Assembly (NCBI RefSeq): GCF_001467625.1
Contig: NZ_LNYB01000009.1
Location: 1 to 58,854 of the forward strand
Length of the DNA: 58,854 nucleotides
Origin: Legionella feeleii
GTDB taxonomy: Bacteria > Pseudomonadota > Gammaproteobacteria > Legionellales > Legionellaceae
Direction of reading: 5' to 3'
Shown piece after piece: positions 1-58,854 of this stretch (position 1 is the first letter of the stretch; each line of letters begins with the position of its first letter). The position numbers were made by a program, and so were the translations under genes. The notes below the pieces were generated by a model. It saw nothing but the letters and a program-made list of their open reading frames with translations, searched no databases and had not been told where the DNA came from.

Positions 1-80
1 GGCATTTGACTACTATTCCCTTGAAATTGTGAAAAATAACAGTTTACGGATTTTTTTATTGTATTCAATTTAAATGGTGA

Positions 81-1880
81 TTGAGCCTAGATAACCTGGC
101 TCAAAAGAAAAAAGAGCTTGGCAAAGGAAAAAAATTGTCTCTGGCAGACTACTTACAGACCCATGGTTTTTTGCCTGTTCTGGAGAATCTTAATTTTACG
201 GTACCTCAGAAAGCAGTCTTTCAAATCCCAGGAAAAAATGCTGACGAAAGTATGGTTACAGCTACTCAGGTATTACGTAGAACAGACCTGTTCACTGAGC
301 TGGATTTTTCCGGGCTTGGTACAATACAAAATTGTAGTTTCGACTCTTGTGATCTAAGTGGCGCAAAGATTGAAAATCTGAACATAGAAAATTGCAGCTT
401 TAATAACACCGTACTCAATAAGGCCTCAATAAAAAATACGCAAAGCTATTATTGCACATTTAATGGTACCAGTCTTGATCATAGCCAACTGCAACAGGTT
501 GTATTTAGGCAATGCCCTGTTTCCCACTGCTCCTTAAATAATTTACAAGTATTGGATTCGGTTATCTGGCAAAACTGTCCCATGGACTATGTTTCCATCG
601 TTGGTGGAGCAACCGCTAGAGACGTTATTATCCGCGCTGACGATGGGCTCGGAGTAACCGAGTTGGTAACAGATAAAGCCATCTACTTTGATAAGATCCG
701 TGTTAAAAATAGCCAGCCTGCCATCCTGGTTTCATGGAATAACAGTATGCCTGGTGTAGCCGGATCACTGGCTGAAACAATGTTGGCGGCACGCAACTTT
801 AATCCTGTGCGCATGGATTACTGCCCAACAGTCAACGAAGTCGAGTTGGATAAAGAGATTACTGAATTAAATCAATTGGCCTCTCGGAAGATAGACCGGT
901 TAAAAGCTGATTTATTAGCAAAAATTACTGCGAAAAATAACCACCTGTTACCACTGGAAATTCCTCTTCTTTTTGCTGAGAGCTGGAAAAAGGAAAAAAT
1001 CAGTTTCCCCATGGTCATGATCGAAACCATGCGGGAAATTCATGCCAATGACCCGACAAAGTTTCCTCAAATGGCAGCACTTTATGCCTATGCGAAATCC
1101 ATGTTTGACCAGGTTGATGGAGTATTAATCCCCGGCGGCCAAGATATTGACCCACGCTTTTATGGCCAACCATTGCATTTAAAAACTAAACTCCCTAACT
1201 ATTTAAACGGTGAACTCTCCGATGCAAGACGCGATGCATTAGAATTTAGCCTGGTCTATATCCAGCAACGCGCCTCGAAACCCAAACCTCTATGTGGAAT
1301 TTGCCGTGGCTCTCAAGTTATTGCAGCGTCTTATAATGGAACCCTCTATCAAGATGTAGGCGATCCAAAAAGAGCAGCTTATCTGGTGGAATGCCTTACT
1401 CCGAAAGCCGCAACGACGCAGGAAACGGCACGCTTGTCTACCCAAAGTAGATTAATTGCGCGCAGTAACAGAGAAAACCTGGCGGTCATTTTTCTGCATC
1501 ATCAAGGTTATAATTTGGATACAGCGCATGGACTGACAGCCACTGCGTCAACTCGCACCAGTAGTGGTTTTGACATTGATACTGTGGCAGAAAATTTAGA
1601 TCAAAATATTTGCATCACCCAATCACACCCGGAGTTTGCTTTTGATAAAGGGAAAGATGGAAATAATGGTCTTTCTTCCAAAGTAAGTGCCTTGGCTGCT
1701 GATGGCATTTTTGGGCAATTTGAAATGAGGGTACGCGCCTATACCCAAAGCCAGAGCAAATACCAGCAATTAAGTTACGACCTGTCAGTAACAGCAAGAC
1801 AAAGCGGTTTTTTTAATCCAACAAGAGCCCAAACTCATCATGATTTGCCTGTGCCTTCTTTAACTCTAACAGGCAGGTAG
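81..1880 (+). CDS. Pentapeptide-repeat protein fused to a peptidase C26 (class I glutamine amidotransferase-like) domain
   Basis: The product has 599 residues. Roughly residues 65-170 hold degenerate pentapeptide repeats with Cys, Phe, Leu and Asn at repeating positions (stretches such as NCSFDSCDLSGAKIENL). From about residue 220 to the end it resembles the gamma-glutamyl-GABA hydrolase family (peptidase C26): GVLIPGGQDIDP, a nucleophile elbow GICRGSQ with Cys408, and SHPEF with His516 and Glu518, so the Cys-His-Glu triad is complete. C26 enzymes hydrolyse gamma-glutamyl amides. The usual family length is about 250 residues, so the N-terminal half is an addition. The start is an unconvincing TTG with no well-spaced ribosome site; a stop codon lies just upstream, so no longer version exists. 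A good terminator follows. A secreted-effector role is an inference from the mixed architecture. Confidence 0.72.
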   Translation: MSLDNLAQKKKELGKGKKLSLADYLQTHGFLPVLENLNFTVPQKAVFQIPGKNADESMVTATQVLRRTDLFTELDFSGLGTIQNCSFDSCDLSGAKIENLNIENCSFNNTVLNKASIKNTQSYYCTFNGTSLDHSQLQQVVFRQCPVSHCSLNNLQVLDSVIWQNCPMDYVSIVGGATARDVIIRADDGLGVTELVTDKAIYFDKIRVKNSQPAILVSWNNSMPGVAGSLAETMLAARNFNPVRMDYCPTVNEVELDKEITELNQLASRKIDRLKADLLAKITAKNNHLLPLEIPLLFAESWKKEKISFPMVMIETMREIHANDPTKFPQMAALYAYAKSMFDQVDGVLIPGGQDIDPRFYGQPLHLKTKLPNYLNGELSDARRDALEFSLVYIQQRASKPKPLCGICRGSQVIAASYNGTLYQDVGDPKRAAYLVECLTPKAATTQETARLSTQSRLIARSNRENLAVIFLHHQGYNLDTAHGLTATASTRTSSGFDIDTVAENLDQNICITQSHPEFAFDKGKDGNNGLSSKVSALAADGIFGQFEMRVRAYTQSQSKYQQLSYDLSVTARQSGFFNPTRAQTHHDLPVPSLTLTGR

Positions 1881-1901
1881 ATGACACAACCAATTCACCA
1901 T

Positions 1902-1926
1902 CCGGGAGTTAAAACTCCCGGTTTTC
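1902..1926 (+). terminator. Rho-independent terminator of the C26 fusion gene
   Basis: Nine-base arms CCGGGAGTT and AACTCCCGG are separated by two bases and followed by TTTT. It lies between two convergent genes, and the T run favours the forward gene. Confidence 0.8.
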
Positions 1927-1933
1927 CCCCTGG

Positions 1934-2821
1934 CTAGGAAAGAAGCCTGCTCATCCAACCAAGTTTGCTATGTACATGCCTTGACTTTTTTTGTAAGGCT
2001 AAATCCAGGGCCTTTCTGACATCCCCTCTATTTAAAAACTCTACTAATTCTTTTTTATTTCTAGTGGCGGTTATTTTTCTCAATTTAGCCAATCTTGCTT
2101 CCACTGCCTTTACAGAAACATAGCAGGCTCTTGCAATTTCCTTCGTACTTAACCCCTTAAGCAAATAATAGCCCGTATGGGCTAACGTGTAGTTAAGATC
2201 AACACTTTCCCCTTCCACGTCGATCTGAATGGCTTTAATCTGGGTATTTTCTATAAAATAATCAATTTCACGATAAAATTCTTGTTGCAGTAGAGTGCTT
2301 TTAATCAGCCCCAGTTCTTGCAAAGAAAGCGCATGGGTCAAAGCAGCATCAATAATTTTTTTCGCTTTATCACGAAAATAAAGAATAAAGCGTTCAAGAA
2401 TTTCCTGATGCTGAAAATAGAAATTATTCATTTCATAATTGTCCCTGGTTGTCGCAAAATTGAAATGCTCTTCTTTGGTTCCACTACTCTTGATAATGGT
2501 CAGCCCATGATCAATATTGAAATTTTCTTTCGCGTCGTTATAAACAACCATCACCGGATTATCTTTGGGAAGCGCATCCCAAATAATAATCTCGTGCTCA
2601 GGTTGAAATGATGAGAGATAAGTCGCATAGTCCTTATCAATACAATTCTTAAGCCAGGGATAGTTATTGGTTAGAAATATAAATTTATCACCCTGTGATA
2701 ATTTATAAGAAAAAAAAGTCAAATCAAATGACTCAAATAAGGGTTGGGCGATTTTATCAATGGAACGGCAGGCCATTTTAAGTGGTTTTTCACCTAATTT
2801 CAGGAACTTTCGATCTCTCAA
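1934..2821 (-). CDS. LuxR-type helix-turn-helix transcriptional regulator
   Basis: The product has 295 residues. The C-terminal part (about residues 222-270) carries a LuxR-family DNA-binding signature: LSTKEIARACYVSVKAVEARLAKL, where the recognition helix normally reads S-x-x-T-V-x-x-H. The N-terminal 200 residues match no sensor domain I recognise; they may be a divergent autoinducer-like or PAS-like domain. The start codon is TTG, chosen because an almost perfect ribosome site (GGGAGG, six bases of spacing) precedes it. It is followed in the same direction, about 980 bases upstream, by ldcA, but the two are not tightly spaced. The regulated genes are unknown. Confidence 0.8.
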   Translation of the reverse strand: MRDRKFLKLGEKPLKMACRSIDKIAQPLFESFDLTFFSYKLSQGDKFIFLTNNYPWLKNCIDKDYATYLSSFQPEHEIIIWDALPKDNPVMVVYNDAKENFNIDHGLTIIKSSGTKEEHFNFATTRDNYEMNNFYFQHQEILERFILYFRDKAKKIIDAALTHALSLQELGLIKSTLLQQEFYREIDYFIENTQIKAIQIDVEGESVDLNYTLAHTGYYLLKGLSTKEIARACYVSVKAVEARLAKLRKITATRNKKELVEFLNRGDVRKALDLALQKKSRHVHSKLGWMSRLLS

Positions 2822-2900
2822 TTTAATCCTCCCTGAGATTGAGAAAGATAAAAAACTTTAACGAGTTTCTTGTTGGTTTGGAAGAGACTCTAATTGATTG

Positions 2901-3800
2901 TTATCTAAAACAAGTTAACTTGACTCGCTCCCCCAATTGCAATTTGGCCAGTGCGCCTAATAAGAGAGGGAAGTTTGTATAGCCATGCCCAACTCCTTCT
3001 ATTTGGGCAACTGGAATGGGGCTGTTTTTCGCAAAGCGCTCCAATACCGGTTTAACCAGAGAAGAACCATTGGGCTCATTGCCAGTAAGAAAGTCACCGA
3101 ATAAAATCGCTGCAGCGCCTTTAAAAATAGTTGCCTGGGATAAATGTTCCAGCATGCGATCAACGCGATAGCCTCGCTCGCCTATTTCTTCTAAAAAAAT
3201 AATTTTGTTTTGTCCCTCAAGTTGCCATATTGTGCCAATGCTTGTTTGTACCAGGGTTAAATTTCCTCCTGTTAGCCTCGCCTCTATTACCTTATCACAT
3301 GCAGCAAGTTCATTCAGTGGCAAACCCGATAACCCAATATGCTCTGCTTCTCCAAATAAGATTGATTTTAATGAACGAATCGATTCAGGAGAAAATTTAT
3401 CTCTTGCAAGTGCGCCATGAATCGTTGGCCATTGCCACTGTTGCTCAAGAAACAAATGAATCGCGGTGATATCACTCATACCAACAAATAGTTTAGGAGG
3501 ATTTACCGGTATTATTTGACTTAGTTGTGGCAGTAACCGCATGCTGCCATAGCCGCCACGGACACAAATAACCGCTTTGGTTGCTGAATTTAATAGAGCC
3601 TTTTTTAACAGTTTGAAGCGTATTTCATCGGTATTGGCACATAATAAGTCATTCCCGAAAATAGCCTGATCCATGATGCAATTTAATTGCCATGACTCCA
3701 GCAAATCTTTCAAATCACTCAATACCTCATTGGTACAACGTGAGGCTGGTGCAATAATTTCAACACTATCACCAGGTTTCAATACAGGTAATCGTTGCAT
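2901..3800 (-). CDS. ldcA: LD-carboxypeptidase (muramoyltetrapeptide carboxypeptidase, peptidase S66)
   Basis: This cytoplasmic enzyme removes the terminal D-alanine from murein tetrapeptides during peptidoglycan recycling. The product has 299 residues, close to E. coli LdcA. The N-terminal motif PGDSVEIIAPAS, the nucleophile region CVRGGYGSMRLL, GMSDITAIH, the IHGAL segment, LTGGNL and FLEEIGERGYRVDRML are all typical of family S66. The catalytic Ser is the one in GGYGSMR. I chose the internal ATG because AGGAG lies nine bases before it; an ATG 54 bases further upstream has no ribosome site. It is transcribed alone, away from the divergent membrane-protein gene. Confidence 0.9.
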   Translation of the reverse strand: MQRLPVLKPGDSVEIIAPASRCTNEVLSDLKDLLESWQLNCIMDQAIFGNDLLCANTDEIRFKLLKKALLNSATKAVICVRGGYGSMRLLPQLSQIIPVNPPKLFVGMSDITAIHLFLEQQWQWPTIHGALARDKFSPESIRSLKSILFGEAEHIGLSGLPLNELAACDKVIEARLTGGNLTLVQTSIGTIWQLEGQNKIIFLEEIGERGYRVDRMLEHLSQATIFKGAAAILFGDFLTGNEPNGSSLVKPVLERFAKNSPIPVAQIEGVGHGYTNFPLLLGALAKLQLGERVKLTCFR

Positions 3801-4146
3801 AGTTATAGGCTCCTGCCTCTCTTCAAATGTTTCAGGGCCTGGCGAATTTGTCATTCATCGAAGATGAATTGGCTAGAAACTACAAACATCGCTAGATCGA
3901 TGATATCGGTCAAATTATAAGGGACTACAACTCGCATTAAAAGGCGCTCTGGCACTCGTTGGTTGCAATTTAATTTTATCTTGAAATAAAATAATGCATT
4001 TTTATCTTGTCTTCTAACCCTCATTTTCTTACGATCCGCCCGGAGCATCCAAGCGCATGCGTTATACGCCTATGAACCGCTCTAATTTCCAAATTCAGCC
4101 AACTGAGCATAAGAAAGGGGTCTTTTAATGAAGAAGAGATTCAACG
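3801..4146. other. Intergenic region between divergent genes
   Basis: This 346-base gap separates ldcA from a forward membrane-protein gene. It is AT-rich and must hold both promoters, but I see no convincing -35/-10 pair, RNA gene or repeat. A short reverse frame inside it has no recognisable content. Confidence 0.4.
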
Positions 4147-5559
4147 ATGCCTAAATTAAGTGAGAGGAAAGCCAAAACCCTTAAGCTCATTGTTTTACGC
4201 TATTTGCAAGGGGCAAATTTGGACCTTACCAAAGAGAGTTTAGAAAGAGAATGTCTCGAGTTAAATTATCCTTGCCAGGATCTCTTTGAATTCATTGAGT
4301 TAAAAGATGAAAATGATCCTCTTATTCTCGCTATCCTGGGCAGTCTTGCCGTTAAGAAAAACAGGCCTAACAATGCGTCCAAAGCTGATTCTAAAACAGA
4401 GGGAGCCTATGAAAAGCTCTTTGCGAACTCTAAAAACCTTTATGAGCTTTTGACCCATCTTTATCATGATGGCCATCATCATCTTGGTTACTTGTTAAAA
4501 GTAATTGATAAAACGAAACCTTCTTATTGGTGGACTCTTATTGCCGGCGCCCTCTCCAGTATTGGGTTAGGCAGTTGGGCCTATAACAGTGGCGCAGGAC
4601 ATGCCATTCTTATCTGGATTGAGCGAATTGCCCCACCACTCATTCACTGGCTTTCCAAATCGGTCTCTATCTTGCGTAACATGCCACTGCTTGGAGTCAT
4701 CTATAACACGCTGACCCTTAGCTGGATTTGGCGCAGCACGTTGGCTTATGGTACGACAACAAACCCGCGTAAAGTGTATTATTTATTTTTTGAAACGCTC
4801 GCAAAAACACTAACCATTATCGCCTATCTATTAGCTTTAATGGCGATAGCGCACATGACTATAATTCCCGCCTGCCTGTTTATTGCCAGTAGTTTTAGTG
4901 ATGTCGTAAAAAGCGTCTGTTCATTGTTTATCAATTATCGACAAAAGAAAACCATCGATTTTGTTATCGACACATCGGCTCCCTGGGAAAAGCAGGCCCA
5001 GCAACGAAGAAGTATTAATTTAATTGAACGCTCTTCAGAAACAGTATGGGTTAAATTATTCGCAGCTGGTCTAACAACCACAACAGTAGCCTTCATGTGT
5101 CTAATTCCACCGAGCCTCTTTCTAAGCGCCAGTTGTTTGACTGTCATGGCATTGGTTTTTTTAGCTAAACATTCGCTTCTTGCAAGCGTTCACGAATTGT
5201 TTGCCGTGAAATTGCAGGTGAGTATTAACGAGATTGGTCCTCCGGACGATCCGGGCTTATGCCCTGTAATCGTTATTGAAGAAAGCGGCCCTGCGTTTGA
5301 AAACGAACCAGACCTGACCCAAATTGTATTGGGCCATGTGTCAACGGTTGTTGATAGCGTAGTAACCGCTGTAACTGAGCACAGTCCCACTACAATCATC
5401 AGAAGACTTGGAGGTAGAGGTACACCTGAGCCAACTCCACTTATCGATCATCAACATTTCCCTCCCTTATTAGAAGCCCCTTCACCTAAAACAGGTCAGG
5501 GAAAAATCAAAGGGGAAGAGGACAAGGCGAATGGCAACACATTCAAGCTCGATGATTAA
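4147..5559 (+). CDS. Multi-pass membrane protein of unknown function
   Basis: The product has 470 residues and I do not recognise the family. Residues 1-125 are soluble, charged and probably helical. The middle holds four to six hydrophobic stretches, among them WWTLIAGALSSIGLG, TLTIIAYLLALMAIAHM, VKLFAAGLTTTTVAFMCL and a following ASCLTVMALVFLA. The last 110 residues are a polar, proline-rich tail ending in a charged segment (KIKGEEDKANGNTFKLDD). A membrane body with long soluble ends resembles several Dot/Icm substrates that insert in host membranes, but this is only an analogy. The gene stands alone, with no RNA or operon partner nearby. Confidence 0.6.
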   Translation: MPKLSERKAKTLKLIVLRYLQGANLDLTKESLERECLELNYPCQDLFEFIELKDENDPLILAILGSLAVKKNRPNNASKADSKTEGAYEKLFANSKNLYELLTHLYHDGHHHLGYLLKVIDKTKPSYWWTLIAGALSSIGLGSWAYNSGAGHAILIWIERIAPPLIHWLSKSVSILRNMPLLGVIYNTLTLSWIWRSTLAYGTTTNPRKVYYLFFETLAKTLTIIAYLLALMAIAHMTIIPACLFIASSFSDVVKSVCSLFINYRQKKTIDFVIDTSAPWEKQAQQRRSINLIERSSETVWVKLFAAGLTTTTVAFMCLIPPSLFLSASCLTVMALVFLAKHSLLASVHELFAVKLQVSINEIGPPDDPGLCPVIVIEESGPAFENEPDLTQIVLGHVSTVVDSVVTAVTEHSPTTIIRRLGGRGTPEPTPLIDHQHFPPLLEAPSPKTGQGKIKGEEDKANGNTFKLDD

Positions 5560-5614
5560 ACGAAACTTTAATAATATCGGGTATGACTGACTGATCTTAT
5601 TCACTAAGATCTGG

Positions 5615-5833
5615 TTAGATACAAACCAATGGTGAGTTTCCAAGGTCCGAATCATCCTCAAACCGACTTTTTTCAGCGGGCCTGCAGGAGGTACCTGTTC
5701 TGCCATTAAATATGGTTGCTATATTAACGTATTTGGAAATAGAAATTTCTTCCGGTATTCCCGCTGGCTTTTCTTTAGGTGCGTAGGCTCTTAGATTTAA
5801 GAGTTGCTCAGGAGTATACACCAGTTTTGTCAT
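5615..5833 (-). CDS. Small protein with an eIF4E-binding-like motif
   Basis: The product has 72 residues. The ATG is preceded by TTGAGA at a spacing of six. Residues 6-12 read YTPEQLL, fitting the YX4L-phi consensus by which eukaryotic 4E-BP, eIF4G and 4E-T proteins bind the cap-binding factor eIF4E. The following NLRAYAPKEKP is basic and proline-rich, as after the motif in 4E-T (YTKEELLDIKE). The rest is polar and probably disordered. No bacterial family is recognised. The host-directed function is inference from a short motif. The gene lies next to another tiny reverse gene in a cluster of effector-like genes. Confidence 0.5.
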   Translation of the reverse strand: MTKLVYTPEQLLNLRAYAPKEKPAGIPEEISISKYVNIATIFNGRTGTSCRPAEKSRFEDDSDLGNSPLVCI

Positions 5834-5974
5834 ATTATTTCTCAAAATTATTTAAAGGGAAGGCGATAATACAAGAATAAACCAAAGAGCAAGCGTTCTG
5901 TATAAAGGGGGATTCTTAACGAATACCCCCGTTTTAAAGCCAGTGCTTTTATGTGAGCACTTGACAGCTAAAGG

Positions 5975-6220
5975 CTAATCTTTAGTAAAAATCGCTAACG
6001 GATTGTGAGGTTGTAACGACGCTTCCATCAGAGATTTCATTACAGCCTCTCTCAATTTTGGCACTGCAGGTGGTTTTGTTTCTGCCAGGTTGGTCTTGTC
6101 TTCCTCTTCAGGAGAAACGCTAACAGCATTCGGTGCTAAATCTTTATAAGCAGTCTTGGGATGATAATGAGCACCAAAAAAGCCAGCTGCTATACGAGGT
6201 GAAATTTTATTATTGCTCAT
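5975..6220 (-). CDS. Small hypothetical protein
   Basis: The product has 81 residues from an ATG that follows AAGTGA at proper spacing; the GTG nine bases earlier is part of this ribosome site. The protein has no signal peptide or membrane segment. It has a basic start (SNNKISPRIAAGFFGAHYH), an acidic middle (VSPEEEDKTN) and a proline-containing end. The family is not recognised. It is separated by 140 bases from the other small reverse gene and could be transcribed with it. Confidence 0.45.
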   Translation of the reverse strand: MSNNKISPRIAAGFFGAHYHPKTAYKDLAPNAVSVSPEEEDKTNLAETKPPAVPKLREAVMKSLMEASLQPHNPLAIFTKD

Positions 6221-6425
6221 GATATTCACTTTATAACTATCATTTGTTTTTATCTTAGCAAAGGCAGCTTAAGTGATTATTAAGCATACCATTAGTGAAG
6301 AAATTTTTTTTTGCCACCCCTGAATCCTGGTGTATGTGGCGCAATCTTTTCAAATTGAACAACGAATCACCAGCTGATTAATTTTTGTCTATAGTTAAAC
6401 ATAAGATAACCAAGGATGGACAATT

Positions 6426-7685
6426 ATGTTTGATCTAATCCCGCTTGCTGGCGGCCTGCTCAGCCAAAAAAGAAAACAAATTAATGAACTCAATAGCATT
6501 TTAAAAAAAATGAATCGTTGTGAAGTCTATAATCCTGAACGTCTGCAACATTACCTCGATAAATTGATTGCATTTCATAAAAAAACCTTTGTAAAAAAGG
6601 ACCCCGAGCAACCCATTCGAACCTGGTTTGCCGACCATCCTTTGTTTAGGACACAAAGACAAGTTGAACAAATTATTAATAAGCACCGGTTACGCTTGGA
6701 CGTGGTGAACCTCTTTCAGAAAATTAATCTGGTTTCACTTTACAGAGAGTATGAAGGCAAAGACAGTTTTAAAACGTTAATTAAAGCCCGTATTACTGCT
6801 ATCAACCCGCATTATAAAGTAGCCTCTCTGGGTGGCGGCAATAATCCACTTGTTAGAATCTCCCTGGCAGAAGAACAGCATTGTGTTGTGCGTTTTTTAA
6901 GATTAAACAGCAGCGAGGATGCCGCAGGGATTTCACCTAGAACAGCGAGGGAGCGTATCGCGGGCATGAAACAGATCCCTCAACCTTATTTTCTCAGTCA
7001 GCTTGAAGATGACCGTCAGGAAGTAACTTATCTGGAATGCAGTGAATATTATGAACACGGTAGTCTTGAAAGGCTTTTTGATGAATTACACCAACAAGAA
7101 AACGACGAAAGAGCGATAGATTTGAATCCATTAATTCTTTTGTACGCACGCCAATTCCTGGAGTTCTTTATAGAATTAAACCAACATGATGTGTGGTATA
7201 CGGATCTGAAACCCAGCAATGTCCTATTGAATGAGGATGGCGACATTATTATTAGTGACGTCAAGGGGCTTGTCATCTCTTCTACAAAAATGGTTCGCAG
7301 TTCCCAAACCAGCACGTCAGCCGCTTATTACCAATCCTCTGTTTATAAAGACAGTGAAATTAATCTGGAACGATTGCAACGGCAAACGCTGGCGAATACC
7401 TTGTATGAGCTAACCTGTGATAAATTGCCAGTTCCCAAAATCACCCATCATCCTAACTGGAGAAACAAATATGATTTTGAACAAGCTTGCTTTCAATCAG
7501 AGGAAGGCCAGTTCATTAAAGCCATGATTCTTGAGCTCAACAAACGTCGTTCAAAGCCTTTAAGTAATTTCTTAAATAGCCTTGATACCTTTACCAAGGC
7601 CAAAGAACAACAGTCTCAAGCGTTGCACGAAGAAGGCCATCCCCATGTAGGATTAGATGACTCCCGTTCTTCTTTTACATTCTGA
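6426..7685 (+). CDS. Divergent eukaryote-like protein kinase, candidate Dot/Icm effector
   Basis: The product has 419 residues. Residues 1-110 are charged and helical. The kinase fold follows: a glycine-rich loop (SLGGGNNPLVRI), HCVVR where kinases have VAIK (Arg156 in place of Lys), a hinge-like YYEHGSLERLF, a catalytic loop YTDLKPSNVLL (Asp260, Lys262, Asn265) and SDVKG where DFG is normal (Asp278). Catalytic-loop Asp and Asn and the metal-binding Asp are kept, while the ATP-anchoring Lys is Arg and HRD is YTD. Activity is therefore possible but not certain. Legionella encodes several LegK kinases; I cannot assign this one to a named member. The C-terminus is polar and acidic, compatible with a translocation signal. 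Confidence 0.75.
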   Translation: MFDLIPLAGGLLSQKRKQINELNSILKKMNRCEVYNPERLQHYLDKLIAFHKKTFVKKDPEQPIRTWFADHPLFRTQRQVEQIINKHRLRLDVVNLFQKINLVSLYREYEGKDSFKTLIKARITAINPHYKVASLGGGNNPLVRISLAEEQHCVVRFLRLNSSEDAAGISPRTARERIAGMKQIPQPYFLSQLEDDRQEVTYLECSEYYEHGSLERLFDELHQQENDERAIDLNPLILLYARQFLEFFIELNQHDVWYTDLKPSNVLLNEDGDIIISDVKGLVISSTKMVRSSQTSTSAAYYQSSVYKDSEINLERLQRQTLANTLYELTCDKLPVPKITHHPNWRNKYDFEQACFQSEEGQFIKAMILELNKRRSKPLSNFLNSLDTFTKAKEQQSQALHEEGHPHVGLDDSRSSFTF

Positions 7686-7740
7686 GGCGAAGGTATCGTC
7701 CGATTTATTCTGAATAATAAAAGGGGGCTATTCTGCTATT

Positions 7741-8628
7741 ATGAAAATGCCTGGTCCAAACACTGTCTTAAATACTGAAGCCATTTTGGGCGAAAGCCCT
7801 CTATGGTCTGTACAAGAAGGGGTTTTGTACTGGCTTGATTGCCTTCGACCGGCGATTTATCGTTTCAATCCACTGACTGGTGAGAACAGTGTCATTGTTT
7901 TAGACCAGATAGTCACCAGTGTTGCCTTGCATTCTCCTGACTATTTACTTGTTACTGTTGAACAGGGATATGCCTTCGCCAATTTAAAAACAGGGCAATT
8001 AGACCTTATTGCCGATCCTTATGCCAGGAAAGCGGTGATTTTTAACGATGGGAAATGTGATCGCAAAGGACGTTTTTGGTCTGGTACGGCAGCAAAAGAT
8101 TGGCAATCACCCATTGGCATTCTCTTTCAATTGACCGCAGACTTATCGTTTAAACCGATGGCCGAGGGGTTTATCTTATCGAACGGCATTGGCTTTAGCC
8201 CTGATAGCAAGCATTTGTATTTTGCCGATTCAATGGCTCACACGATTTATCGCTTTGATTTCGACTTGCAAAACGGAATAATCACCAACAAGAAACGCTT
8301 TATAGATATACCTGATACTGACGGGTTACCAGATGGCCTAACCGTTGATGCGGATGGATTTTTATGGGTTGCCATGTGGGATGGCAGCTGTATTAATCGT
8401 TACAGTCCACAAGGGGAAAAAGTCAGTTCTATCCCATTACCGATTCCACGGCCAACAAGTGTTGCCTTTGGTGATCACGATCTTTCCACGCTCTATGTTA
8501 CCTCTGCCCGCATGGGTTTAAGTGATGAACAGTTACAACAAAGTCCTGCATCAGGAAATTTATTGGCAATCAAAACACCTTATCGCGGTTTACCTGAGCC
8601 TTTTTTCAAAACAAATCATTCAAGATAA
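7741..8628 (+). CDS. SMP-30/gluconolactonase family sugar lactonase
   Basis: The product has 295 residues with the six-bladed propeller signature of the SMP-30/LRE family, which hydrolyses sugar lactones using one divalent metal. Likely metal ligands are visible: Glu18 in LGESPLW, Asn in FNDGKCD and SNGIGFSPD, and Asp in LPDGLTVDADG. The length matches the family (about 290-300). There is no signal peptide, so it is cytoplasmic. The substrate cannot be read from sequence. It follows the kinase gene by 55 bases in the same direction but is functionally unrelated; read-through is possible. Confidence 0.88.
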   Translation: MKMPGPNTVLNTEAILGESPLWSVQEGVLYWLDCLRPAIYRFNPLTGENSVIVLDQIVTSVALHSPDYLLVTVEQGYAFANLKTGQLDLIADPYARKAVIFNDGKCDRKGRFWSGTAAKDWQSPIGILFQLTADLSFKPMAEGFILSNGIGFSPDSKHLYFADSMAHTIYRFDFDLQNGIITNKKRFIDIPDTDGLPDGLTVDADGFLWVAMWDGSCINRYSPQGEKVSSIPLPIPRPTSVAFGDHDLSTLYVTSARMGLSDEQLQQSPASGNLLAIKTPYRGLPEPFFKTNHSR

Positions 8629-8649
8629 CACTATCTAAGATGAGAAAAT

Positions 8650-9408
8650 TTAATCTTGCTGGATTTCCCTGGCTTTCGCCTCTACCATCTTTTTGAGCCG
8701 GGATGCGTCCTGGGGGGCATTCGCTTTTTCATCATTATCAAAATAACAATAAACTGCTTTTCCATCGTTTTGCCAATTTATAATTTTCTCGGCACATTCT
8801 GCTAATTTGTCATCCTCATAAGCCCCTTTATATGCCTCGATCTCTGGACCATGCATACGGATATAAATAAAGGAAGCCGTCTCAATTTCCGGGGTTTGAT
8901 AATTTTTATGATCATAGAAGCAAAGTGCCATTTGATGGGCATTAAGTAAGTCATACAGTTCCGGACAAAACCAACTTTTATGGCGGAATTCAAAGGTGTA
9001 GCGGTATTTGTGAGGCAAGCTTTCTATAAAGGCTTGTAACCGAGGGATGTTTAAAGGCCAGTAAGGAGGAAATTGAAATAAAATGGGCCCTAATTTTTCT
9101 TCAAAATGGCTAAAAGCGGTTAATAGTTTTTCAACGGTCTCACTCGTTTCTTGTAATCGTTTGATATGGGTAATATAGCGATTGGCCTTGCAGGAAAAAA
9201 CGAAATTTTCAGGCGTTAATTCTAGCCAGGTTTTTATATTTTTTTCTTTTGGTATTTGATAAAAACTGTTATTAAGCTCCACCGAATCAAACGTTTTCGC
9301 GTAATAAGGCAAGACTTCTTTAGGCTTTATTTTTTCTGGATAAAAAACGCCGACCCAACCATCATAACTCCAACCGGAGGTTCCTATATAGAACTGGTTC
9401 TGCTGCAC
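8650..9408 (-). CDS. DUF72 family protein
   Basis: The product has 252 residues. The N-terminal GTSGWSYDGWVGVFYPEK and the later VELNNSFYQIP, GPILFQFPPYWP and CYFDNDEKANAPQDA are the characteristic blocks of DUF72 (YecE-like) TIM-barrel proteins. Their biochemical role is not established. The length is typical. The gene is convergent with the SMP-30 gene (gap 21 bases) and is transcribed alone. Confidence 0.88.
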   Translation of the reverse strand: MQQNQFYIGTSGWSYDGWVGVFYPEKIKPKEVLPYYAKTFDSVELNNSFYQIPKEKNIKTWLELTPENFVFSCKANRYITHIKRLQETSETVEKLLTAFSHFEEKLGPILFQFPPYWPLNIPRLQAFIESLPHKYRYTFEFRHKSWFCPELYDLLNAHQMALCFYDHKNYQTPEIETASFIYIRMHGPEIEAYKGAYEDDKLAECAEKIINWQNDGKAVYCYFDNDEKANAPQDASRLKKMVEAKAREIQQD

Positions 9409-9538
9409 AAGATATCCCTATCGCTATGGCTGTTATATTTAATATAGACAAAGACCTTAAAGAAGGTCTCCAGTGGTCGGAAATTTTAAACTTGCACCCG
9501 GACTAGCTTTGTATGTAATCCGGGTACAACTTTATGTA

Positions 9539-10348
9539 TCAGACTAGACTATGACCAGTCCCTCTATACTCGCGGTCCTCACCCTCCATACAAGCAGACA
9601 CCCAGGTAGTTCCAAGGCGGGTCATGACTTCAATTCCCTGAACCATTGCATTAATAGGCGTCATGATTGCCAGAGAAATCGTTAAGGATAAATCGACACT
9701 GGTATCACGAAAACACTCCTGAGCATGCAGAGGCTTGGCTATAATCACATTGGCAATGCAATTGAGAGCATTTTCTACTGCTCGCAAAGCGTGATACAGT
9801 GAATGACAGCCCGTTTCAATTGGTATACCTGCTGTATAAAATACAGTCCCAAGAAAGCTGCCTACATCTTTGTATTTATTAAAGAATCGATTCATAAAAT
9901 ATTTTGACGACGGAAGAAGATGCCCAACTTCACCTGCGTCAGTAGCCAATTTTTTAAACCAATCTTTTTTTGATAAGTCGTCTGTGATTTCTTTTCCTGC
10001 TATCCAACAAGACGCTATATTAAACATGAACTGCATTGCAGAGCACAGCATGTTAATAGGTGCCATTACTCCCATAATAAGCCCTAATGAAATCTCCGTG
10101 CCTAGATCAGACAAGGCATCACTGGCAGCAACCGGTTTGCAAATCGCTAAATTGCCTATCGTACGCAGAACAGACCAGATGGCCCTTGCAGCATAAAAAC
10201 AGGCCGTTAAGCCATTTGCTATTGGCAAATAAACAGGCTTTGCCAGACCCAACCAAAATTCCCCTGTGTTTTTGTAAGAGGTAACCTTGTAATCTGGTAA
10301 AAGTCCCATCTGTTCTAATGACGCCATCTCGCCACTAAAAGAAGTCAT
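9539..10348 (-). CDS. Hypothetical protein built of two homologous modules
   Basis: The product has 269 residues. About residues 38-118 and 177-262 align with each other: IGNLAICKPVAASDALSDLG with IANVIIAKPLHAQECFRDTS, and SLGLIMGVMAPINML with SLTISLAIMTPINAM. Each module has a moderately hydrophobic helix pair, so the protein could be membrane-associated. No family is recognised. It starts at an ATG preceded by AGGAG. It is flanked by unrelated genes and lies in the effector-rich part of the window; an effector role is a guess. Confidence 0.6.
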   Translation of the reverse strand: MTSFSGEMASLEQMGLLPDYKVTSYKNTGEFWLGLAKPVYLPIANGLTACFYAARAIWSVLRTIGNLAICKPVAASDALSDLGTEISLGLIMGVMAPINMLCSAMQFMFNIASCWIAGKEITDDLSKKDWFKKLATDAGEVGHLLPSSKYFMNRFFNKYKDVGSFLGTVFYTAGIPIETGCHSLYHALRAVENALNCIANVIIAKPLHAQECFRDTSVDLSLTISLAIMTPINAMVQGIEVMTRLGTTWVSACMEGEDREYRGTGHSLV

Positions 10349-10592
10349 TTTTTCTCCTTAGCTGTTCTGAATCAATTCGCGCCAAGCATACACTAGTGGG
10401 CAACTTGCAGGCAATTCGCTTATTTAATTTTCTTGTATATTAACGATCTATACGCATTGGGTGATGCTCTGAGGCATACTCCACCAAAAACAGCAGCGGA
10501 GATTTTTCCTATTCTTGTTCAGAAAATATTTTACAACCCGTATCAATTAAGTACAATTAATCCCCCCGCAAACTTTAGAGAGAAATCCAACA

Positions 10593-11639
10593 ATGGGCAT
10601 TAGAAAAGTTCTTATTCTTGCTAACGGAACTGTTTCAGTAACCCAAAAGAAAGCGGGTAGAGAAGGATTTTTCGGCTTTTTCAATTTCCGCAACGCGGCT
10701 ACCTGGTTAATGTTTGATCCGAGTAATTTTATTAACCAATTAGCTGAACATTGCCCAGAGGAAAATCGGCTTGTTCTTGATGGCCCAGGTACCGATGTTA
10801 CTAATGATAAGGGCTCGCTAATAAAATCTGTCAGCGCTTTAATCGACGGGCATATAGGTGATAGCGGCATTAATGCTAATTTTGAAAAAATAAAGCAATT
10901 TTTAAAAAAACAGTCTGATGAAGCAGCGATGGCAGGCGATAGCTTGATCGTTTGCGGTGTAGGTTGGAGCCGTGGAGCATTCCTTCTCCTTCAAATGAAG
11001 GAATGGCTAGAAGAAAAAGCAGTAAAAAAGAATATCAACATCGAGGCAGTCCATCTCCATTATATTGATTCGGTAGCAGGTGGTCCTACCGACCGATTAC
11101 GATACCTGAAAGTCCCATCCTATCGCCCCAAGGCACCCATGCATTTAGAGGTACACCGTTATTTATCAAACACAGGTAATCTTAACCTTTGGGCTTATAT
11201 CCTCGGATATCTTCCTGAAAAATACCAGGTAAACACGCCTTTTTTCAGTGGCGTTCTCGACAAGACTGAAAATACAATCCACTCCGTCTCTGGAGTAGAC
11301 TATAGGCATCGTTCGATGAACTGGTTATTTCCTGCCTCTCATGAAGCTCTTGTGGGAAAATCAAGTAACAAAATTGAGCGATGGGCTGGCGATCTTGTTT
11401 TGGCTAATATTGTGCGCCACTTAGAGGATCTTTCCTTTGCCCTGGATAATAGTTGGGCAAAAAAAATACTAAAGAGAGGGAACACAGCGCTAGAACAGTT
11501 GCGTCAATACAATCCTGCTCTTACAAGCTGCAGAAAATACCTGGATTTCGAACAACCCGAAACGACGCTTCTGGGTAGGGAGCCGACCGAAAGTGACAAC
11601 ATTAACTCATGTCTCAGCATGAGGGATTTTACTTTGTAA
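10593..11639 (+). CDS. DUF2235/Tle1-like alpha/beta hydrolase
   Basis: The product has 348 residues. It shows the features of the DUF2235 hydrolases, a family that includes the Tle1 phospholipase effectors: a nucleophile elbow CGVGWSRGAF (Ser126), HYIDSVAGG (Asp159) and FPASHEALVG (His250), in the order Ser-Asp-His. DUF2235 normally has GFSRGA and D-T-V-G at these places, so this is a divergent relative. There is no signal peptide. A lipase or esterase activity follows from the family and is not shown. The 3' end overlaps the convergent protease gene by 11 bases. Confidence 0.65.
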   Translation: MGIRKVLILANGTVSVTQKKAGREGFFGFFNFRNAATWLMFDPSNFINQLAEHCPEENRLVLDGPGTDVTNDKGSLIKSVSALIDGHIGDSGINANFEKIKQFLKKQSDEAAMAGDSLIVCGVGWSRGAFLLLQMKEWLEEKAVKKNINIEAVHLHYIDSVAGGPTDRLRYLKVPSYRPKAPMHLEVHRYLSNTGNLNLWAYILGYLPEKYQVNTPFFSGVLDKTENTIHSVSGVDYRHRSMNWLFPASHEALVGKSSNKIERWAGDLVLANIVRHLEDLSFALDNSWAKKILKRGNTALEQLRQYNPALTSCRKYLDFEQPETTLLGREPTESDNINSCLSMRDFTL

Positions 11640-12522
11640 ATAAGGTGTTGGGCACGATTTGCTCGATCCATCCACGTACATGGCTTATTCGTGGAAACCA
11701 CGATTTCTCACCGTAGGCAGCATTACCACTACCATTTGAATTAATCCCCACAATGGCCCAACCATTTTCAGTTTTAATCCACGCAGGTCCCCCACTATCT
11801 CCTGAACCAAGAATACCTGAAAGAGCGGAAACAGGTTTAGTAATGCCATCCTCAGTAAATGGATTGGACAGCGAACCATCTTCTTTAGGTAACCAAATCC
11901 CTATGTAATTACCAGCATCCCCTTTTTTAGGAACCGGTTCAACAGCCTCTTCAACAGATTCAATTAATCCTTTACCTGCAGCCGGGCGATCGCCCGTGTC
12001 AATCGAGGTATCCTGCCCCTTTTTACCAGCCCCACGCCAGCCATAACCAACAAAGGTTAGCATCTGTCCTTTTTCATTATTTCCCCCATACAGAACAGGC
12101 TGAGCACCGCCATCTGTCACCTTCTCTTTCAAGCGTACTATGGCAAAATCATAGCCCGTACGAGTTGTAAGATTTCCGTTCCATAAAGGGTGAAAAAAAA
12201 CTGCATCACCATGATATTCCGTGCCATCAATGGTCTGGTACGTGTAATAAGAAGCCTTGATCCCATCTGTAAATAAATGACCTGCCGTTAAAACATAACC
12301 ATGTCCCTTATAGTTACCAATCCACGATCCGGAGCCCGAGCTTTCGTCTCCTTCAAGGTAAATTAAGGACGCAAATTGCGGCTCTAAGGCCAGAGCCTCA
12401 GCTTTCTTAAAGCCCGATTTTTGATAGGTACTCTCCAGGATAATGACTGACCAGGCAGGTGTTGTTATCAGGCTGGCGACGCTAATAACGAATGCCGCAT
12501 AAAATCGCACACAGGATTTCAT
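11629..12522 (-). CDS. Secreted trypsin-like serine protease (S1 family)
   Basis: The product has 297 residues. The N-terminus has a signal peptide (MKSCVRFYAAFVISVASL, cleavage near TPAWS). The chymotrypsin-fold triad is clear: His82 in LTAGH, Asp125 in GYDFAIV and Ser243 in GSGDSGGP. The Asp six residues before the Ser is absent (SGILGSGDSGG), so trypsin-like Lys/Arg preference is doubtful. The ATG at this position has GGAGA ten bases upstream; a longer frame starting 42 bases earlier would bury the signal peptide. It is probably exported through Sec and released by the type II system that Legionella uses for proteases, which is inference. Confidence 0.85.
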   Translation of the reverse strand: MKSCVRFYAAFVISVASLITTPAWSVIILESTYQKSGFKKAEALALEPQFASLIYLEGDESSGSGSWIGNYKGHGYVLTAGHLFTDGIKASYYTYQTIDGTEYHGDAVFFHPLWNGNLTTRTGYDFAIVRLKEKVTDGGAQPVLYGGNNEKGQMLTFVGYGWRGAGKKGQDTSIDTGDRPAAGKGLIESVEEAVEPVPKKGDAGNYIGIWLPKEDGSLSNPFTEDGITKPVSALSGILGSGDSGGPAWIKTENGWAIVGINSNGSGNAAYGEKSWFPRISHVRGWIEQIVPNTLFTK

Positions 12523-12698
12523 GATTATCTCCGTCTTGGTATCGCTAATGGAACTGTCAGGCATTTTTGCTTTTCCCGCATGAGGTATCGCTTCTCTTGA
12601 TCAAACACTCCATAGTTTTAATATAGAACACAAAGATTAATTATTAACTCAAAATTATTTGATATCATGCTGTAGATACTTAATAGAACGAGACGACT

Positions 12699-14834
12699 AT
12701 GCCGGTAACACGCTATATTTTTATTCCAGAATTAACCACCTTTTATGATGACAGGGACTATCCCCAAAAAATTGCCACCGCGATAAAAAAGGCGATTACA
12801 CAGAAGTATTTTGAAACCCACTCAACACGCGAGCAAGCCAGTGACCCTAAAGACTCCCTATTTCGAACCCGCTTTCCAATGGGTGGTATTCTCGAACTGG
12901 AGGGAAAAGATGAGAGTGAATTAAGCCCTGATTGTATTTCCCGGCGCTGTACAGATATTTTAGCCTTATCATCAAACGAACAAAGAACGAAACAACTGTC
13001 TGTCTTTATAAAAAAAGTCCATGTTAAAGGGTTTACCCTTCCGTTTACCGAATTAAGTATAAAAGAACGCGAAGCGGCACAAGTTAAAGCCTTCGATTTC
13101 AATCCTGTCGATGATTCAGCATTACAACTGACACAACCGCCGTTACTGTATTTAAAAAAAATCCGACCGGAACTCTTTTTTTTGTTATTCACCGATCATC
13201 AATTTTTTCTCAACTTTGAAAATTGGCGTCACTATAATGCCAGAGAACCGAAAGGGAGAGGCTGCATGTATGATTTATTTCATGCAACAGCAACCCTCTG
13301 TGAGCGTTTAATGACACCGTCAGAAACAAACCTCACTATGGAAGAAATACAAACATTGCAGAAGCAATTAAGCGAGAGTGTTTTCGCTAACTTAAAAGAG
13401 GATAAGCGAGGGGTTTTCAGGGAAAGTTATAATTCCTTCCCTCTGCATTATGATGCAGTAACCGTTGCCGGTATCAAAGAATTATTGCAACGAATCAAAT
13501 CCGATAAACAAGCGGAAGGATTTAGAATTGGTTATTTTAAGAAAAGCCTCATTGTATCAAGCTTTTGTAACAATATGTCTACCCTTATCAGGGAAGAAGC
13601 ACCTTGGAAAAAATTCCCCTCGGATGAAGAGGAGGTATTCACGTCGGAACGATTAAAAGAATTAGAAGAATTCGAAAAATCGGAGTTAGAACGACTGGAA
13701 ACATTGGCAATTAACGCAACGGCTAAATCAAGAAATATCCCGCTGGACGATGTAAAAGCGATTATCAACAGCTTCCTGCAAGATTTTACTCCCCATAAGC
13801 GAGTAGCAAAATCCCATTACTGGTCTAACCTTGGTTATTATTATTCTGATTTATCAAGTAATTATCGTCATTCCTCGCCCAAAGCGGAGTGTCAGTATGA
13901 TCTTGGTTTTGCCAGATCCCATGCCCTGGCAAGCGCCGGCAATGTTACTCCCCCTGCTGTTAATATCCAAGGCTTCACTGAACAGGAACTTGAGGACTTG
14001 GCGAAAAAAATTTATAAAGAGATTCAGGGCGGGGCAAGCATCCACCTGTTTACTCCCGAACCCACTCTGGCGCTTCAATGGGCTCAAGACGCATTACAGA
14101 AATATAATCATGCGATTCCCAATACCCAAAATGCAGAGGAAGTGATACAGGTAGTTGATGATTTAATTCATGAATTGGAGATCTTACATCTGTTCCATGA
14201 TGTTAATTGCCGAACTAATTATTTACTGATGAACTTCTTATTTTTAAGACGGTCAATTAAATGGGCTACCGAGTTCAATCCCAATCGTCTGGATGCCCAT
14301 AGTAGCAAAGAGCGCGTTCTGCAGCATAAACAAGCTATTTTACGCACCGATTACATCATCGCGCATCAAGAGCAACTGGCTAAATATAATGAGCGGCTTG
14401 ACCTGATTTATTTGGCTAACCTCCGCCATGTGCAAACGGTACAATATACGCCTGGCGAGTTAAGTGAAATCCGAGTCGACGGACAGTATGCAGAGATGGC
14501 GCAACAGCTCATCACTAAACTCGACGAATTCGAGAAGATTTTTCAGGCAACCCTGACTACCCTGATAAAAAAATATGATTTACAAATGCATACCCAAACC
14601 GCTGCTAAACCGCAATTTTTCCCTGTACCGCCAGACTATATACAGTTCGTCAAAGCATTAAAACAATTGCAATCAGACTATAACATCAACGACTTCTTTA
14701 CCTGTGTTGCCGGTCTTGAATTGGTGACAGGAATTCGTGAAGACTTAAGGAAACTGCAAACACTGACAGGATATAACGCACAGTGGCTATTAACACAAAT
14801 ACCTAACGTAGAGTGCAGCCTGGAAACGAGTTAA
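12699..14834 (+). CDS. Large Fic-like protein, candidate effector
   Basis: The product has 711 residues with no signal peptide or membrane segment. Near residue 497 it reads LHLFHDVNCRTNYLL. This fits the Fic-family motif HxFx(D/E)xNxR: His497, Asp501, Asn503 and Arg505. The usual second glycine-rich part (GNGR) is changed to VNCR. Fic enzymes transfer AMP or other nucleotide-derived groups to hydroxyl side chains. About residues 315-345 are highly charged and probably coiled coil (EELEEFEKSELERLE). The N-terminal 300 residues are not recognised. Membership in the Fic family is inferred from one motif; a degenerate or unrelated helical protein is possible. Confidence 0.5.
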   Translation: MPVTRYIFIPELTTFYDDRDYPQKIATAIKKAITQKYFETHSTREQASDPKDSLFRTRFPMGGILELEGKDESELSPDCISRRCTDILALSSNEQRTKQLSVFIKKVHVKGFTLPFTELSIKEREAAQVKAFDFNPVDDSALQLTQPPLLYLKKIRPELFFLLFTDHQFFLNFENWRHYNAREPKGRGCMYDLFHATATLCERLMTPSETNLTMEEIQTLQKQLSESVFANLKEDKRGVFRESYNSFPLHYDAVTVAGIKELLQRIKSDKQAEGFRIGYFKKSLIVSSFCNNMSTLIREEAPWKKFPSDEEEVFTSERLKELEEFEKSELERLETLAINATAKSRNIPLDDVKAIINSFLQDFTPHKRVAKSHYWSNLGYYYSDLSSNYRHSSPKAECQYDLGFARSHALASAGNVTPPAVNIQGFTEQELEDLAKKIYKEIQGGASIHLFTPEPTLALQWAQDALQKYNHAIPNTQNAEEVIQVVDDLIHELEILHLFHDVNCRTNYLLMNFLFLRRSIKWATEFNPNRLDAHSSKERVLQHKQAILRTDYIIAHQEQLAKYNERLDLIYLANLRHVQTVQYTPGELSEIRVDGQYAEMAQQLITKLDEFEKIFQATLTTLIKKYDLQMHTQTAAKPQFFPVPPDYIQFVKALKQLQSDYNINDFFTCVAGLELVTGIREDLRKLQTLTGYNAQWLLTQIPNVECSLETS

Positions 14835-14916
14835 AATTGCGCAGCAAACTGTCCTTGGCAACAACAGTTGGATGAAGTTATGATCGTACATCGATCCTGC
14901 ACAGGATAATTTCATT

Positions 14917-15894
14917 ATGGCAACGGTGAAACCTATCAATCTAGAGCAATATCTAAAAAAAATACAAGTTGTTGTCCCTGATTTGTCTGATGTGTTAATG
15001 GAGGAGAGGATTAACTTTTTGCGCAAGATTTATTTTGCGCATGTGACAACGTTCCCCTATTCTAATTTTGAGCTGCGAAAAATCGCTCGCCAGCATCCCA
15101 TTCAGCGCGACTCATTATCTTTTTTCAGCTATAAAGACATGCTTTCCTCTCAACATGATGGCTATTGCTTTCAAACTGCCGCTTTACTATTTGATGCCCT
15201 CACTCAGTTGAGATATAAAACGGAGCTCTGCGCTGCACATGTCCTTATGGGCGCAGCGATTAATGACTCAGAGGTATTAGCACGCCCTCCGACCCATCTT
15301 TTTTTAATCGTTACCATCAACAATGGCAAATTTCTCCTTGACCCAGGTATGGGTTCTTCAGCCCCTCGCATGCCCATTATTATTACGGGAGAGGATAAAC
15401 CCATTCATCAGGGCGAGGATGTATTTAAATTTTATCGCGCTAATGAGTTATACATTCTTGAAAGAAAAACCAGTCAGGGATGGCTGCGGTTAATGCAGAC
15501 TGATTTATCGCCTGTAAGTCTCCAAACCGCTAAAATGAACTTGTTAAAACTCCAATGCCATCCATCAGCAATTCCCATACGTGATGATAAGACGGTTATT
15601 GGCATCATTACTGAACAAGGACGTAAATCGTTAATTTGGGATTCTCAATCAAAGCTGTTGAAATTTTCCAAACAGGAAGATGGCAGTTCAGTACAAAAAG
15701 TTCTGACGAGTTTTGAAGAAGGTGTACAACTACTGGCTGATGAATTCGATATTCATCATGTTTCTGCCCAGGATTTAAAACTGTATTGCACGGAAACTGT
15801 CTTGCCAAAACCTGTCAGACCCTGGACTGTTAATTTTCCGTTGGATGCAGCCGAGTTAAGGACAATGGAAGACAATTTAACTTTTAAAATATAA
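14917..15894 (+). CDS. Arylamine N-acetyltransferase family protein
   Basis: The product has 325 residues. NAT enzymes move an acetyl group from acetyl-CoA to arylamines through a Cys-His-Asp triad. Here Cys84 lies in DGYCFQT (usual RGGYCFE), His127 in PPTHLFLIV and Asp142 in LLDPGMGSS (usual VDVGFG). The N-terminal PYSNFELR fits the family block PFENL. It is slightly longer than the usual 275-290 residues. The triad is complete, so the protein may be active; the substrate is unknown. It ends before a long hairpin shared with the convergent secreted-protein gene. Confidence 0.82.
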   Translation: MATVKPINLEQYLKKIQVVVPDLSDVLMEERINFLRKIYFAHVTTFPYSNFELRKIARQHPIQRDSLSFFSYKDMLSSQHDGYCFQTAALLFDALTQLRYKTELCAAHVLMGAAINDSEVLARPPTHLFLIVTINNGKFLLDPGMGSSAPRMPIIITGEDKPIHQGEDVFKFYRANELYILERKTSQGWLRLMQTDLSPVSLQTAKMNLLKLQCHPSAIPIRDDKTVIGIITEQGRKSLIWDSQSKLLKFSKQEDGSSVQKVLTSFEEGVQLLADEFDIHHVSAQDLKLYCTETVLPKPVRPWTVNFPLDAAELRTMEDNLTFKI

Positions 15895-15927
15895 GTTATT
15901 TTTTCTTCCAATCGCATAAAGAATCAA

Positions 15928-15950
15928 AGGCTGTCTTAAAAAGACAGCCT
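15928..15950. terminator. Bidirectional terminator between convergent genes
   Basis: Perfect ten-base arms AGGCTGTCTT and AAGACAGCCT flank an AAA loop. Read on the reverse strand, it is followed by TTTGATTCTTT. It separates the NAT gene from the small secreted-protein gene. Confidence 0.75.
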
Positions 15951-15961
15951 CTATGACCTGG

Positions 15962-16384
15962 TTATGAGATTCTCCAGACAATATGGCCTGGATAATTGGC
16001 TAGCGCACTACCTGGGGTTTTCGTGTAGGAAAGGCTCAGCGTACTGGAGTCATACGGCATACCCCCTATATCGCCTGCACCAGTCCAAAAGCTACAGTAG
16101 TTTTGCCCTGAATAAAATTTGACCGTTTCATTGCCGCAGGTATACGCGAGTATAATCCCTACGCCAACACTATCCTGGCTTCCATAAAAAAAGCCTGTAG
16201 ATGTTTTAGCAGGGATCGTAGTAGGAATTGAACCCTCTGAAAAATAGCCATAATAAATGATATGATTTTTTAATATGCAGTTATGGTCAGAATCATTCTG
16301 TATACTGATCCCCATTTCTGAACAATCTGCAAACAACCCCGTGGAAGCAAATAACAGGCCTGTCGCAACTAGTAAACGTTTCAT
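15962..16384 (-). CDS. Small secreted protein of unknown family
   Basis: The product has 140 residues. A clear signal peptide (MKRLLVATGLLFASTGLFA) is followed by a Cys-containing domain with four Cys in the mature part (DCSEM, HNCIL, YTCGN, NYCSF), which could form two disulphides. The beta-rich composition (Thr, Ser, Gly, Tyr) suggests a small beta sandwich, but I do not recognise a family. Its ATG is preceded by AAGGGAAGAAG. Export to the periplasm or beyond is well supported; the function is not. Confidence 0.65.
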   Translation of the reverse strand: MKRLLVATGLLFASTGLFADCSEMGISIQNDSDHNCILKNHIIYYGYFSEGSIPTTIPAKTSTGFFYGSQDSVGVGIILAYTCGNETVKFYSGQNYCSFWTGAGDIGGMPYDSSTLSLSYTKTPGSALANYPGHIVWRIS

Positions 16385-16560
16385 CTTCTTCCCTTAATTA
16401 TCATTTTTATTAAAAATCGCCCTATCCTACACGAAGGCAGATAAATGCAGCAAGCTAGTTAATAGTTATCCATCATCCTTGTAATCCGCTCGTAATCATT
16501 GCAGAATAAAAATTCTCGTTATCTTTTAAAAAGATATCACCGAATTACCTGGTGACACTC

Positions 16561-17268
16561 ATGCTAGCGAAACGATCAAAAAAAAAGGAATTAATCGATC
16601 TTGGCCATAACTTTTACTCTCAAAAAGAGTATGAACAATGCTTAAAAATATTGTTTAAAATAAATAAATTACTCGGCTCATTTAAACAGGTAGTCAAATT
16701 ACTCAAGCGTTTTCCTAAAGATGCTGTTTTAGTGGATGTTGGTTGTGGCGGCGGCCTGTTCCTGCTTCATCTCAATCAATATTATCCTGACATGCGTATG
16801 TTGGGTTTAGACACCTCGGCAGAAGCAATCAAATTAGCGCAAAACGAATTAAAACAATGGCAACAGACAAAGCGCAACATTGGCAACCATCTTGAATTTC
16901 AACTACAACACCAAGCCGAATTGACCTTAAAACAAGACAGTGTCGACATCATTTTATTAACCTTGGTTTGCCATCATTTGGACGATGAGGAACTCATTGA
17001 GTTTCTCATTAAAGCCAGTAACGCCACACGTAGGGCAGTTATCATTAATGATCTTCATAGGCATTCCATAGCCTATTATTGTTATAAACTGCTCAGCCCT
17101 TTATTCGGTAATCGCTTGATTACTCTCGACGGACTCACCTCTATTCAGAAGGGGTTTACCCGCAAGGAACTAAAGAATTTATTGCAGCGAGCAAATCTTC
17201 ATAATTATCAAATTAAATGGCATTTCCCTTTTAGGTGGAGCATTCTCCTTTTGAAAAATAATGGATGA
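16561..17268 (+). CDS. Class I SAM-dependent methyltransferase
   Basis: The product has 235 residues. The SAM-binding motif I is VLVDVGCGGGLFLLHL; the acidic residue after strand two is in LGLDTSAEAIKLA, and motif IV-like DIILLTLVCHHLDDEE follows. The C-terminal end resembles the small-molecule methylases of the UbiE type. I chose the ATG with GGTG upstream; a GTG nine bases earlier is the alternative. The stop codon overlaps the start of the flavoprotein gene (ATGA), so the two are co-transcribed and probably act on the same lipid or polyketide-like substrate. Confidence 0.82.
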   Translation: MLAKRSKKKELIDLGHNFYSQKEYEQCLKILFKINKLLGSFKQVVKLLKRFPKDAVLVDVGCGGGLFLLHLNQYYPDMRMLGLDTSAEAIKLAQNELKQWQQTKRNIGNHLEFQLQHQAELTLKQDSVDIILLTLVCHHLDDEELIEFLIKASNATRRAVIINDLHRHSIAYYCYKLLSPLFGNRLITLDGLTSIQKGFTRKELKNLLQRANLHNYQIKWHFPFRWSILLLKNNG

Positions 17269-18467
17269 AATCGATGAAGTTAGATGCGCTTATTATTGGC
17301 GGGGGACCTGCCGGTGCGACAACCGCATTATTACTTGCTAAAGCAGGTTGGGCAGTAGGCCTGATAGAAAAGAAACGCTTCCCGCGCAGAAAAGTATGCG
17401 GGGAATTTTTATCAGCTACGAATTTACCTCTTTTGCAGAAATTGGGAATTGCGGAATTTTACCTTTCCCATAGCGGCCCGGAAGTACGGCGTGTTGGTTT
17501 ATACACTGCGGATACTGTAGTAACTTCTGCAATGCCTCTTGTTGGCTCTTCGATTGCCAGAGGGGGCCGAGCTTTAGGGCGAGAACATTTAGACACAGCA
17601 CTCCTTCATGAAGCTCAAGCGAATGGAGCACAAATTTGGCAACCCGCAGAAGCAAAGACTCTGGAGCGTCAAGCAAATCAATTCACCTGTACTTTCAGAG
17701 ACGGTAATGAAACCAAAGAACTCAGCGCAGCTGTTATTGTGAGGGCCAGTGGTTCCTGGGAAAAACAGGTTGGGCGACCGGATATTAAAGACCATAAACC
17801 GTCCGACTTATTGGCATTCAAAGCCCATTTTTTAAATGCCAATTTGCCTTCTGACCTAATGCCCTTACTGGCTTTTCCAGGGGGATACGGAGGCCTCGTC
17901 CACAGTGATCATCAACGAGTTACACTTTCGTGCTGTATTCGTCGTGATACCTTGCATAATCTGAGATTAGACTATCCAGGTATATCAGCGGGTGAAGCTG
18001 TCTTGCAATACATCATGGCTCACTGCCGGGGTGTGCGAGAAACGCTTACTCATGCAGAACGTCAAGGAAACTGGCTTGCTGCAGGCCCGATTCACCCTGG
18101 CATTCGCTATTGTTATAAAGATCATCAATTTTTTGCCGGTAACCTGGCAGGCGAAGCGCATCCGGTTGTCGCCGAAGGAATTAGTATGGCCATGCAATCT
18201 GCATGGCTGCTTTCCCAAACCCTAATCGCCCACAAAAATGAGATTCTGACGGGTAAGGGGTTAAATAACGCTGGCGCCGATTATACTAAACAATGGCGCA
18301 AACACTTTGTAAAACGTATCCACTCCGCCGCCGTGTTTGCCCAATTGGCAATGATGCGCCCCTGGGCTCATTCTCTCCTGTTACCTCTTGTCAAACAATT
18401 TCCAGGAATTCTAACGTTTGGTGCAAAATTGAGCGGTAAAATCCAGCAGGTTTTGCCAATTGAATAA
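17265..18467 (+). CDS. FAD-dependent oxidoreductase of the geranylgeranyl reductase family
   Basis: The product has 400 residues. The dinucleotide-binding GGGPAGATTALLLAKAG opens the protein, with the acidic end of strand two in GLIEKKRFPRRKVCGEFLS; the RRKVCGE block is typical of geranylgeranyl reductase-like and related flavoproteins. A second FAD motif lies in FFAGNLAGEAHPVVAEGISMAM. There is no signal peptide. It is translationally coupled to the upstream methyltransferase. In other bacteria this pair often sits next to a type III polyketide synthase, which is not present here. The substrate is unknown. Confidence 0.82.
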   Translation: MKSMKLDALIIGGGPAGATTALLLAKAGWAVGLIEKKRFPRRKVCGEFLSATNLPLLQKLGIAEFYLSHSGPEVRRVGLYTADTVVTSAMPLVGSSIARGGRALGREHLDTALLHEAQANGAQIWQPAEAKTLERQANQFTCTFRDGNETKELSAAVIVRASGSWEKQVGRPDIKDHKPSDLLAFKAHFLNANLPSDLMPLLAFPGGYGGLVHSDHQRVTLSCCIRRDTLHNLRLDYPGISAGEAVLQYIMAHCRGVRETLTHAERQGNWLAAGPIHPGIRYCYKDHQFFAGNLAGEAHPVVAEGISMAMQSAWLLSQTLIAHKNEILTGKGLNNAGADYTKQWRKHFVKRIHSAAVFAQLAMMRPWAHSLLLPLVKQFPGILTFGAKLSGKIQQVLPIE

Positions 18468-18626
18468 TGGAATAACCTTGATCTGGAATAGAGTAACCCT
18501 ACTCCGATGAATTAAAAATCGTACATTCCTTCAGGTGCAACCAATTTGAAAAGAAGGCTATTGACGGAGTATTCAAAAGCATGACAGTATAAAATTTCCA
18601 ACCTCAACCTCGTTCAAGGAGTGAAC

Positions 18627-20525
18627 ATGCCATTTGCAGAAGGATCAAAAGCAGCTTTTCTGGGAGACCTCAAAGCCAAGGGAATTGCCTATAAGGTAGA
18701 AACCTGGACCAATTACATGGAAAATGTTGTAAAACGTAAAGCGGTTATTGTCCAAGTTGACAATGAAAAGCAAGTACAAGAGGTCATGCGAGCCGTTAAA
18801 AAGCAAAATGCCCAACATACTGACCATAAAATCAGTGTAAAAGGCACAGCAGGATGGGCGGACAAAGAGCAAAGCTGGTGCTGCTTTCCTTGGGCAAAAG
18901 TACAAGAGCAACGCTACAATGAATCGTTTTCCTTCTCAGAAGGCTCCGTTGCTGATGTTATTATTCGCTTTAGTCCAAAATACCAAGGCGTAAAAAAACT
19001 GGGCGAAATGGAACATACTCCCCCCGTGGATTCAAAGAACCCTCTCGATCACCTTCGAGTTTACGAAATTTTAGTCACCGCAGGCGTACAAATCGCTAAA
19101 CTTGCACAAAAACTTAGAGATTTAGGACTTTCTTTAAGAACAGTCAGCATGCTTTCCTGGGCGAGCGCCGTCGGTTTGGCAGGCACGGGAGGACATGGAA
19201 CTGGCCGTGATGAACCTGCTTTCAGTGGCCAGATTACTGGATTACGAATATGTGACCATGAAGGAAATATCCGTGAAATAACGGTTGGCGATGAAGATTT
19301 TGCTACCTTGTCGGCAGCTCACTCAGGTGCATTAGGGATTGTTCTTAGCATGACGATGAAAGTCGTCGAAGCATTTAATCTGAAAGAGACCATCCAGAAC
19401 TTCCCTGACGCAAAAACAATGGGACCCCATCTAGGGAAACTCCTGGCAGAGAATCAATATTTCAGTTTAATTGGAGTTGGAATCGGGAATCCCACCCCGT
19501 TTGATGAGTTATCTTCGCAAGATAAATGGCAAATTCGTTTGTGGAATCACACGGACGAAGCGCCTACTCAAAACTTAAATCCACCTTATGCTGCCGATGC
19601 CCGTTCTCTGGCACAAGAATTAAGTGTAAGAGTCGGAGATTCGTTGCAAGAATTCCTCCTCGACTCGAAACTGATACCACTCTTACCCTACTATTTATCG
19701 CTGGCTGCGACAACGATAACAGAAACGCGCGGAACGGAGCCAATTGTTGATTATGAAAACAAAATTACTCATTACCAAACTGCTTTTCCCAAGAAAATGC
19801 GGGATACCAGTTATCTCTTACCTGTGAAAGATGGGGAAGCCGGGGACGTACTCGCTGCTGTTTTACAAAAAATTGAAGATTTAACAAAAGCAGCAATAGA
19901 ACGCGGCGAATGCCCTGTTACTTACGCTGTTTATGCACGCTACATCAAGGGAAGCAATGGCGGGTTGTCCACGACATCAACCAGCTCCGAGGATGAACAC
20001 ATCCTGGCAATCGATATAGTCACCCATCCCAATGCGCCTGGAATTACAAATTTTGAGAAAGGATTGCTGGCCTATTTTTCCGAAATTGGCATTAAACCAC
20101 GTTTCCACTTAGGTAAGAATTTTCCCTTCGGTATTCGAAGCTACACTGACTTTCTAACACCTGAAGCCATTGCACAATATAAAGAAGCCCTGGTGAAATG
20201 GTATGGTAGCGAAGAGACATTGGAAGCAAGCCCCTTCATTACCCCTTATTTTGAACAAATGTTAGACGAACAATCAGGTAAACAGCTATTGCATTTGGCG
20301 CAGCCAGAACAGGAAACGGCGCCAGACCATTCGCATGAAGAGTGCGCATCATTCCTGGAGAGCTTGATTCCAGCAATAGAATTACTTCCCATCGCTGGTA
20401 AGAACTCAAAACTACTAAAAGATGCGTTTGTAGGTCAATGCCGGGAATCACTACGCGCACTAAGGAAAGAGCGAGCAGAGGCAGAACAGCAATTGGAAGA
20501 CTCTCCTTCAACTGCATTGATTTAA
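18627..20525 (+). CDS. FAD-binding oxidoreductase (aldonolactone oxidase-like)
   Basis: The product has 632 residues. The FAD-binding type 4 (VAO/PCMH) domain fills about residues 30-260: VVKRKAVIVQVDNEKQVQEV, the diphosphate loop AGTGGHGTGRD and SGALGIVLSMTMKV. The rest is a substrate domain like that of D-arabinono-1,4-lactone or L-gulonolactone oxidases, although longer than theirs (about 450 residues). The ATG is preceded by AAGGAG at a spacing of five; a GTG six bases earlier overlaps that site. The true substrate is unknown. A strong terminator follows. Confidence 0.78.
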   Translation: MPFAEGSKAAFLGDLKAKGIAYKVETWTNYMENVVKRKAVIVQVDNEKQVQEVMRAVKKQNAQHTDHKISVKGTAGWADKEQSWCCFPWAKVQEQRYNESFSFSEGSVADVIIRFSPKYQGVKKLGEMEHTPPVDSKNPLDHLRVYEILVTAGVQIAKLAQKLRDLGLSLRTVSMLSWASAVGLAGTGGHGTGRDEPAFSGQITGLRICDHEGNIREITVGDEDFATLSAAHSGALGIVLSMTMKVVEAFNLKETIQNFPDAKTMGPHLGKLLAENQYFSLIGVGIGNPTPFDELSSQDKWQIRLWNHTDEAPTQNLNPPYAADARSLAQELSVRVGDSLQEFLLDSKLIPLLPYYLSLAATTITETRGTEPIVDYENKITHYQTAFPKKMRDTSYLLPVKDGEAGDVLAAVLQKIEDLTKAAIERGECPVTYAVYARYIKGSNGGLSTTSTSSEDEHILAIDIVTHPNAPGITNFEKGLLAYFSEIGIKPRFHLGKNFPFGIRSYTDFLTPEAIAQYKEALVKWYGSEETLEASPFITPYFEQMLDEQSGKQLLHLAQPEQETAPDHSHEECASFLESLIPAIELLPIAGKNSKLLKDAFVGQCRESLRALRKERAEAEQQLEDSPSTALI

Positions 20526-20533
20526 ACCACCTC

Positions 20534-20551
20534 GGGCCAGGAACCTGGCCC
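20534..20551 (+). terminator. Rho-independent terminator of the FAD oxidoreductase gene
   Basis: Eight-base GC arms GGGCCAGG and CCTGGCCC have a two-base loop and are followed by an AT-rich stretch with TCTTTCTC. Confidence 0.7.
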
Positions 20552-20756
20552 AATATCTTTCTCAAAAGCCAAGTGCTTTAATACCCAATCTGCAAGTTGG
20601 CTTTGGAGGTTTTTCCTAACGCCAAGGTCGCATAACCCGCAACAAATAGAACAATAAAAACCCACGAGGTATAAATTAAAATTTAACTGTTCATTTAATT
20701 GACCAACTGTGGCATTAATTATATGATGCCGCTAAATTTATTTTCGGCTCCATAAG

Positions 20757-21482
20757 ATGACTTTACGTGAATTGGAAATTACCTTTATTCCGAAATTTAT
20801 AGAAGCACTTAATAAAGATAGCCAGGCTAGTATCCATGCTGGGGAAGTTAATTTTCGGGTGCTAGGCTCAGCTATACTCCTCCTGGAAGATATTGATAAG
20901 TACACTAGCTTAAGCCTGGAACATTTAATGGCAGGCATTATAAATCTTGCCGTTTGCTTGCACATTGATATATATGCCAATATTCATACTCCCAAAATAG
21001 GTGAAGCGGTATCTAACCAATACAGGAGTGAAATTGAACCTTGGTTTCATCCGTATAAGGCAGCACGAAAAGCGGTCGGTTCTACCTTGTCAGAAGCAAA
21101 AGCGTTGGAAATAGCGATGCCTGCTATTGAACAGGCCTCTAGAAACCCTTTGTATCTCACCCCCTGTCTTCCTCACACCTTAAGGGTGTATTTTGAATAT
21201 CTGCAACAACTGGATAATACCTTTGTTCCCCCCGTAATTCCTACCGGCAACACATTTGCAAAATGGTCTAAAGAGCAGTTCAACAAGATGACAGTCAATA
21301 CCCCCTCGTCTTTATTGAATTTATCTTTATTTGCAGCTGCAAGGTATGCATTGCCTATAGATCGCCTCCCTGCTGATTTACAGGAAAAATTAACTGCCTT
21401 GCCTGCTGAAGCTGGTAATGAGGCTGCAGACGACATGGAGCCTTTAATCCCGCCACCTGGCTCTTGTTGTGCTATTATTTAA
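20757..21482 (+). CDS. Hypothetical protein ending in a CaaX prenylation motif
   Basis: The product has 241 residues, soluble and mostly helical, with no recognised domain. The last residues are PPPGSCCAII, a flexible proline-rich linker followed by Cys-Ala-Ile-Ile. That matches the CaaX box read by host prenyltransferases; a final Ile favours geranylgeranylation, and the preceding Cys could be palmitoylated. Some Legionella effectors (for example AnkB) are known to be prenylated by the host through such a box. Bacteria have no CaaX prenylation, which makes the motif suggestive. The gene stands alone, with an ATG start and no clear ribosome site. Confidence 0.65.
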   Translation: MTLRELEITFIPKFIEALNKDSQASIHAGEVNFRVLGSAILLLEDIDKYTSLSLEHLMAGIINLAVCLHIDIYANIHTPKIGEAVSNQYRSEIEPWFHPYKAARKAVGSTLSEAKALEIAMPAIEQASRNPLYLTPCLPHTLRVYFEYLQQLDNTFVPPVIPTGNTFAKWSKEQFNKMTVNTPSSLLNLSLFAAARYALPIDRLPADLQEKLTALPAEAGNEAADDMEPLIPPPGSCCAII

Positions 21483-21496
21483 TTAATTTAATTTGT

Positions 21497-21528
21497 AGCA
21501 CTGTAGTCGGGCCTTCTTAGCCCGACAT
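21497..21528. repeat. REP-like palindrome
   Basis: GTCGGGC and GCCCGAC flank CTTCTTA (21506-21526), inside a context (TGTAG...ACATTGC) resembling the short repeats scattered in Legionella genomes. It may also help end the CaaX gene transcript, but there is no T run. Confidence 0.5.
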
Positions 21529-21624
21529 TGCTTACAATGCCCAACTAACCTGTTTCAACCCCCATTTCCTTTTTCTAAAAAATTCTGCCATACCTTAGAA
21601 GTAAGCAAGTAATCAATCATCGCC

Positions 21625-22377
21625 ATGATCACCATGCAATTAAGGTTTTATGAGGAATTAAATGATTTTTTACCCTTAAAGAAGCGTAAAATACGCTTTC
21701 CACATACTATTACTCAGCAAAGCACGATAAAAGATGTCATTGAATCACTTGGCGTCCCTCATACAGAAATCGAGTTGATTTTAGTCAATGGAAAACCAGT
21801 CGATTTTAATTACCTGGTTCAGGAACAAGATGATATTTCTGTTTATCCGGTTTTTGAGGCCTTTGATGTGAGTGGACTTGTACGGCTTCGCTCGAAACCA
21901 CTAAGAAAACCTCGGTTTATTTTGGATGTCCATCTTGGAAAATTAGCCAGGTATATGCGCTTACTTGGATTGGATGTGGTTTATGAAACTGATTTATCGG
22001 ATGAAACCATCGTGCAGCGTAGCAAGGAAGAGAAGCGTATTGTCTTAACCCGCGATATTGGTTTATTAAAAAATAAAGCGATTACTCATGGGCACTGGAT
22101 GCATCATACTGATCCCAATGAGCAAGTCAAAGAAGTATTAAAACAATTTCATTTAACGAAGCAATGCCATCCATTTACGCGTTGCCTGCGCTGTAATGGG
22201 CTATTAACGAAAGTGAGCAAAAATGAAATTATTACTGAGCTCCCTCCGTTAGCCCAAAAATATTATCAATCTTTCATGCAATGCCAGGCGTGTAAAAAAA
22301 TTTATTGGGAAGGCTCCCATTACTATAAATTAAAAAATTGGCTTGCTAAAATCCAATTCAATAGCCACCTACAATAG
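21625..22377 (+). CDS. Mut7-C RNase domain protein with N-terminal ubiquitin-like domain
   Basis: The product has 250 residues. Residues 1-85 look like the Mut7-C ubiquitin-like (MoaD-type) domain: LRFYEELNDFL, IELILVNGKPV, DDISVYPVFE. The Mut7-C RNase (PIN-like) domain follows: FILDVHLGKLARYMRLLGLDV, LSDETIVQRS, RIVLTRDIGLL. A zinc-ribbon end has paired Cys (TRCLRCNGLL, MQCQACKKIY). The putative catalytic acids are in LDVHLG and TRDIGLL. Such proteins are widespread; the RNA target is unknown. The start may be this ATG or the one nine bases later. Confidence 0.88.
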   Translation: MITMQLRFYEELNDFLPLKKRKIRFPHTITQQSTIKDVIESLGVPHTEIELILVNGKPVDFNYLVQEQDDISVYPVFEAFDVSGLVRLRSKPLRKPRFILDVHLGKLARYMRLLGLDVVYETDLSDETIVQRSKEEKRIVLTRDIGLLKNKAITHGHWMHHTDPNEQVKEVLKQFHLTKQCHPFTRCLRCNGLLTKVSKNEIITELPPLAQKYYQSFMQCQACKKIYWEGSHYYKLKNWLAKIQFNSHLQ

Positions 22378-22504
22378 ATTAAAACTCATTGTTATAAAAA
22401 TCGAATATCCTGTTTGCCTGAGGATTCTCTTTCCATGATCCAGCGATTTGCTGGAGTCGAAGAGGAACTGCGCAAATTATCATTTAGCAACGATTTGTAA
22501 AATT

Positions 22505-23221
22505 TTATAAAGGACAATTCGGTCGCTGAGCCAACCAACTTTTTTTGTATTCATCGGCATAGCCGTCCGCCAGACGTGTGGTTTCGGGCAAGCGATAGTT
22601 GGGTGATAGCTTTAATATCCATTCGCGGGCGCTGGAAAGCGAGATGTTGTGGCCGCTAGAAACGTAAACTGGTTTGACTCCGTTACGCGTCCTTAAGACA
22701 CAGCCAATAATTGTTTTATGTTTATCGTAAAGATAAGAAAAATTACCCCTTGAGGGCCCGGGTTCATCAGCGGTTCCGCAAAGCCTGCTTTTGCCGCAGC
22801 CAATCGTTGGGATGTTATAAGCCAAGCCTAAATGACAGGCCAGGCCAAAGCCTCTTGGATGCGCGACGCCCTGGCCATCGCAGACGATTAAATCTGGCAG
22901 TTTGTTTAACTTATCCAGTGCCTTGCTAATTGCCGGCACTTCGCGAAACGATAAAAAGCCTGAGCAATAGGGAATGGTGATGGTAGACGTTGCTTCTTGC
23001 ACTTCGCGAATTGCCAGCGACTCGGCATCAATAACGATAGCAACCGCAAAGGCTTGATTCGTTGCTTTATCATAAGCAACATCGACACCTGCAACCGTTT
23101 CTATTGTTTTGTTTTGATCGTCCTGACTAAGCAGCGCAGACCATTGTCGTTGATAAAGCATCGCCTGTTGGGTATTGAACCGACCCGCCAGGGTGATATC
23201 GCCCGGATTTATAAAATTCAT
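22505..23221 (-). CDS. nfi: Deoxyribonuclease V (endonuclease V)
   Basis: Endonuclease V cuts DNA near deaminated bases such as deoxyinosine and starts their repair. The product has 238 residues against about 223 in E. coli. Signature blocks are VAGVDVAYD (metal Asp), the PYCSGFLSFREVPAI strand with the PYIPG-like wedge region, DLIVCDGQGVAHPRGFGLA (metal Asp) and GCGKSRLCG. Its ATG lies 17 bases after the acs stop codon, so it is the last gene of the mmsA-mmsB-acs transcript. Confidence 0.93.
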   Translation of the reverse strand: MNFINPGDITLAGRFNTQQAMLYQRQWSALLSQDDQNKTIETVAGVDVAYDKATNQAFAVAIVIDAESLAIREVQEATSTITIPYCSGFLSFREVPAISKALDKLNKLPDLIVCDGQGVAHPRGFGLACHLGLAYNIPTIGCGKSRLCGTADEPGPSRGNFSYLYDKHKTIIGCVLRTRNGVKPVYVSSGHNISLSSAREWILKLSPNYRLPETTRLADGYADEYKKSWLAQRPNCPL

Positions 23222-23238
23222 CGTGTTATCAACATAAA

Positions 23239-25110
23239 CTAGTCCGTTTTTCCCACCGCCTGTTTCATAAGATCCGTTACCGTTTGCGGATTGGCTAAGG
23301 TAGATAAATCACCCAATTCAGCAAGCGTAGAGATTTTCTTATTAGCAATCTGGCGTAATATGCGACGCATAATTTTACCGGAACGCGTTTTCGGTAAATC
23401 AAAAACCCACTCAATAACATCGGGTTTGGCAATGGCGCCAATGGTCGTTTTGACGGTGTTGAGTAGTTGCTCCTGGAGTTGAGGACTGGGGTTTTGCCCT
23501 TCTTTCAAGCTAACAAATGCGTAAATGGCTTGCCCTTTAATCTCGTGGTCAATACCTACCACCGCAGCTTCGGCTACCAATGGGTGGGTAACCAATGCAC
23601 TTTCAATTTCAGCGGTACCGAGACGATGCCCAGCCACATTAAGGACATCATCAAGACGTCCGGTAATCCAGTAATCACCATCACTATCTCGACGCGCACC
23701 ATCACCAGTCAGGTAATAACCATTCCTTAAATACGTCTGGCAATAGCGTGCATGATCACCAGCGATGGTTCTCGCCATGGAAGGCCAGGGGTATTTGATG
23801 GCTAACAACCCTTCGCCAGCTCCTTCTATCTCCTTATCGTCTTCATCAAGTAATACGGGATAAATGCCTGGCAGCGGTTGGCTGGCGGCTCCGGGTTTGG
23901 CTTTTTGAAGATCGCCCTGCGGGCAAATCATGATCGAGCCTGTTTCCGTTTGCCACCAGGTATCAACGATGGGAGTCTGGTTTAAGCCAACGGTTTGTTG
24001 GTACCATTGCCAAACCTCAGGATTAATGGGTTCACCCACCGTACCCAATAGACGCAATGATTTTCTACTCGTTGTAGTTAACCATTTATCGCCTTCCCTT
24101 TTTAAAGCACGAATGGCAGTAGGGGCAGTATAAAAAACATTCACTCGATATTTGTCAATTATTTCCCAGCAACGGGCAGGTGACGGCCAGGTAGGGACAC
24201 CAGCAAACATAAGCGTTGTAATCCCATTGCATAATGGCCCATAAACCACATAGCTATGCCCGGTTATCCAGCTTATATCGGCAGTACACCAAAAAATATC
24301 GTTATCCTTACAGTTGAAAATATGCTGGTGGCTATAAGCCACTTGCACCAGATAGCCGCCGGTTGTGTGCACCACTCCTTTCGGTTTTCCAGTACTACCC
24401 GAGGTATAAAGGATAAAGAGGGGATCTTCGGCATCCATCGATTCAGCTGGGCAAAAATTGCTAACCGTATGCTTGAGTTCATGCCACCAGTGATCACGAT
24501 TAGCATCAAGGGGGACGGTCGTTTCCTGATGGCTGATCACTAACATTTGTAAGGGAAGCGCTTGACCAGCTTCATCAGCTTGCTGTTTAAGGGCAAAATT
24601 TTTGCCGCCACGCTGGTAGCTATCTGCTGTAATCAAAAGCTTGCAATTTGCTGCCTCTAAACGTTGTCGCAGGGCTGTTGCTGAAAAACCGGCAAATACA
24701 ACTGTATGTACGGCACCAATTCGAGCACAGGCAAGCATGGCAATCGCTGCCTCCGGGATCATGGGCAGATAAATACCCACTGTATCGCCTCTACCAATAC
24801 CCAACTTTTTAAGGACATTGGCCATACGACATACTTCCTGGTGGAGCTCGGCAAAAGTCAGAATGCGCTGTTCATCAGGATTATCGCCTTCCCAAATAAT
24901 CGCAGGATGGTTGCCTTTTGCAGGTAAATGTCGATCCAGGCAGTTGGCGCTGACATTAAGTTTGGCGCCTGTAAACCACTGTATGTTGCCCTGCGCCAAA
25001 CTCCCTTTTAAAACGCTGTTCCATGGCTCCAGCCAATCAACATATTTCAGGGCTGTCTCAGCCCAAAATGGCTCGAAAGCCTCCTTGCCTTCTTGTGTTG
25101 AATTTTCCAT
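23239..25110 (-). CDS. acs: Acetyl-CoA synthetase (AMP-forming)
   Basis: It activates acetate to acetyl-CoA through acetyl-AMP. The product has 623 residues. Motifs are the ATP loop YTSGSTGKPKGVVHTTGGY, DTWWQTETGS (the second Trp limits the acyl pocket to acetate), TGDGARRD, GRLDDVLNVAGHRLGTAEIE and the C-terminal SGKIMRRIL with the catalytic Lys that is often acetylated for control. Propionyl-CoA synthetase is less likely because of the Trp and the N-terminal block. I chose the ATG eight bases after the mmsB stop; a longer frame overlapping mmsB begins 33 bases earlier. Confidence 0.9.
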   Translation of the reverse strand: MENSTQEGKEAFEPFWAETALKYVDWLEPWNSVLKGSLAQGNIQWFTGAKLNVSANCLDRHLPAKGNHPAIIWEGDNPDEQRILTFAELHQEVCRMANVLKKLGIGRGDTVGIYLPMIPEAAIAMLACARIGAVHTVVFAGFSATALRQRLEAANCKLLITADSYQRGGKNFALKQQADEAGQALPLQMLVISHQETTVPLDANRDHWWHELKHTVSNFCPAESMDAEDPLFILYTSGSTGKPKGVVHTTGGYLVQVAYSHQHIFNCKDNDIFWCTADISWITGHSYVVYGPLCNGITTLMFAGVPTWPSPARCWEIIDKYRVNVFYTAPTAIRALKREGDKWLTTTSRKSLRLLGTVGEPINPEVWQWYQQTVGLNQTPIVDTWWQTETGSIMICPQGDLQKAKPGAASQPLPGIYPVLLDEDDKEIEGAGEGLLAIKYPWPSMARTIAGDHARYCQTYLRNGYYLTGDGARRDSDGDYWITGRLDDVLNVAGHRLGTAEIESALVTHPLVAEAAVVGIDHEIKGQAIYAFVSLKEGQNPSPQLQEQLLNTVKTTIGAIAKPDVIEWVFDLPKTRSGKIMRRILRQIANKKISTLAELGDLSTLANPQTVTDLMKQAVGKTD

Positions 25111-25117
25111 GACCTGT

Positions 25118-26017
25118 TTAATCCTCGTCCTTATCCTGGTCAATTAGCTTGATAATGGCAGAGAAATCCATATGTCCCAGGCCTTTTTCATTCATTTTTT
25201 GATAAAGCGCCATTGCTTTAGCGCCCATAGGTGTTTCAACATTAACCATCGCGGCAGTACTTTGACTTAGGGTCAAATCTTTCAGCATCATCGCTGCAGT
25301 AAAGCCGGGTTGATAAGCATTATTGGCAGGAACATTGGGAAGCACATTGGGTACAGGGACATATTGACTCATTGCCCAGCATTGGCCAGATGAACTATTA
25401 ACAACCTCATATAATTTCTGGTGTGACAGGCCCAGATGCTCAGCTAAAGTAAACGCTTCTGATATGCCAATCATTGAAATAGCCAGAACCATGTTGTTAC
25501 AGATTTTAGCTGCTTGTCCGCTGCCACCAGCACCCGTGTGGATCAGTTTTTTGCCCATGGCGGACAAGACAGGTTTTGCTTTTTCAAAAGCCTGCTCCCT
25601 GCCACCGACCATAAAGGTCAAGGTTGCTGCAGCGGCTCCGGCTACACCGCCAGATACTGGGGCATCGATGACCTGGATGTGCCTGATGGTTGCGTGTTGA
25701 TGGATTTCGCGACTTGTTTGTACATCAATAGAGGAGCAATCGATATACAATGCCTTAGGCGTTATATGGGCAAAAAGCCCTTGTTCGCCCAGGCAAACCT
25801 GCCGAACCTGTTTCCCGGTTTGCAGCATCGTAATAATAACATCTTGATTTTGAGCCGCTTTTGGCAGAGAAGACGCTTTAGAGCCTCCTGCGGCTACCAA
25901 TGCATCGACTGCTTTTGCCTGCAAATCAAAGCCCGTGACGGAATGTCCCGCCTTCACTAAATTAATAGCCATAGGCAAACCCATGTGGCCTAAACCTACG
26001 AATCCAATGCGCGCCAT
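25118..26017 (-). CDS. mmsB: 3-hydroxyisobutyrate dehydrogenase
   Basis: It oxidises 3-hydroxyisobutyrate to methylmalonate semialdehyde with NAD in valine breakdown. The product has 299 residues. The Rossmann start IGFVGLGHMGLPMAINLVKAG, the substrate motif DAPVSGGVAGAAAATLTFMVGG and the catalytic Lys in GGSGQAAKICNNMVL are diagnostic. The start is the second of two near ATGs: AGGAG abuts the first and stands six bases from the second. It follows mmsA by 89 bases and is directly followed by acs. Confidence 0.93.
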   Translation of the reverse strand: MARIGFVGLGHMGLPMAINLVKAGHSVTGFDLQAKAVDALVAAGGSKASSLPKAAQNQDVIITMLQTGKQVRQVCLGEQGLFAHITPKALYIDCSSIDVQTSREIHQHATIRHIQVIDAPVSGGVAGAAAATLTFMVGGREQAFEKAKPVLSAMGKKLIHTGAGGSGQAAKICNNMVLAISMIGISEAFTLAEHLGLSHQKLYEVVNSSSGQCWAMSQYVPVPNVLPNVPANNAYQPGFTAAMMLKDLTLSQSTAAMVNVETPMGAKAMALYQKMNEKGLGHMDFSAIIKLIDQDKDED

Positions 26018-26106
26018 TCTCATCTCCTAACAATTTCTTTTGTAGTCAACCTGGTTATGTTGGCAGGTTTGATTACATCATTTCTAGCTATCTCTTTAAA
26101 ACGTAT

Positions 26107-27606
26107 TTATTCATTCGTTGGCATCACGAAGCTATTTCCACCAAGTTTCGTGGTAGGCCATTTACTGGTAATGGTTTTCCGGCGCGTGTAAAAATTAATA
26201 CTTTCTTCACCGTGCATGTTCGTATCACCAAAAGAAGAGCGTTTCCAGCCGCCAAAAGGATGGCTTGCGATTGGTACTGGAATAGGTACATTGATGCCCA
26301 CCATACCAACCTGGACGCGTTGACTGTATTCGCGGGCACTAAAGCCATCACGGGTAAAAATGGCGGTGCCATTACCATATTGATGGCGGTTGACCAGCGA
26401 TAAGGCTTGCTCAAAATCAGGGACTCGGGCGACTACCAGAACCGGACCAAAAATTTCATTTTGATAGATCGACATTGAGTCATTCACCTGATCAAAAAGG
26501 GATGGACCGACAAAATAACCTTCCGGATGTTCAGGGTGCTTAAAGGAGCGGCCGTCAATTAATAGTTTTGCCCCTTCTTCAACACCTTTATCAATGGCAG
26601 CCAAAACGCGCTGTCTATGGGCACTGCTGATCAAGGGTCCCATATCACTGTTGGCTTCATCGCCGGCATTAATTCGAATCGCACGAACAAGGGGTACTAA
26701 TTTATCCAGGAGTTTATCCGCCGTTTCATCGCCTACGGTGACCACTACTGAAAGCGCCATACAACGTTCGCCGGCTGAACCATAAGCAGCCCCCACAATC
26801 GCGTTGGCAGCCTGCTCAAAATCAGCATCAGGCATCACAACACAATGGTTTTTTGCGCCGCCAAAAGTATGGGCCCGTTTACCATGGGCAGTGGCAGTCC
26901 TGTAAATAGTTTCGGCAACCGGGGTTGAAGCAACCGCCGTAAAGGCCGCAATATCAGGATGTGCCAATAGCTGTTCAACTGTATTCTTATCACCTTGTAA
27001 ACAATTCGCCACACCGGCCGGTAAGCCTGCCTCAGTTAATAATTCAAATAAGCGAATGGTGGCTGAGGGATCCTGTTCAGAGGGTTTTAAAATAAAGGTA
27101 TTACCACAAGCGATAGCAGGGATGGTCATCCATACTGGCACCATGACGGGAAAATTAAAGGGTGAGACGCCAGCACAAACGCCCAAAGGCTGCCGTTGCG
27201 TATGGCAATCCATCTGAGTTGCTACATCAGCGGAAAAGTCACCCTGCAATTGATTAACCAATCCACAATTAAACTCGACCACTTCAATGGCGCGTAAAAT
27301 GGAACCCTTGGCATCCTCTAACGTTTTACCATGTTCGCGTGTCACGAGTTTAGCGATATCAGGCAGATATTTTTCCAGCAGCTCTCTAAATTTAAATAAA
27401 ATCCTGGCTCTTTTGACTGGTGCAGTCTCTGCCCAGGCAGGCCAGGCCTCCTTGGCAATGGCTACCGTTTTATCACAAAGCGCTTTGTCAGCAAAATAGA
27501 CCTGGCCAATTGCTTCGCCATTAGCTGGATTATAAATAGTATGAGAATTTGTGGTGGTTTCGAGCAGGGATTTGCCACCTATATAATGAGGAACCGTGTA
27601 AGCCAT
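26107..27606 (-). CDS. mmsA: CoA-acylating methylmalonate-semialdehyde dehydrogenase
   Basis: It converts methylmalonate semialdehyde and malonate semialdehyde to propionyl-CoA or acetyl-CoA. The product has 499 residues, the usual length. The ALDH blocks are PFNFPVMVPVWM, FILKPSEQDPSA, the catalytic Cys in GSAGERCMALSVVV, and EIFGPVLVV. The C-terminal YTRRKTITSKW is typical of MmsA. The ATG has GAAGGAG seven bases upstream; a TTG six bases earlier is rejected. First gene of a four-gene unit with mmsB, acs and nfi. Confidence 0.94.
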   Translation of the reverse strand: MAYTVPHYIGGKSLLETTTNSHTIYNPANGEAIGQVYFADKALCDKTVAIAKEAWPAWAETAPVKRARILFKFRELLEKYLPDIAKLVTREHGKTLEDAKGSILRAIEVVEFNCGLVNQLQGDFSADVATQMDCHTQRQPLGVCAGVSPFNFPVMVPVWMTIPAIACGNTFILKPSEQDPSATIRLFELLTEAGLPAGVANCLQGDKNTVEQLLAHPDIAAFTAVASTPVAETIYRTATAHGKRAHTFGGAKNHCVVMPDADFEQAANAIVGAAYGSAGERCMALSVVVTVGDETADKLLDKLVPLVRAIRINAGDEANSDMGPLISSAHRQRVLAAIDKGVEEGAKLLIDGRSFKHPEHPEGYFVGPSLFDQVNDSMSIYQNEIFGPVLVVARVPDFEQALSLVNRHQYGNGTAIFTRDGFSAREYSQRVQVGMVGINVPIPVPIASHPFGGWKRSSFGDTNMHGEESINFYTRRKTITSKWPTTKLGGNSFVMPTNE

Positions 27607-27715
27607 TGCCAAACTCCTTCAGAATTAGGACTTACGAAAGACGCCGATCGCTTCGTTAAAAACGAATATTGCCTCGGCCTCGAAATTTTTCATAAGTACT
27701 GACTATTACTTTAAA

Positions 27716-27898
27716 TTAATCGGAAAAGAGACTGAGTGTCACTTGATAATGGCGTTTATCTTCGCCCGCGTGTATGCCTCGCGTTTCTATTATTTCAAAG
27801 TGAGAATGTTGTTCCACAGCTTTTTGCAGGGCATTTTCAATTGCATCAGTGAGACCTGAATCTGAATAGCCGGTGTAATCTCCTATCTTTGTCGACAT
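27716..27898 (-). CDS. Dodecin-like small protein
   Basis: The product has 60 residues. GLTDAIENALQKAVEQ then FEIIETRGIHAGEDKRHYQVTL matches the helix-then-two-strands pattern of dodecins, small flavin-binding proteins that form twelve-subunit shells. The key flavin-stacking Trp of archaeal-type dodecins is absent, so binding of flavin is uncertain and the protein may only share the fold. The ATG eight bases after GAAGGG is preferred to one six bases upstream. It lies about 110 bases before mmsA, in the same direction. Confidence 0.5.
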   Translation of the reverse strand: MSTKIGDYTGYSDSGLTDAIENALQKAVEQHSHFEIIETRGIHAGEDKRHYQVTLSLFSD

Positions 27899-28039
27899 CT
27901 GCATATCCCTTCAGATTGTTATGAATAGTCAGTTTAGCATGAACTTTAATGAATATCTTGTAAGAATCATTGATAAAAATTGTCTAGTCTATCGATTTAT
28001 TTAATAATAAAAAACCGATGTGTACCAGGGATAGTAAAC

Positions 28040-30814
28040 ATGGGGAAAAAAACGATCGTTCGCGTAGCTGAGCACGTCGAAATTAATGAGCAGCTTTTAG
28101 TGCGCTTAAAAGAAATTTTGGGCGAATTTGAATTAGAACGCTATACCGAATCGCCGAATTTATTACGAAGTTACCAACGCCGCATCGATAGTTTGGAAAA
28201 AGCATTCCTGTTTATTCTCAATACCCAGCCACTCAAAATACAACCCTCTGTATTAAAAAACTATCTCGATTGGTGTAAAAAACTATGCAAGCTGCCGCCT
28301 AGCGGCTCAATTGAAGACTATCAGAACATCCTTTCTCAATATACGGCGTTGTTAACTGACGCTATCGTTGATTACTACGATTGGCCGCAAGAGGAGGGGG
28401 CGGAAATATCCATGTTTAGCGATCGAAAGGCTATCGCACAAAAAAAATTGGAGGAAATGAAAAAGATAGCCGTAGAACAGCTTAACAAGGCAGAGCAATA
28501 TGTCCTTATGCAGGAAGGCCGCGCTGATTTAGCGACCTTAACGCCACTCAAGGTTAATAGCCAGAATGAATTCGTCTTGCAATGGGATAGACAACTGCCG
28601 CCCTATTCAGAGGAGACGGTAAACGAGTTGACAGCCATCAAAGCGCTTGGCTTCAAGTGGGCAAAAAAGAAGAAGGCCCTCATCACACCAGACTGGTTTC
28701 GCCGTTTACCGCTTTATCAGCAAGCCTATTTTCATGGTAGTAACACCCATGTCAATTCTATTGAAAATTTAGCGCTTGATCTGAACAAGTTACTCGTTAT
28801 CTGGCTTAAGCTAAAAACAACCTCCTCCCTGCAGGAAGAGCTTAGAAATATTGCTGCCGGGGAAACTAACCTTCCAGCCTGGTTTAGAGATTTGCCGGCT
28901 AATCAACAAAACCTTATCAGAAATTTGGTGTCCCCCACTGTTACCGTCAGTGAAGTAACTAACAATCTGCGGGCATTGGAAAGCAGGTTACAAAGAATGC
29001 ATGCCAGCAATTCACCCGAGTTCAATGAGGAATTGGCGCAATTAAAAACTGTACCCTATTGGTATTTAACGCTGGCCGATTACGAACAGCGTTTCCTTAA
29101 TACGGTTCTGAATCAAGTTCAAAGAGTGGAAGACGCTATTTCCTTTTTACCCAGCCGTTTACGCACCTTACCCATACTCGCCAATTTTGCTGAACATCAG
29201 TTATTACTCCTCGACCAGCAAGGGAAGATTACGAAAGCATTTCCCGCCAAACTGCGCTCAAGCCATCTGGCATCCCGTGATGTCGCAGGCCAGCTCCGTC
29301 AGGTCGGTGAGTTATATACGCTGCGGAATCTGGCAAAAATTAGAAATATCGCCGCAAATAGAATGTTACTGCTGCAAACGTTAATCAGCCCGGTCAAACT
29401 GCTCAGTGGATTTATGCCTGATTACACCCTTGAGCAGCATCGCCAAAAAGCCGTGGCGGCCGCAAAAAAAGAAGGGGCGAAGTTACTTTTTTCTACCAAT
29501 CATCCCTTCAACATGGTGCGGGTACTTTATCCTACGCCAGCCAACGATTCAGGATGCGTGGCTTTGCTGCAGCAGGCCGAGGCACACGCTATTCTGGGTC
29601 AATTACCTGAATTGGAGGGGCATTGGAGTTATGAGCAAATTGAAGAGCTCGTGCGAGAAGCCTTTGCTGCGACCTATCTTGTTGAGAACAAACAGGATGA
29701 CTTGAGCCCGAGTAGTTTCTATATCCTGGGCTCCAAGTCAGTAAAAGAAAATCTGGCCGATTTATTCCGTAGCAATTATCCGGCGTTGCAGCAGTTACCC
29801 GATTGGCAAAAAGTCGTTAGCCAACATTTGTTTATCATGCATAACCACCTTGAGTCCGAACATCAAACCTTCGTGACTTATAAGCAAGGTCTCGATGATT
29901 TGGCTGCCTTGGCAAAAGAATATCGGGCCGTATTAAACTCCCCTTTTGGATCAGGGACTATCCTTGATTATTCGGGTCGGGAACTCTTCCTAAGCTCTCT
30001 TGAAAACCTGTTAATCATGTACATGGACGGGGTGAGTTATGGTTCCTGCGTTAGTGGTAAAGACAGGAAAGCAATCGAAATCATCCATACCGATGCCATG
30101 TTATTGTATCGGGAATTATACGGTCGTTGGCCCAGTTTTTCTGATACAGGTGCGGCACGCAAAAATTTTGTGAAACTGGTTGTTGAATTGTATATATCAA
30201 GACATGGTGCCGAACATGCCGGACAAAATGCGCCGGGGGCAGATAGTATTAAAACGCCGGCTAATTATTGGCCTGCTGATATTGCGGAAGCCATTTGTGA
30301 CCGATTAGGAAAAAAAGCCCTGACCGTTGATGATATCATAGCGACTAATAATGAGGTCGGAAAAATTGGTGATGCCAGCGCGCGCATTGTCCCTAATTTT
30401 GCTGCCTGTGTTGTCGCTGCACAAAAATTATCGAAACCCAATCAGAAAAAGCTCATTGAGCAGATAAAAATTATTGTGGAAGAAAAGGAACAGTGGGAAA
30501 AAAGAACTTATAGCTTTCCTTTTTATCCTGCGCCGCCAACCGGCGTTGATCAGATCAAACAATTATTGAATGTACCCGGTAAATACTCCAGCGCGCACAT
30601 GACCAAAACGCTCGCCGAGATCTATGATATTATTAATCAGCGTCCAGAAACATCGTCGACCCGCGATAAGGTGACGCAAATGCTTTATGACAGTATTCTC
30701 TCTTTATTCAAGCATGCCGAACCTGAACAAATATGTGAACAGCAAGTTGAACACCTGATTACCATTAAAAAGGAATTCTTCAAAGAAAACCAGCAACCAA
30801 TCGCTGTCTACTAG
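28040..30814 (+). CDS. sidP: SidP-type phosphoinositide phosphatase effector
   Basis: The product has 924 residues. At Cys670 it reads SCVSGKDRKAIE, a CX5R phosphatase loop of the CxSGKDR kind found in SopB, SidF and other phosphoinositide phosphatases. L. pneumophila SidP, a Dot/Icm effector that removes the 3-phosphate from PI(3)P and PI(3,5)P2, is encoded between mmsA and the dapB region, the same position as here. Both facts support orthology. The usual Thr after the Arg is Lys. The N-terminal 400 residues are charged and helical. The ATG has AGGGA nine bases upstream; a start 60 bases earlier lacks a ribosome site. The gene is convergent with dapB. Confidence 0.78.
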   Translation: MGKKTIVRVAEHVEINEQLLVRLKEILGEFELERYTESPNLLRSYQRRIDSLEKAFLFILNTQPLKIQPSVLKNYLDWCKKLCKLPPSGSIEDYQNILSQYTALLTDAIVDYYDWPQEEGAEISMFSDRKAIAQKKLEEMKKIAVEQLNKAEQYVLMQEGRADLATLTPLKVNSQNEFVLQWDRQLPPYSEETVNELTAIKALGFKWAKKKKALITPDWFRRLPLYQQAYFHGSNTHVNSIENLALDLNKLLVIWLKLKTTSSLQEELRNIAAGETNLPAWFRDLPANQQNLIRNLVSPTVTVSEVTNNLRALESRLQRMHASNSPEFNEELAQLKTVPYWYLTLADYEQRFLNTVLNQVQRVEDAISFLPSRLRTLPILANFAEHQLLLLDQQGKITKAFPAKLRSSHLASRDVAGQLRQVGELYTLRNLAKIRNIAANRMLLLQTLISPVKLLSGFMPDYTLEQHRQKAVAAAKKEGAKLLFSTNHPFNMVRVLYPTPANDSGCVALLQQAEAHAILGQLPELEGHWSYEQIEELVREAFAATYLVENKQDDLSPSSFYILGSKSVKENLADLFRSNYPALQQLPDWQKVVSQHLFIMHNHLESEHQTFVTYKQGLDDLAALAKEYRAVLNSPFGSGTILDYSGRELFLSSLENLLIMYMDGVSYGSCVSGKDRKAIEIIHTDAMLLYRELYGRWPSFSDTGAARKNFVKLVVELYISRHGAEHAGQNAPGADSIKTPANYWPADIAEAICDRLGKKALTVDDIIATNNEVGKIGDASARIVPNFAACVVAAQKLSKPNQKKLIEQIKIIVEEKEQWEKRTYSFPFYPAPPTGVDQIKQLLNVPGKYSSAHMTKTLAEIYDIINQRPETSSTRDKVTQMLYDSILSLFKHAEPEQICEQQVEHLITIKKEFFKENQQPIAVY

Positions 30815-30831
30815 TCGCATGATTACGATGA

Positions 30832-31569
30832 TCAAGCGTCGAGGAGTTGTTCCAGGCCGTAATACAGTGAATCCAATTGCTGTACTCGCTGACAGGATAG
30901 AATGATGCCAGGCATAAAAGAGGCTCTATCGATGCTGTCATGAGTGAGCGTCAGGGTTTCACCACGACTGCCAAAAATTACTTGCTGACGCGCAAGAATA
31001 CCGGGTAAACGAAGTGAGTGGATAGGAACATTTTGATGTGAACCACCACGTACTCCCAGTATCAGTTCGTGTGAAGGCAGCTCTTTTTTATCCTGCCCCC
31101 TGGCCTTGGCGATCATTTCCGCAGTTTTCATCGCTGTCCCTGAGGGCGCATCAAATTTTTGTTGATGATGGGCTTCAATAATCTCTACCTCAGGAAGAAA
31201 GCGGGCAGCCTGGGCGGCAAAACGCATCATCAAGACAGCAGCAATTGAAAAATTGGGTACAATAATACCGCCCAACTGTTGTTCAGCACATAGACGTTGC
31301 AAATGCTGGATTTGCTCCTCAACAAGGCCGCTAGTACCGATAACAGGATGAGCACCGCTTTCGATAATGGTTACGCTATTCTCATAGACAGAGTCAGCTC
31401 GGGTAAGATCAACGACGATCGCAGCCTGTTTTTCTCGAATGGCCTGGCGCAAATTATCCTGACGGCCCAACCCCGCTACCAATTCGAAATCAGGATGATT
31501 TTTAATGGTTTCACAGGCCAGTACCCCCATTTTTCCCTGGGCACCATTTACAATGACTCGAGCGGGCAT
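30832..31569 (-). CDS. dapB: 4-hydroxy-tetrahydrodipicolinate reductase
   Basis: It reduces hydroxy-tetrahydrodipicolinate with NAD(P)H in the diaminopimelate/lysine route. The product has 245 residues (E. coli 273). The dinucleotide loop is NGAQGKMGVLA and the family signature EAHHQQKFDAPSGTAMKTA is almost canonical, with the catalytic His pair and Lys. GVRGGSHQ and the VPIHSLRLPG segment also match. It is convergent with sidP, 17 bases away, and follows a YqaE-like gene in the same direction. Confidence 0.94.
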   Translation of the reverse strand: MPARVIVNGAQGKMGVLACETIKNHPDFELVAGLGRQDNLRQAIREKQAAIVVDLTRADSVYENSVTIIESGAHPVIGTSGLVEEQIQHLQRLCAEQQLGGIIVPNFSIAAVLMMRFAAQAARFLPEVEIIEAHHQQKFDAPSGTAMKTAEMIAKARGQDKKELPSHELILGVRGGSHQNVPIHSLRLPGILARQQVIFGSRGETLTLTHDSIDRASFMPGIILSCQRVQQLDSLYYGLEQLLDA

Positions 31570-31604
31570 GCTATCTCCGATTAAATAAGAGTACAGAGGA
31601 TCTT

Positions 31605-31853
31605 TTATTGTCCGGTTTCTTTTTTGTTAGCTTTTTTCTGTGCATCACGAACGACTTTTTCCGCGTGGGCAACCCGCTCAGCCATTGCTTTTTCATTGAC
31701 TATGCGCAATGCCCACAAACTTGCAGGAATCCAGCCTATGATTGTCGCTTGCATAATCAATGCTACGACGCCGCCACCAGGATTATCATCCATCAGCAGT
31801 ATGATCCAGGGAAAAGCAACAGCTAGAAATGTCATGAACATACGTTTTATCAT
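31605..31853 (-). CDS. YqaE/Pmp3-like small membrane protein
   Basis: The product has 82 residues with two hydrophobic helices (MFMTFLAVAFPWIILLM and VVALIMQATIIGWIPASLWAL) and a charged C-terminal tail (EKVVRDAQKKANKKE). The Pmp3/YqaE proteolipids show this two-helix pattern with a I-G-W-I-P-A turn. They affect membrane potential or stress tolerance. The ATG has GAAGG eight bases upstream. It precedes dapB by 35 bases in the same direction and is probably co-transcribed. Confidence 0.75.
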   Translation of the reverse strand: MIKRMFMTFLAVAFPWIILLMDDNPGGGVVALIMQATIIGWIPASLWALRIVNEKAMAERVAHAEKVVRDAQKKANKKETGQ

Positions 31854-31869
31854 GCTAATAACCTTCACA

Positions 31870-32213
31870 TTGCACTAGCTAAAGTATACACCGAACCAGG
31901 TGTTCTAATACAACCACCTTAAATTTTTATTGAGAAAGAAGCAAGCCCTGTTTCTTACTTGTTATAAAGTCGCCTTCATGGCGATTTGCCTTTGATTGGT
32001 AATCAGAGAAAAGAAATTTATGTTGCTGATTTGCTGCTGATGCAAAGCTTGCAAATGGGATTTAAACGCTGTACATTGTATGCGCATTTTACAGCGAAAT
32101 TTTTTTTGTTTTTCCGATATAGCGAAACGATATTCCGCAACTTTTCCCAAGTATATTCTAGCGGCATAATCTTTTGCTGTAGCCGTTAAGCGTTATCTAA
32201 CAAGGGTAGTACA
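31870..32213. other. Intergenic region upstream of rocC
   Basis: This 344-base gap lies between the YqaE gene and rocC. It holds a small hairpin at 31971-31985 (TCGCC, TTCAT, GGCGA) followed by a T-containing stretch. I see no tRNA. A CATAAT at 32167 could be the rocC -10 box, but no clear -35 box accompanies it. A small RNA here cannot be excluded. Confidence 0.35.
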
Positions 32214-32873
32214 ATGAGAAGGCAAGAACTTCATCCACGCACAGCAATACTGAATAAAACACAAAAAAATCAATCAAAAAAAGCGCGTAATGAAGCCTTA
32301 CTCTGGCTTGCCGCTACCTTCCCTGAAGTGTTTGACAATAGCCTGCACATTCGCCCATTGAAAATCGGGATCATGAATGACGTTTTAGCCTATGCTGACA
32401 AGGCTGCCGAAGCCGGTATCTCAAAAAGTAAACTGCGTGAAGCCGTTGTTTTGTTTACTCGTCGTATTGATTATCTAACTTGCCTGAAAGCGCGTGAAAT
32501 GCGGGTTGATTTAACGGGTGCGCCTACTGAAATGGTCACCGAAGAGGAAGCAGAAAAAGCAGCGGCCAAAATTAAAAAACGTATTGAAAAAAGTGCACGA
32601 AACGCACGCAAGGCATTACCTGTTAAAACATCCAGCAGTTATAGCAAACCCGCCTCACACGGGATTAACCAAACACAAGACTTTATTCCCTATCCAGAAC
32701 GTACACCAGCGTTTAGTGCGCAAAACGCCTTGGTGCAACCACAGCGTTCGGCAGCAGCAATAGTCGTCAAACATAAAACGTCACGCCAGTTTGATCCCGA
32801 TGCTGTAGCCCGTTTAAAAGAAAAACTGGGATTATCACGTAAGGTTGAAATGGAAGAAGAAACAGCTGAGTAA
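32214..32873 (+). CDS. rocC: ProQ/FinO-family RNA chaperone, RocC type
   Basis: The product has 219 residues. The ProQ/FinO domain covers about residues 15-105: NEALLWLAATFPEVFD, RPLKIGIMNDVLAY, AVVLFTRRIDYLTCL and the RVDLTG end. After it comes a basic linker (KAAAKIKKRIEKSARNAR). In L. pneumophila, RocC binds the small RNA RocR and represses DNA-uptake genes, and its gene lies near the pyk-pgk-gap-tkt group as here. The symbol rests on domain plus position. A hairpin with a T run follows. Confidence 0.78.
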   Translation: MRRQELHPRTAILNKTQKNQSKKARNEALLWLAATFPEVFDNSLHIRPLKIGIMNDVLAYADKAAEAGISKSKLREAVVLFTRRIDYLTCLKAREMRVDLTGAPTEMVTEEEAEKAAAKIKKRIEKSARNARKALPVKTSSSYSKPASHGINQTQDFIPYPERTPAFSAQNALVQPQRSAAAIVVKHKTSRQFDPDAVARLKEKLGLSRKVEMEEETAE

Positions 32874-32911
32874 TTCGCTGGATTTTTGTTGAGATAGATG
32901 AGCATTATTGA

Positions 32912-32931
32912 AGTGGTTTGAAACCGCTTTT
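32912..32931 (+). terminator. Terminator of rocC
   Basis: Arms GTGGTTT and AAACCGC (one G-U pair) form a short hairpin followed by TTTT. Confidence 0.6.
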
Positions 32932-33013
32932 CGGACGCTGGGAAATCTTCGATTTTGCCAAGGTCATGGAAATATCACGTCGTTCAAGATGACGAGAGGA
33001 AGACACGGCATCG

Positions 33014-34441
33014 CTACTCAGTAGCGCGGATGATTTCCATACAATTTGTTCCACCCGCTTCGCCAATCAGACGCCCTCTTGTTAAAAGCACATAAGCGTT
33101 ATTTTCCAGCAATCCCCGCTCTAAAAGATGGGCAATGATTTGATCATTAATTGCCTCACTTGCCAGGTGATGGTAATCAAGCAGGATAGGAAAAACATTA
33201 TTGACCAAACTTAATTTATTCACCGTACGGGCATTCGCTGTTACGGCATAAATAGGGACATTGCTATGTTGCCGCGACATCCAGATAGCCGTGGCTCCCG
33301 ATTCAGTCAGTGCAACGATTGCTTTAATAGGAAAGTGATTGGCAGCATGGATAGTCGCCATGGCAATCGCTTGATCAGCGCGATGATAATGGCAGCTTTC
33401 ATTATCCGCTTGATAGAAGAAAGCGGCATGCTTTTCTGCGCTGCGACAAATTTTATCGACCATACTAATCACTTTCACGGGAAAATGGCCGGCAGCTGTC
33501 TCGGCAGATAACATTACAGCATCCGTACCATCGAGGATCGCGTTGGCAACATCGGATACTTCTGCACGTGTGGGTTGCGGCTGATTAATCATGGATTCCA
33601 TCATTTGAGTCGCCGTAATGACTACTTTATCCAGGCGACGGCTTTGCTCGATAATACGCTTTTGGATAGCCGGGACTTCTGCCGCTCCAATTTCCACACC
33701 CAAATCACCCCGGGCAACAATAATGGCATCAGCCGCATTGATGATCTCTGTTAAATGATGCAAGGCTTCCGTTCGTTCTATTTTTGCAATAATCGGTATA
33801 TCGATGCTGCCAAATTGTTTCAATAAGGCATGCACCTCACGAATGTCTTTTGCATCTTTAACAAAAGACAGGCAAAGGTAATCCACATCAATCGCAATCG
33901 CCGTTTCTAAATCTTTCTTATCTTTTTCAGTCAAGGTTCTGGCTGCCAGGCCACCCCCTTTACGGTTTAAACCTTTGTTGCTATGTAATACCCCCCCTTC
34001 AACCACCTGGCAATGGATTAAAGGCGGTTTAACGTCCACCACTTCCAATTCGATTAACCCATCGTCGAGCAACAGGCGATCAGCGACGGCCAACTCATAG
34101 CACAAGTTGCCATAAGCAACACTCACTTCCTGTTGGTCACCCGGTTCCTGGCTGGCACAATTCAGTGTAAAGGCCTGACCATCGTGCAAATTAATTTTGC
34201 CTTTTTTGAAGACGCCGATCCTTAATTTCGGCCCCTGAAGATCAGCCATAATGGCTAGCGGGTGTTTTAATTCGGCAGCAATTGCCCGGGCTTGTTTGAT
34301 AAGGTCAAGGACCGTGTCATTGGCATGAGAAAAGTTAATTCGTAAAACATCCACACCTGCAGTAAGCATCGCACGTAGCGTTTTTGCATCACTGCAGGCA
34401 GGACCGAGAGTCGCAACGATTTTAGTGCGGCGTGGCAGCAT
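33014..34441 (-). CDS. pyk: Pyruvate kinase
   Basis: It converts phosphoenolpyruvate and ADP to pyruvate and ATP. The product has 475 residues. The N-terminal [15 protein letters not shown], the active-site [11 protein letters not shown] (Lys), [19 protein letters not shown] and [20 protein letters not shown] are all canonical. The C-terminal GGTNCMEI fits the common bacterial kinase. The start is the ATG inside the pgk end, giving a 20-base overlap with pgk; eight extra residues would be added by a longer frame. It is the last gene of the reverse tkt-gap-pgk-pyk unit. Confidence 0.94.
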
Positions 34442-35612
34442 TGGCGCGCTCTTCCAGAATGGCAACAGCGGGAAGTGTTTTACCTTCCAGAAACTCCAGA
34501 AATGCGCCGCCCCCTGTCGATATATAAGAAATTTGCTGGTTTAAATCATATTGATCCACCGCAGCCAGGGTATCACCGCCACCAGCAATTGAGAAAGCAG
34601 AGCTATCCGCAATAGCAATGGCTAACGCCCGGGTACCATAGGCAAACTGCGGGAATTCAAATACACCTACAGGACCATTCCAAATCACCGTTTTTGCTGT
34701 GTCGATGATATCAACATAACGGCTTACTGTTTCAGGACCGATATCCATAATCATATCGTCGCTGGCAACATTGTTTAGTGATTTATTGAACGCCGGACAG
34801 CTGTCTGAAAAGGATTTACCCACCACGACATCGGAAGGCAAGGGAATTTGACAGCCTGTTTTAACCGCCAAATCTAAAATTTCACGGGCTTCCCCAAGCA
34901 AGTTCTCTTCATAAAGTGACACCCCAATTTCGAATCCCTGGGCTTTCAGAAACGTATTGGCAATACCGCCGCCGGGGATGAGGTAATCGACCATGCCAAC
35001 CAATTGCTTTAGCAGACTCAATTTACTGGACACTTTAGCGCCGCCAACAATAGCAACGATAGGCTTTTCAGGATTCCTCAGTACATGCTGCAAGGCTTCC
35101 AGTTCCCGCACGAGCAAAGGACCCGCTGCCGCAACAGGCGCATATTTCGCAACACCGTAGGTTGAGGCTTGTGCACGATGTGCTGTACCAAAGGCATCCA
35201 TGACAAAAATATCACAGAGCTTGGCCAGCTTTTTGGCTAAGGCATCATCATTTGCTTTCTCGCCAATATTGAAACGTACGTTTTCGCAAATCACCAACTC
35301 CCCATTATTGACGTCGATTCCATCCAGATAATCACTCTCAAAACGGACAGGGTAATCCAGGTGTTTGGCTAAATAATCGGCGACGGGCTGCAAAGAAAAA
35401 CGCTTCTCAAATTTACCTTCTTCTGGCCGGCCTAAATGGGACAACACCATCACGGCGGCTCCCTCATCGAGGGCGGCTTGTAAAGTAGGTAACGCAGCTT
35501 GTAGACGCTGATCACTGGTAATGAGTCCGTCTTTGATCGGAACATTTAAATCTTCACGAATCAGTATTCGTTTACCACGAAGACTGAGTTCGCTCATTTT
35601 CATTAACTTCAT
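34422..35612 (-). CDS. pgk: Phosphoglycerate kinase
   Basis: It transfers phosphate from 1,3-bisphosphoglycerate to ADP. The product has 396 residues. [14 protein letters not shown], the ATP-site [12 protein letters not shown], the [11 protein letters not shown] segment and the final [11 protein letters not shown] (nucleotide phosphate loop) are characteristic. The ATG is preceded by AAGGA nine bases away. It follows gap by 11 bases and overlaps pyk. Confidence 0.96.
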
Positions 35613-35623
35613 TACGCTTTTCC

Positions 35624-36616
35624 TTAACGATTCATCATGTAGTTTGCTGTATCTAGCATGCGGTTAGAGAAACCCCATTCATTGTCATACCAGGCAACTA
35701 CTTTTACTAAATTTCCTAACACTTTGGTTTGAGTAGTATCAAAAACAGCAGAGGCTGGATAGTGATTAAAATCGCAAGATACCAACGGTTCTTCACAAAT
35801 ATGCAGAATTTCATTTTTTGCTTTCCGCATGATGTCATTGACTTCTGCAACACTGGTTTCGCGTTTTGCAGTAAATGTTAAATCGACAACAGACACATTT
35901 AAAGTAGGAACACGCATGGCAAAACCATCCAATTTTCCTGCTAATTCTGGTAACACCAAACCCACAGCGACTGCTGCGCCGGTTTTGGTGGGAATAATCG
36001 ATTGTGTAGCAGAACGGGCACGGCGTAAATCGCTATGGCTGCCATCCAGCAACATTTGATCCTTCGTGTAGGCATGAACTGTATTGACCAGGCCGTGATC
36101 GATACCCAAGGCATCATTCAACGGTTTAACGACGGGCGCCAGGCAGTTGGTCGTACAGGATGCATTGGAAACAATGATATCGGTTGCCTGCAAGCTTTGA
36201 TGGTTTACACCATAGACAATCGTGGCATCTGCATTTTTACCCGGTGCTGAAATTAGAACTTTTTTAGCACCTGCGGCAACATGCTTCATGGCTGCATCAC
36301 GACTGGTGAAATGGCCTGTGCATTCAAAAACCATATCGACTTCCATTGCTTTCCAGGGCAGTGCCGTCGGATCACGCTCGGCAATCACTCGTATAGGATG
36401 GCCCTCAATCACTAAATTATCGCCGTCCACACGGACATCTTTGCCAAAACGACCATGCGTGGAGTCATAGCGAGTAAGATGAGCAGTGGTTTCTATCCCT
36501 GATAAATCATTAATCGCTACTACATTAAATTCATTTTGACGCCCATATTCATAAATGGCTCGCAAAATACAGCGACCAATGCGGCCGTAACCATTTATAG
36601 CGACTCGTATCGTCAT
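35624..36616 (-). CDS. gap: Glyceraldehyde-3-phosphate dehydrogenase (class I)
   Basis: The product has 330 residues. [17 protein letters not shown] is the NAD loop; the catalytic Cys is in [12 protein letters not shown] and the His follows in VHAYT. VDLTF and [12 protein letters not shown] close the catalytic domain. NAD or NADP preference is not decided here; VVAINDLSG has Asp at the end of strand two, favouring NAD. It lies 40 bases downstream of tkt and 11 bases before pgk in one operon. Confidence 0.96.
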
Positions 36617-36656
36617 ACTACTTCTCCGAATAACAGTGACTCGTAGCGAGTCAGTT

Positions 36657-38648
36657 TTAAAATAGAGCTTTTAAAGCGGCTACTATATGTTCAACAGTAA
36701 GGCCTAAATAGTTGTAAGCTTCCGCAGCGGGTGCAGAAACACCAAACCGATCTAGTCCAATGACCGCGCCGTCCAAACCGACAAAACGGTACCAATAACC
36801 ACTCGCAGCCGCTTCAATGGCAATTCGCTTGCGGACTGCATTGGGTAAAACCTCTTCCTGATAGTTGTGATCCTGAGCAATAAAACGCTCGCAACAGGGC
36901 ATGGAAACAACACGGATTTTTTTCCCCAGTGTAGTCATTTGCGCTGCAGCAGCGAGAGCCAGTTGCACTTCTGAGCCTGTTGCTAACAGAATGGCATCCG
37001 GTAATCCCTGGCAATCACTAAGGATATAACCGCCTCGTTCAATTCGTTCAGCGGCCTTTGCATCATGGTTTAGAGCAGGTAAATTCTGTCTCGATAACAG
37101 GAGACTGGATGGACCGGTATGATGTTCAAGCGCCTGTTGCCAGGCTACGGCTGTTTCCATCAGATCAGCGGGTCGCCATACCTGCATATTAGGTGTCATG
37201 CGCAACATCGCTGCGTGTTCTATGGGTTGATGGGTCGGGCCATCTTCACCCAGGCCGATTGAATCATGGGTAAAAACATAAATGATGCGTTGCTTCATTA
37301 ACGCACTTAAGCGCACGGCGTTACGGGCATAATCGGCAAAGACTAAAAAAGTACCGCCATAAGGAATAAAGCCGCCATGCAAGGCCAAGCCATTCATAAT
37401 GGCCGCCATACCGAATTCACGCACACCATAATAAAGGTAGTTACCGGAAAAATCCTCGGCACTAATCGCTTTACTACCCGACCAATCCGTGTTGTTAGAG
37501 CCCGTTAAATCAGCGGAACCACCCAACATTTCTGGTAATAAACGGGCAAATTGCTCTATGCATTGCTGGGAACTTTTACGTGTTGCCAACGCTTTATCGA
37601 CAGTACGGCATTGTTCGATAAAAGCAGCACTCTGAGTTGGCCAGTTATCGGGTAAATCGCCGTTAATACGACGTAAAAACTCCTGGTAATCTTGTGGATA
37701 GTGTTGCTGATAAGTTTGGCAGCTGTGAAGCCATTGGCTTTCGTCATGTTGTCCCTGCTCGACATGATTCCATGCCGCATAAAGTGCATCAGGAATGACA
37801 AAAGGGGCATGCGGCCAATTAAAGTGCTCTCGCACCTTGGCGATACCGGCGGCTCCCAGGGGGGCACCATGTGCTTTTTCGCTACCGGCAACCGGTGAAC
37901 CATAACCGATCACGGTTTTACAAATAATTAAACTTGGCTTTTTCGTTTCCTGGCGTGCTTGTTCGATGGCTTTTTCAATCGCACTGGGATCATGGCCATC
38001 AATAGGGCCAATTACTTGCCAATGATAAGCCTTAAAGCGGTTGGCGGTATCATCAGTGAACCAGGACTCGACCTTGCCATCAATCGAGATGCCGTTGTCA
38101 TCATAAAAAGTGATTAGTTTACCCAGTCCCAAAGTGCCCGCGAGAGAACAGACTTCATGGGAAATACCTTCCATCAGGCAGCCGTCACCGACAAAGGTAT
38201 AGGTATAATGATTAACCAGTTCCAGCTCGGAACGATTAAAATGGTTTGCCAATAATTTTTCTGCGATAGCCATACCAACAGCATTAGCAAGCCCTTGACC
38301 CAAAGGACCCGTTGTTGTTTCAACACCCGGGGTATCAGCATGTTCAGGATGGCCAGGGGTTTTGGAATGCAATTGGCGGAAATTTTTAAGCTCATCCAGG
38401 CTTAGGTTATAGCCTGTTAAATGTAATAGGGAATAGAGCAGCATGGAACCATGGCCGTTTGATAAAACAAACCGATCCCGATCAAACCAATGAGGGTTTT
38501 TGGGATTATGCTTAAGGAACTTCTTCCATAGTACCGTAGCAATATCTGCCATGCCCAAAGGCATGCCTGGATGCCCCGATTGGGCTTGCTCAACAGCATC
38601 GATACTTAAAAAACGGATGGCATTGGCTAAATCATTAGAAAGACTCAT
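36657..38648 (-). CDS. tkt: Transketolase
   Basis: It moves two-carbon ketol units between sugar phosphates using thiamine diphosphate. The product has 663 residues. The cofactor motif is [18 protein letters not shown]...YDDN, with [11 protein letters not shown] and [15 protein letters not shown] near the N-terminus and the [11 protein letters not shown] loop (with the proton-relay His) in the middle domain. It is the first gene of tkt-gap-pgk-pyk, so pentose-phosphate and lower glycolysis genes are expressed together. Confidence 0.96.
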
Positions 38649-38844
38649 GCGTTCTCTTATGTAATCATTAGGGGCACTATTGTCGCTCAGAAGCTTCTAT
38701 TCAGCAAGTTAACAGCGTGCTTGTTGTAATAATTATGCACAATAATGAGCTTTTGTGGAACAAATAGTAGTTAAGTTCATTTAAATTTTACTTTTTGGTT
38801 ATTTTTTGCGATTATTTTTGGGTTTAACTCATTTTCGGGGTTTT

Positions 38845-40329
38845 ATGACAGTAGCCGTGTTGCGACACATGGGTTCGTTAATTGGAATTGATCAACTACC
38901 TGTTACGAGTCCAGGGGATAACGAAACCGTTAATTGGGAATTTGATAAAGAGCTGGCCAAGCAGCCCGCCACGTTCTTTCATCCAATGATCACGAAGCAT
39001 CTTGAGCTGAGCGTGGCGTATAGCGTACTTTGCACACGCCTTCTCCATGACTTCAGTCGCCCCGGTGTTAGCAAAGCTGAACTGGTTGAGCAATTGGTTG
39101 CTGCCCTGATGATGGCCGAATTATTAACCCCCCTTTATCGTGATTTTTTGGGTGAATGGCATGAGGTTTCGCGCCTGCAGAATGAGAAAAAGGTTTTTCG
39201 GGACTTATTAGCGACGCAAAATTATTCGTTTGGCGCATCAGATGACAAAGCGATTGTCTTGTCTTCCTGGTCTGGCCAGCGTGTACGGGGCGCAACCCCC
39301 AATTGGAATTTCCCCCGTTTGATGTTTGGCCGCAGCAGGCGTTTGTTTACCACCCTGGTACCAATAATAAAGGACTTTGAGTTAGTCCGTGATTACCTGA
39401 TAGAGTCTAAGTTTGGCCGTAAAGTGGCAGCCCTTGACCCTTACCTGGGAGTAGTTGTCAGTCACGCTTCCTGGCTGTTTTTTGCACCGAGATTAACCGT
39501 AAATTCTATCGTTTTGTTAAATTTTCTTGTTCCTAGCTGGTGGACAGCGACAAAGGACAAAAGAATGGGATTGTGGTTGGGGTTTCTGGGTCAATTGCAG
39601 CAGCGCTGGTTTGAATTAGGCAATGATTCCCTGTGGATGACATCAGGGTTACTAAACTGCTTTGTGCTGACTGGGCCTTTGGCACCTCTCGGTATCTATG
39701 TGACTCTTAGCCTCTTTCTCTTCGATGTCCTTTGGGCCCGTTTACGAGCCCGCATTGAACACAACCGTTTAACCGGTCAGCAACAGATCTATGACAATAT
39801 GGCCCTGGACATGGGCGGTGAACAAACTAGAGAGTGGCTGGAGCTGAAAAGCTATCGTGAGCACTTTGCCCAACGAGTAGATTTTGAAGACAGGCGATTG
39901 TTTGTCACGCTGGTTAACACCCAGATGCTGATGTTTGGGATGTGCTTCGCCTTCCCTGCTTTCGCAGCGACCCCGCTTCTTCCCTTTCTCGGTGCTTTGA
40001 TCGTATTAACGACTACATTCGTGGTTAATCGACATGTCCAGGGCTTGGGGCAGCAAAGGCCTGTTGACCGAGTCATCGCGTTGAGTGATAAAAGTGGTAA
40101 ATCAATTTATGAAACCGGACTAACCTTGTTTCGTCCTAGCGAGCCTACAGAGCCGCCCAAGAATACTGGCTTAGAGGAGGAAGTCCGCAAAGGTATGGGA
40201 AAGTTTATTTCTAATGAGAAAGGAATGTCTCATTCAAATAGTGAGCCTCACTTTCCAGTTAGTCAGTCCCCCTTGGCAAGTAGCGACCCTACCATCAGGT
40301 ATGATTCACCTAACTCCTCGTTCATGTAA
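38845..40329 (+). CDS. Membrane protein of unknown function
   Basis: The product has 494 residues. I do not recognise a family. The N-terminal 170 residues are soluble. Hydrophobic segments follow at about WLFFAPRLTVNSIVLLNFLV, SGLLNCFVLTGPLAPLGIYV with SLFLFDVLW, and near the C-terminal third VNTQMLMFGMCFAFPAF and LPFLGALIVLTTTFVV. The last 70 residues are polar, with Ser and Pro (SNSEPHFPVSQSPLASS) and an acidic part. I chose the ATG near GGGG; the longer frame begins with a TTG. The layout suits an inner-membrane protein or a membrane-inserted effector. Confidence 0.6.
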   Translation: MTVAVLRHMGSLIGIDQLPVTSPGDNETVNWEFDKELAKQPATFFHPMITKHLELSVAYSVLCTRLLHDFSRPGVSKAELVEQLVAALMMAELLTPLYRDFLGEWHEVSRLQNEKKVFRDLLATQNYSFGASDDKAIVLSSWSGQRVRGATPNWNFPRLMFGRSRRLFTTLVPIIKDFELVRDYLIESKFGRKVAALDPYLGVVVSHASWLFFAPRLTVNSIVLLNFLVPSWWTATKDKRMGLWLGFLGQLQQRWFELGNDSLWMTSGLLNCFVLTGPLAPLGIYVTLSLFLFDVLWARLRARIEHNRLTGQQQIYDNMALDMGGEQTREWLELKSYREHFAQRVDFEDRRLFVTLVNTQMLMFGMCFAFPAFAATPLLPFLGALIVLTTTFVVNRHVQGLGQQRPVDRVIALSDKSGKSIYETGLTLFRPSEPTEPPKNTGLEEEVRKGMGKFISNEKGMSHSNSEPHFPVSQSPLASSDPTIRYDSPNSSFM

Positions 40330-40351
40330 GAGCATGGAGGTTCAATACGTT

Positions 40352-40382
40352 CAATGCTATCCTTAGGGCTTTGATAGCATTG
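40352..40382 (+). other. Hairpin directly before the prlC ribosome site
   Basis: Perfect ten-base arms CAATGCTATC and GATAGCATTG are separated by 11 bases; the final G is the first base of the prlC ribosome site (GAGGA). No T run follows, so it may be a leader structure more than a terminator. Confidence 0.55.
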
Positions 40383-40391
40383 AGGATCTTT

Positions 40392-42410
40392 ATGTCAACC
40401 GTTAGTTTGCCACAATTTACTTCTCTCGATCCGGCGAGTTTTGTGAACCGCCTTGACACGCTTCTACAAGATAACCTTCAGCAGATAAATACCCTTTTGG
40501 CGCAAAATAATTCCCACTATACCTGGGATAATCTGATGCGTCCGCTGGAAGACATGGATGATGTTCTGGAGCGCTTTTGGTCGCCTTTATCCCATTTGCA
40601 CGCCGTCGTTAATTCCAAAGCACTGCGAGAGTGTTATCAAGCCTGTTTACCCAAGCTTTCCGCTTACGAAGCAGCCATTGGCCATAACCATGATTTATAT
40701 GATGCGGTTAAGTCTCTAGCGAAAGACCAATTAGATCCTGTCCAGCAAAAGATCGTTGAAGATACCCTCCGTGATTTTGAACTGGCTGGGGTTGCTTTAT
40801 CGGCAGAAAAGAAACAACGTTTTGAGGCGATCCAGACACGCTTGTCCGAATTATCCAATCAGTTTGAAAACAATGTCTTGGATGCTACCCAGGCATTTAG
40901 CCTGCACATCAGCGATGAAAAGCGTGTGGCGGGTTTACCAGAACATGCCTTGCACACGGCTGCTGAATTAGCCGCCGAGAAAGGATTATCCGGTTGGATG
41001 TTTAATCTTGAAATTCCCTGCTATATCGCCATTATTACTCATGCCGATGATCGCGCCCTTCGCGAAACCTTTTATGAAGCGTATGCCACACGGGCTTCCG
41101 AACAAGGCCCCCAGGCTGGAAAATTTGATAATAGTAACGTCATGAAGGAGATTCTGGCTCTGCGCCATGAGAAAGCCCAGCTCTTAGGTTTTGCCAATTA
41201 CGCCGAATTATCACTGGCGACCAAGATGGCTGAATCACCGAAACAGGTCCTTGATTTTTTAACGGACCTATCAATTCGCGCCCACCATCAGGCAGAAACA
41301 GAGTTCCAGGCGTTGCAGGAATTTGCCGAAAAAAACCATGGCTTAAGCAAGCTTGAACCTTGGGATGTCACCTATATCTCCGAGAAAAAAAGACAGGCCC
41401 AGTATGCGATTTCACAAGAAGAGCTACGCCCCTATTTTACCCTTGCGAAAGTGATGGAAGGTTTATTTACTATCATCAATAAGCTTTATGGCATGAAACT
41501 GGAAGAAGTAAAAGGGGTTGATATCTGGCATCATGACGTCAAATGCTATCGCGTGTCGGATGAGAAAGGACTGGTACGCGGTTATATCTATGTTGATTTG
41601 TTTGCCCGCCAGCACAAACGGGGCGGCGCGTGGATGGATTCCTGCCAAAGCCGGCGTAAACTGGCTGACGACAGTATTCAACTCCCCGTTGCTACCTTAA
41701 CCTGTAATTTTGCCAAGCCGGCTGGGAAAAAAATGGCGACCCTGTCCCATGACGAGGTTTTAACCTTATTCCATGAGTTTGGCCATTGCTTACACCACGT
41801 ATTAACCAAAGTTCATTATCTCGGTGCTTCCGGTATTAACGGCGTCGAATGGGATGCCGTTGAACTGCCCAGCCAATTTTTTGAAAACTGGTGTTGGGAA
41901 CAAAAAGCCCTGCAATTATTAACGCAGCACGTCGATAGCGGCGAGCATTTGCCCGATGAGCTCTTTGAAAAATTACTGGCGGCTAAAAATTTCCAATCCG
42001 CCATGGCGATGATGCGCCAGTTAGAGTTTTCCCTGTTTGACTTTCGCATCCATCTGGAATTTACCCCACGTACGCCAGATTTTATCAGTGAAACACTGGC
42101 TGAAGTTCGCCGACAAACGACGGTTGTGCCGATTGCGCCTTACAATCGTTTTCAACACAGCTTCTCCCATATCTTTGGCGGCGGTTATGCGGCCGGTTAT
42201 TACAGTTATAAATGGGCAGAAGTCCTCTCCAGTGATGCTTTCGCGCGCTTTGAAGAAGAAGGCATCTTTAATACCCAGGCAGGACACGATTTCCTTCATT
42301 TCATATTGGAAGCCGGAGGATCGAAGAAAGCCGCCGATGCTTACCATGGTTTCAGAGGCCGTGCAGCGACTGTCGATGCCCTTCTGCGCCACAATGGCAT
42401 TAATCCCTGA
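40392..42410 (+). CDS. prlC: Oligopeptidase A (M3 family zinc metallopeptidase)
   Basis: It degrades short peptides, including signal peptides, in the cytoplasm. The product has 672 residues (E. coli 680). The zinc site LFHEFGHCLHH has His461, Glu462 and His465, with the downstream Glu ligand about 25 residues later in GVEWDAVELPSQFFENW. The N-terminal FTSLDPASFVNRLDTLL fits the family. I chose the ATG with GAGGA before it, rejecting a TTG 21 bases upstream. A hairpin terminator follows, then ssrA. Confidence 0.92.
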   Translation: MSTVSLPQFTSLDPASFVNRLDTLLQDNLQQINTLLAQNNSHYTWDNLMRPLEDMDDVLERFWSPLSHLHAVVNSKALRECYQACLPKLSAYEAAIGHNHDLYDAVKSLAKDQLDPVQQKIVEDTLRDFELAGVALSAEKKQRFEAIQTRLSELSNQFENNVLDATQAFSLHISDEKRVAGLPEHALHTAAELAAEKGLSGWMFNLEIPCYIAIITHADDRALRETFYEAYATRASEQGPQAGKFDNSNVMKEILALRHEKAQLLGFANYAELSLATKMAESPKQVLDFLTDLSIRAHHQAETEFQALQEFAEKNHGLSKLEPWDVTYISEKKRQAQYAISQEELRPYFTLAKVMEGLFTIINKLYGMKLEEVKGVDIWHHDVKCYRVSDEKGLVRGYIYVDLFARQHKRGGAWMDSCQSRRKLADDSIQLPVATLTCNFAKPAGKKMATLSHDEVLTLFHEFGHCLHHVLTKVHYLGASGINGVEWDAVELPSQFFENWCWEQKALQLLTQHVDSGEHLPDELFEKLLAAKNFQSAMAMMRQLEFSLFDFRIHLEFTPRTPDFISETLAEVRRQTTVVPIAPYNRFQHSFSHIFGGGYAAGYYSYKWAEVLSSDAFARFEEEGIFNTQAGHDFLHFILEAGGSKKAADAYHGFRGRAATVDALLRHNGINP

Positions 42411-42419
42411 TAAAAAGCA

Positions 42420-42445
42420 CCTGGCTTGTAGAACAACAAGCCAGG
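42420..42445 (+). terminator. Terminator of prlC
   Basis: Ten-base arms CCTGGCTTGT and ACAAGCCAGG with a six-base loop, followed by CCTTTTCC. Confidence 0.75.
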
Positions 42446-42474
42446 CCTTTTCCTGTGAAAATAATTGAGTCGAG

Positions 42475-42506
42475 TTGGACTAGTCCCTTGTGTTCTGTGT
42501 TATAAT
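42475..42506 (+). promoter_or_regulatory. Probable ssrA promoter
   Basis: A perfect -10 box TATAAT (42501-42506) lies 18 bases before the tmRNA 5' end. The best -35 candidate is TTGGAC (42475-42480), with a long 20-base spacer. Confidence 0.5.
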
Positions 42507-42523
42507 AAAAGTGTACAAAAAAA

Positions 42524-42918
42524 GGGGGCGACCTGGTTTCGACGTGGGTTGCGAAACCTGATGTGCATGCCGAGAATGAGAACTCTCGTAAATCAGACTC
42601 ACTAAATATAAATGCAAACGATGAAAACTTTGCAGGTGAAGCTATCGCTGCGTAAGCTTTGATAGTGTAACCGCACCGTGCGCTGCCATAAAACCAGCGC
42701 CCCGTTGACCGAGCTTGCTTACCGGTATCGAATCAACGGTCATAGAAGATAAGCTCGCATCTTGGTCCGTCCCGCATCAAGGTGTTAAATCAAGGGAATC
42801 GCCGTGTACCATCCTGCCTGTCGGAGGGGCCACGGTTAACTTAATAGACAAGGCTACGCATGTAGAGCTGACGGCAGAGGATTTGCGGACGCGGGTTCGA
42901 TTCCCGCCGCCTCCACCA
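42524..42918 (+). ncRNA. ssrA: Transfer-messenger RNA (tmRNA)
   Basis: tmRNA rescues stalled ribosomes and tags the unfinished protein. The 5' end GGGGGCG pairs with CGCCTCC at the 3' end, leaving ACCA. The T-arm GCGGGTTCGATTCCCGC is present. The reading frame beginning GCAAACGATGAAAAC encodes ANDENFAGEAIAA then TAA, close to the known Legionella tag ANDENFAGGEAIAA. The usual TGCATGCCGAGAATGAG region after the 5' stem also matches. Length 395 bases. Its 3' end is the integration site of the following element and has been left intact. Confidence 0.96.
42896..42918 (+). repeat. Left attachment repeat (attL) in ssrA
   Basis: The last 19 bases ATTCCCGCCGCCTCCACCA (42900-42918) recur exactly at 58215-58233; extending four bases to the left gives 23 bases with one G/A mismatch. 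Confidence 0.9.
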
Positions 42919-43031
42919 CTTACTAATCTTAGATGTTCCTGAAAAGTCCTTTTAACCCTTGTAAACACTAGATTTTACGAGGTTAGGCTTCCTAGCCGAT
43001 CCCAACAATTCCCTTGATGTCCTGCTATATC

Positions 43032-43081
43032 TGTTGGTACTATCGTTGGTATTTTCGATACCAACACTATGTGATACCAAC
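43032..43081. repeat. GTTGGTA repeat cluster, probable integrase arm sites
   Basis: GTTGGTA occurs twice forward (43033-43039, 43045-43051) and twice inverted as TACCAAC (43059-43065, 43075-43081), just before the integrase ATG. The forward pair, 12 bases apart, recurs at the right end of the element. Integrase or excisionase binding and autoregulation are inferred. Confidence 0.6.
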
Positions 43082-43084
43082 AAA

Positions 43085-44278
43085 ATGAAATTAACTCTTC
43101 CAGATGTAAAGAAAAAGAGAGAATTGGACAAGCCCTTAAAGCTTTCCGATGGCCAGGGATTATTTTTACTGATTCAACCAAACGGGAAAAAATATTGGCG
43201 CTACTCCTATCGTTTTGACGGAAAACAGAAAACGCTCGCATTGGGGGTGTTTCCTGAAGTAAGTTTAGCTGAAGCACGGGATTTACGAGAAGAGGCCCGT
43301 GCTTTGTTAAAAAAGACGAAAGTCGATCCCGGTGAGCATCGCAAAGCTCTAAAACAGGCGCGAACAAGTCAGGATATGGATAGCTTTGAAGTTGTGGCTC
43401 GCGAATGGTTTGCTAATCAGTCCAGCGTATGGGTTCCTACCCATGCAGATAAAATCATTCGTCGTCTTGAACGCGATATTTTTCCTTGGCTTGGTGCCAG
43501 CCCTATTGCATCGATTACCGCACAACAGTTATTAATTGCCGCACGACGTATCGAAGAGCGTGGTGTTAAAGAAACAGCTCGGCGAGCCTTGCTAAATTGT
43601 AGCCAGGTATTTCGCTATGCCATAGCAACAGGAAGGGCTGAACGTGATCCGGTGCCTGATCTGAAGGGAGCACTTCAACCGGCCAAAACCACTCATTTCG
43701 CAACCATGACCGAGCCTAAAGCAATAGGGGAGTTATTACGGGCTATAGATAACTATCATGGAAGTTTTGTAACCAAATGTGCTTTACAGATTGCACCAAT
43801 GGTATTTGTGCGACCTGGTGAATTGAGGGCGGCAGAATGGTGTGAGATCGATCTTGATACTGCGGAATGGAATATAAAAGCTGAGCGTATGAAAATGCGT
43901 GTTGCGCACCTAGTCCCTTTGTCGAGACAGACTGTTTCTATATTAAGAGAGCTTTATCCTCTAACTGGTCATGGCAAATATGTGTTTGCAAGCGAACATA
44001 CCAGTGCCCGTCCAATGAGTGAAAATACGCTTAATTTTGCGTTTCGTCGGATGGGATTTGCCAAAACTGAAATTAGTGCACATGGTTTTCGTGCAATGGC
44101 TCGCACAATTCTTGATGAAATTTTGCATATACGACCGGACTATATTGAACACCAACTTGCTCACGCAGTAAGAGATCCTAATGGGCGAGCATACAACCGC
44201 ACCTCACACTTATTAGAACGTAAAGTCATGATGCAGAAATGGGCGGATTATTTGGATGGTTTAAAAAGCCAAAATTAA
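43085..44278 (+). CDS. int: P4-type tyrosine integrase
   Basis: The product has 397 residues. The N-terminal arm-binding domain (DUF4102-like) has KLSDGQGLFLLIQPNGKKYW and LGVFPEVSLAEARD. The core-binding part follows, then the catalytic region: Arg in VRPGELRAAEW, HGFRAMART (H-x-x-R) and the nucleophile Tyr370 in AYNRTSHL. Such integrases use tRNA and tmRNA genes as sites. The start is the ATG 51 bases inside a longer frame that would run through the repeat cluster. It begins 166 bases after ssrA, as expected for an integrase reading away from attL. Confidence 0.94.
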   Translation: MKLTLPDVKKKRELDKPLKLSDGQGLFLLIQPNGKKYWRYSYRFDGKQKTLALGVFPEVSLAEARDLREEARALLKKTKVDPGEHRKALKQARTSQDMDSFEVVAREWFANQSSVWVPTHADKIIRRLERDIFPWLGASPIASITAQQLLIAARRIEERGVKETARRALLNCSQVFRYAIATGRAERDPVPDLKGALQPAKTTHFATMTEPKAIGELLRAIDNYHGSFVTKCALQIAPMVFVRPGELRAAEWCEIDLDTAEWNIKAERMKMRVAHLVPLSRQTVSILRELYPLTGHGKYVFASEHTSARPMSENTLNFAFRRMGFAKTEISAHGFRAMARTILDEILHIRPDYIEHQLAHAVRDPNGRAYNRTSHLLERKVMMQKWADYLDGLKSQN

Positions 44279-44293
44279 TAACAAGGAAGATTA

Positions 44294-44929
44294 ATGAACG
44301 AATTAAAGGAAGTAATGCATAATTCTCCAAGAGAAGTGGAAGTCTCTCAAAGAAATAACCACGAAATAACTAGCTGTTTATTTTTCTTGGCACTAAAAGG
44401 CATCTTGAAAACTAATCATATAGTTTCCACATTAAAAACAACTTTGACAAAAGTAATTATGAATACGTTAAAGAATAATCCCTCCTTGCGTGATTTAATT
44501 ATATGGAATTTTGTTAAATTACCATTAGCACAATATATGCTAAAGGAAGCAACCACGCACATCGAGTCTGCCAATTATGAAGCACTGACTAGATTTCCAG
44601 AAGAAATTAAAGTGTGGGCATCAATGCAAGTTCAAAGAGATCTGGATGAACGTAAATGGCTCGAACCAAAACGTAAAAGCCAGCAGTTTGCAGTGGAAGC
44701 GAAGAAAGAAATTACAGCTGAACGAAACGCTATAATATTACAATTTGCTAGCGACATTGGCTTAGAAAATACCATCCTTACCCGTGTTGATCTTTATGAT
44801 GAAATAAGGACGAGGATACTCAAAAGCAAAGATCTTAATATATTAGAAACATTCACTAATAGTAATGGAGGGCAGTTTATCCCTACTGTCCGAGCCATCC
44901 GAGCCATTCTCTCGAAAAAAATTCAATAA
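44294..44929 (+). CDS. Hypothetical element protein
   Basis: The product has 211 residues, soluble, charged and probably helical, with no recognised domain. A basic segment near residues 115-150 (ERKWLEPKRKSQQFAVEAKK) could bind nucleic acid, which is a guess. It starts 15 bases after the integrase stop, with AAGGAAG before its ATG, so it is co-transcribed with int. A strong terminator follows. Confidence 0.6.
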   Translation: MNELKEVMHNSPREVEVSQRNNHEITSCLFFLALKGILKTNHIVSTLKTTLTKVIMNTLKNNPSLRDLIIWNFVKLPLAQYMLKEATTHIESANYEALTRFPEEIKVWASMQVQRDLDERKWLEPKRKSQQFAVEAKKEITAERNAIILQFASDIGLENTILTRVDLYDEIRTRILKSKDLNILETFTNSNGGQFIPTVRAIRAILSKKIQ

Positions 44930-44932
44930 TAG

Positions 44933-44959
44933 TTGGCAGAATCCTTCTGATTCTGCCAA
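44933..44959 (+). terminator. Terminator of the int operon
   Basis: Perfect 11-base arms TTGGCAGAATC and GATTCTGCCAA with a CTTCT loop, followed by a TA-rich stretch. Confidence 0.75.
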
Positions 44960-45006
44960 TTACATAATTTAACTTATGTATTCCCTATGATTTTTAAGGA
45001 ATACAA

Positions 45007-45225
45007 ATGATAAACAATACCCTCCAAGTCTTAATTCGCCGTAAAGAAGTTGAGAGACTTACCACATTATCTCGCTCCAGAATTTATGCACTGATGCAAC
45101 AAGGCATATTTCCGAAACCAATTTCACTAGGAAAAATGTCTGTCGCGTGGGTAGAATCAGAAGTGCAAGAATGGGTTGCTGCACGTATTGCAGGCTGTCG
45201 TAACACAACGGAGGTGCTTAAATGA
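45007..45225 (+). CDS. alpA: AlpA-family transcriptional regulator
   Basis: The product has 72 residues. LIRRKEVERLTTLSRSRIYALMQQGIFPKPISLG followed by VAWVESEVQEWVAARI is the AlpA/excisionase-like winged helix-turn-helix found in P4-like elements, where it controls excision or integrase expression. It begins the replication gene group and overlaps the next gene by four bases (ATGA). Confidence 0.9.
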   Translation: MINNTLQVLIRRKEVERLTTLSRSRIYALMQQGIFPKPISLGKMSVAWVESEVQEWVAARIAGCRNTTEVLK

Positions 45226-45560
45226 AAAAGCCCACTTCCAGGAAAGAAAAAGCAGGCCATGAGAACGCCGCCGAGTATAATCCCAAGAGTAAGCATCTGC
45301 AATCTGTAATTATACAAGGCTCTGCATGTCAATATATCAGGCTTTATAATAAGCAACTGAAAATAGATGTTCCAATAGATTCAGATACCGAAATACTTGG
45401 TGCAGGCGCATATTTTCCTCCTTTCATATGGGGAAGAGAAATAGATTGTCGATGCCTTGGGTTATGGAGCGATGTACCCGAACAGCACAAACCTGATTAC
45501 GAGATCGAGGATTTATCCCCATTAGTTGAGTTTTTTCGATTAGGGGGACATTTAAAATGA
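45222..45560 (+). CDS. Small element protein, paralogue A
   Basis: The product has 112 residues. The core ILGAGAYFPPFIWGREIDCRC and GLWSDV is shared with the next gene (IGAGAYFSPFTLADIDCRC, GLWDDL). It also ends like it with a PLVEFFRLGG block. The family is unrecognised; the paired Cys could bind a metal. ATGA overlaps on both sides join it to alpA and its paralogue. Confidence 0.65.
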   Translation: MKKPTSRKEKAGHENAAEYNPKSKHLQSVIIQGSACQYIRLYNKQLKIDVPIDSDTEILGAGAYFPPFIWGREIDCRCLGLWSDVPEQHKPDYEIEDLSPLVEFFRLGGHLK

Positions 45561-45883
45561 ATCGGATTAACAATCGCCCATACTTGCAGATTATAACTTT
45601 TTGTGGTGAAGCTTATCATTATTTAGAAGATCATTATTGCCGTTTCAATATAGTTGCATATCCTATTTTTATATCACCTGACTATCAGGCTTTAATTGGT
45701 GCAGGAGCTTATTTTTCTCCCTTTACGCTGGCTGATATAGATTGTAGATGTGATGGGTTATGGGATGATTTAATTAACGAAGCAAAAAGCATAATTTTTT
45801 CAAAGCAATGTGATTTAACACCAATAGTTAAATTTATGCAGATGGGAGGCATAGGATATGGATACCCTACCTACCGCGTATAA
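45557..45883 (+). CDS. Small element protein, paralogue B
   Basis: The product has 108 residues and is the sister of the preceding 112-residue protein: IGAGAYFSPF, DIDCRCDGLWDD and DLTPIVKFMQMGG align in order. Its end overlaps the replication protein gene by 26 bases. Two diverged tandem copies suggest a heteromeric or redundant role in replication or its control. The function is not known. Confidence 0.65.
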   Translation: MNRINNRPYLQIITFCGEAYHYLEDHYCRFNIVAYPIFISPDYQALIGAGAYFSPFTLADIDCRCDGLWDDLINEAKSIIFSKQCDLTPIVKFMQMGGIGYGYPTYRV

Positions 45884-47885
45884 TGCTTTAATGCAGTATC
45901 CTCAATTTATAGTTTGTAGGTACGTACCCAAAGGAAATAAGTACGATAAGATACCAATTCATGCTGGAACACTATCACCCTGTAATGCACATAACCCCGT
46001 AAATTGGATGACAGCCGAAGAAGCCCTACTCAAGGCAAGTCTGCTAGGCCCAGAGTATGGTATAGGTTTTGTATTTACAAAAGATGATCCATTCTGGTTT
46101 GTGGATATAGATGATTGCCTGGTAGATGGTGCCTGGAATGCATTAGCAATAGAAATATGTAATGAACTTAAGGGAGCTCTCGTAGAGATATCGCATTCAG
46201 GCAAAGGGCTGCATATCATTGGAACAGGTAAGGCCCCAGCGCATTCATGTCGGAACGATAAATTAAAGTTAGAATTTTACACCCAAGATCGATTTGTGGC
46301 TTTAACTGCTATTGGCGTTAGTGGTGATTCGGGAGTTAATCTTGAACATTGCATACATCTCATTACAAATAGATTAAAAGCTCCTGTAATAATAAATCAG
46401 AACTGGACAAACGAATCTGAGACAACATGGAGTGGCCCCCTTGATGATGATGTACTCCTGGAAAAAGCATTGAAGTCACAGTCAAGTGCGACTATTTTTG
46501 GTAGCAAAATTTCATTTAAAGAATTATTCAATGCCGATACTGATGCATTAGTAAAAATGTTTCCTGATCCTGGGCGTGCTATAGGATACGATGAAAGTAG
46601 AGCGGATGCTTCGCTTGCACAACATTTAGCTTTTTGGGTTGGTAACAACTGCGAACGTATTGAGCGGATAATGTCACGTTCTAGATTATTTCGTGAAAAA
46701 TGGAAGCGTGAAGATTATCTTCAACGAACAATTCTCTTTGCGTGTGCAAATCAAAAAGTTTTTTTACAGGATACGAAATCCAATATTGTTAATTCGGGTG
46801 AGTTATCACAGTTCTCCCAAAGCGTAATGCCTTCAAAATTTGCGGTCATATCCGCTGTAGAATTTGCATCAATTAAGACTCCTCCCTGGATTATTAAAGG
46901 AGCTCTTCCACTCGCTGAGCTTGCTATGGTTTTTGGAGCATCGGGTAGTGGTAAGTCATTTCTGGTTCTTGATTTGGCATTTTCAATTTGTCGTGGAGTT
47001 AAATGGTGTGGCCACAAAGTACGTCAAGGTCGAGTCGTTTATGTAGCTGCTGAGGGCTCCGGGGGATTAAGTAAGCGTTTGGTAGCATATGCGAGTCATC
47101 ATAAGATTGATTTAAGTTCGCTACCTTTAGATATTATTACAGGGGTACCAAATTTTCTTGGACAGGGTGATCCCATTGAATTGGGTCGGGCAATTGGAAA
47201 AGCTACACTGATTGTGCTTGATACACTTGCCTGCATTGCTGCTGGTGGGGACGAAAATTCAAGCTCAGATATGGGTAGTGTACTCACTCAATGTAAATTA
47301 CTTCATGCATCAACGGGCGCATTAATTATGCTTGTACATCACATGGGTAAAGATTCAAAAAGAGGTGCACGTGGGTGGTCTGGTTTACGAGCTGCTGTTG
47401 ATGCTGAAATGGAGGTCACACGCTCTCCGAATGGATTTCAAATGCGCATTACAAAATTAAAGGACGGTGAAGATGGAAAAGCATATGATTTTAGATTATT
47501 ACCCATAGAGCTTGGTATGGATGAGGATGGAGAGCTACAAAATAGTTGTGTAGTTGAACATATTGGTTTTCAGAATCAACCAGTTAAGGCCCTCACAGGC
47601 TTATGGGAGCAGCATATGATGACAGTTATAGAGAAACTTGCTAATGATGGTAAAGTAGCAGAAAAAGACGTGGTGGAGTATGTCATTGGTATGATGCCCC
47701 AACCGGAGGGTAAGCAACGTGATCAACGAAAAACAACCGTAACCCGGACGAAAAATAATTTGGAAAAAAAAGGATATTTTTCTGTTAGGGATGGAGTGAT
47801 TTTTACTTCGGTTAATGCACACGCAGCGACAATCTTTGGAGGAGTCGCACATACTTCAACCATGCTACATGCTTCATCTCCTTAG
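45858..47885 (+). CDS. Primase-polymerase/RepA-type helicase replication protein
   Basis: The product has 675 residues. The N-terminal part (about 1-175) looks like a primase-polymerase: FVDIDDC with Asp83 and Asp85, then EISHSGKGLHIIGTGK. The middle and C-terminal parts form a RecA/RepA-type ATPase: Walker A GASGSGKS (Lys366), VYVAAEGSGGL and the Walker B LIVLDTLA, and VHHMGKDSKRGARGWSG. This domain pairing is that of satellite replication proteins (pri-rep). The C-terminus (from residue 580) is a small winged-helix-like region. The gene is immediately followed by an iteron cluster, its likely origin. Confidence 0.85.
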   Translation: MDTLPTAYNALMQYPQFIVCRYVPKGNKYDKIPIHAGTLSPCNAHNPVNWMTAEEALLKASLLGPEYGIGFVFTKDDPFWFVDIDDCLVDGAWNALAIEICNELKGALVEISHSGKGLHIIGTGKAPAHSCRNDKLKLEFYTQDRFVALTAIGVSGDSGVNLEHCIHLITNRLKAPVIINQNWTNESETTWSGPLDDDVLLEKALKSQSSATIFGSKISFKELFNADTDALVKMFPDPGRAIGYDESRADASLAQHLAFWVGNNCERIERIMSRSRLFREKWKREDYLQRTILFACANQKVFLQDTKSNIVNSGELSQFSQSVMPSKFAVISAVEFASIKTPPWIIKGALPLAELAMVFGASGSGKSFLVLDLAFSICRGVKWCGHKVRQGRVVYVAAEGSGGLSKRLVAYASHHKIDLSSLPLDIITGVPNFLGQGDPIELGRAIGKATLIVLDTLACIAAGGDENSSSDMGSVLTQCKLLHASTGALIMLVHHMGKDSKRGARGWSGLRAAVDAEMEVTRSPNGFQMRITKLKDGEDGKAYDFRLLPIELGMDEDGELQNSCVVEHIGFQNQPVKALTGLWEQHMMTVIEKLANDGKVAEKDVVEYVIGMMPQPEGKQRDQRKTTVTRTKNNLEKKGYFSVRDGVIFTSVNAHAATIFGGVAHTSTMLHASSP

Positions 47886-47958
47886 AGAGATGTAGCATAA
47901 GTAGTAATAAATGGCTGCTACACGTGCTACACGGATACTACATGTAGCACGTGTAGCA
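47862..47958. repeat. TGTAGCA iteron cluster, candidate replication origin
   Basis: The heptamer TGTAGCA occurs six times in 97 bases, three in each orientation: inverted at 47863-47869, 47916-47922 and 47925-47931, forward at 47891-47897, 47943-47949 and 47952-47958. Two form a perfect 15-base inverted repeat (47917-47931 and 47943-47957; 11-base spacer). It adjoins the replication gene, as origins of such elements do. A terminator is the alternative reading of the hairpin. Confidence 0.6.
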
Positions 47959-48091
47959 TAAATATTTATTGGTAAACGGTATAAATTAGCGAATTATTAT
48001 TCGTAACCGTAATTATCCTGTTCATTATGGTTAACGACTATGTACGAAAAAAGGGTTAACGTGCTTGTAAAAAACAAGACAGGAGCAAGCT

Positions 48092-48511
48092 ATGACATTT
48101 AAAACGGGTCAATCAGGAAATCCAAAAGGTAGAAGCAAGGGAACACTTAACAAGCGTACCGAATTTGCAAAATTACTAGACCCTTACGGGGGTGCATTAG
48201 TGGCGAAAGCAATTGAGCTTGCGTTAGGCGGTGATGTTACGGCGTTACGTCTTTGTATAGAACGGTTAATACCTAAAATAAATCGTGAGTCTACGGGAAT
48301 TGAATTCCAAAAAAATACTACTAAGCTAAAAGAGGAAATATTGCATGCGGCATTGGATGGTCGTATCAGTATAGGAGATGCTGAAAGATTAAGAAATTTA
48401 ATTAATGCTGATACGGGCAAAAAAACTACCCCTCTCAGCATTAATACGACTTGCCCAATAGAGGCGGCGAAAATTTATCAACAAATTATGAGGAGCAATC
48501 ATATTTTATAG
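48092..48511 (+). CDS. DUF5681 domain protein
   Basis: The product has 139 residues. The N-terminal KTGQSGNPKGRSKGTLNKRT is the DUF5681 signature, a basic block found in phage proteins often encoded near the terminase. A helical central domain follows (LVAKAIELALGGDVTALRLC). In a satellite context, a link with helper-phage DNA packaging is possible but only inferred. The ATG is preceded by AGGAG. It is convergent with the membrane protein gene (six-base overlap). Confidence 0.8.
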   Translation: MTFKTGQSGNPKGRSKGTLNKRTEFAKLLDPYGGALVAKAIELALGGDVTALRLCIERLIPKINRESTGIEFQKNTTKLKEEILHAALDGRISIGDAERLRNLINADTGKKTTPLSINTTCPIEAAKIYQQIMRSNHIL

Positions 48512-48928
48512 TTTTTTATTTTTTAAAAGTGAACTGCTAATCAGATAAAGGACAAGACCTAATAGCCCACCGCCAATTGCGAATATAAAAACCAATAAAA
48601 CTCCTCCAAATCCAGCCCCTACAGCTCCCGCTCCGCCGAGACTATCATTAGCCTGAGATATCGACGTGATTGTATAAATAATTACACATAGAGGAGACAG
48701 CCAGCATTCATAGGCTGCATACCTGAGAAACTTACCAAAGATATTTTGCCCGCCATTCCTCCAGACGAAATGTAGCAAAAAGAGTATAACGCCTATAAAT
48801 ATCCAGGCAGAAGATGTTTCTTGTACTTCTTCCATGCCATTTAGGATGCTTACAAGAAAGTAGAACCCCACTCCGAGTATTAGTGCCGGAATTAAACTGA
48901 GAAAAGTGGCTTTCAAATATTTGTTCAT
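48506..48928 (-). CDS. Four-helix small membrane protein
   Basis: The product has 140 residues with four hydrophobic helices: SLIPALILGVGFYFLVSIL, SAWIFIGVILFLLHFVW, LSPLCVIIYTITSI and a Gly-rich VGAGFGGVLLVFIFAIGGGL. The start at the ATG with GAGG five bases upstream is preferred to one 57 bases earlier. It follows the OB-fold protein gene by 31 bases in the same direction, so the two form a pair. The family is not recognised. Confidence 0.65.
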   Translation of the reverse strand: MNKYLKATFLSLIPALILGVGFYFLVSILNGMEEVQETSSAWIFIGVILFLLHFVWRNGGQNIFGKFLRYAAYECWLSPLCVIIYTITSISQANDSLGGAGAVGAGFGGVLLVFIFAIGGGLLGLVLYLISSSLLKNKKL

Positions 48929-48959
48929 TTTAACCTCAAAATTGATTCGTTTTATGCGT

Positions 48960-49811
48960 TTAACTATGCTTAAATTTTTCGACATTAATTCCCCGAGTTT
49001 TTAACTCGCTAGAAACTTCAATAATTTGCTGTTTCATCAAATCCTTACCATTAATTTTTTTGTTACTTATAACGTGAATTTCGTTGAGACATTTTTTCTC
49101 GTCAGCGGTAGTAAAACATGCTGATGTATCAGGTAACATTCTTGCGAGAGCTATTAACGGTATTGGGGAATAGACAGTGAGTGTGGATTTAGGTTCATCA
49201 CCTTTTAGAAGAGATGTAATCATGGATTTAATTTCGACAACTCTTTTTTGAGCATAGTCACTGGCGAATTGGCAGTCACTAAAAATAGGTGTGCCTATAG
49301 TTGCCCCCTGACCTTTGCATACTAAATATATTTTTTGTTCTTTTTTTAGTGTTGCGATTTTTGGAGTATTGCCTTTTTGAAAGTGAGCTTGTGGTAATAA
49401 GAATGGATTTACACCATATAAAGAAAGATAAGGAGTATTACCTAATCCACTGTTGATACTTTGGACTTCCCCTGAAATAAATAATAGTTTTTTGTAATAC
49501 TGCTGATCAGCCGCAACCTGATTATTATTATAATCCTGTGCAATCTGTTTGACAGATGCAGATATCAATTCGTCTTTTAATAAGGCAGCATCACCTTTTG
49601 AAAAGGCCTCAATATCTTCTTTGAATATAATATTCAAAATGGCTAATTCTTTGTTAGACATAATATAGCCCTTTGATGCAGTAGACTTATTGGGTTTTTT
49701 TATATCTCTGGTATTAGTAAAGATGCTAATCACCAGGATACTTGCCAATATAACTGCAGCATATTGTAATATTTTAGTTTTTTTAAATACTAAATTGATT
49801 GCCTTATTCAT
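48960..49811 (-). CDS. Membrane-anchored protein with a tRNA_anti-like OB domain
   Basis: The product has 283 residues. One N-terminal transmembrane helix (ILQYAAVILASILVISIF) is followed by about residues 95-175 that match the tRNA_anti-like OB-fold: LFISGEVQSINSGL, PYLSLYGVN, KKEQKIYLVCKGQGA and a final DCQF. The C-terminal third contains two close Cys (SACFTTADEKKCL). The OB domain would lie outside the cytoplasm if the N-terminus is inside. First gene of the reverse membrane pair. Similar proteins occur in mobile elements without a known role. Confidence 0.6.
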   Translation of the reverse strand: MNKAINLVFKKTKILQYAAVILASILVISIFTNTRDIKKPNKSTASKGYIMSNKELAILNIIFKEDIEAFSKGDAALLKDELISASVKQIAQDYNNNQVAADQQYYKKLLFISGEVQSINSGLGNTPYLSLYGVNPFLLPQAHFQKGNTPKIATLKKEQKIYLVCKGQGATIGTPIFSDCQFASDYAQKRVVEIKSMITSLLKGDEPKSTLTVYSPIPLIALARMLPDTSACFTTADEKKCLNEIHVISNKKINGKDLMKQQIIEVSSELKTRGINVEKFKHS

Positions 49812-50074
49812 TGAGCACCTCAAGTAATTATATAAATCAGCTAGATTTCACAAAGATATTTCCTCAGAAAAATCTTCTTTTTAACAAATCCCTGTTTATT
49901 ATTATTTGATTGTATGTGTAAGGTTTTTTGGTACGCAGAATTTTCTGATCGGATTTACCAAATGATGTTGACTGATTAATAGCTCTAATTTGGAGCTAAA
50001 CAAGCAACTCACCGCACTATACACCATGTATCATAATATGTATAGGATTCCTAAGTATCTAGAGGGTGTAAAAA

Positions 50075-50089
50075 CTTAGATTCTCTAAG
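50075..50089. promoter_or_regulatory. Palindrome upstream of the XRE regulator, possible operator
   Basis: CTTAGA, TTC, TCTAAG forms a perfect six-base inverted repeat 27 bases before the regulator ATG. Self-binding is inferred from position. Confidence 0.45.
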
Positions 50090-50116
50090 CTTGTAATATA
50101 TTTTTGCGAGCTTGAA

Positions 50117-50425
50117 ATGAATGATTCTCCTTTATGTAAAAGACTTAAGGAAGCACGTCTAGCGGCAAATTTCTCTCAGAAAAAATTAGGTATTGAGGCT
50201 GGCATGGATCAGTTTTCTGCAAGCGCTCGTATGAATCATTATGAGATGGGCAGACATACCCCTGATTATTCAACATTAAAAAGGATAGCAACGGTACTAA
50301 ATCTACCTGTGGCTTATTTTTATGCTGAATCAGATGAACTTGCTGAGTTTATTAAGGTTTTTAACAGATTAAAAAAAGAAGAAAGGATTAACGAACTTTG
50401 GGAATTAATGAGTAAGAATTTTTAA
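50117..50425 (+). CDS. XRE-family helix-turn-helix regulator
   Basis: The product has 102 residues. LCKRLKEARLAANFSQKKLGIEAGM followed by NHYEMGRHTPDYSTLKRIATVLNLP is the Cro/C1-type domain. It ends 92 bases before the C5 methyltransferase gene in the same direction. In many restriction-modification loci a similar small protein (controller or C protein) regulates expression; that is plausible here, but C proteins are usually about 80 residues. Confidence 0.85.
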   Translation: MNDSPLCKRLKEARLAANFSQKKLGIEAGMDQFSASARMNHYEMGRHTPDYSTLKRIATVLNLPVAYFYAESDELAEFIKVFNRLKKEERINELWELMSKNF

Positions 50426-50517
50426 TAATAAAACGTATTCCATTTATTATTGTTCAAATAATAACATTATATATGCGAGGAATATTTGTGCCATAATGAC
50501 AGATAAATTCCCTGATA

Positions 50518-51795
50518 ATGGATAATAATAAGATGGAAAACCAACCAGAATATAATAATTTTTCAGAGCTTCGAGTCAAAAGTGGTCTTACAATTGCGGA
50601 AGTCACAGATTTTTTAGGTATATCAGAAAGTACCGTATATCGTTGGGAGCGAGGTGAGACACTGCCCAAAAAGGGAATCATTAACCTTATGATCTCAAAA
50701 ACAAAAGATAAAAATATTACCTCCCCAGATAACATGTTCAGATTTATAGATCTTTTTGCTGGTATCGGAGGATTTCGCAAAGCTTTTGATGAGATTGGTG
50801 GAAAATGTGTATTTACCAGTGAGTGGGATAAGTATTCTCAGCTTACTTACAAAGCGAATTATCACTGTGATCACGAAGTTGCCGGTGACATTACAAAAAT
50901 AGAAGCCCATGAGATTCCCGCCCATGATGTTTTATTAGCCGGATTTCCATGCCAGCCATTCAGCTTGGCTGGAGTCAGTAAAAAAAATAGTTTAGGGCGT
51001 CAACATGGTTTTTCGTGCGAAACTCAAGGAACACTCTTTTTTGATGTCGCTCGCCTTATTGATTATCACCGTCCTAAAGCTTTTCTACTTGAGAATGTGA
51101 AAAATCTTGTTAGTCATGATAAAGGAAAAACTTTTCAGGTTATCAAAAAAGTTTTAACAGAAGATCTTGGCTACCATATTAAATGGAAAATTTTGGATGC
51201 AAGAGCATGGGTGCCTCAACATCGAGAGCGAATATTCATTGCTGGTTTTATTGAAGATACAGGTTTTAATTTCGATGACCTTGATATACCGGATATAATA
51301 ACCCACCCCAAACTGTCAACAATATTGCATACTCAGAATGGATTGGAAGATCCAGAACCACCTTATACTCTTCCTGAAAGTGCTCAGGTTTCAGATAAAT
51401 ATACTCTTTCAGATAAATTATGGAATTATTTGCAAGCTTATGCAGAAAAACATCGTGCGCAGGGTAATGGTTTTGGCTTTGGTCTTAATACACCAGATAA
51501 TGTAGCTCGTACCCTATCAGCCAGATATCATAAGGATGGCTCTGAAATTTTAATTTATCAAGGCACGGATAAAAATCCAAGAAGATTAACTCCCAGAGAG
51601 TGTGCAAGATTAATGGGATTCGACTCTCCAAAAGAGAAAAAATTTAAAATCCCTGTTTCAGATACGCAATCTTACAGACAATTTGGAAATGCTGTTGTTG
51701 TCCCAGTGGTTAAAGCGGTAGCTCAACATATGATGCCTCATATTAATACGCTGGTCACAGCGAATTTTAAAGAGACCGCACTCGAGAATGCCTGA
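50518..51795 (+). CDS. dcm: HTH-fused DNA (cytosine-5) methyltransferase
   Basis: The product has 425 residues. An N-terminal helix-turn-helix (SGLTIAEVTDFLGISESTVYRWERG) precedes a complete C5 methylase: motif I FIDLFAGIGGF, motif IV GFPCQPFSLAG with the catalytic Cys145, motif VI FLLENVKN, motif VIII QHRERIF, motif IX region RLTPRECARLMGFD and motif X RQFGNAVVVPVV. The N-terminal HTH is typical of autoregulated methylases such as M.SsoII and M.EcoRII. It overlaps vsr by eight bases. The companion nuclease suggests a CCWGG- or CCSGG-like target, which is inference. Confidence 0.93.
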   Translation: MDNNKMENQPEYNNFSELRVKSGLTIAEVTDFLGISESTVYRWERGETLPKKGIINLMISKTKDKNITSPDNMFRFIDLFAGIGGFRKAFDEIGGKCVFTSEWDKYSQLTYKANYHCDHEVAGDITKIEAHEIPAHDVLLAGFPCQPFSLAGVSKKNSLGRQHGFSCETQGTLFFDVARLIDYHRPKAFLLENVKNLVSHDKGKTFQVIKKVLTEDLGYHIKWKILDARAWVPQHRERIFIAGFIEDTGFNFDDLDIPDIITHPKLSTILHTQNGLEDPEPPYTLPESAQVSDKYTLSDKLWNYLQAYAEKHRAQGNGFGFGLNTPDNVARTLSARYHKDGSEILIYQGTDKNPRRLTPRECARLMGFDSPKEKKFKIPVSDTQSYRQFGNAVVVPVVKAVAQHMMPHINTLVTANFKETALENA

Positions 51796-52243
51796 CATCG
51801 TAAATAAATCCAAACGCAAAGAGATGATGGCCGGTATTCGCAGTAAAAATACACGGCCAGAACTACTGATTCGGCAACAATTATTTGCCAGAGGTTTTAG
51901 GTATAGACTCCATAGAAAGGATTTACCCGGCAAACCGGATATCATTTTAAAAAGATATAATGCTGTAATTTTTATAAATGGATGCTTTTGGCATTGTCAT
52001 AATTGCCACTTATTTAAATGGCCACAAACCAGACAAGAATTCTGGGAAAAAAAGATTATGTCTAATACACTCCGAGATGGAAAAAATTATGCATTACTCA
52101 AAGAAAATGGCTGGCGAGTGCTTGTTATATGGGAGTGCTCGTTAAAAGGGAAATTCAAGCAGGATCTCTCTCATCTTATGTCAAAAATTGAACAGTGGAT
52201 ATTTAGTGATTCAGAATATGATAATATTCAGGGAATCTATTAA
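51788..52243 (+). CDS. vsr: Very short patch repair endonuclease (Vsr)
   Basis: It nicks DNA 5' of T:G mismatches left by deamination of 5-methylcytosine, protecting against the mutagenic side of the methylase. The product has 151 residues. MAGIRSKNTRPELLIRQQL, GKPDIILKRYNAVIFINGCFWHCHNC (Zn-binding His and Cys) and ENGWRVLVIWECSL are diagnostic. It overlaps the methylase (eight bases) and the restriction gene (26 bases), so all three are coupled. Confidence 0.95.
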   Translation: MPDIVNKSKRKEMMAGIRSKNTRPELLIRQQLFARGFRYRLHRKDLPGKPDIILKRYNAVIFINGCFWHCHNCHLFKWPQTRQEFWEKKIMSNTLRDGKNYALLKENGWRVLVIWECSLKGKFKQDLSHLMSKIEQWIFSDSEYDNIQGIY

Positions 52244-53597
52244 CTATATCCTGGATATTACATTGATTGACACGCTGGACAAGCTGACATCTTTAATGAA
52301 AGAAAATAATGTCAGCAGATTATATGCCAAGGTTCTGGCTTCAAATGATAACTCTAAAAATCAGATCTATCTCGGGGGCGATTATTCGTCTTTAAATATC
52401 ATACCCAATCTGGGGGTATATGCTGATGATAGTAAAGGAAATCAGGGAAGTAAGCACGACCGCTTCAAAGCAAATATCTTATTTTCGTGGATTGATGAAA
52501 ATGGAATATATCTAGCTCCAAAAGCACAACTAATATTCTACCCTCAATATCCAGAGGTTAGGCTCTCTGGAATATTAATGGGCTGCAAACAATCGCCATC
52601 AAAAATAATCGCTTCAAGAACAACTGGAAGAATTTTATTTTTTGGTGTTACAGAAGATAAAAAAATTATCTCTTATGCTGCAGACCAAGGGAGTCCATTA
52701 GCAAATGAATTAACTCTTTCTTTATCCAAGTATGAAAAAACGGGCGTATTTCATGAAATTCTGTTTGATAATTATGATAGTAAAACATCCAGAATTTTAT
52801 TACTTGATACATTGCGAAAAATTCATCAAAAAGGATGGATTGATTCTAAAAGGTTAAGTCGAGGGGGTATCCTTCTGGAGTGCAATTCAGGTAATTGCGG
52901 AGGATATACTCTTGAGGCAGAGTTAGGGATTAATCCAAATGGAATAGCCGGCCCGGATTTTCATGGGTGGGAAGTGAAACAGCATAATGTCAGATCATTC
53001 GATAAACCAGGTTCTTCGAAAGCAATTACACTCATGACTCCTGAACCAACAGCCGGATTTTACAAAGAGTATGGGGTCGAACAGTTTTTACGAAAGTTTG
53101 GTTATAAAGATAAACATGGTCGTGAAGACAGAATTAATTTTGGTGGAATTTATAGGTGCAATACTCGCGTAATTTCCACAGGATTAACAATGGTGCTTGA
53201 AGGTTTTAATAGTACTTCTTCTAAAATAGAAAATGTAGATGGTGGTATCCATCTTATTAATGATATGAACGAAATTGCCGCAGTATGGAAATTTGAAGAT
53301 ATGATGACTCACTGGAACAGAAAACATGCAAAGTGTGTTTACATACCCTCTCTCTGCAGAACAGAACCGTGCCGGCAGTATTACTTCGGGAACATTATTC
53401 AATTAGCCGAGGGAACAGATTTTATTATATTTTTAAAAGCTATTGCGTCTGGAAAAGTTTATTATGATCCCGCTATAAAATTGGAAAAGGCTTCTACAGC
53501 GAAACCTTTACAAAAACGAAGAAGTCAATTCCGAATCAAAGCAGGCGATATCAATTCAATGTATCATAATGTTGAAAATCATAACCTTTGCGATTAA
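52218..53597 (+). CDS. MvaI/BcnI-family restriction endonuclease
   Basis: The product has 459 residues. The C-terminal domain (from about residue 200) matches the MvaI/BcnI family: GNCGGYTLEAELGI, AGPDFHGWEVKQH with the PD-(D/E)XK residues Asp247, Glu252 and Lys254, then LMTPEPTAGFYKEYG. MvaI and BcnI cut CCWGG and CCSGG. They are about 240 residues, so the N-terminal 200 residues here are extra. I took the first ATG in frame; a TTG at 52263 is a possible alternative start. The methylase and Vsr upstream make a complete system. Confidence 0.85.
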   Translation: MIIFRESINYILDITLIDTLDKLTSLMKENNVSRLYAKVLASNDNSKNQIYLGGDYSSLNIIPNLGVYADDSKGNQGSKHDRFKANILFSWIDENGIYLAPKAQLIFYPQYPEVRLSGILMGCKQSPSKIIASRTTGRILFFGVTEDKKIISYAADQGSPLANELTLSLSKYEKTGVFHEILFDNYDSKTSRILLLDTLRKIHQKGWIDSKRLSRGGILLECNSGNCGGYTLEAELGINPNGIAGPDFHGWEVKQHNVRSFDKPGSSKAITLMTPEPTAGFYKEYGVEQFLRKFGYKDKHGREDRINFGGIYRCNTRVISTGLTMVLEGFNSTSSKIENVDGGIHLINDMNEIAAVWKFEDMMTHWNRKHAKCVYIPSLCRTEPCRQYYFGNIIQLAEGTDFIIFLKAIASGKVYYDPAIKLEKASTAKPLQKRRSQFRIKAGDINSMYHNVENHNLCD

Positions 53598-53933
53598 TGT
53601 GCGATTAAGGTAGCGCACGCGGCCAAAATTGTACTCCTCACTAAGCTTTGGCTCTATCTAAGTTCTTGACATTGATATACATACACTTACGTCAGTAACC
53701 AATCTTCCGATGCTCTAAACCAGCGTTCTGTAGCACATCCTAAATAAATAGCTTATTTTTTAATCAAGCCACGTTTTTTAATTTAATATGTTTGATTTGT
53801 TTATAAGGAGTCATTGAGAAATTATGTCCCTAAAATATATAAAAACAAATTATTGATTGACATCGTAACACCATAATGGTTATATGTATTTGTGTTACAC
53901 CATTGTGGTGTTTTTTTAAAAGGATTTATTCAA
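53598..53933 (+). promoter_or_regulatory. Promoter and leader of the HTH-nuclease-NTPase gene
   Basis: This 336-base gap holds a perfect -35 box TTGACA (53857-53862), a 17-base spacer and a TTATAT -10 box (53880-53885). A palindrome ACCAT, A, ATGGT lies at 53870-53880 inside the spacer. A second inverted repeat ACACCA, TTG, TGGTGT follows at 53897-53911 with seven T after it. Both share ACACCAT, so they may be operators for the gene's own HTH; the second may also work as an attenuator. The 5' part has no gene. Confidence 0.65.
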
Positions 53934-56900
53934 ATGACTGCAAGTAAAGAAAAACAATCTAAATTCATAGAACTCACTCCAGAAGATATTAGACTTATTA
54001 GAGAAAGTTTAGGGTTATCTCAAGCAGAGGCGGGAGAGTTAATTGGAGGCGGACCACGAGCCTTTTCTAAATATGAAAATGGAATTATTAGACCTGCATC
54101 TTCAATACAGATATTACTAAGATTATTAAAAGATGATCCCAGCGCTATAAACAGAATAGCTGGACGAAAAATAGTGCCTATTGATAATGATAGCTTGTTG
54201 CCATTTGAATGTTCAAAAGAACACATTGCCGCACTTAATCCTTATAAATTTACTCAACTGATAAGGCGGCTTCTGAATGCTGAAGCACATAGCAATAACA
54301 TTCAGAAAGATGGTATACACGTAGCTTCAATCATTACTGCACCTGATGGTGGAGAGGACGCTAGAATAGAATGGTCCGGCGGTCCAGAGCATACCAAATA
54401 TCTTCCTTCTCGATTATGTCAATTTCAACTGAAAGCAACAGATATTAATTCAAAAAAAGCTGGAAAGGATGTTTTGACTTCCGCTGGAAATGCTCAACCT
54501 ATGATTACAAGTGTTCTGGAGGCAGGCGGTGCCTATATTATGCTTTGCGCTCGTGCATGCACAAAACGCAAAATACAGGAATGTCAGGAAGAAATAATTA
54601 CCAATTTATGTGCGGTTGGTTTAAATGCATCCAATACAAACATTAAATTTCTTGATGCGGATCAAATCGCCAATTGGGTCAATAATTATCCTTCTGTGGC
54701 AACTTGGGTACTAGAGCAAACACACACTAATATTGCTGGACCTTTTCGAACTTTGGAACATTGGGCTGGCAGGTATGAGTATAATTCAATTTGGGTTACT
54801 GACTCTCGACTTATAGAAATTCAAAAAAGATTACAAGCATCGATCAGTATACCGCAAAGTGTAATCCGGATAGTGGGACCATCTGGGATTGGTAAATCAA
54901 GGCTTGTACTTGAGGCACTTGGTTCTTTTGATTTAGAAAATGAAGATAACAGTTCGTTTCAAAATTTGGTATTGTATGGAGTGGAATCAGAGATTGGATC
55001 TCAAATTGTAAAGCAAATTATTCAAAATTTGGTTGATATAGGAACGAGATTAGTAATCGTTGTCGATCAATGTGTTGAGGAGACACATCTTGATTTGGTA
55101 TCTATAGCTAAGCGGTCTGGAAGTAAAATTTCTCTTGTCACTATTGATTATGAGATACCCAATAATTACCAGTTTTCAAACGATATAGTCTTGGTAGGTA
55201 CTGCTAATTCTTTAGTAATAGATGGTATTATCAAAAATATTTTACCAAATCTTCCTGCAGAAGATCACCAGCGCTTGGTTAAATTTTCTAATGGATTTCC
55301 TCAAATAGCTCAGTTGATTGCTTCTACCTGGAATAGAAATACATCTATTTCTTCGGCCAGCGATAGTATCCTTATTGAAAAAATCATTTTAGGACGGAAT
55401 CCTCATCGTCCTGAATTACTACAAATAGCTGCACAATTACTTAGCGTGTTTGGGCTTTTAGGAATCAAAAAACCTCTTGATAGTGATCTTAAAGAAATAA
55501 TAGTGTTGGCTCATAATTACACGATTGATGATCTATATGTTGCTTTTGAAAGTTTGTGTAACCGACAGGTAGCACAACAACGTGGCCGTTTAATTATACT
55601 TCAGCCAATACCTGTTGCACTTAATTTGGCTGAAAAGCAGTGGAACCAATGGAGTCAAGATAATTGGGACGAAGTACTAACTGGCTCTTTAAATAAAATT
55701 CTTCGAAAACGCGCTGCAAGACAACTTGCACTTCTTAATACAACCCGAATTGCCAAAGATGTCGTGAAACATGTATGTCGTTTTGATGGTCCGTTATATT
55801 CATTAGAAAAAATATCTTTAGATGGAAATATGGAGGTTTTATCATGCCTAGCAGAAGTGGACGCAGAAGTTGTGGTGACTGTATTAGATAATGTAATAAA
55901 TTCTTTGAGTTTATCTGAAATCCAGCTAATACCCATCGAAGTGCGTCGGTATTTAATCTGGGCACTTGAAAAAATAGCTTTCGTTGAAAATACCTTTGAA
56001 GACGGGGCAAATCTACTGCTCAAATTAGCTCTTACTGAAAATAAGTTTAGTGGAAATGATGCCACTACTAAGTTCAAATCCCTTTTCCCTGTCAGTTTAG
56101 CTAATACAGAGACAGGCCCAGAATTAAGATTGCAATTTCTAGATAATATTTTAACAAGTAGTGATTCGAAACAACTTTTATTAGCAACGGAAGCATTACT
56201 GGAGGGTACTAAAACTGATTCTCTCTTCCGCTGGATTGGGCCAGAAATACAGGGTAGTCGTCCTGTATTAAAATCCTGGGCACCCGCCTGTTCCGACGAG
56301 GTGTTGGGTTATGTAAAAGAATGTGCAAATAGAGTAGTGAGGTTAGCTATACGAAATGATGAAATTGGTGAACGAGCAAGATCTGGATTGGGTAGCCAAT
56401 TTAGAATATTTATTCTCAGAGGGTTGATTATTGAGGTAGAAAAATGGGTAGATGAGGTTTCAAAAAGTCATTCTTATTGGCCTGAAGCTTTAGATTCTCT
56501 TAACGATGCCCTTAAATATGACCTCAATACGAATGATAATGAAAATTATACTTCAGTTAAGAACTTAACTGCCAAGCTTGCTCCATCCAACATAAATGAT
56601 CGCCTACGTTTTCTTGTAACAGAAATGCCTTGGGATTATCCTGCAAATGAAAAGCTGGATTTTGAAGAGCGTTCTAAGCGGCAAATCGAAACTATTGAAC
56701 AGCTTGTTAGAGACTTAATGCATCATGAAGTAATTTTATTACAATTTTTGCCAGAATTAAGCTCAGGCTCTCAACGCATGGCAGTATGGTTTGGTCGAGC
56801 TCTTGCCAAATATGTACAAGACTCTACTTTGTGGGAAAGGCATATAATTGGAGCTATTGAGTCTGTCGTTCCGGCTAATCGAAATTTTTCTCTTCTGGCA

Positions 56901-57995
56901 GGATATTACGCTACCCTCGCTAAAAAAGATCCGCACGCTTATGAAAAATTTAAACAACGAGCCTCAACATCTCCTGACTTGGCTCCTGGCCTGCCATTAG
57001 TATTTTGTGTGGCTGGTATTTGTGAGCATGACATTATATTAATATGTAAACTATTGAAGGATTTGATAATACCTTCGTTTGCAATCCATCAATGGGCTTA
57101 TGGTGGCGTTCTTTCAAAATTATCTCCTAAAACCGTAGCGTTATTGTTTGATCAGTTATTTAAAATGGATAGCCAATATTATTTTGTAGGCCTTAACTTA
57201 ATGAGCATGTACACTCATGATCAAAAAGTTCGTTTGGAAAACTTACGACCTCAACTTATTAATGCTGCTGAATATTTAGGCCAAAAATTGAAAACTCAAA
57301 GCAGTTTTCAACGAGATTCATTTGAGTTTATTGAAATGATAAAATGGCTTCTTCTGAAAGGTGCTCAGGATACAGATGCACAAGTTGTTGCAAAAACTCT
57401 TGCCAAGCATTTAGTTATCAAAGAAACAGGGTTGATAATTGATTTTATTAAACCATTGCTGCCAATATTATTAGCAGATTTTTCACAGATCGTTTGGCCA
57501 ATCATAAGCAAGACAATCATTTCTGATAAAATAAATGCCTGGCATTTGGAGCTGGCTCTTGGTAGCAATCTGTCGTTTGATAATAGCCACAATCCACCGA
57601 TATTAAGTCTTCCAAAAGATATGTTATATACGTGGTGTCACGCCCATGGCAGTGTTGGGGCGGCTTTTATTGCAAGCATAATACCGGTTCTTGAAAATCA
57701 AAAATCTGATATATCAACAAAATGTGAGTTTCACCAAATTACTAAATGGCTGATAGATGAGTTTGGTGAGTATGATGACGTATTAAGAGCATTAGATAAA
57801 AATATGCATACTTTTAGTTGGTCTGGAGCACCAATAAATTATTATATTCGTTACGAATATCCTTTTACTCTTATTAAGAATCATCCTAAGGGGAAAGTGC
57901 GACAATGGGTGAAGAGAACTTTAACTAATCTTAAATCCCAGATTGATTCCGAATCCATTAGAGAAGAGGAGCAGGGTGTTGCCTGGGACAATTAA
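53934..57995 (+). CDS. MqsA-type HTH - PD-(D/E)XK nuclease-like - P-loop NTPase protein, candidate defence gene
   Basis: The product has 1353 residues. Residues 14-69 (LTPEDIRLIRESLGLSQAEA... FSKYENG) look like the MqsA-type helix-turn-helix. Next, about 85-240, a restriction-nuclease-like part has TAPDGGEDARIEW (Asp142) and FQLKAT (Gln165, Lys167), the GxxD...QxK pattern of Mrr-like nucleases. A P-loop NTPase follows: Walker A GPSGIGKS (Lys321) and Walker B LVIVVDQC (Asp378). The remaining 800 residues are helical and unrecognised, perhaps a sensor. This is the general plan of STAND-type defence ATPases (effector, NTPase, sensor). The ATG has AGGA ten bases upstream; a GTG 42 bases earlier lies in the leader hairpin. 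Confidence 0.72.
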   Translation: MTASKEKQSKFIELTPEDIRLIRESLGLSQAEAGELIGGGPRAFSKYENGIIRPASSIQILLRLLKDDPSAINRIAGRKIVPIDNDSLLPFECSKEHIAALNPYKFTQLIRRLLNAEAHSNNIQKDGIHVASIITAPDGGEDARIEWSGGPEHTKYLPSRLCQFQLKATDINSKKAGKDVLTSAGNAQPMITSVLEAGGAYIMLCARACTKRKIQECQEEIITNLCAVGLNASNTNIKFLDADQIANWVNNYPSVATWVLEQTHTNIAGPFRTLEHWAGRYEYNSIWVTDSRLIEIQKRLQASISIPQSVIRIVGPSGIGKSRLVLEALGSFDLENEDNSSFQNLVLYGVESEIGSQIVKQIIQNLVDIGTRLVIVVDQCVEETHLDLVSIAKRSGSKISLVTIDYEIPNNYQFSNDIVLVGTANSLVIDGIIKNILPNLPAEDHQRLVKFSNGFPQIAQLIASTWNRNTSISSASDSILIEKIILGRNPHRPELLQIAAQLLSVFGLLGIKKPLDSDLKEIIVLAHNYTIDDLYVAFESLCNRQVAQQRGRLIILQPIPVALNLAEKQWNQWSQDNWDEVLTGSLNKILRKRAARQLALLNTTRIAKDVVKHVCRFDGPLYSLEKISLDGNMEVLSCLAEVDAEVVVTVLDNVINSLSLSEIQLIPIEVRRYLIWALEKIAFVENTFEDGANLLLKLALTENKFSGNDATTKFKSLFPVSLANTETGPELRLQFLDNILTSSDSKQLLLATEALLEGTKTDSLFRWIGPEIQGSRPVLKSWAPACSDEVLGYVKECANRVVRLAIRNDEIGERARSGLGSQFRIFILRGLIIEVEKWVDEVSKSHSYWPEALDSLNDALKYDLNTNDNENYTSVKNLTAKLAPSNINDRLRFLVTEMPWDYPANEKLDFEERSKRQIETIEQLVRDLMHHEVILLQFLPELSSGSQRMAVWFGRALAKYVQDSTLWERHIIGAIESVVPANRNFSLLAGYYATLAKKDPHAYEKFKQRASTSPDLAPGLPLVFCVAGICEHDIILICKLLKDLIIPSFAIHQWAYGGVLSKLSPKTVALLFDQLFKMDSQYYFVGLNLMSMYTHDQKVRLENLRPQLINAAEYLGQKLKTQSSFQRDSFEFIEMIKWLLLKGAQDTDAQVVAKTLAKHLVIKETGLIIDFIKPLLPILLADFSQIVWPIISKTIISDKINAWHLELALGSNLSFDNSHNPPILSLPKDMLYTWCHAHGSVGAAFIASIIPVLENQKSDISTKCEFHQITKWLIDEFGEYDDVLRALDKNMHTFSWSGAPINYYIRYEYPFTLIKNHPKGKVRQWVKRTLTNLKSQIDSESIREEEQGVAWDN

Positions 57996-58014
57996 AATCA
58001 GGCTTTGCTGATTT
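57995..58014 (+). terminator. Terminator after the large nuclease-NTPase gene
   Basis: Arms AAATCAG and CTGATTT with a GCTTTG loop overlap the stop codon and are followed by ATTGATTT. Confidence 0.6.
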
Positions 58015-58028
58015 ATTGATTTAAACAT

Positions 58029-58064
58029 GCCCACGCTATTTTTTGTTCAATGAGTCGCGTGGGC
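58029..58064 (+). terminator. Second hairpin near the right element end
   Basis: Eight-base arms GCCCACGC and GCGTGGGC flank a 20-base loop rich in T and are followed by TTTAAT. It may be a second terminator. Confidence 0.5.
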
Positions 58065-58136
58065 TTTAATAATCATTGTGAATGAAAGAGTCTTGTTATT
58101 AACAAATGAGCAGTATCTTTCAATATCAAAAATATT

Positions 58137-58157
58137 TGTTGGTACTTTTGTTGGTAC
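58137..58157. repeat. Right copy of the GTTGGTA arm repeat
   Basis: GTTGGTA at 58138-58144 and 58150-58156 repeats, with the same 12-base offset, the forward pair at 43033 and 43045. The two 21-base blocks differ at three positions. Confidence 0.6.
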
Positions 58158-58210
58158 ATTTAAAATAAACCAAAAATTTCATCAATAAAATCAACACCAC
58201 AGGAATTGAA

Positions 58211-58233
58211 TTCAATTCCCGCCGCCTCCACCA
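58211..58233 (+). repeat. Right attachment repeat (attR)
   Basis: The 19 bases ATTCCCGCCGCCTCCACCA (58215-58233) equal the 3' end of ssrA. No tRNA or tmRNA body surrounds this copy, which marks the right boundary of the element. Confidence 0.9.
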
Positions 58234-58263
58234 AATTAAAATTCATTTCTATCTTTCATGTAG

Positions 58264-58281
58264 GTTGGGTCGCGACCCAAC
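58264..58281. repeat. REP-like perfect palindrome
   Basis: GTTGGGTCGCGACCCAAC is a perfect 18-base palindrome between TGTAG and ATT, the style of short intergenic repeats seen in Legionella and other gammaproteobacteria. It lies just outside the element. Confidence 0.6.
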
Positions 58282-58404
58282 ATTCGAGTGAATTTAATAT
58301 CCCCAACTCAAATCTTTCAACGTAACCAAATTATTCCCGAGAGAACAGCTAGTAGACTTGATGTAGTGAAACGGAATCAAGGTTTCATACTGTAAAAACC
58401 TTGG

Positions 58405-58745
58405 TTACGCCTTTGGCTGCACCATGGCTACGCTTGCTTGATGAGCGTAGGCTGGCATTTTGCTTATAATGTGAAACTGATAATCTTTCTCATCCCCAGA
58501 AAATTCGAGCATGCCTAATTCACATAGATGGTTACAAAAGGCATGCACGGTTTTTTGTAGTGATGGCGTATTGTCAAAAAAATCAGGAGGCACAAGCTCA
58601 GGATGGTACCTACTAAATTCTTGTAATCTTTCGATACAGCGAGGAACATTGCAATAAAGTTTAATATGACCTACAACTTTCCTAACACAAAAATATGGCT
58701 CACGATTACTATTGCAGATGAATGAATGGTAAATTGACGTGGTCT
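58405..58745 (-). pseudogene. Gene remnant without a start codon
   Basis: An open frame of 113 codons (58405 to 58745 on the reverse strand) reads like a real protein (for example YFCVRKVVGHIKLYCN, PPDFFDNTPSLQKTVHAF) but has no ATG or TTG and only one GTG, at its 62nd-last codon. It ends upstream at a TAG. The family is not recognised. The beginning of the gene seems lost, possibly to an insertion; the DNA beyond holds GTCTAA, TAGAT, TTAGAC (58742-58758). The 62-residue product from the GTG is the alternative. Confidence 0.4.
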
Positions 58746-58854
58746 AATAGATTTAGACACCCCAGTGAGTTATGCTCGAATCTGGTGTATGTGAAAAATA
58801 AATTAGGTGGCGTATCCTGTTGATTGTTCGCCAAGAACATAATCAACAAAAGGA

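What the first reader, a model, noticed from the sequence alone, without database searches (positions are those of the whole stretch)
53934..57995. Single-gene HTH-nuclease-NTPase-sensor protein: possible new anti-phage system
The protein joins an MqsA-type HTH (14-69), a PD-(D/E)XK-like part (Asp142, Gln165-Lys167), a P-loop NTPase (Lys321, Asp378) and about 800 unrecognised helical residues. The nuclease-NTPase-sensor order is that of Avs/STAND defence proteins, but an antitoxin-type DNA-binding domain at the front is unusual and suggests the effector represses its own gene. It sits next to a restriction-modification set in an ssrA island.
Basis: partly seen in the sequence, partly recalled or inferred. 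Interest (0 to 1): 0.85.

Follow-up and report, generated by a model that had tools for sequence, protein, structure and literature searches.

The report
Self-repressing antiphage nuclease-ATPase protein
A large bacterial immune protein, related to a known phage-defence system, carries a DNA-binding domain of an antitoxin type and the matching binding sites in front of its own gene, so it most likely keeps its own gene quiet, a simple way to hold a dangerous defence in check.

Summary
The protein is real: ATG 53934 to stop 57995, 1353 aa. It joins an MqsA-type HTH (14-74), a probably Mrr-like PD-(D/E)XK nuclease, a STAND NTPase and a HEAT/ARM-like helical solenoid.

It is not a new kind of system: residues 91-1346 match PADLOC PD-Lambda-4_A, E 3.3e-90. 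The E. coli system has a second gene, B, not found here.

What is new is the regulation. Within 220 bases upstream, 21 of 30 MqsA-fused members carry ACCA-N3-TGGT, against 0 of 48 HTH-less relatives and 0 of 10 with a hydrolase in place of the nuclease. The window has two copies 29 bp apart. Stand-alone MqsA proteins with Lys in the recognition helix have the same site (7 of 11), and those with Arg have ACCT-N3-AGGT (17 of 23). Nearly all fused proteins have Lys. A distant clade fused to another HTH has other paired palindromes.

Best reading: a STAND nuclease defence protein that represses its own gene. Operators are strongly supported, defence rests on homology, and release on phage sensing is inferred. 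New variant of a known kind.

The parts
53934..57995 (+). Gene for the HTH-nuclease-STAND NTPase-solenoid protein (1353 aa, P0001)
   Evidence: PADLOC PD-Lambda-4_A PDLC03991 E 3.3e-90 over 91-1346
53973..54155 (+). MqsA-type HTH, residues 14-74; Arg42 and Lys46 sit where MqsA has Asn97 and Arg101
   Evidence: 14-75 aligned to 69-130 of 2kz8; recognition helix 43-48 in the model; role of Asn97 and Arg101 from PMC5422877, passages
54216..54728 (+). PD-(D/E)XK (Mrr-like, QxK) nuclease part, about residues 95-265; Glu117, Asp142, Gln165, Lys167
   Evidence: profile match to Mrr_cat (66% probability), control (0.9%)
54747..55613 (+). STAND (NB-ARC-like) NTPase, about residues 272-560; Walker A Lys321, Asp378
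55614..57992 (+). Helical solenoid (HEAT/ARM-like), residues 561-1353, presumed sensor
53870..53880 (.). Operator 1, ACCATAATGGT
53897..53911 (.). Operator 2, perfect palindrome ACACCATTGTGGTGT (core ACCATTGTGGT 53899-53909), 29 bp from operator 1
53857..53862 (+). TTGACA, possible -35 element; operator 1 lies just downstream of it
   Evidence: read; the consensus scan did not report a + strand promoter here
42896..42918 (+). ssrA 3' end, one island boundary repeat
58211..58233 (+). Second copy of the ssrA 3' end (22 of 23), other island boundary, 216 bp after the gene
43034..44278 (+). Island integrase (tyrosine recombinase)
50117..53597 (+). Type II R-M set: C-type regulator 50117-50425, C5 methylase 50518-51795, Vsr 51788-52243, MvaI/BcnI-type endonuclease 52188-53597 (context)

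Best explanation
This is a single-protein STAND immune ATPase of the PD-Lambda-4_A family. The helical solenoid is the presumed sensor of a phage feature; sensing lets the NTPase switch and oligomerise; this brings together and switches on an Mrr-like nuclease that attacks DNA. Its special feature is the front domain: an MqsA-type HTH that binds, as a dimer or more, the ACCA-N3-TGGT palindromes in its own promoter region, so the defence protein is its own repressor and stays scarce. Shown by sequence: the architecture, the catalytic residues, the NTPase fold by model, and the operators tied to the fused HTH and to its recognition-helix Lys. From homology: anti-phage function. Inferred: that the HTH binds these sites in the cell, the DNA target of the nuclease, the phage trigger, and that activation takes the protein off its operator and so raises its own synthesis.
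For: PD-Lambda-4_A match over the whole body. Conserved Asp142, Gln165, Lys167, Lys321, Asp378. AF2 model of residues 1-560 at pLDDT 89.4, pTM 0.83; NTPase like Apaf-1 and plant NLR NB-ARC; Avs3 (8dgc_B) also among the Foldseek matches, E 1.4e-5. Nuclease: Mrr_cat profile match in register, E-value 5.6e-5, probability 66%, control 0.9%. Operators: exact ACCA-N3-TGGT in 21 of 30 MqsA-fused upstream regions, 0 of 48 HTH-less, 0 of 10 hydrolase-type; 11 of 1916 flanking 220-nt pieces; dinucleotide shuffles mean 0.08 of 30, highest 1. Among spacings 0-7, spacing 3 gave 21 and the others 0 or 1. Two sites 28-30 bp apart in 10 of 30, counting sites with one mismatch and two ACCT-N3-AGGT second sites. 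Same site class in stand-alone MqsA relatives with Lys (7 of 11), the other site with Arg (17 of 23). The 26 full-length MqsA-fused members form one clade, SH-aLRT 100. A distant HTH_37-fused clade has its own palindromes in 4 of 4. Effector replaced by an alpha/beta hydrolase in 10 of 80 loci, as expected of a switchable effector.
Confidence: 0.72

Rival explanations
1. It is a STAND-type transcription regulator (MalT or AfsR-like; recalled comparison) in which the HTH is the output and the nuclease-like part is a degenerate spacer.
For: HTH plus STAND NTPase is a known regulator layout (recalled). The operators show that the HTH has DNA sites.
Against: Asp138, Asp142, Gln165 and Lys167 are invariant in 61 sequences. 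42 of the 80 loci belong neither to the MqsA-fused nor to the hydrolase group and match only from the nuclease part on (some are fragments), and 10 of 80 carry an alpha/beta hydrolase there. The family match is to a phage-defence protein. The HTH is of antitoxin type with the site next to its own gene.
Confidence: 0.1
2. The HTH is part of the sensing: it binds phage or plasmid DNA carrying similar palindromes and triggers the nuclease, and the sites upstream are a by-product of autoregulation or a self-protection tether.
For: DNA-binding fronts on defence proteins can steer target choice (recalled). The fused domain is kept across at least 26 divergent full-length members.
Against: The sites sit at a steady place just before the start codon, often in pairs, as repressor operators do. 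Most relatives with the same nuclease, NTPase and sensor lack the HTH, so sensing does not need it.
Confidence: 0.12
3. The upstream palindromes are RNA attenuators or terminators, not protein operators.
For: Operator 2 with its T run was reported as a terminator-like site (1 found, 0.3 expected).
Against: Only 3 of 21 sites-bearing regions (the window, L069 and its near copy L108) have a run of five T close behind a site. The core is 4 bp per arm, spacing is fixed at 3, and the site depends on which HTH is fused and matches that of stand-alone MqsA relatives.
Confidence: 0.04

Closest known systems
PD-Lambda-4 (PADLOC PD-Lambda-4_A; Vassallo et al. 2022, PMC9519451, passages seen)
   Same: Whole body from residue 91 to 1346 matches the A protein, E 3.3e-90; P-loop NTPase is the feature named for PD-lambda-4 in PMC10952713 (passage).
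   Different: MqsA-type HTH in front, which the 1283-position A model and the E. coli protein (L173) lack; no B gene (PDLC03992) beside it or in the genome; identity to the PD-Lambda-4 type members L023, L024, L038 and L041 is 20-22%.
Avs / STAND (NLR-like) anti-phage proteins
   Same: Order effector nuclease, STAND NTPase, helical repeat sensor; Avs3 among the fold matches of the N-terminal part.
   Different: Sensor looks HEAT/ARM-like here, while Avs sensors are described as TPR (recalled); HTH in front; no trigger known.
MqsA antitoxins
   Same: HTH and an operator of the same geometry: MqsA binds ACCT-N3-AGGT (PMC5422877, passages).
   Different: No zinc-binding front half and no MqsR toxin gene beside it; inner operator base changed to A/T of ACCA/TGGT with Lys for Arg in the recognition helix.
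Separate repressors of defence operons (RptR PMC12255303, CapK/CapS PMC13373217, WYL regulators PMC9122601; listings and abstract openings only)
   Same: Transcriptional restraint of a costly defence.
   Different: There the repressor is a separate gene; here it is part of the effector itself.
AcrIF24 (PMC9638941; listing and abstract opening only)
   Same: One protein that is both effector (anti-CRISPR) and repressor of its own gene.
   Different: A phage anti-defence protein of unrelated make-up.

Membership tests
PD-Lambda-4 system | Protein of the PD-Lambda-4_A family | tested here: met
   PDLC03991 E 3.3e-90, residues 91-1346 to model 4-1273 of 1283
PD-Lambda-4 system | B gene directly beside A | tested here: not met
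   E. coli L173 has A then B 45 bp later. In the window no gene of note lies between 57996 and the island end at 58211. B protein: no match in the own genome. Of the loci held, only L173 and L044 match B; many of those loci have short flanks
PD-Lambda-4 system | Protects against phage | not testable with these tools
   No wet work
STAND NTPase | NB-ARC/Apaf-1-like NTPase fold with Walker A and B | tested here: met
Avs (AVAST) | Effector, STAND NTPase, repeat sensor in this order | tested here: met
Avs (AVAST) | TPR-type sensor that binds a phage protein | tested here: inconclusive
   HEAT/ARM-type chains head the lists; absence of TPR chains from the shown rows excludes nothing; ligand not testable
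PD-(D/E)XK, Mrr-like nuclease | Asp and QxK active-site motif in the core fold | tested here: inconclusive
   Motif residues invariant; helix-strand order of the model fits; Mrr_cat profile 66%, 60 columns, control 0.9%; no PDB sequence match
MqsRA toxin-antitoxin | MqsA HTH | tested here: met
MqsRA toxin-antitoxin | MqsR toxin gene beside it and MqsA zinc-binding half | tested here: not met
   Matches begin at MqsA position 56-69; the gene before it is the endonuclease
MqsRA toxin-antitoxin | ACCT-N3-AGGT operator | tested here: not met
   Window has ACCA-N3-TGGT twice; ACCT-N3-AGGT occurs in 2 of 30 fused upstream regions, L068 and L109

The most novel reading that the evidence does not exclude
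A recurrent design in prokaryotic NLR-like immunity: the immune receptor-effector is its own repressor. It has taken over an antitoxin-type DNA-binding domain together with the matching operator pair, so binding to DNA keeps it both scarce and at rest, and oligomerisation on phage sensing removes it from the operator and sets off a burst of its own synthesis. This happened at least twice from different HTH families (MqsA and HTH_37), and the MqsA-derived one spread over many phyla, with a Lys/Arg position in the recognition helix that goes with the operator's inner base.
Probability: 0.4. Interest if true: 0.8.

Novelty: new variant of a known kind. Interest (0 to 1): 0.6.

Why it matters
STAND immune proteins that kill or halt their own cell must be kept scarce, and for most of them nothing is known of how. 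Here the restraint is built into the same polypeptide and its sites can be read in the DNA, so the idea is directly testable. It also gives a clean marker for a subfamily that database labels do not separate from PD-Lambda-4, a case of convergent capture of antitoxin-type HTHs by one immune ATPase family, and a testable recognition rule for MqsA-type repressors (Lys with ACCA, Arg with ACCT).

Tried and rejected
Viral and phage homes: no match in phage records or viral contigs (close relatives only). Close relatives in the same bacterial family: 21 of 143 genomes gave a match, but 20 of these are to the HTH alone. Alignment A1 could not be used for the contig scan; a narrower one, A2, was used, so the sample of 80 loci (of 112 relatives) leans to members with the motifs DGGED[GA]RI or [NY]L[VI]WALEK.

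Palindrome search with spacing 5 for the HTH_37 group found nothing because the spacing was wrong; spacing 4 found the sites in 4 of 4 at up to 2 mismatches, paired in 3 of 4. This half-site was read off these same sequences first, so the count describes rather than tests; no other group had it at up to 3 mismatches (0 of 30, 0 of 48, 0 of 10), and base shuffles of the 4 gave 0.03 on average. L025, a partial MqsA-fused protein, has no ACCA site; its place in the tree is unsure, outside the 26-member clade.

Neighbourhood test: 100 ORFs within 5 kb of 12 of 28 fused loci against 91 ORFs of 12 control stretches from the same genomes. 94 PADLOC families were matched against 11 at E 1e-10. The families are redundant (for instance type III methylase models all hit the same 3 ORFs) and one control had an AbiEii gene and 4 ORFs matched mad3, so this is only suggestive. 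Two of the three type III methylase neighbours may be in related genomes (L067 and L068 lie next to each other in the tree).

No nuclease fold among the rows shown is not evidence of absence. Cap4 nuclease (PF14130) gave 2 of 143 genomes and was not compared further. For the Mrr profile 8 of the 13 loci were used.

Rows dropped in the operator count: the short second frame of L082, L088 and L134 (cut at the start), and later fragments of L086, L119, L136 and L138; of the loci from the class, phylum and plasmid searches only 8 HTH-less ones were added. With one mismatch allowed, 2 of 48 HTH-less upstream regions have a site (L097, L143). In one search 18 of 20 loci and 27 of 29 stand-alone loci were examined; 7 of those 27 had no recognisable recognition-helix motif.

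Literature: PD-lambda-4 was found in 2 papers. Searches for a fused MqsA or HTH on a STAND or anti-phage nuclease gave listings in which I saw no such case; passages of PMC8195603 and PMC7159879 name HTH domains among effector or adaptor modules of STAND-linked systems, not self-repression. Only open-licence papers are held, so this is not proof of novelty.
Full report
What is there. The gene runs from ATG 53934 to the stop at 57995 and encodes 1353 residues. It is the last gene of a 15.3-kb island in ssrA: tmRNA at 42524-42918, a 23-nt repeat of its 3' end at 42896-42918 and 58211-58233, an integrase at 43034-44278, G+C 37.5% against 43.7% in the first 42.5 kb of the window. Just upstream lies a type II R-M set: C-type regulator, C5 methylase, Vsr and MvaI/BcnI-type endonuclease. 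In the own genome the body occurs once, and none of the other genomes searched in the same family has it (143 genomes, the other 20 matches being to the HTH alone). Two matches to SidE_PDE in the own genome suggest a Legionellaceae host; that SidE marks that group is recalled.

Family. The body matches PADLOC PD-Lambda-4_A at E 3.3e-90. In E. coli the A protein (L173, 2517.8 bits to the model) is followed by a B gene (653.2 bits); a relative of that A gene covers at least 80% of the query in 165 of 5426 complete E. coli genomes. B was found only at L173 and L044 among the loci held (many have short flanks) and not in the own genome. Relatives of the body were found in 13 of 369 genomes of the class and 20 of 398 of the phylum, several of these being weak partial matches, on 52 plasmid records of which 8 cover at least 80% of the query, in no phage record, and in no viral contig.

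N-terminal variety. A contig scan gave 80 loci. 28 match from residue 4-14 on and so carry the HTH; 10 match only from the NTPase on and have an alpha/beta hydrolase in front (Pfam support for two of them); the other 42, some of them fragments, match from the nuclease part on without the HTH. Record titles of the 28 name Proteobacteria, Dadabacteria, Bacteroidota and Rhodothermales, Gemmatimonadota, Nitrospinota, cyanobacteria and Bryobacterales, many of them metagenome bins, whose labels may err. Four further relatives (L027, L028, L029, L031) carry a fused HTH_37 domain and one, L045, an XRE-like front judged by eye only. On a quick tree of 88 NTPase-solenoid sequences the 26 full-length MqsA-fused proteins are one clade (SH-aLRT 100), the 4 HTH_37-fused are one clade far from it, and the hydrolase type needs 2 changes.

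Operators. Upstream DNA of the MqsA-fused members shares ACCA-N3-TGGT. Within 220 nt before the HTH it is exact in 21 of 30 and within one mismatch in 24 of 30; among HTH-less relatives 0 of 48 exact and 2 of 48 within one mismatch; among hydrolase-type 0 of 10. Controls: 11 of 1916 flanking pieces of the same length, 0.09 of 30 in 500 base shuffles and 0.08 of 30 in 300 dinucleotide shuffles, highest 1 in both. Of spacings 0 to 7, spacing 3 gives 21, spacings 0 and 6 one each, the rest none. In the window the sites are 53870-53880 and 53899-53909, the second within a perfect 15-bp palindrome, after TTGACA at 53857. Second sites 28-30 bp away are seen in 8 of 30 at up to one mismatch and, as ACCT-N3-AGGT, in L068 and L109. 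These two are an exception to the rule in the next paragraph.

A recognition rule. E. coli and P. putida MqsA bind ACCT-N3-AGGT, with Asn97 and Arg101 important (PMC5422877, passages). The window protein has Arg42 and Lys46 there. In the fused set Lys is found in 27 of the 28 rows whose motif the script recognised, Glu in one (L077). Stand-alone relatives of the HTH split likewise: with Arg, ACCT-N3-AGGT upstream in 13 of 14 and 4 of 9, ACCA in 0 of 23; with Lys, ACCA-N3-TGGT in 7 of 11 and ACCT in 0 of 11. So the fused domain looks derived from, or shared with, Lys-type MqsA proteins, and its site came with it. Fisher tests give p of 1e-4 or less, but related sequences are not independent.

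A second, separate case. The four HTH_37-fused proteins have TATATCA-N4-TGATATA palindromes upstream (4 of 4 at up to 2 mismatches, in pairs 26-29 bp apart in 3 of 4), which the other groups lack even at 3 mismatches. The half-site was read from these four, so this is a description.

Mechanism. Best supported: a STAND sensor-effector whose nuclease is let loose on phage sensing and whose HTH holds down its own transcription. Shown: architecture, conserved residues, operator association. From homology: defence (PD-lambda-4 was selected as a phage-defence system, PMC9519451, passages). Inferred: DNA as target, trigger, oligomerisation, and release from the operator. The fixed place of the sites, their dependence on which HTH is fused, and the lack of T runs in all but 3 of 21 regions speak against an RNA terminator; the invariant nuclease residues and the effector swaps speak against a pure transcription factor.

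Surroundings of relatives. Near 12 fused loci PADLOC families were hit far more often than in matched control stretches (94 against 11 families), with the limits told under Tried and rejected; next-door genes include type III methylases at L067 and L087 and a SIR2-like gene at L066, while L071 has a TauD-like dioxygenase and L074 nothing of the kind.

Novelty. The kind is known (STAND/PD-Lambda-4). I found no account of an antitoxin-type HTH with its operator fused to such a protein in the open-licence library (listings; 115, 116 passages), which is not proof. I file it as a new variant of a known kind.

Noticed in passing
window 42896-58233: Complete ssrA island of 15.3 kb with both boundary repeats in the window, lower G+C than the rest.
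   Followed up: partly
window 50518-51795: The C5 methylase next door also has an N-terminal HTH (HTH_3/HTH_31, weak MqsA-family match), a layout that in M.SsoII-type enzymes serves self-repression (recalled).
   Followed up: no
L113, L115, L121, L122, L123, L128, L129, L133, L142, L144: Same NTPase-solenoid with an alpha/beta hydrolase (VHGLGG, GHSLGG) in place of the nuclease.
   Followed up: partly
L027, L028, L029, L031: HTH_37-fused relatives with TATATCA-N4-TGATATA palindromes upstream.
   Followed up: partly
L045:486-5259: 1591-residue frame with an XRE-like front and an extra stretch before the nuclease (by eye).
   Followed up: no
L175-L199 and L002-L015: Lys or Arg in the recognition helix of stand-alone MqsA-type proteins goes with ACCA-N3-TGGT or ACCT-N3-AGGT upstream.
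   Followed up: partly
L082:9988-10354: A 122-residue frame with a second copy of the HTH start lies just before the fused gene, as if from a partial duplication.
   Followed up: no
E. coli records H43-H47: The E. coli PD-Lambda-4_A gene is split by IS elements (IS1, IS3, IS100) in 5 of the 8 listed records.
   Followed up: no
window 45858-47885: Island protein with AAA_25 and NrS-1 polymerase HBD domains, perhaps a primase-helicase of the element.
   Followed up: no
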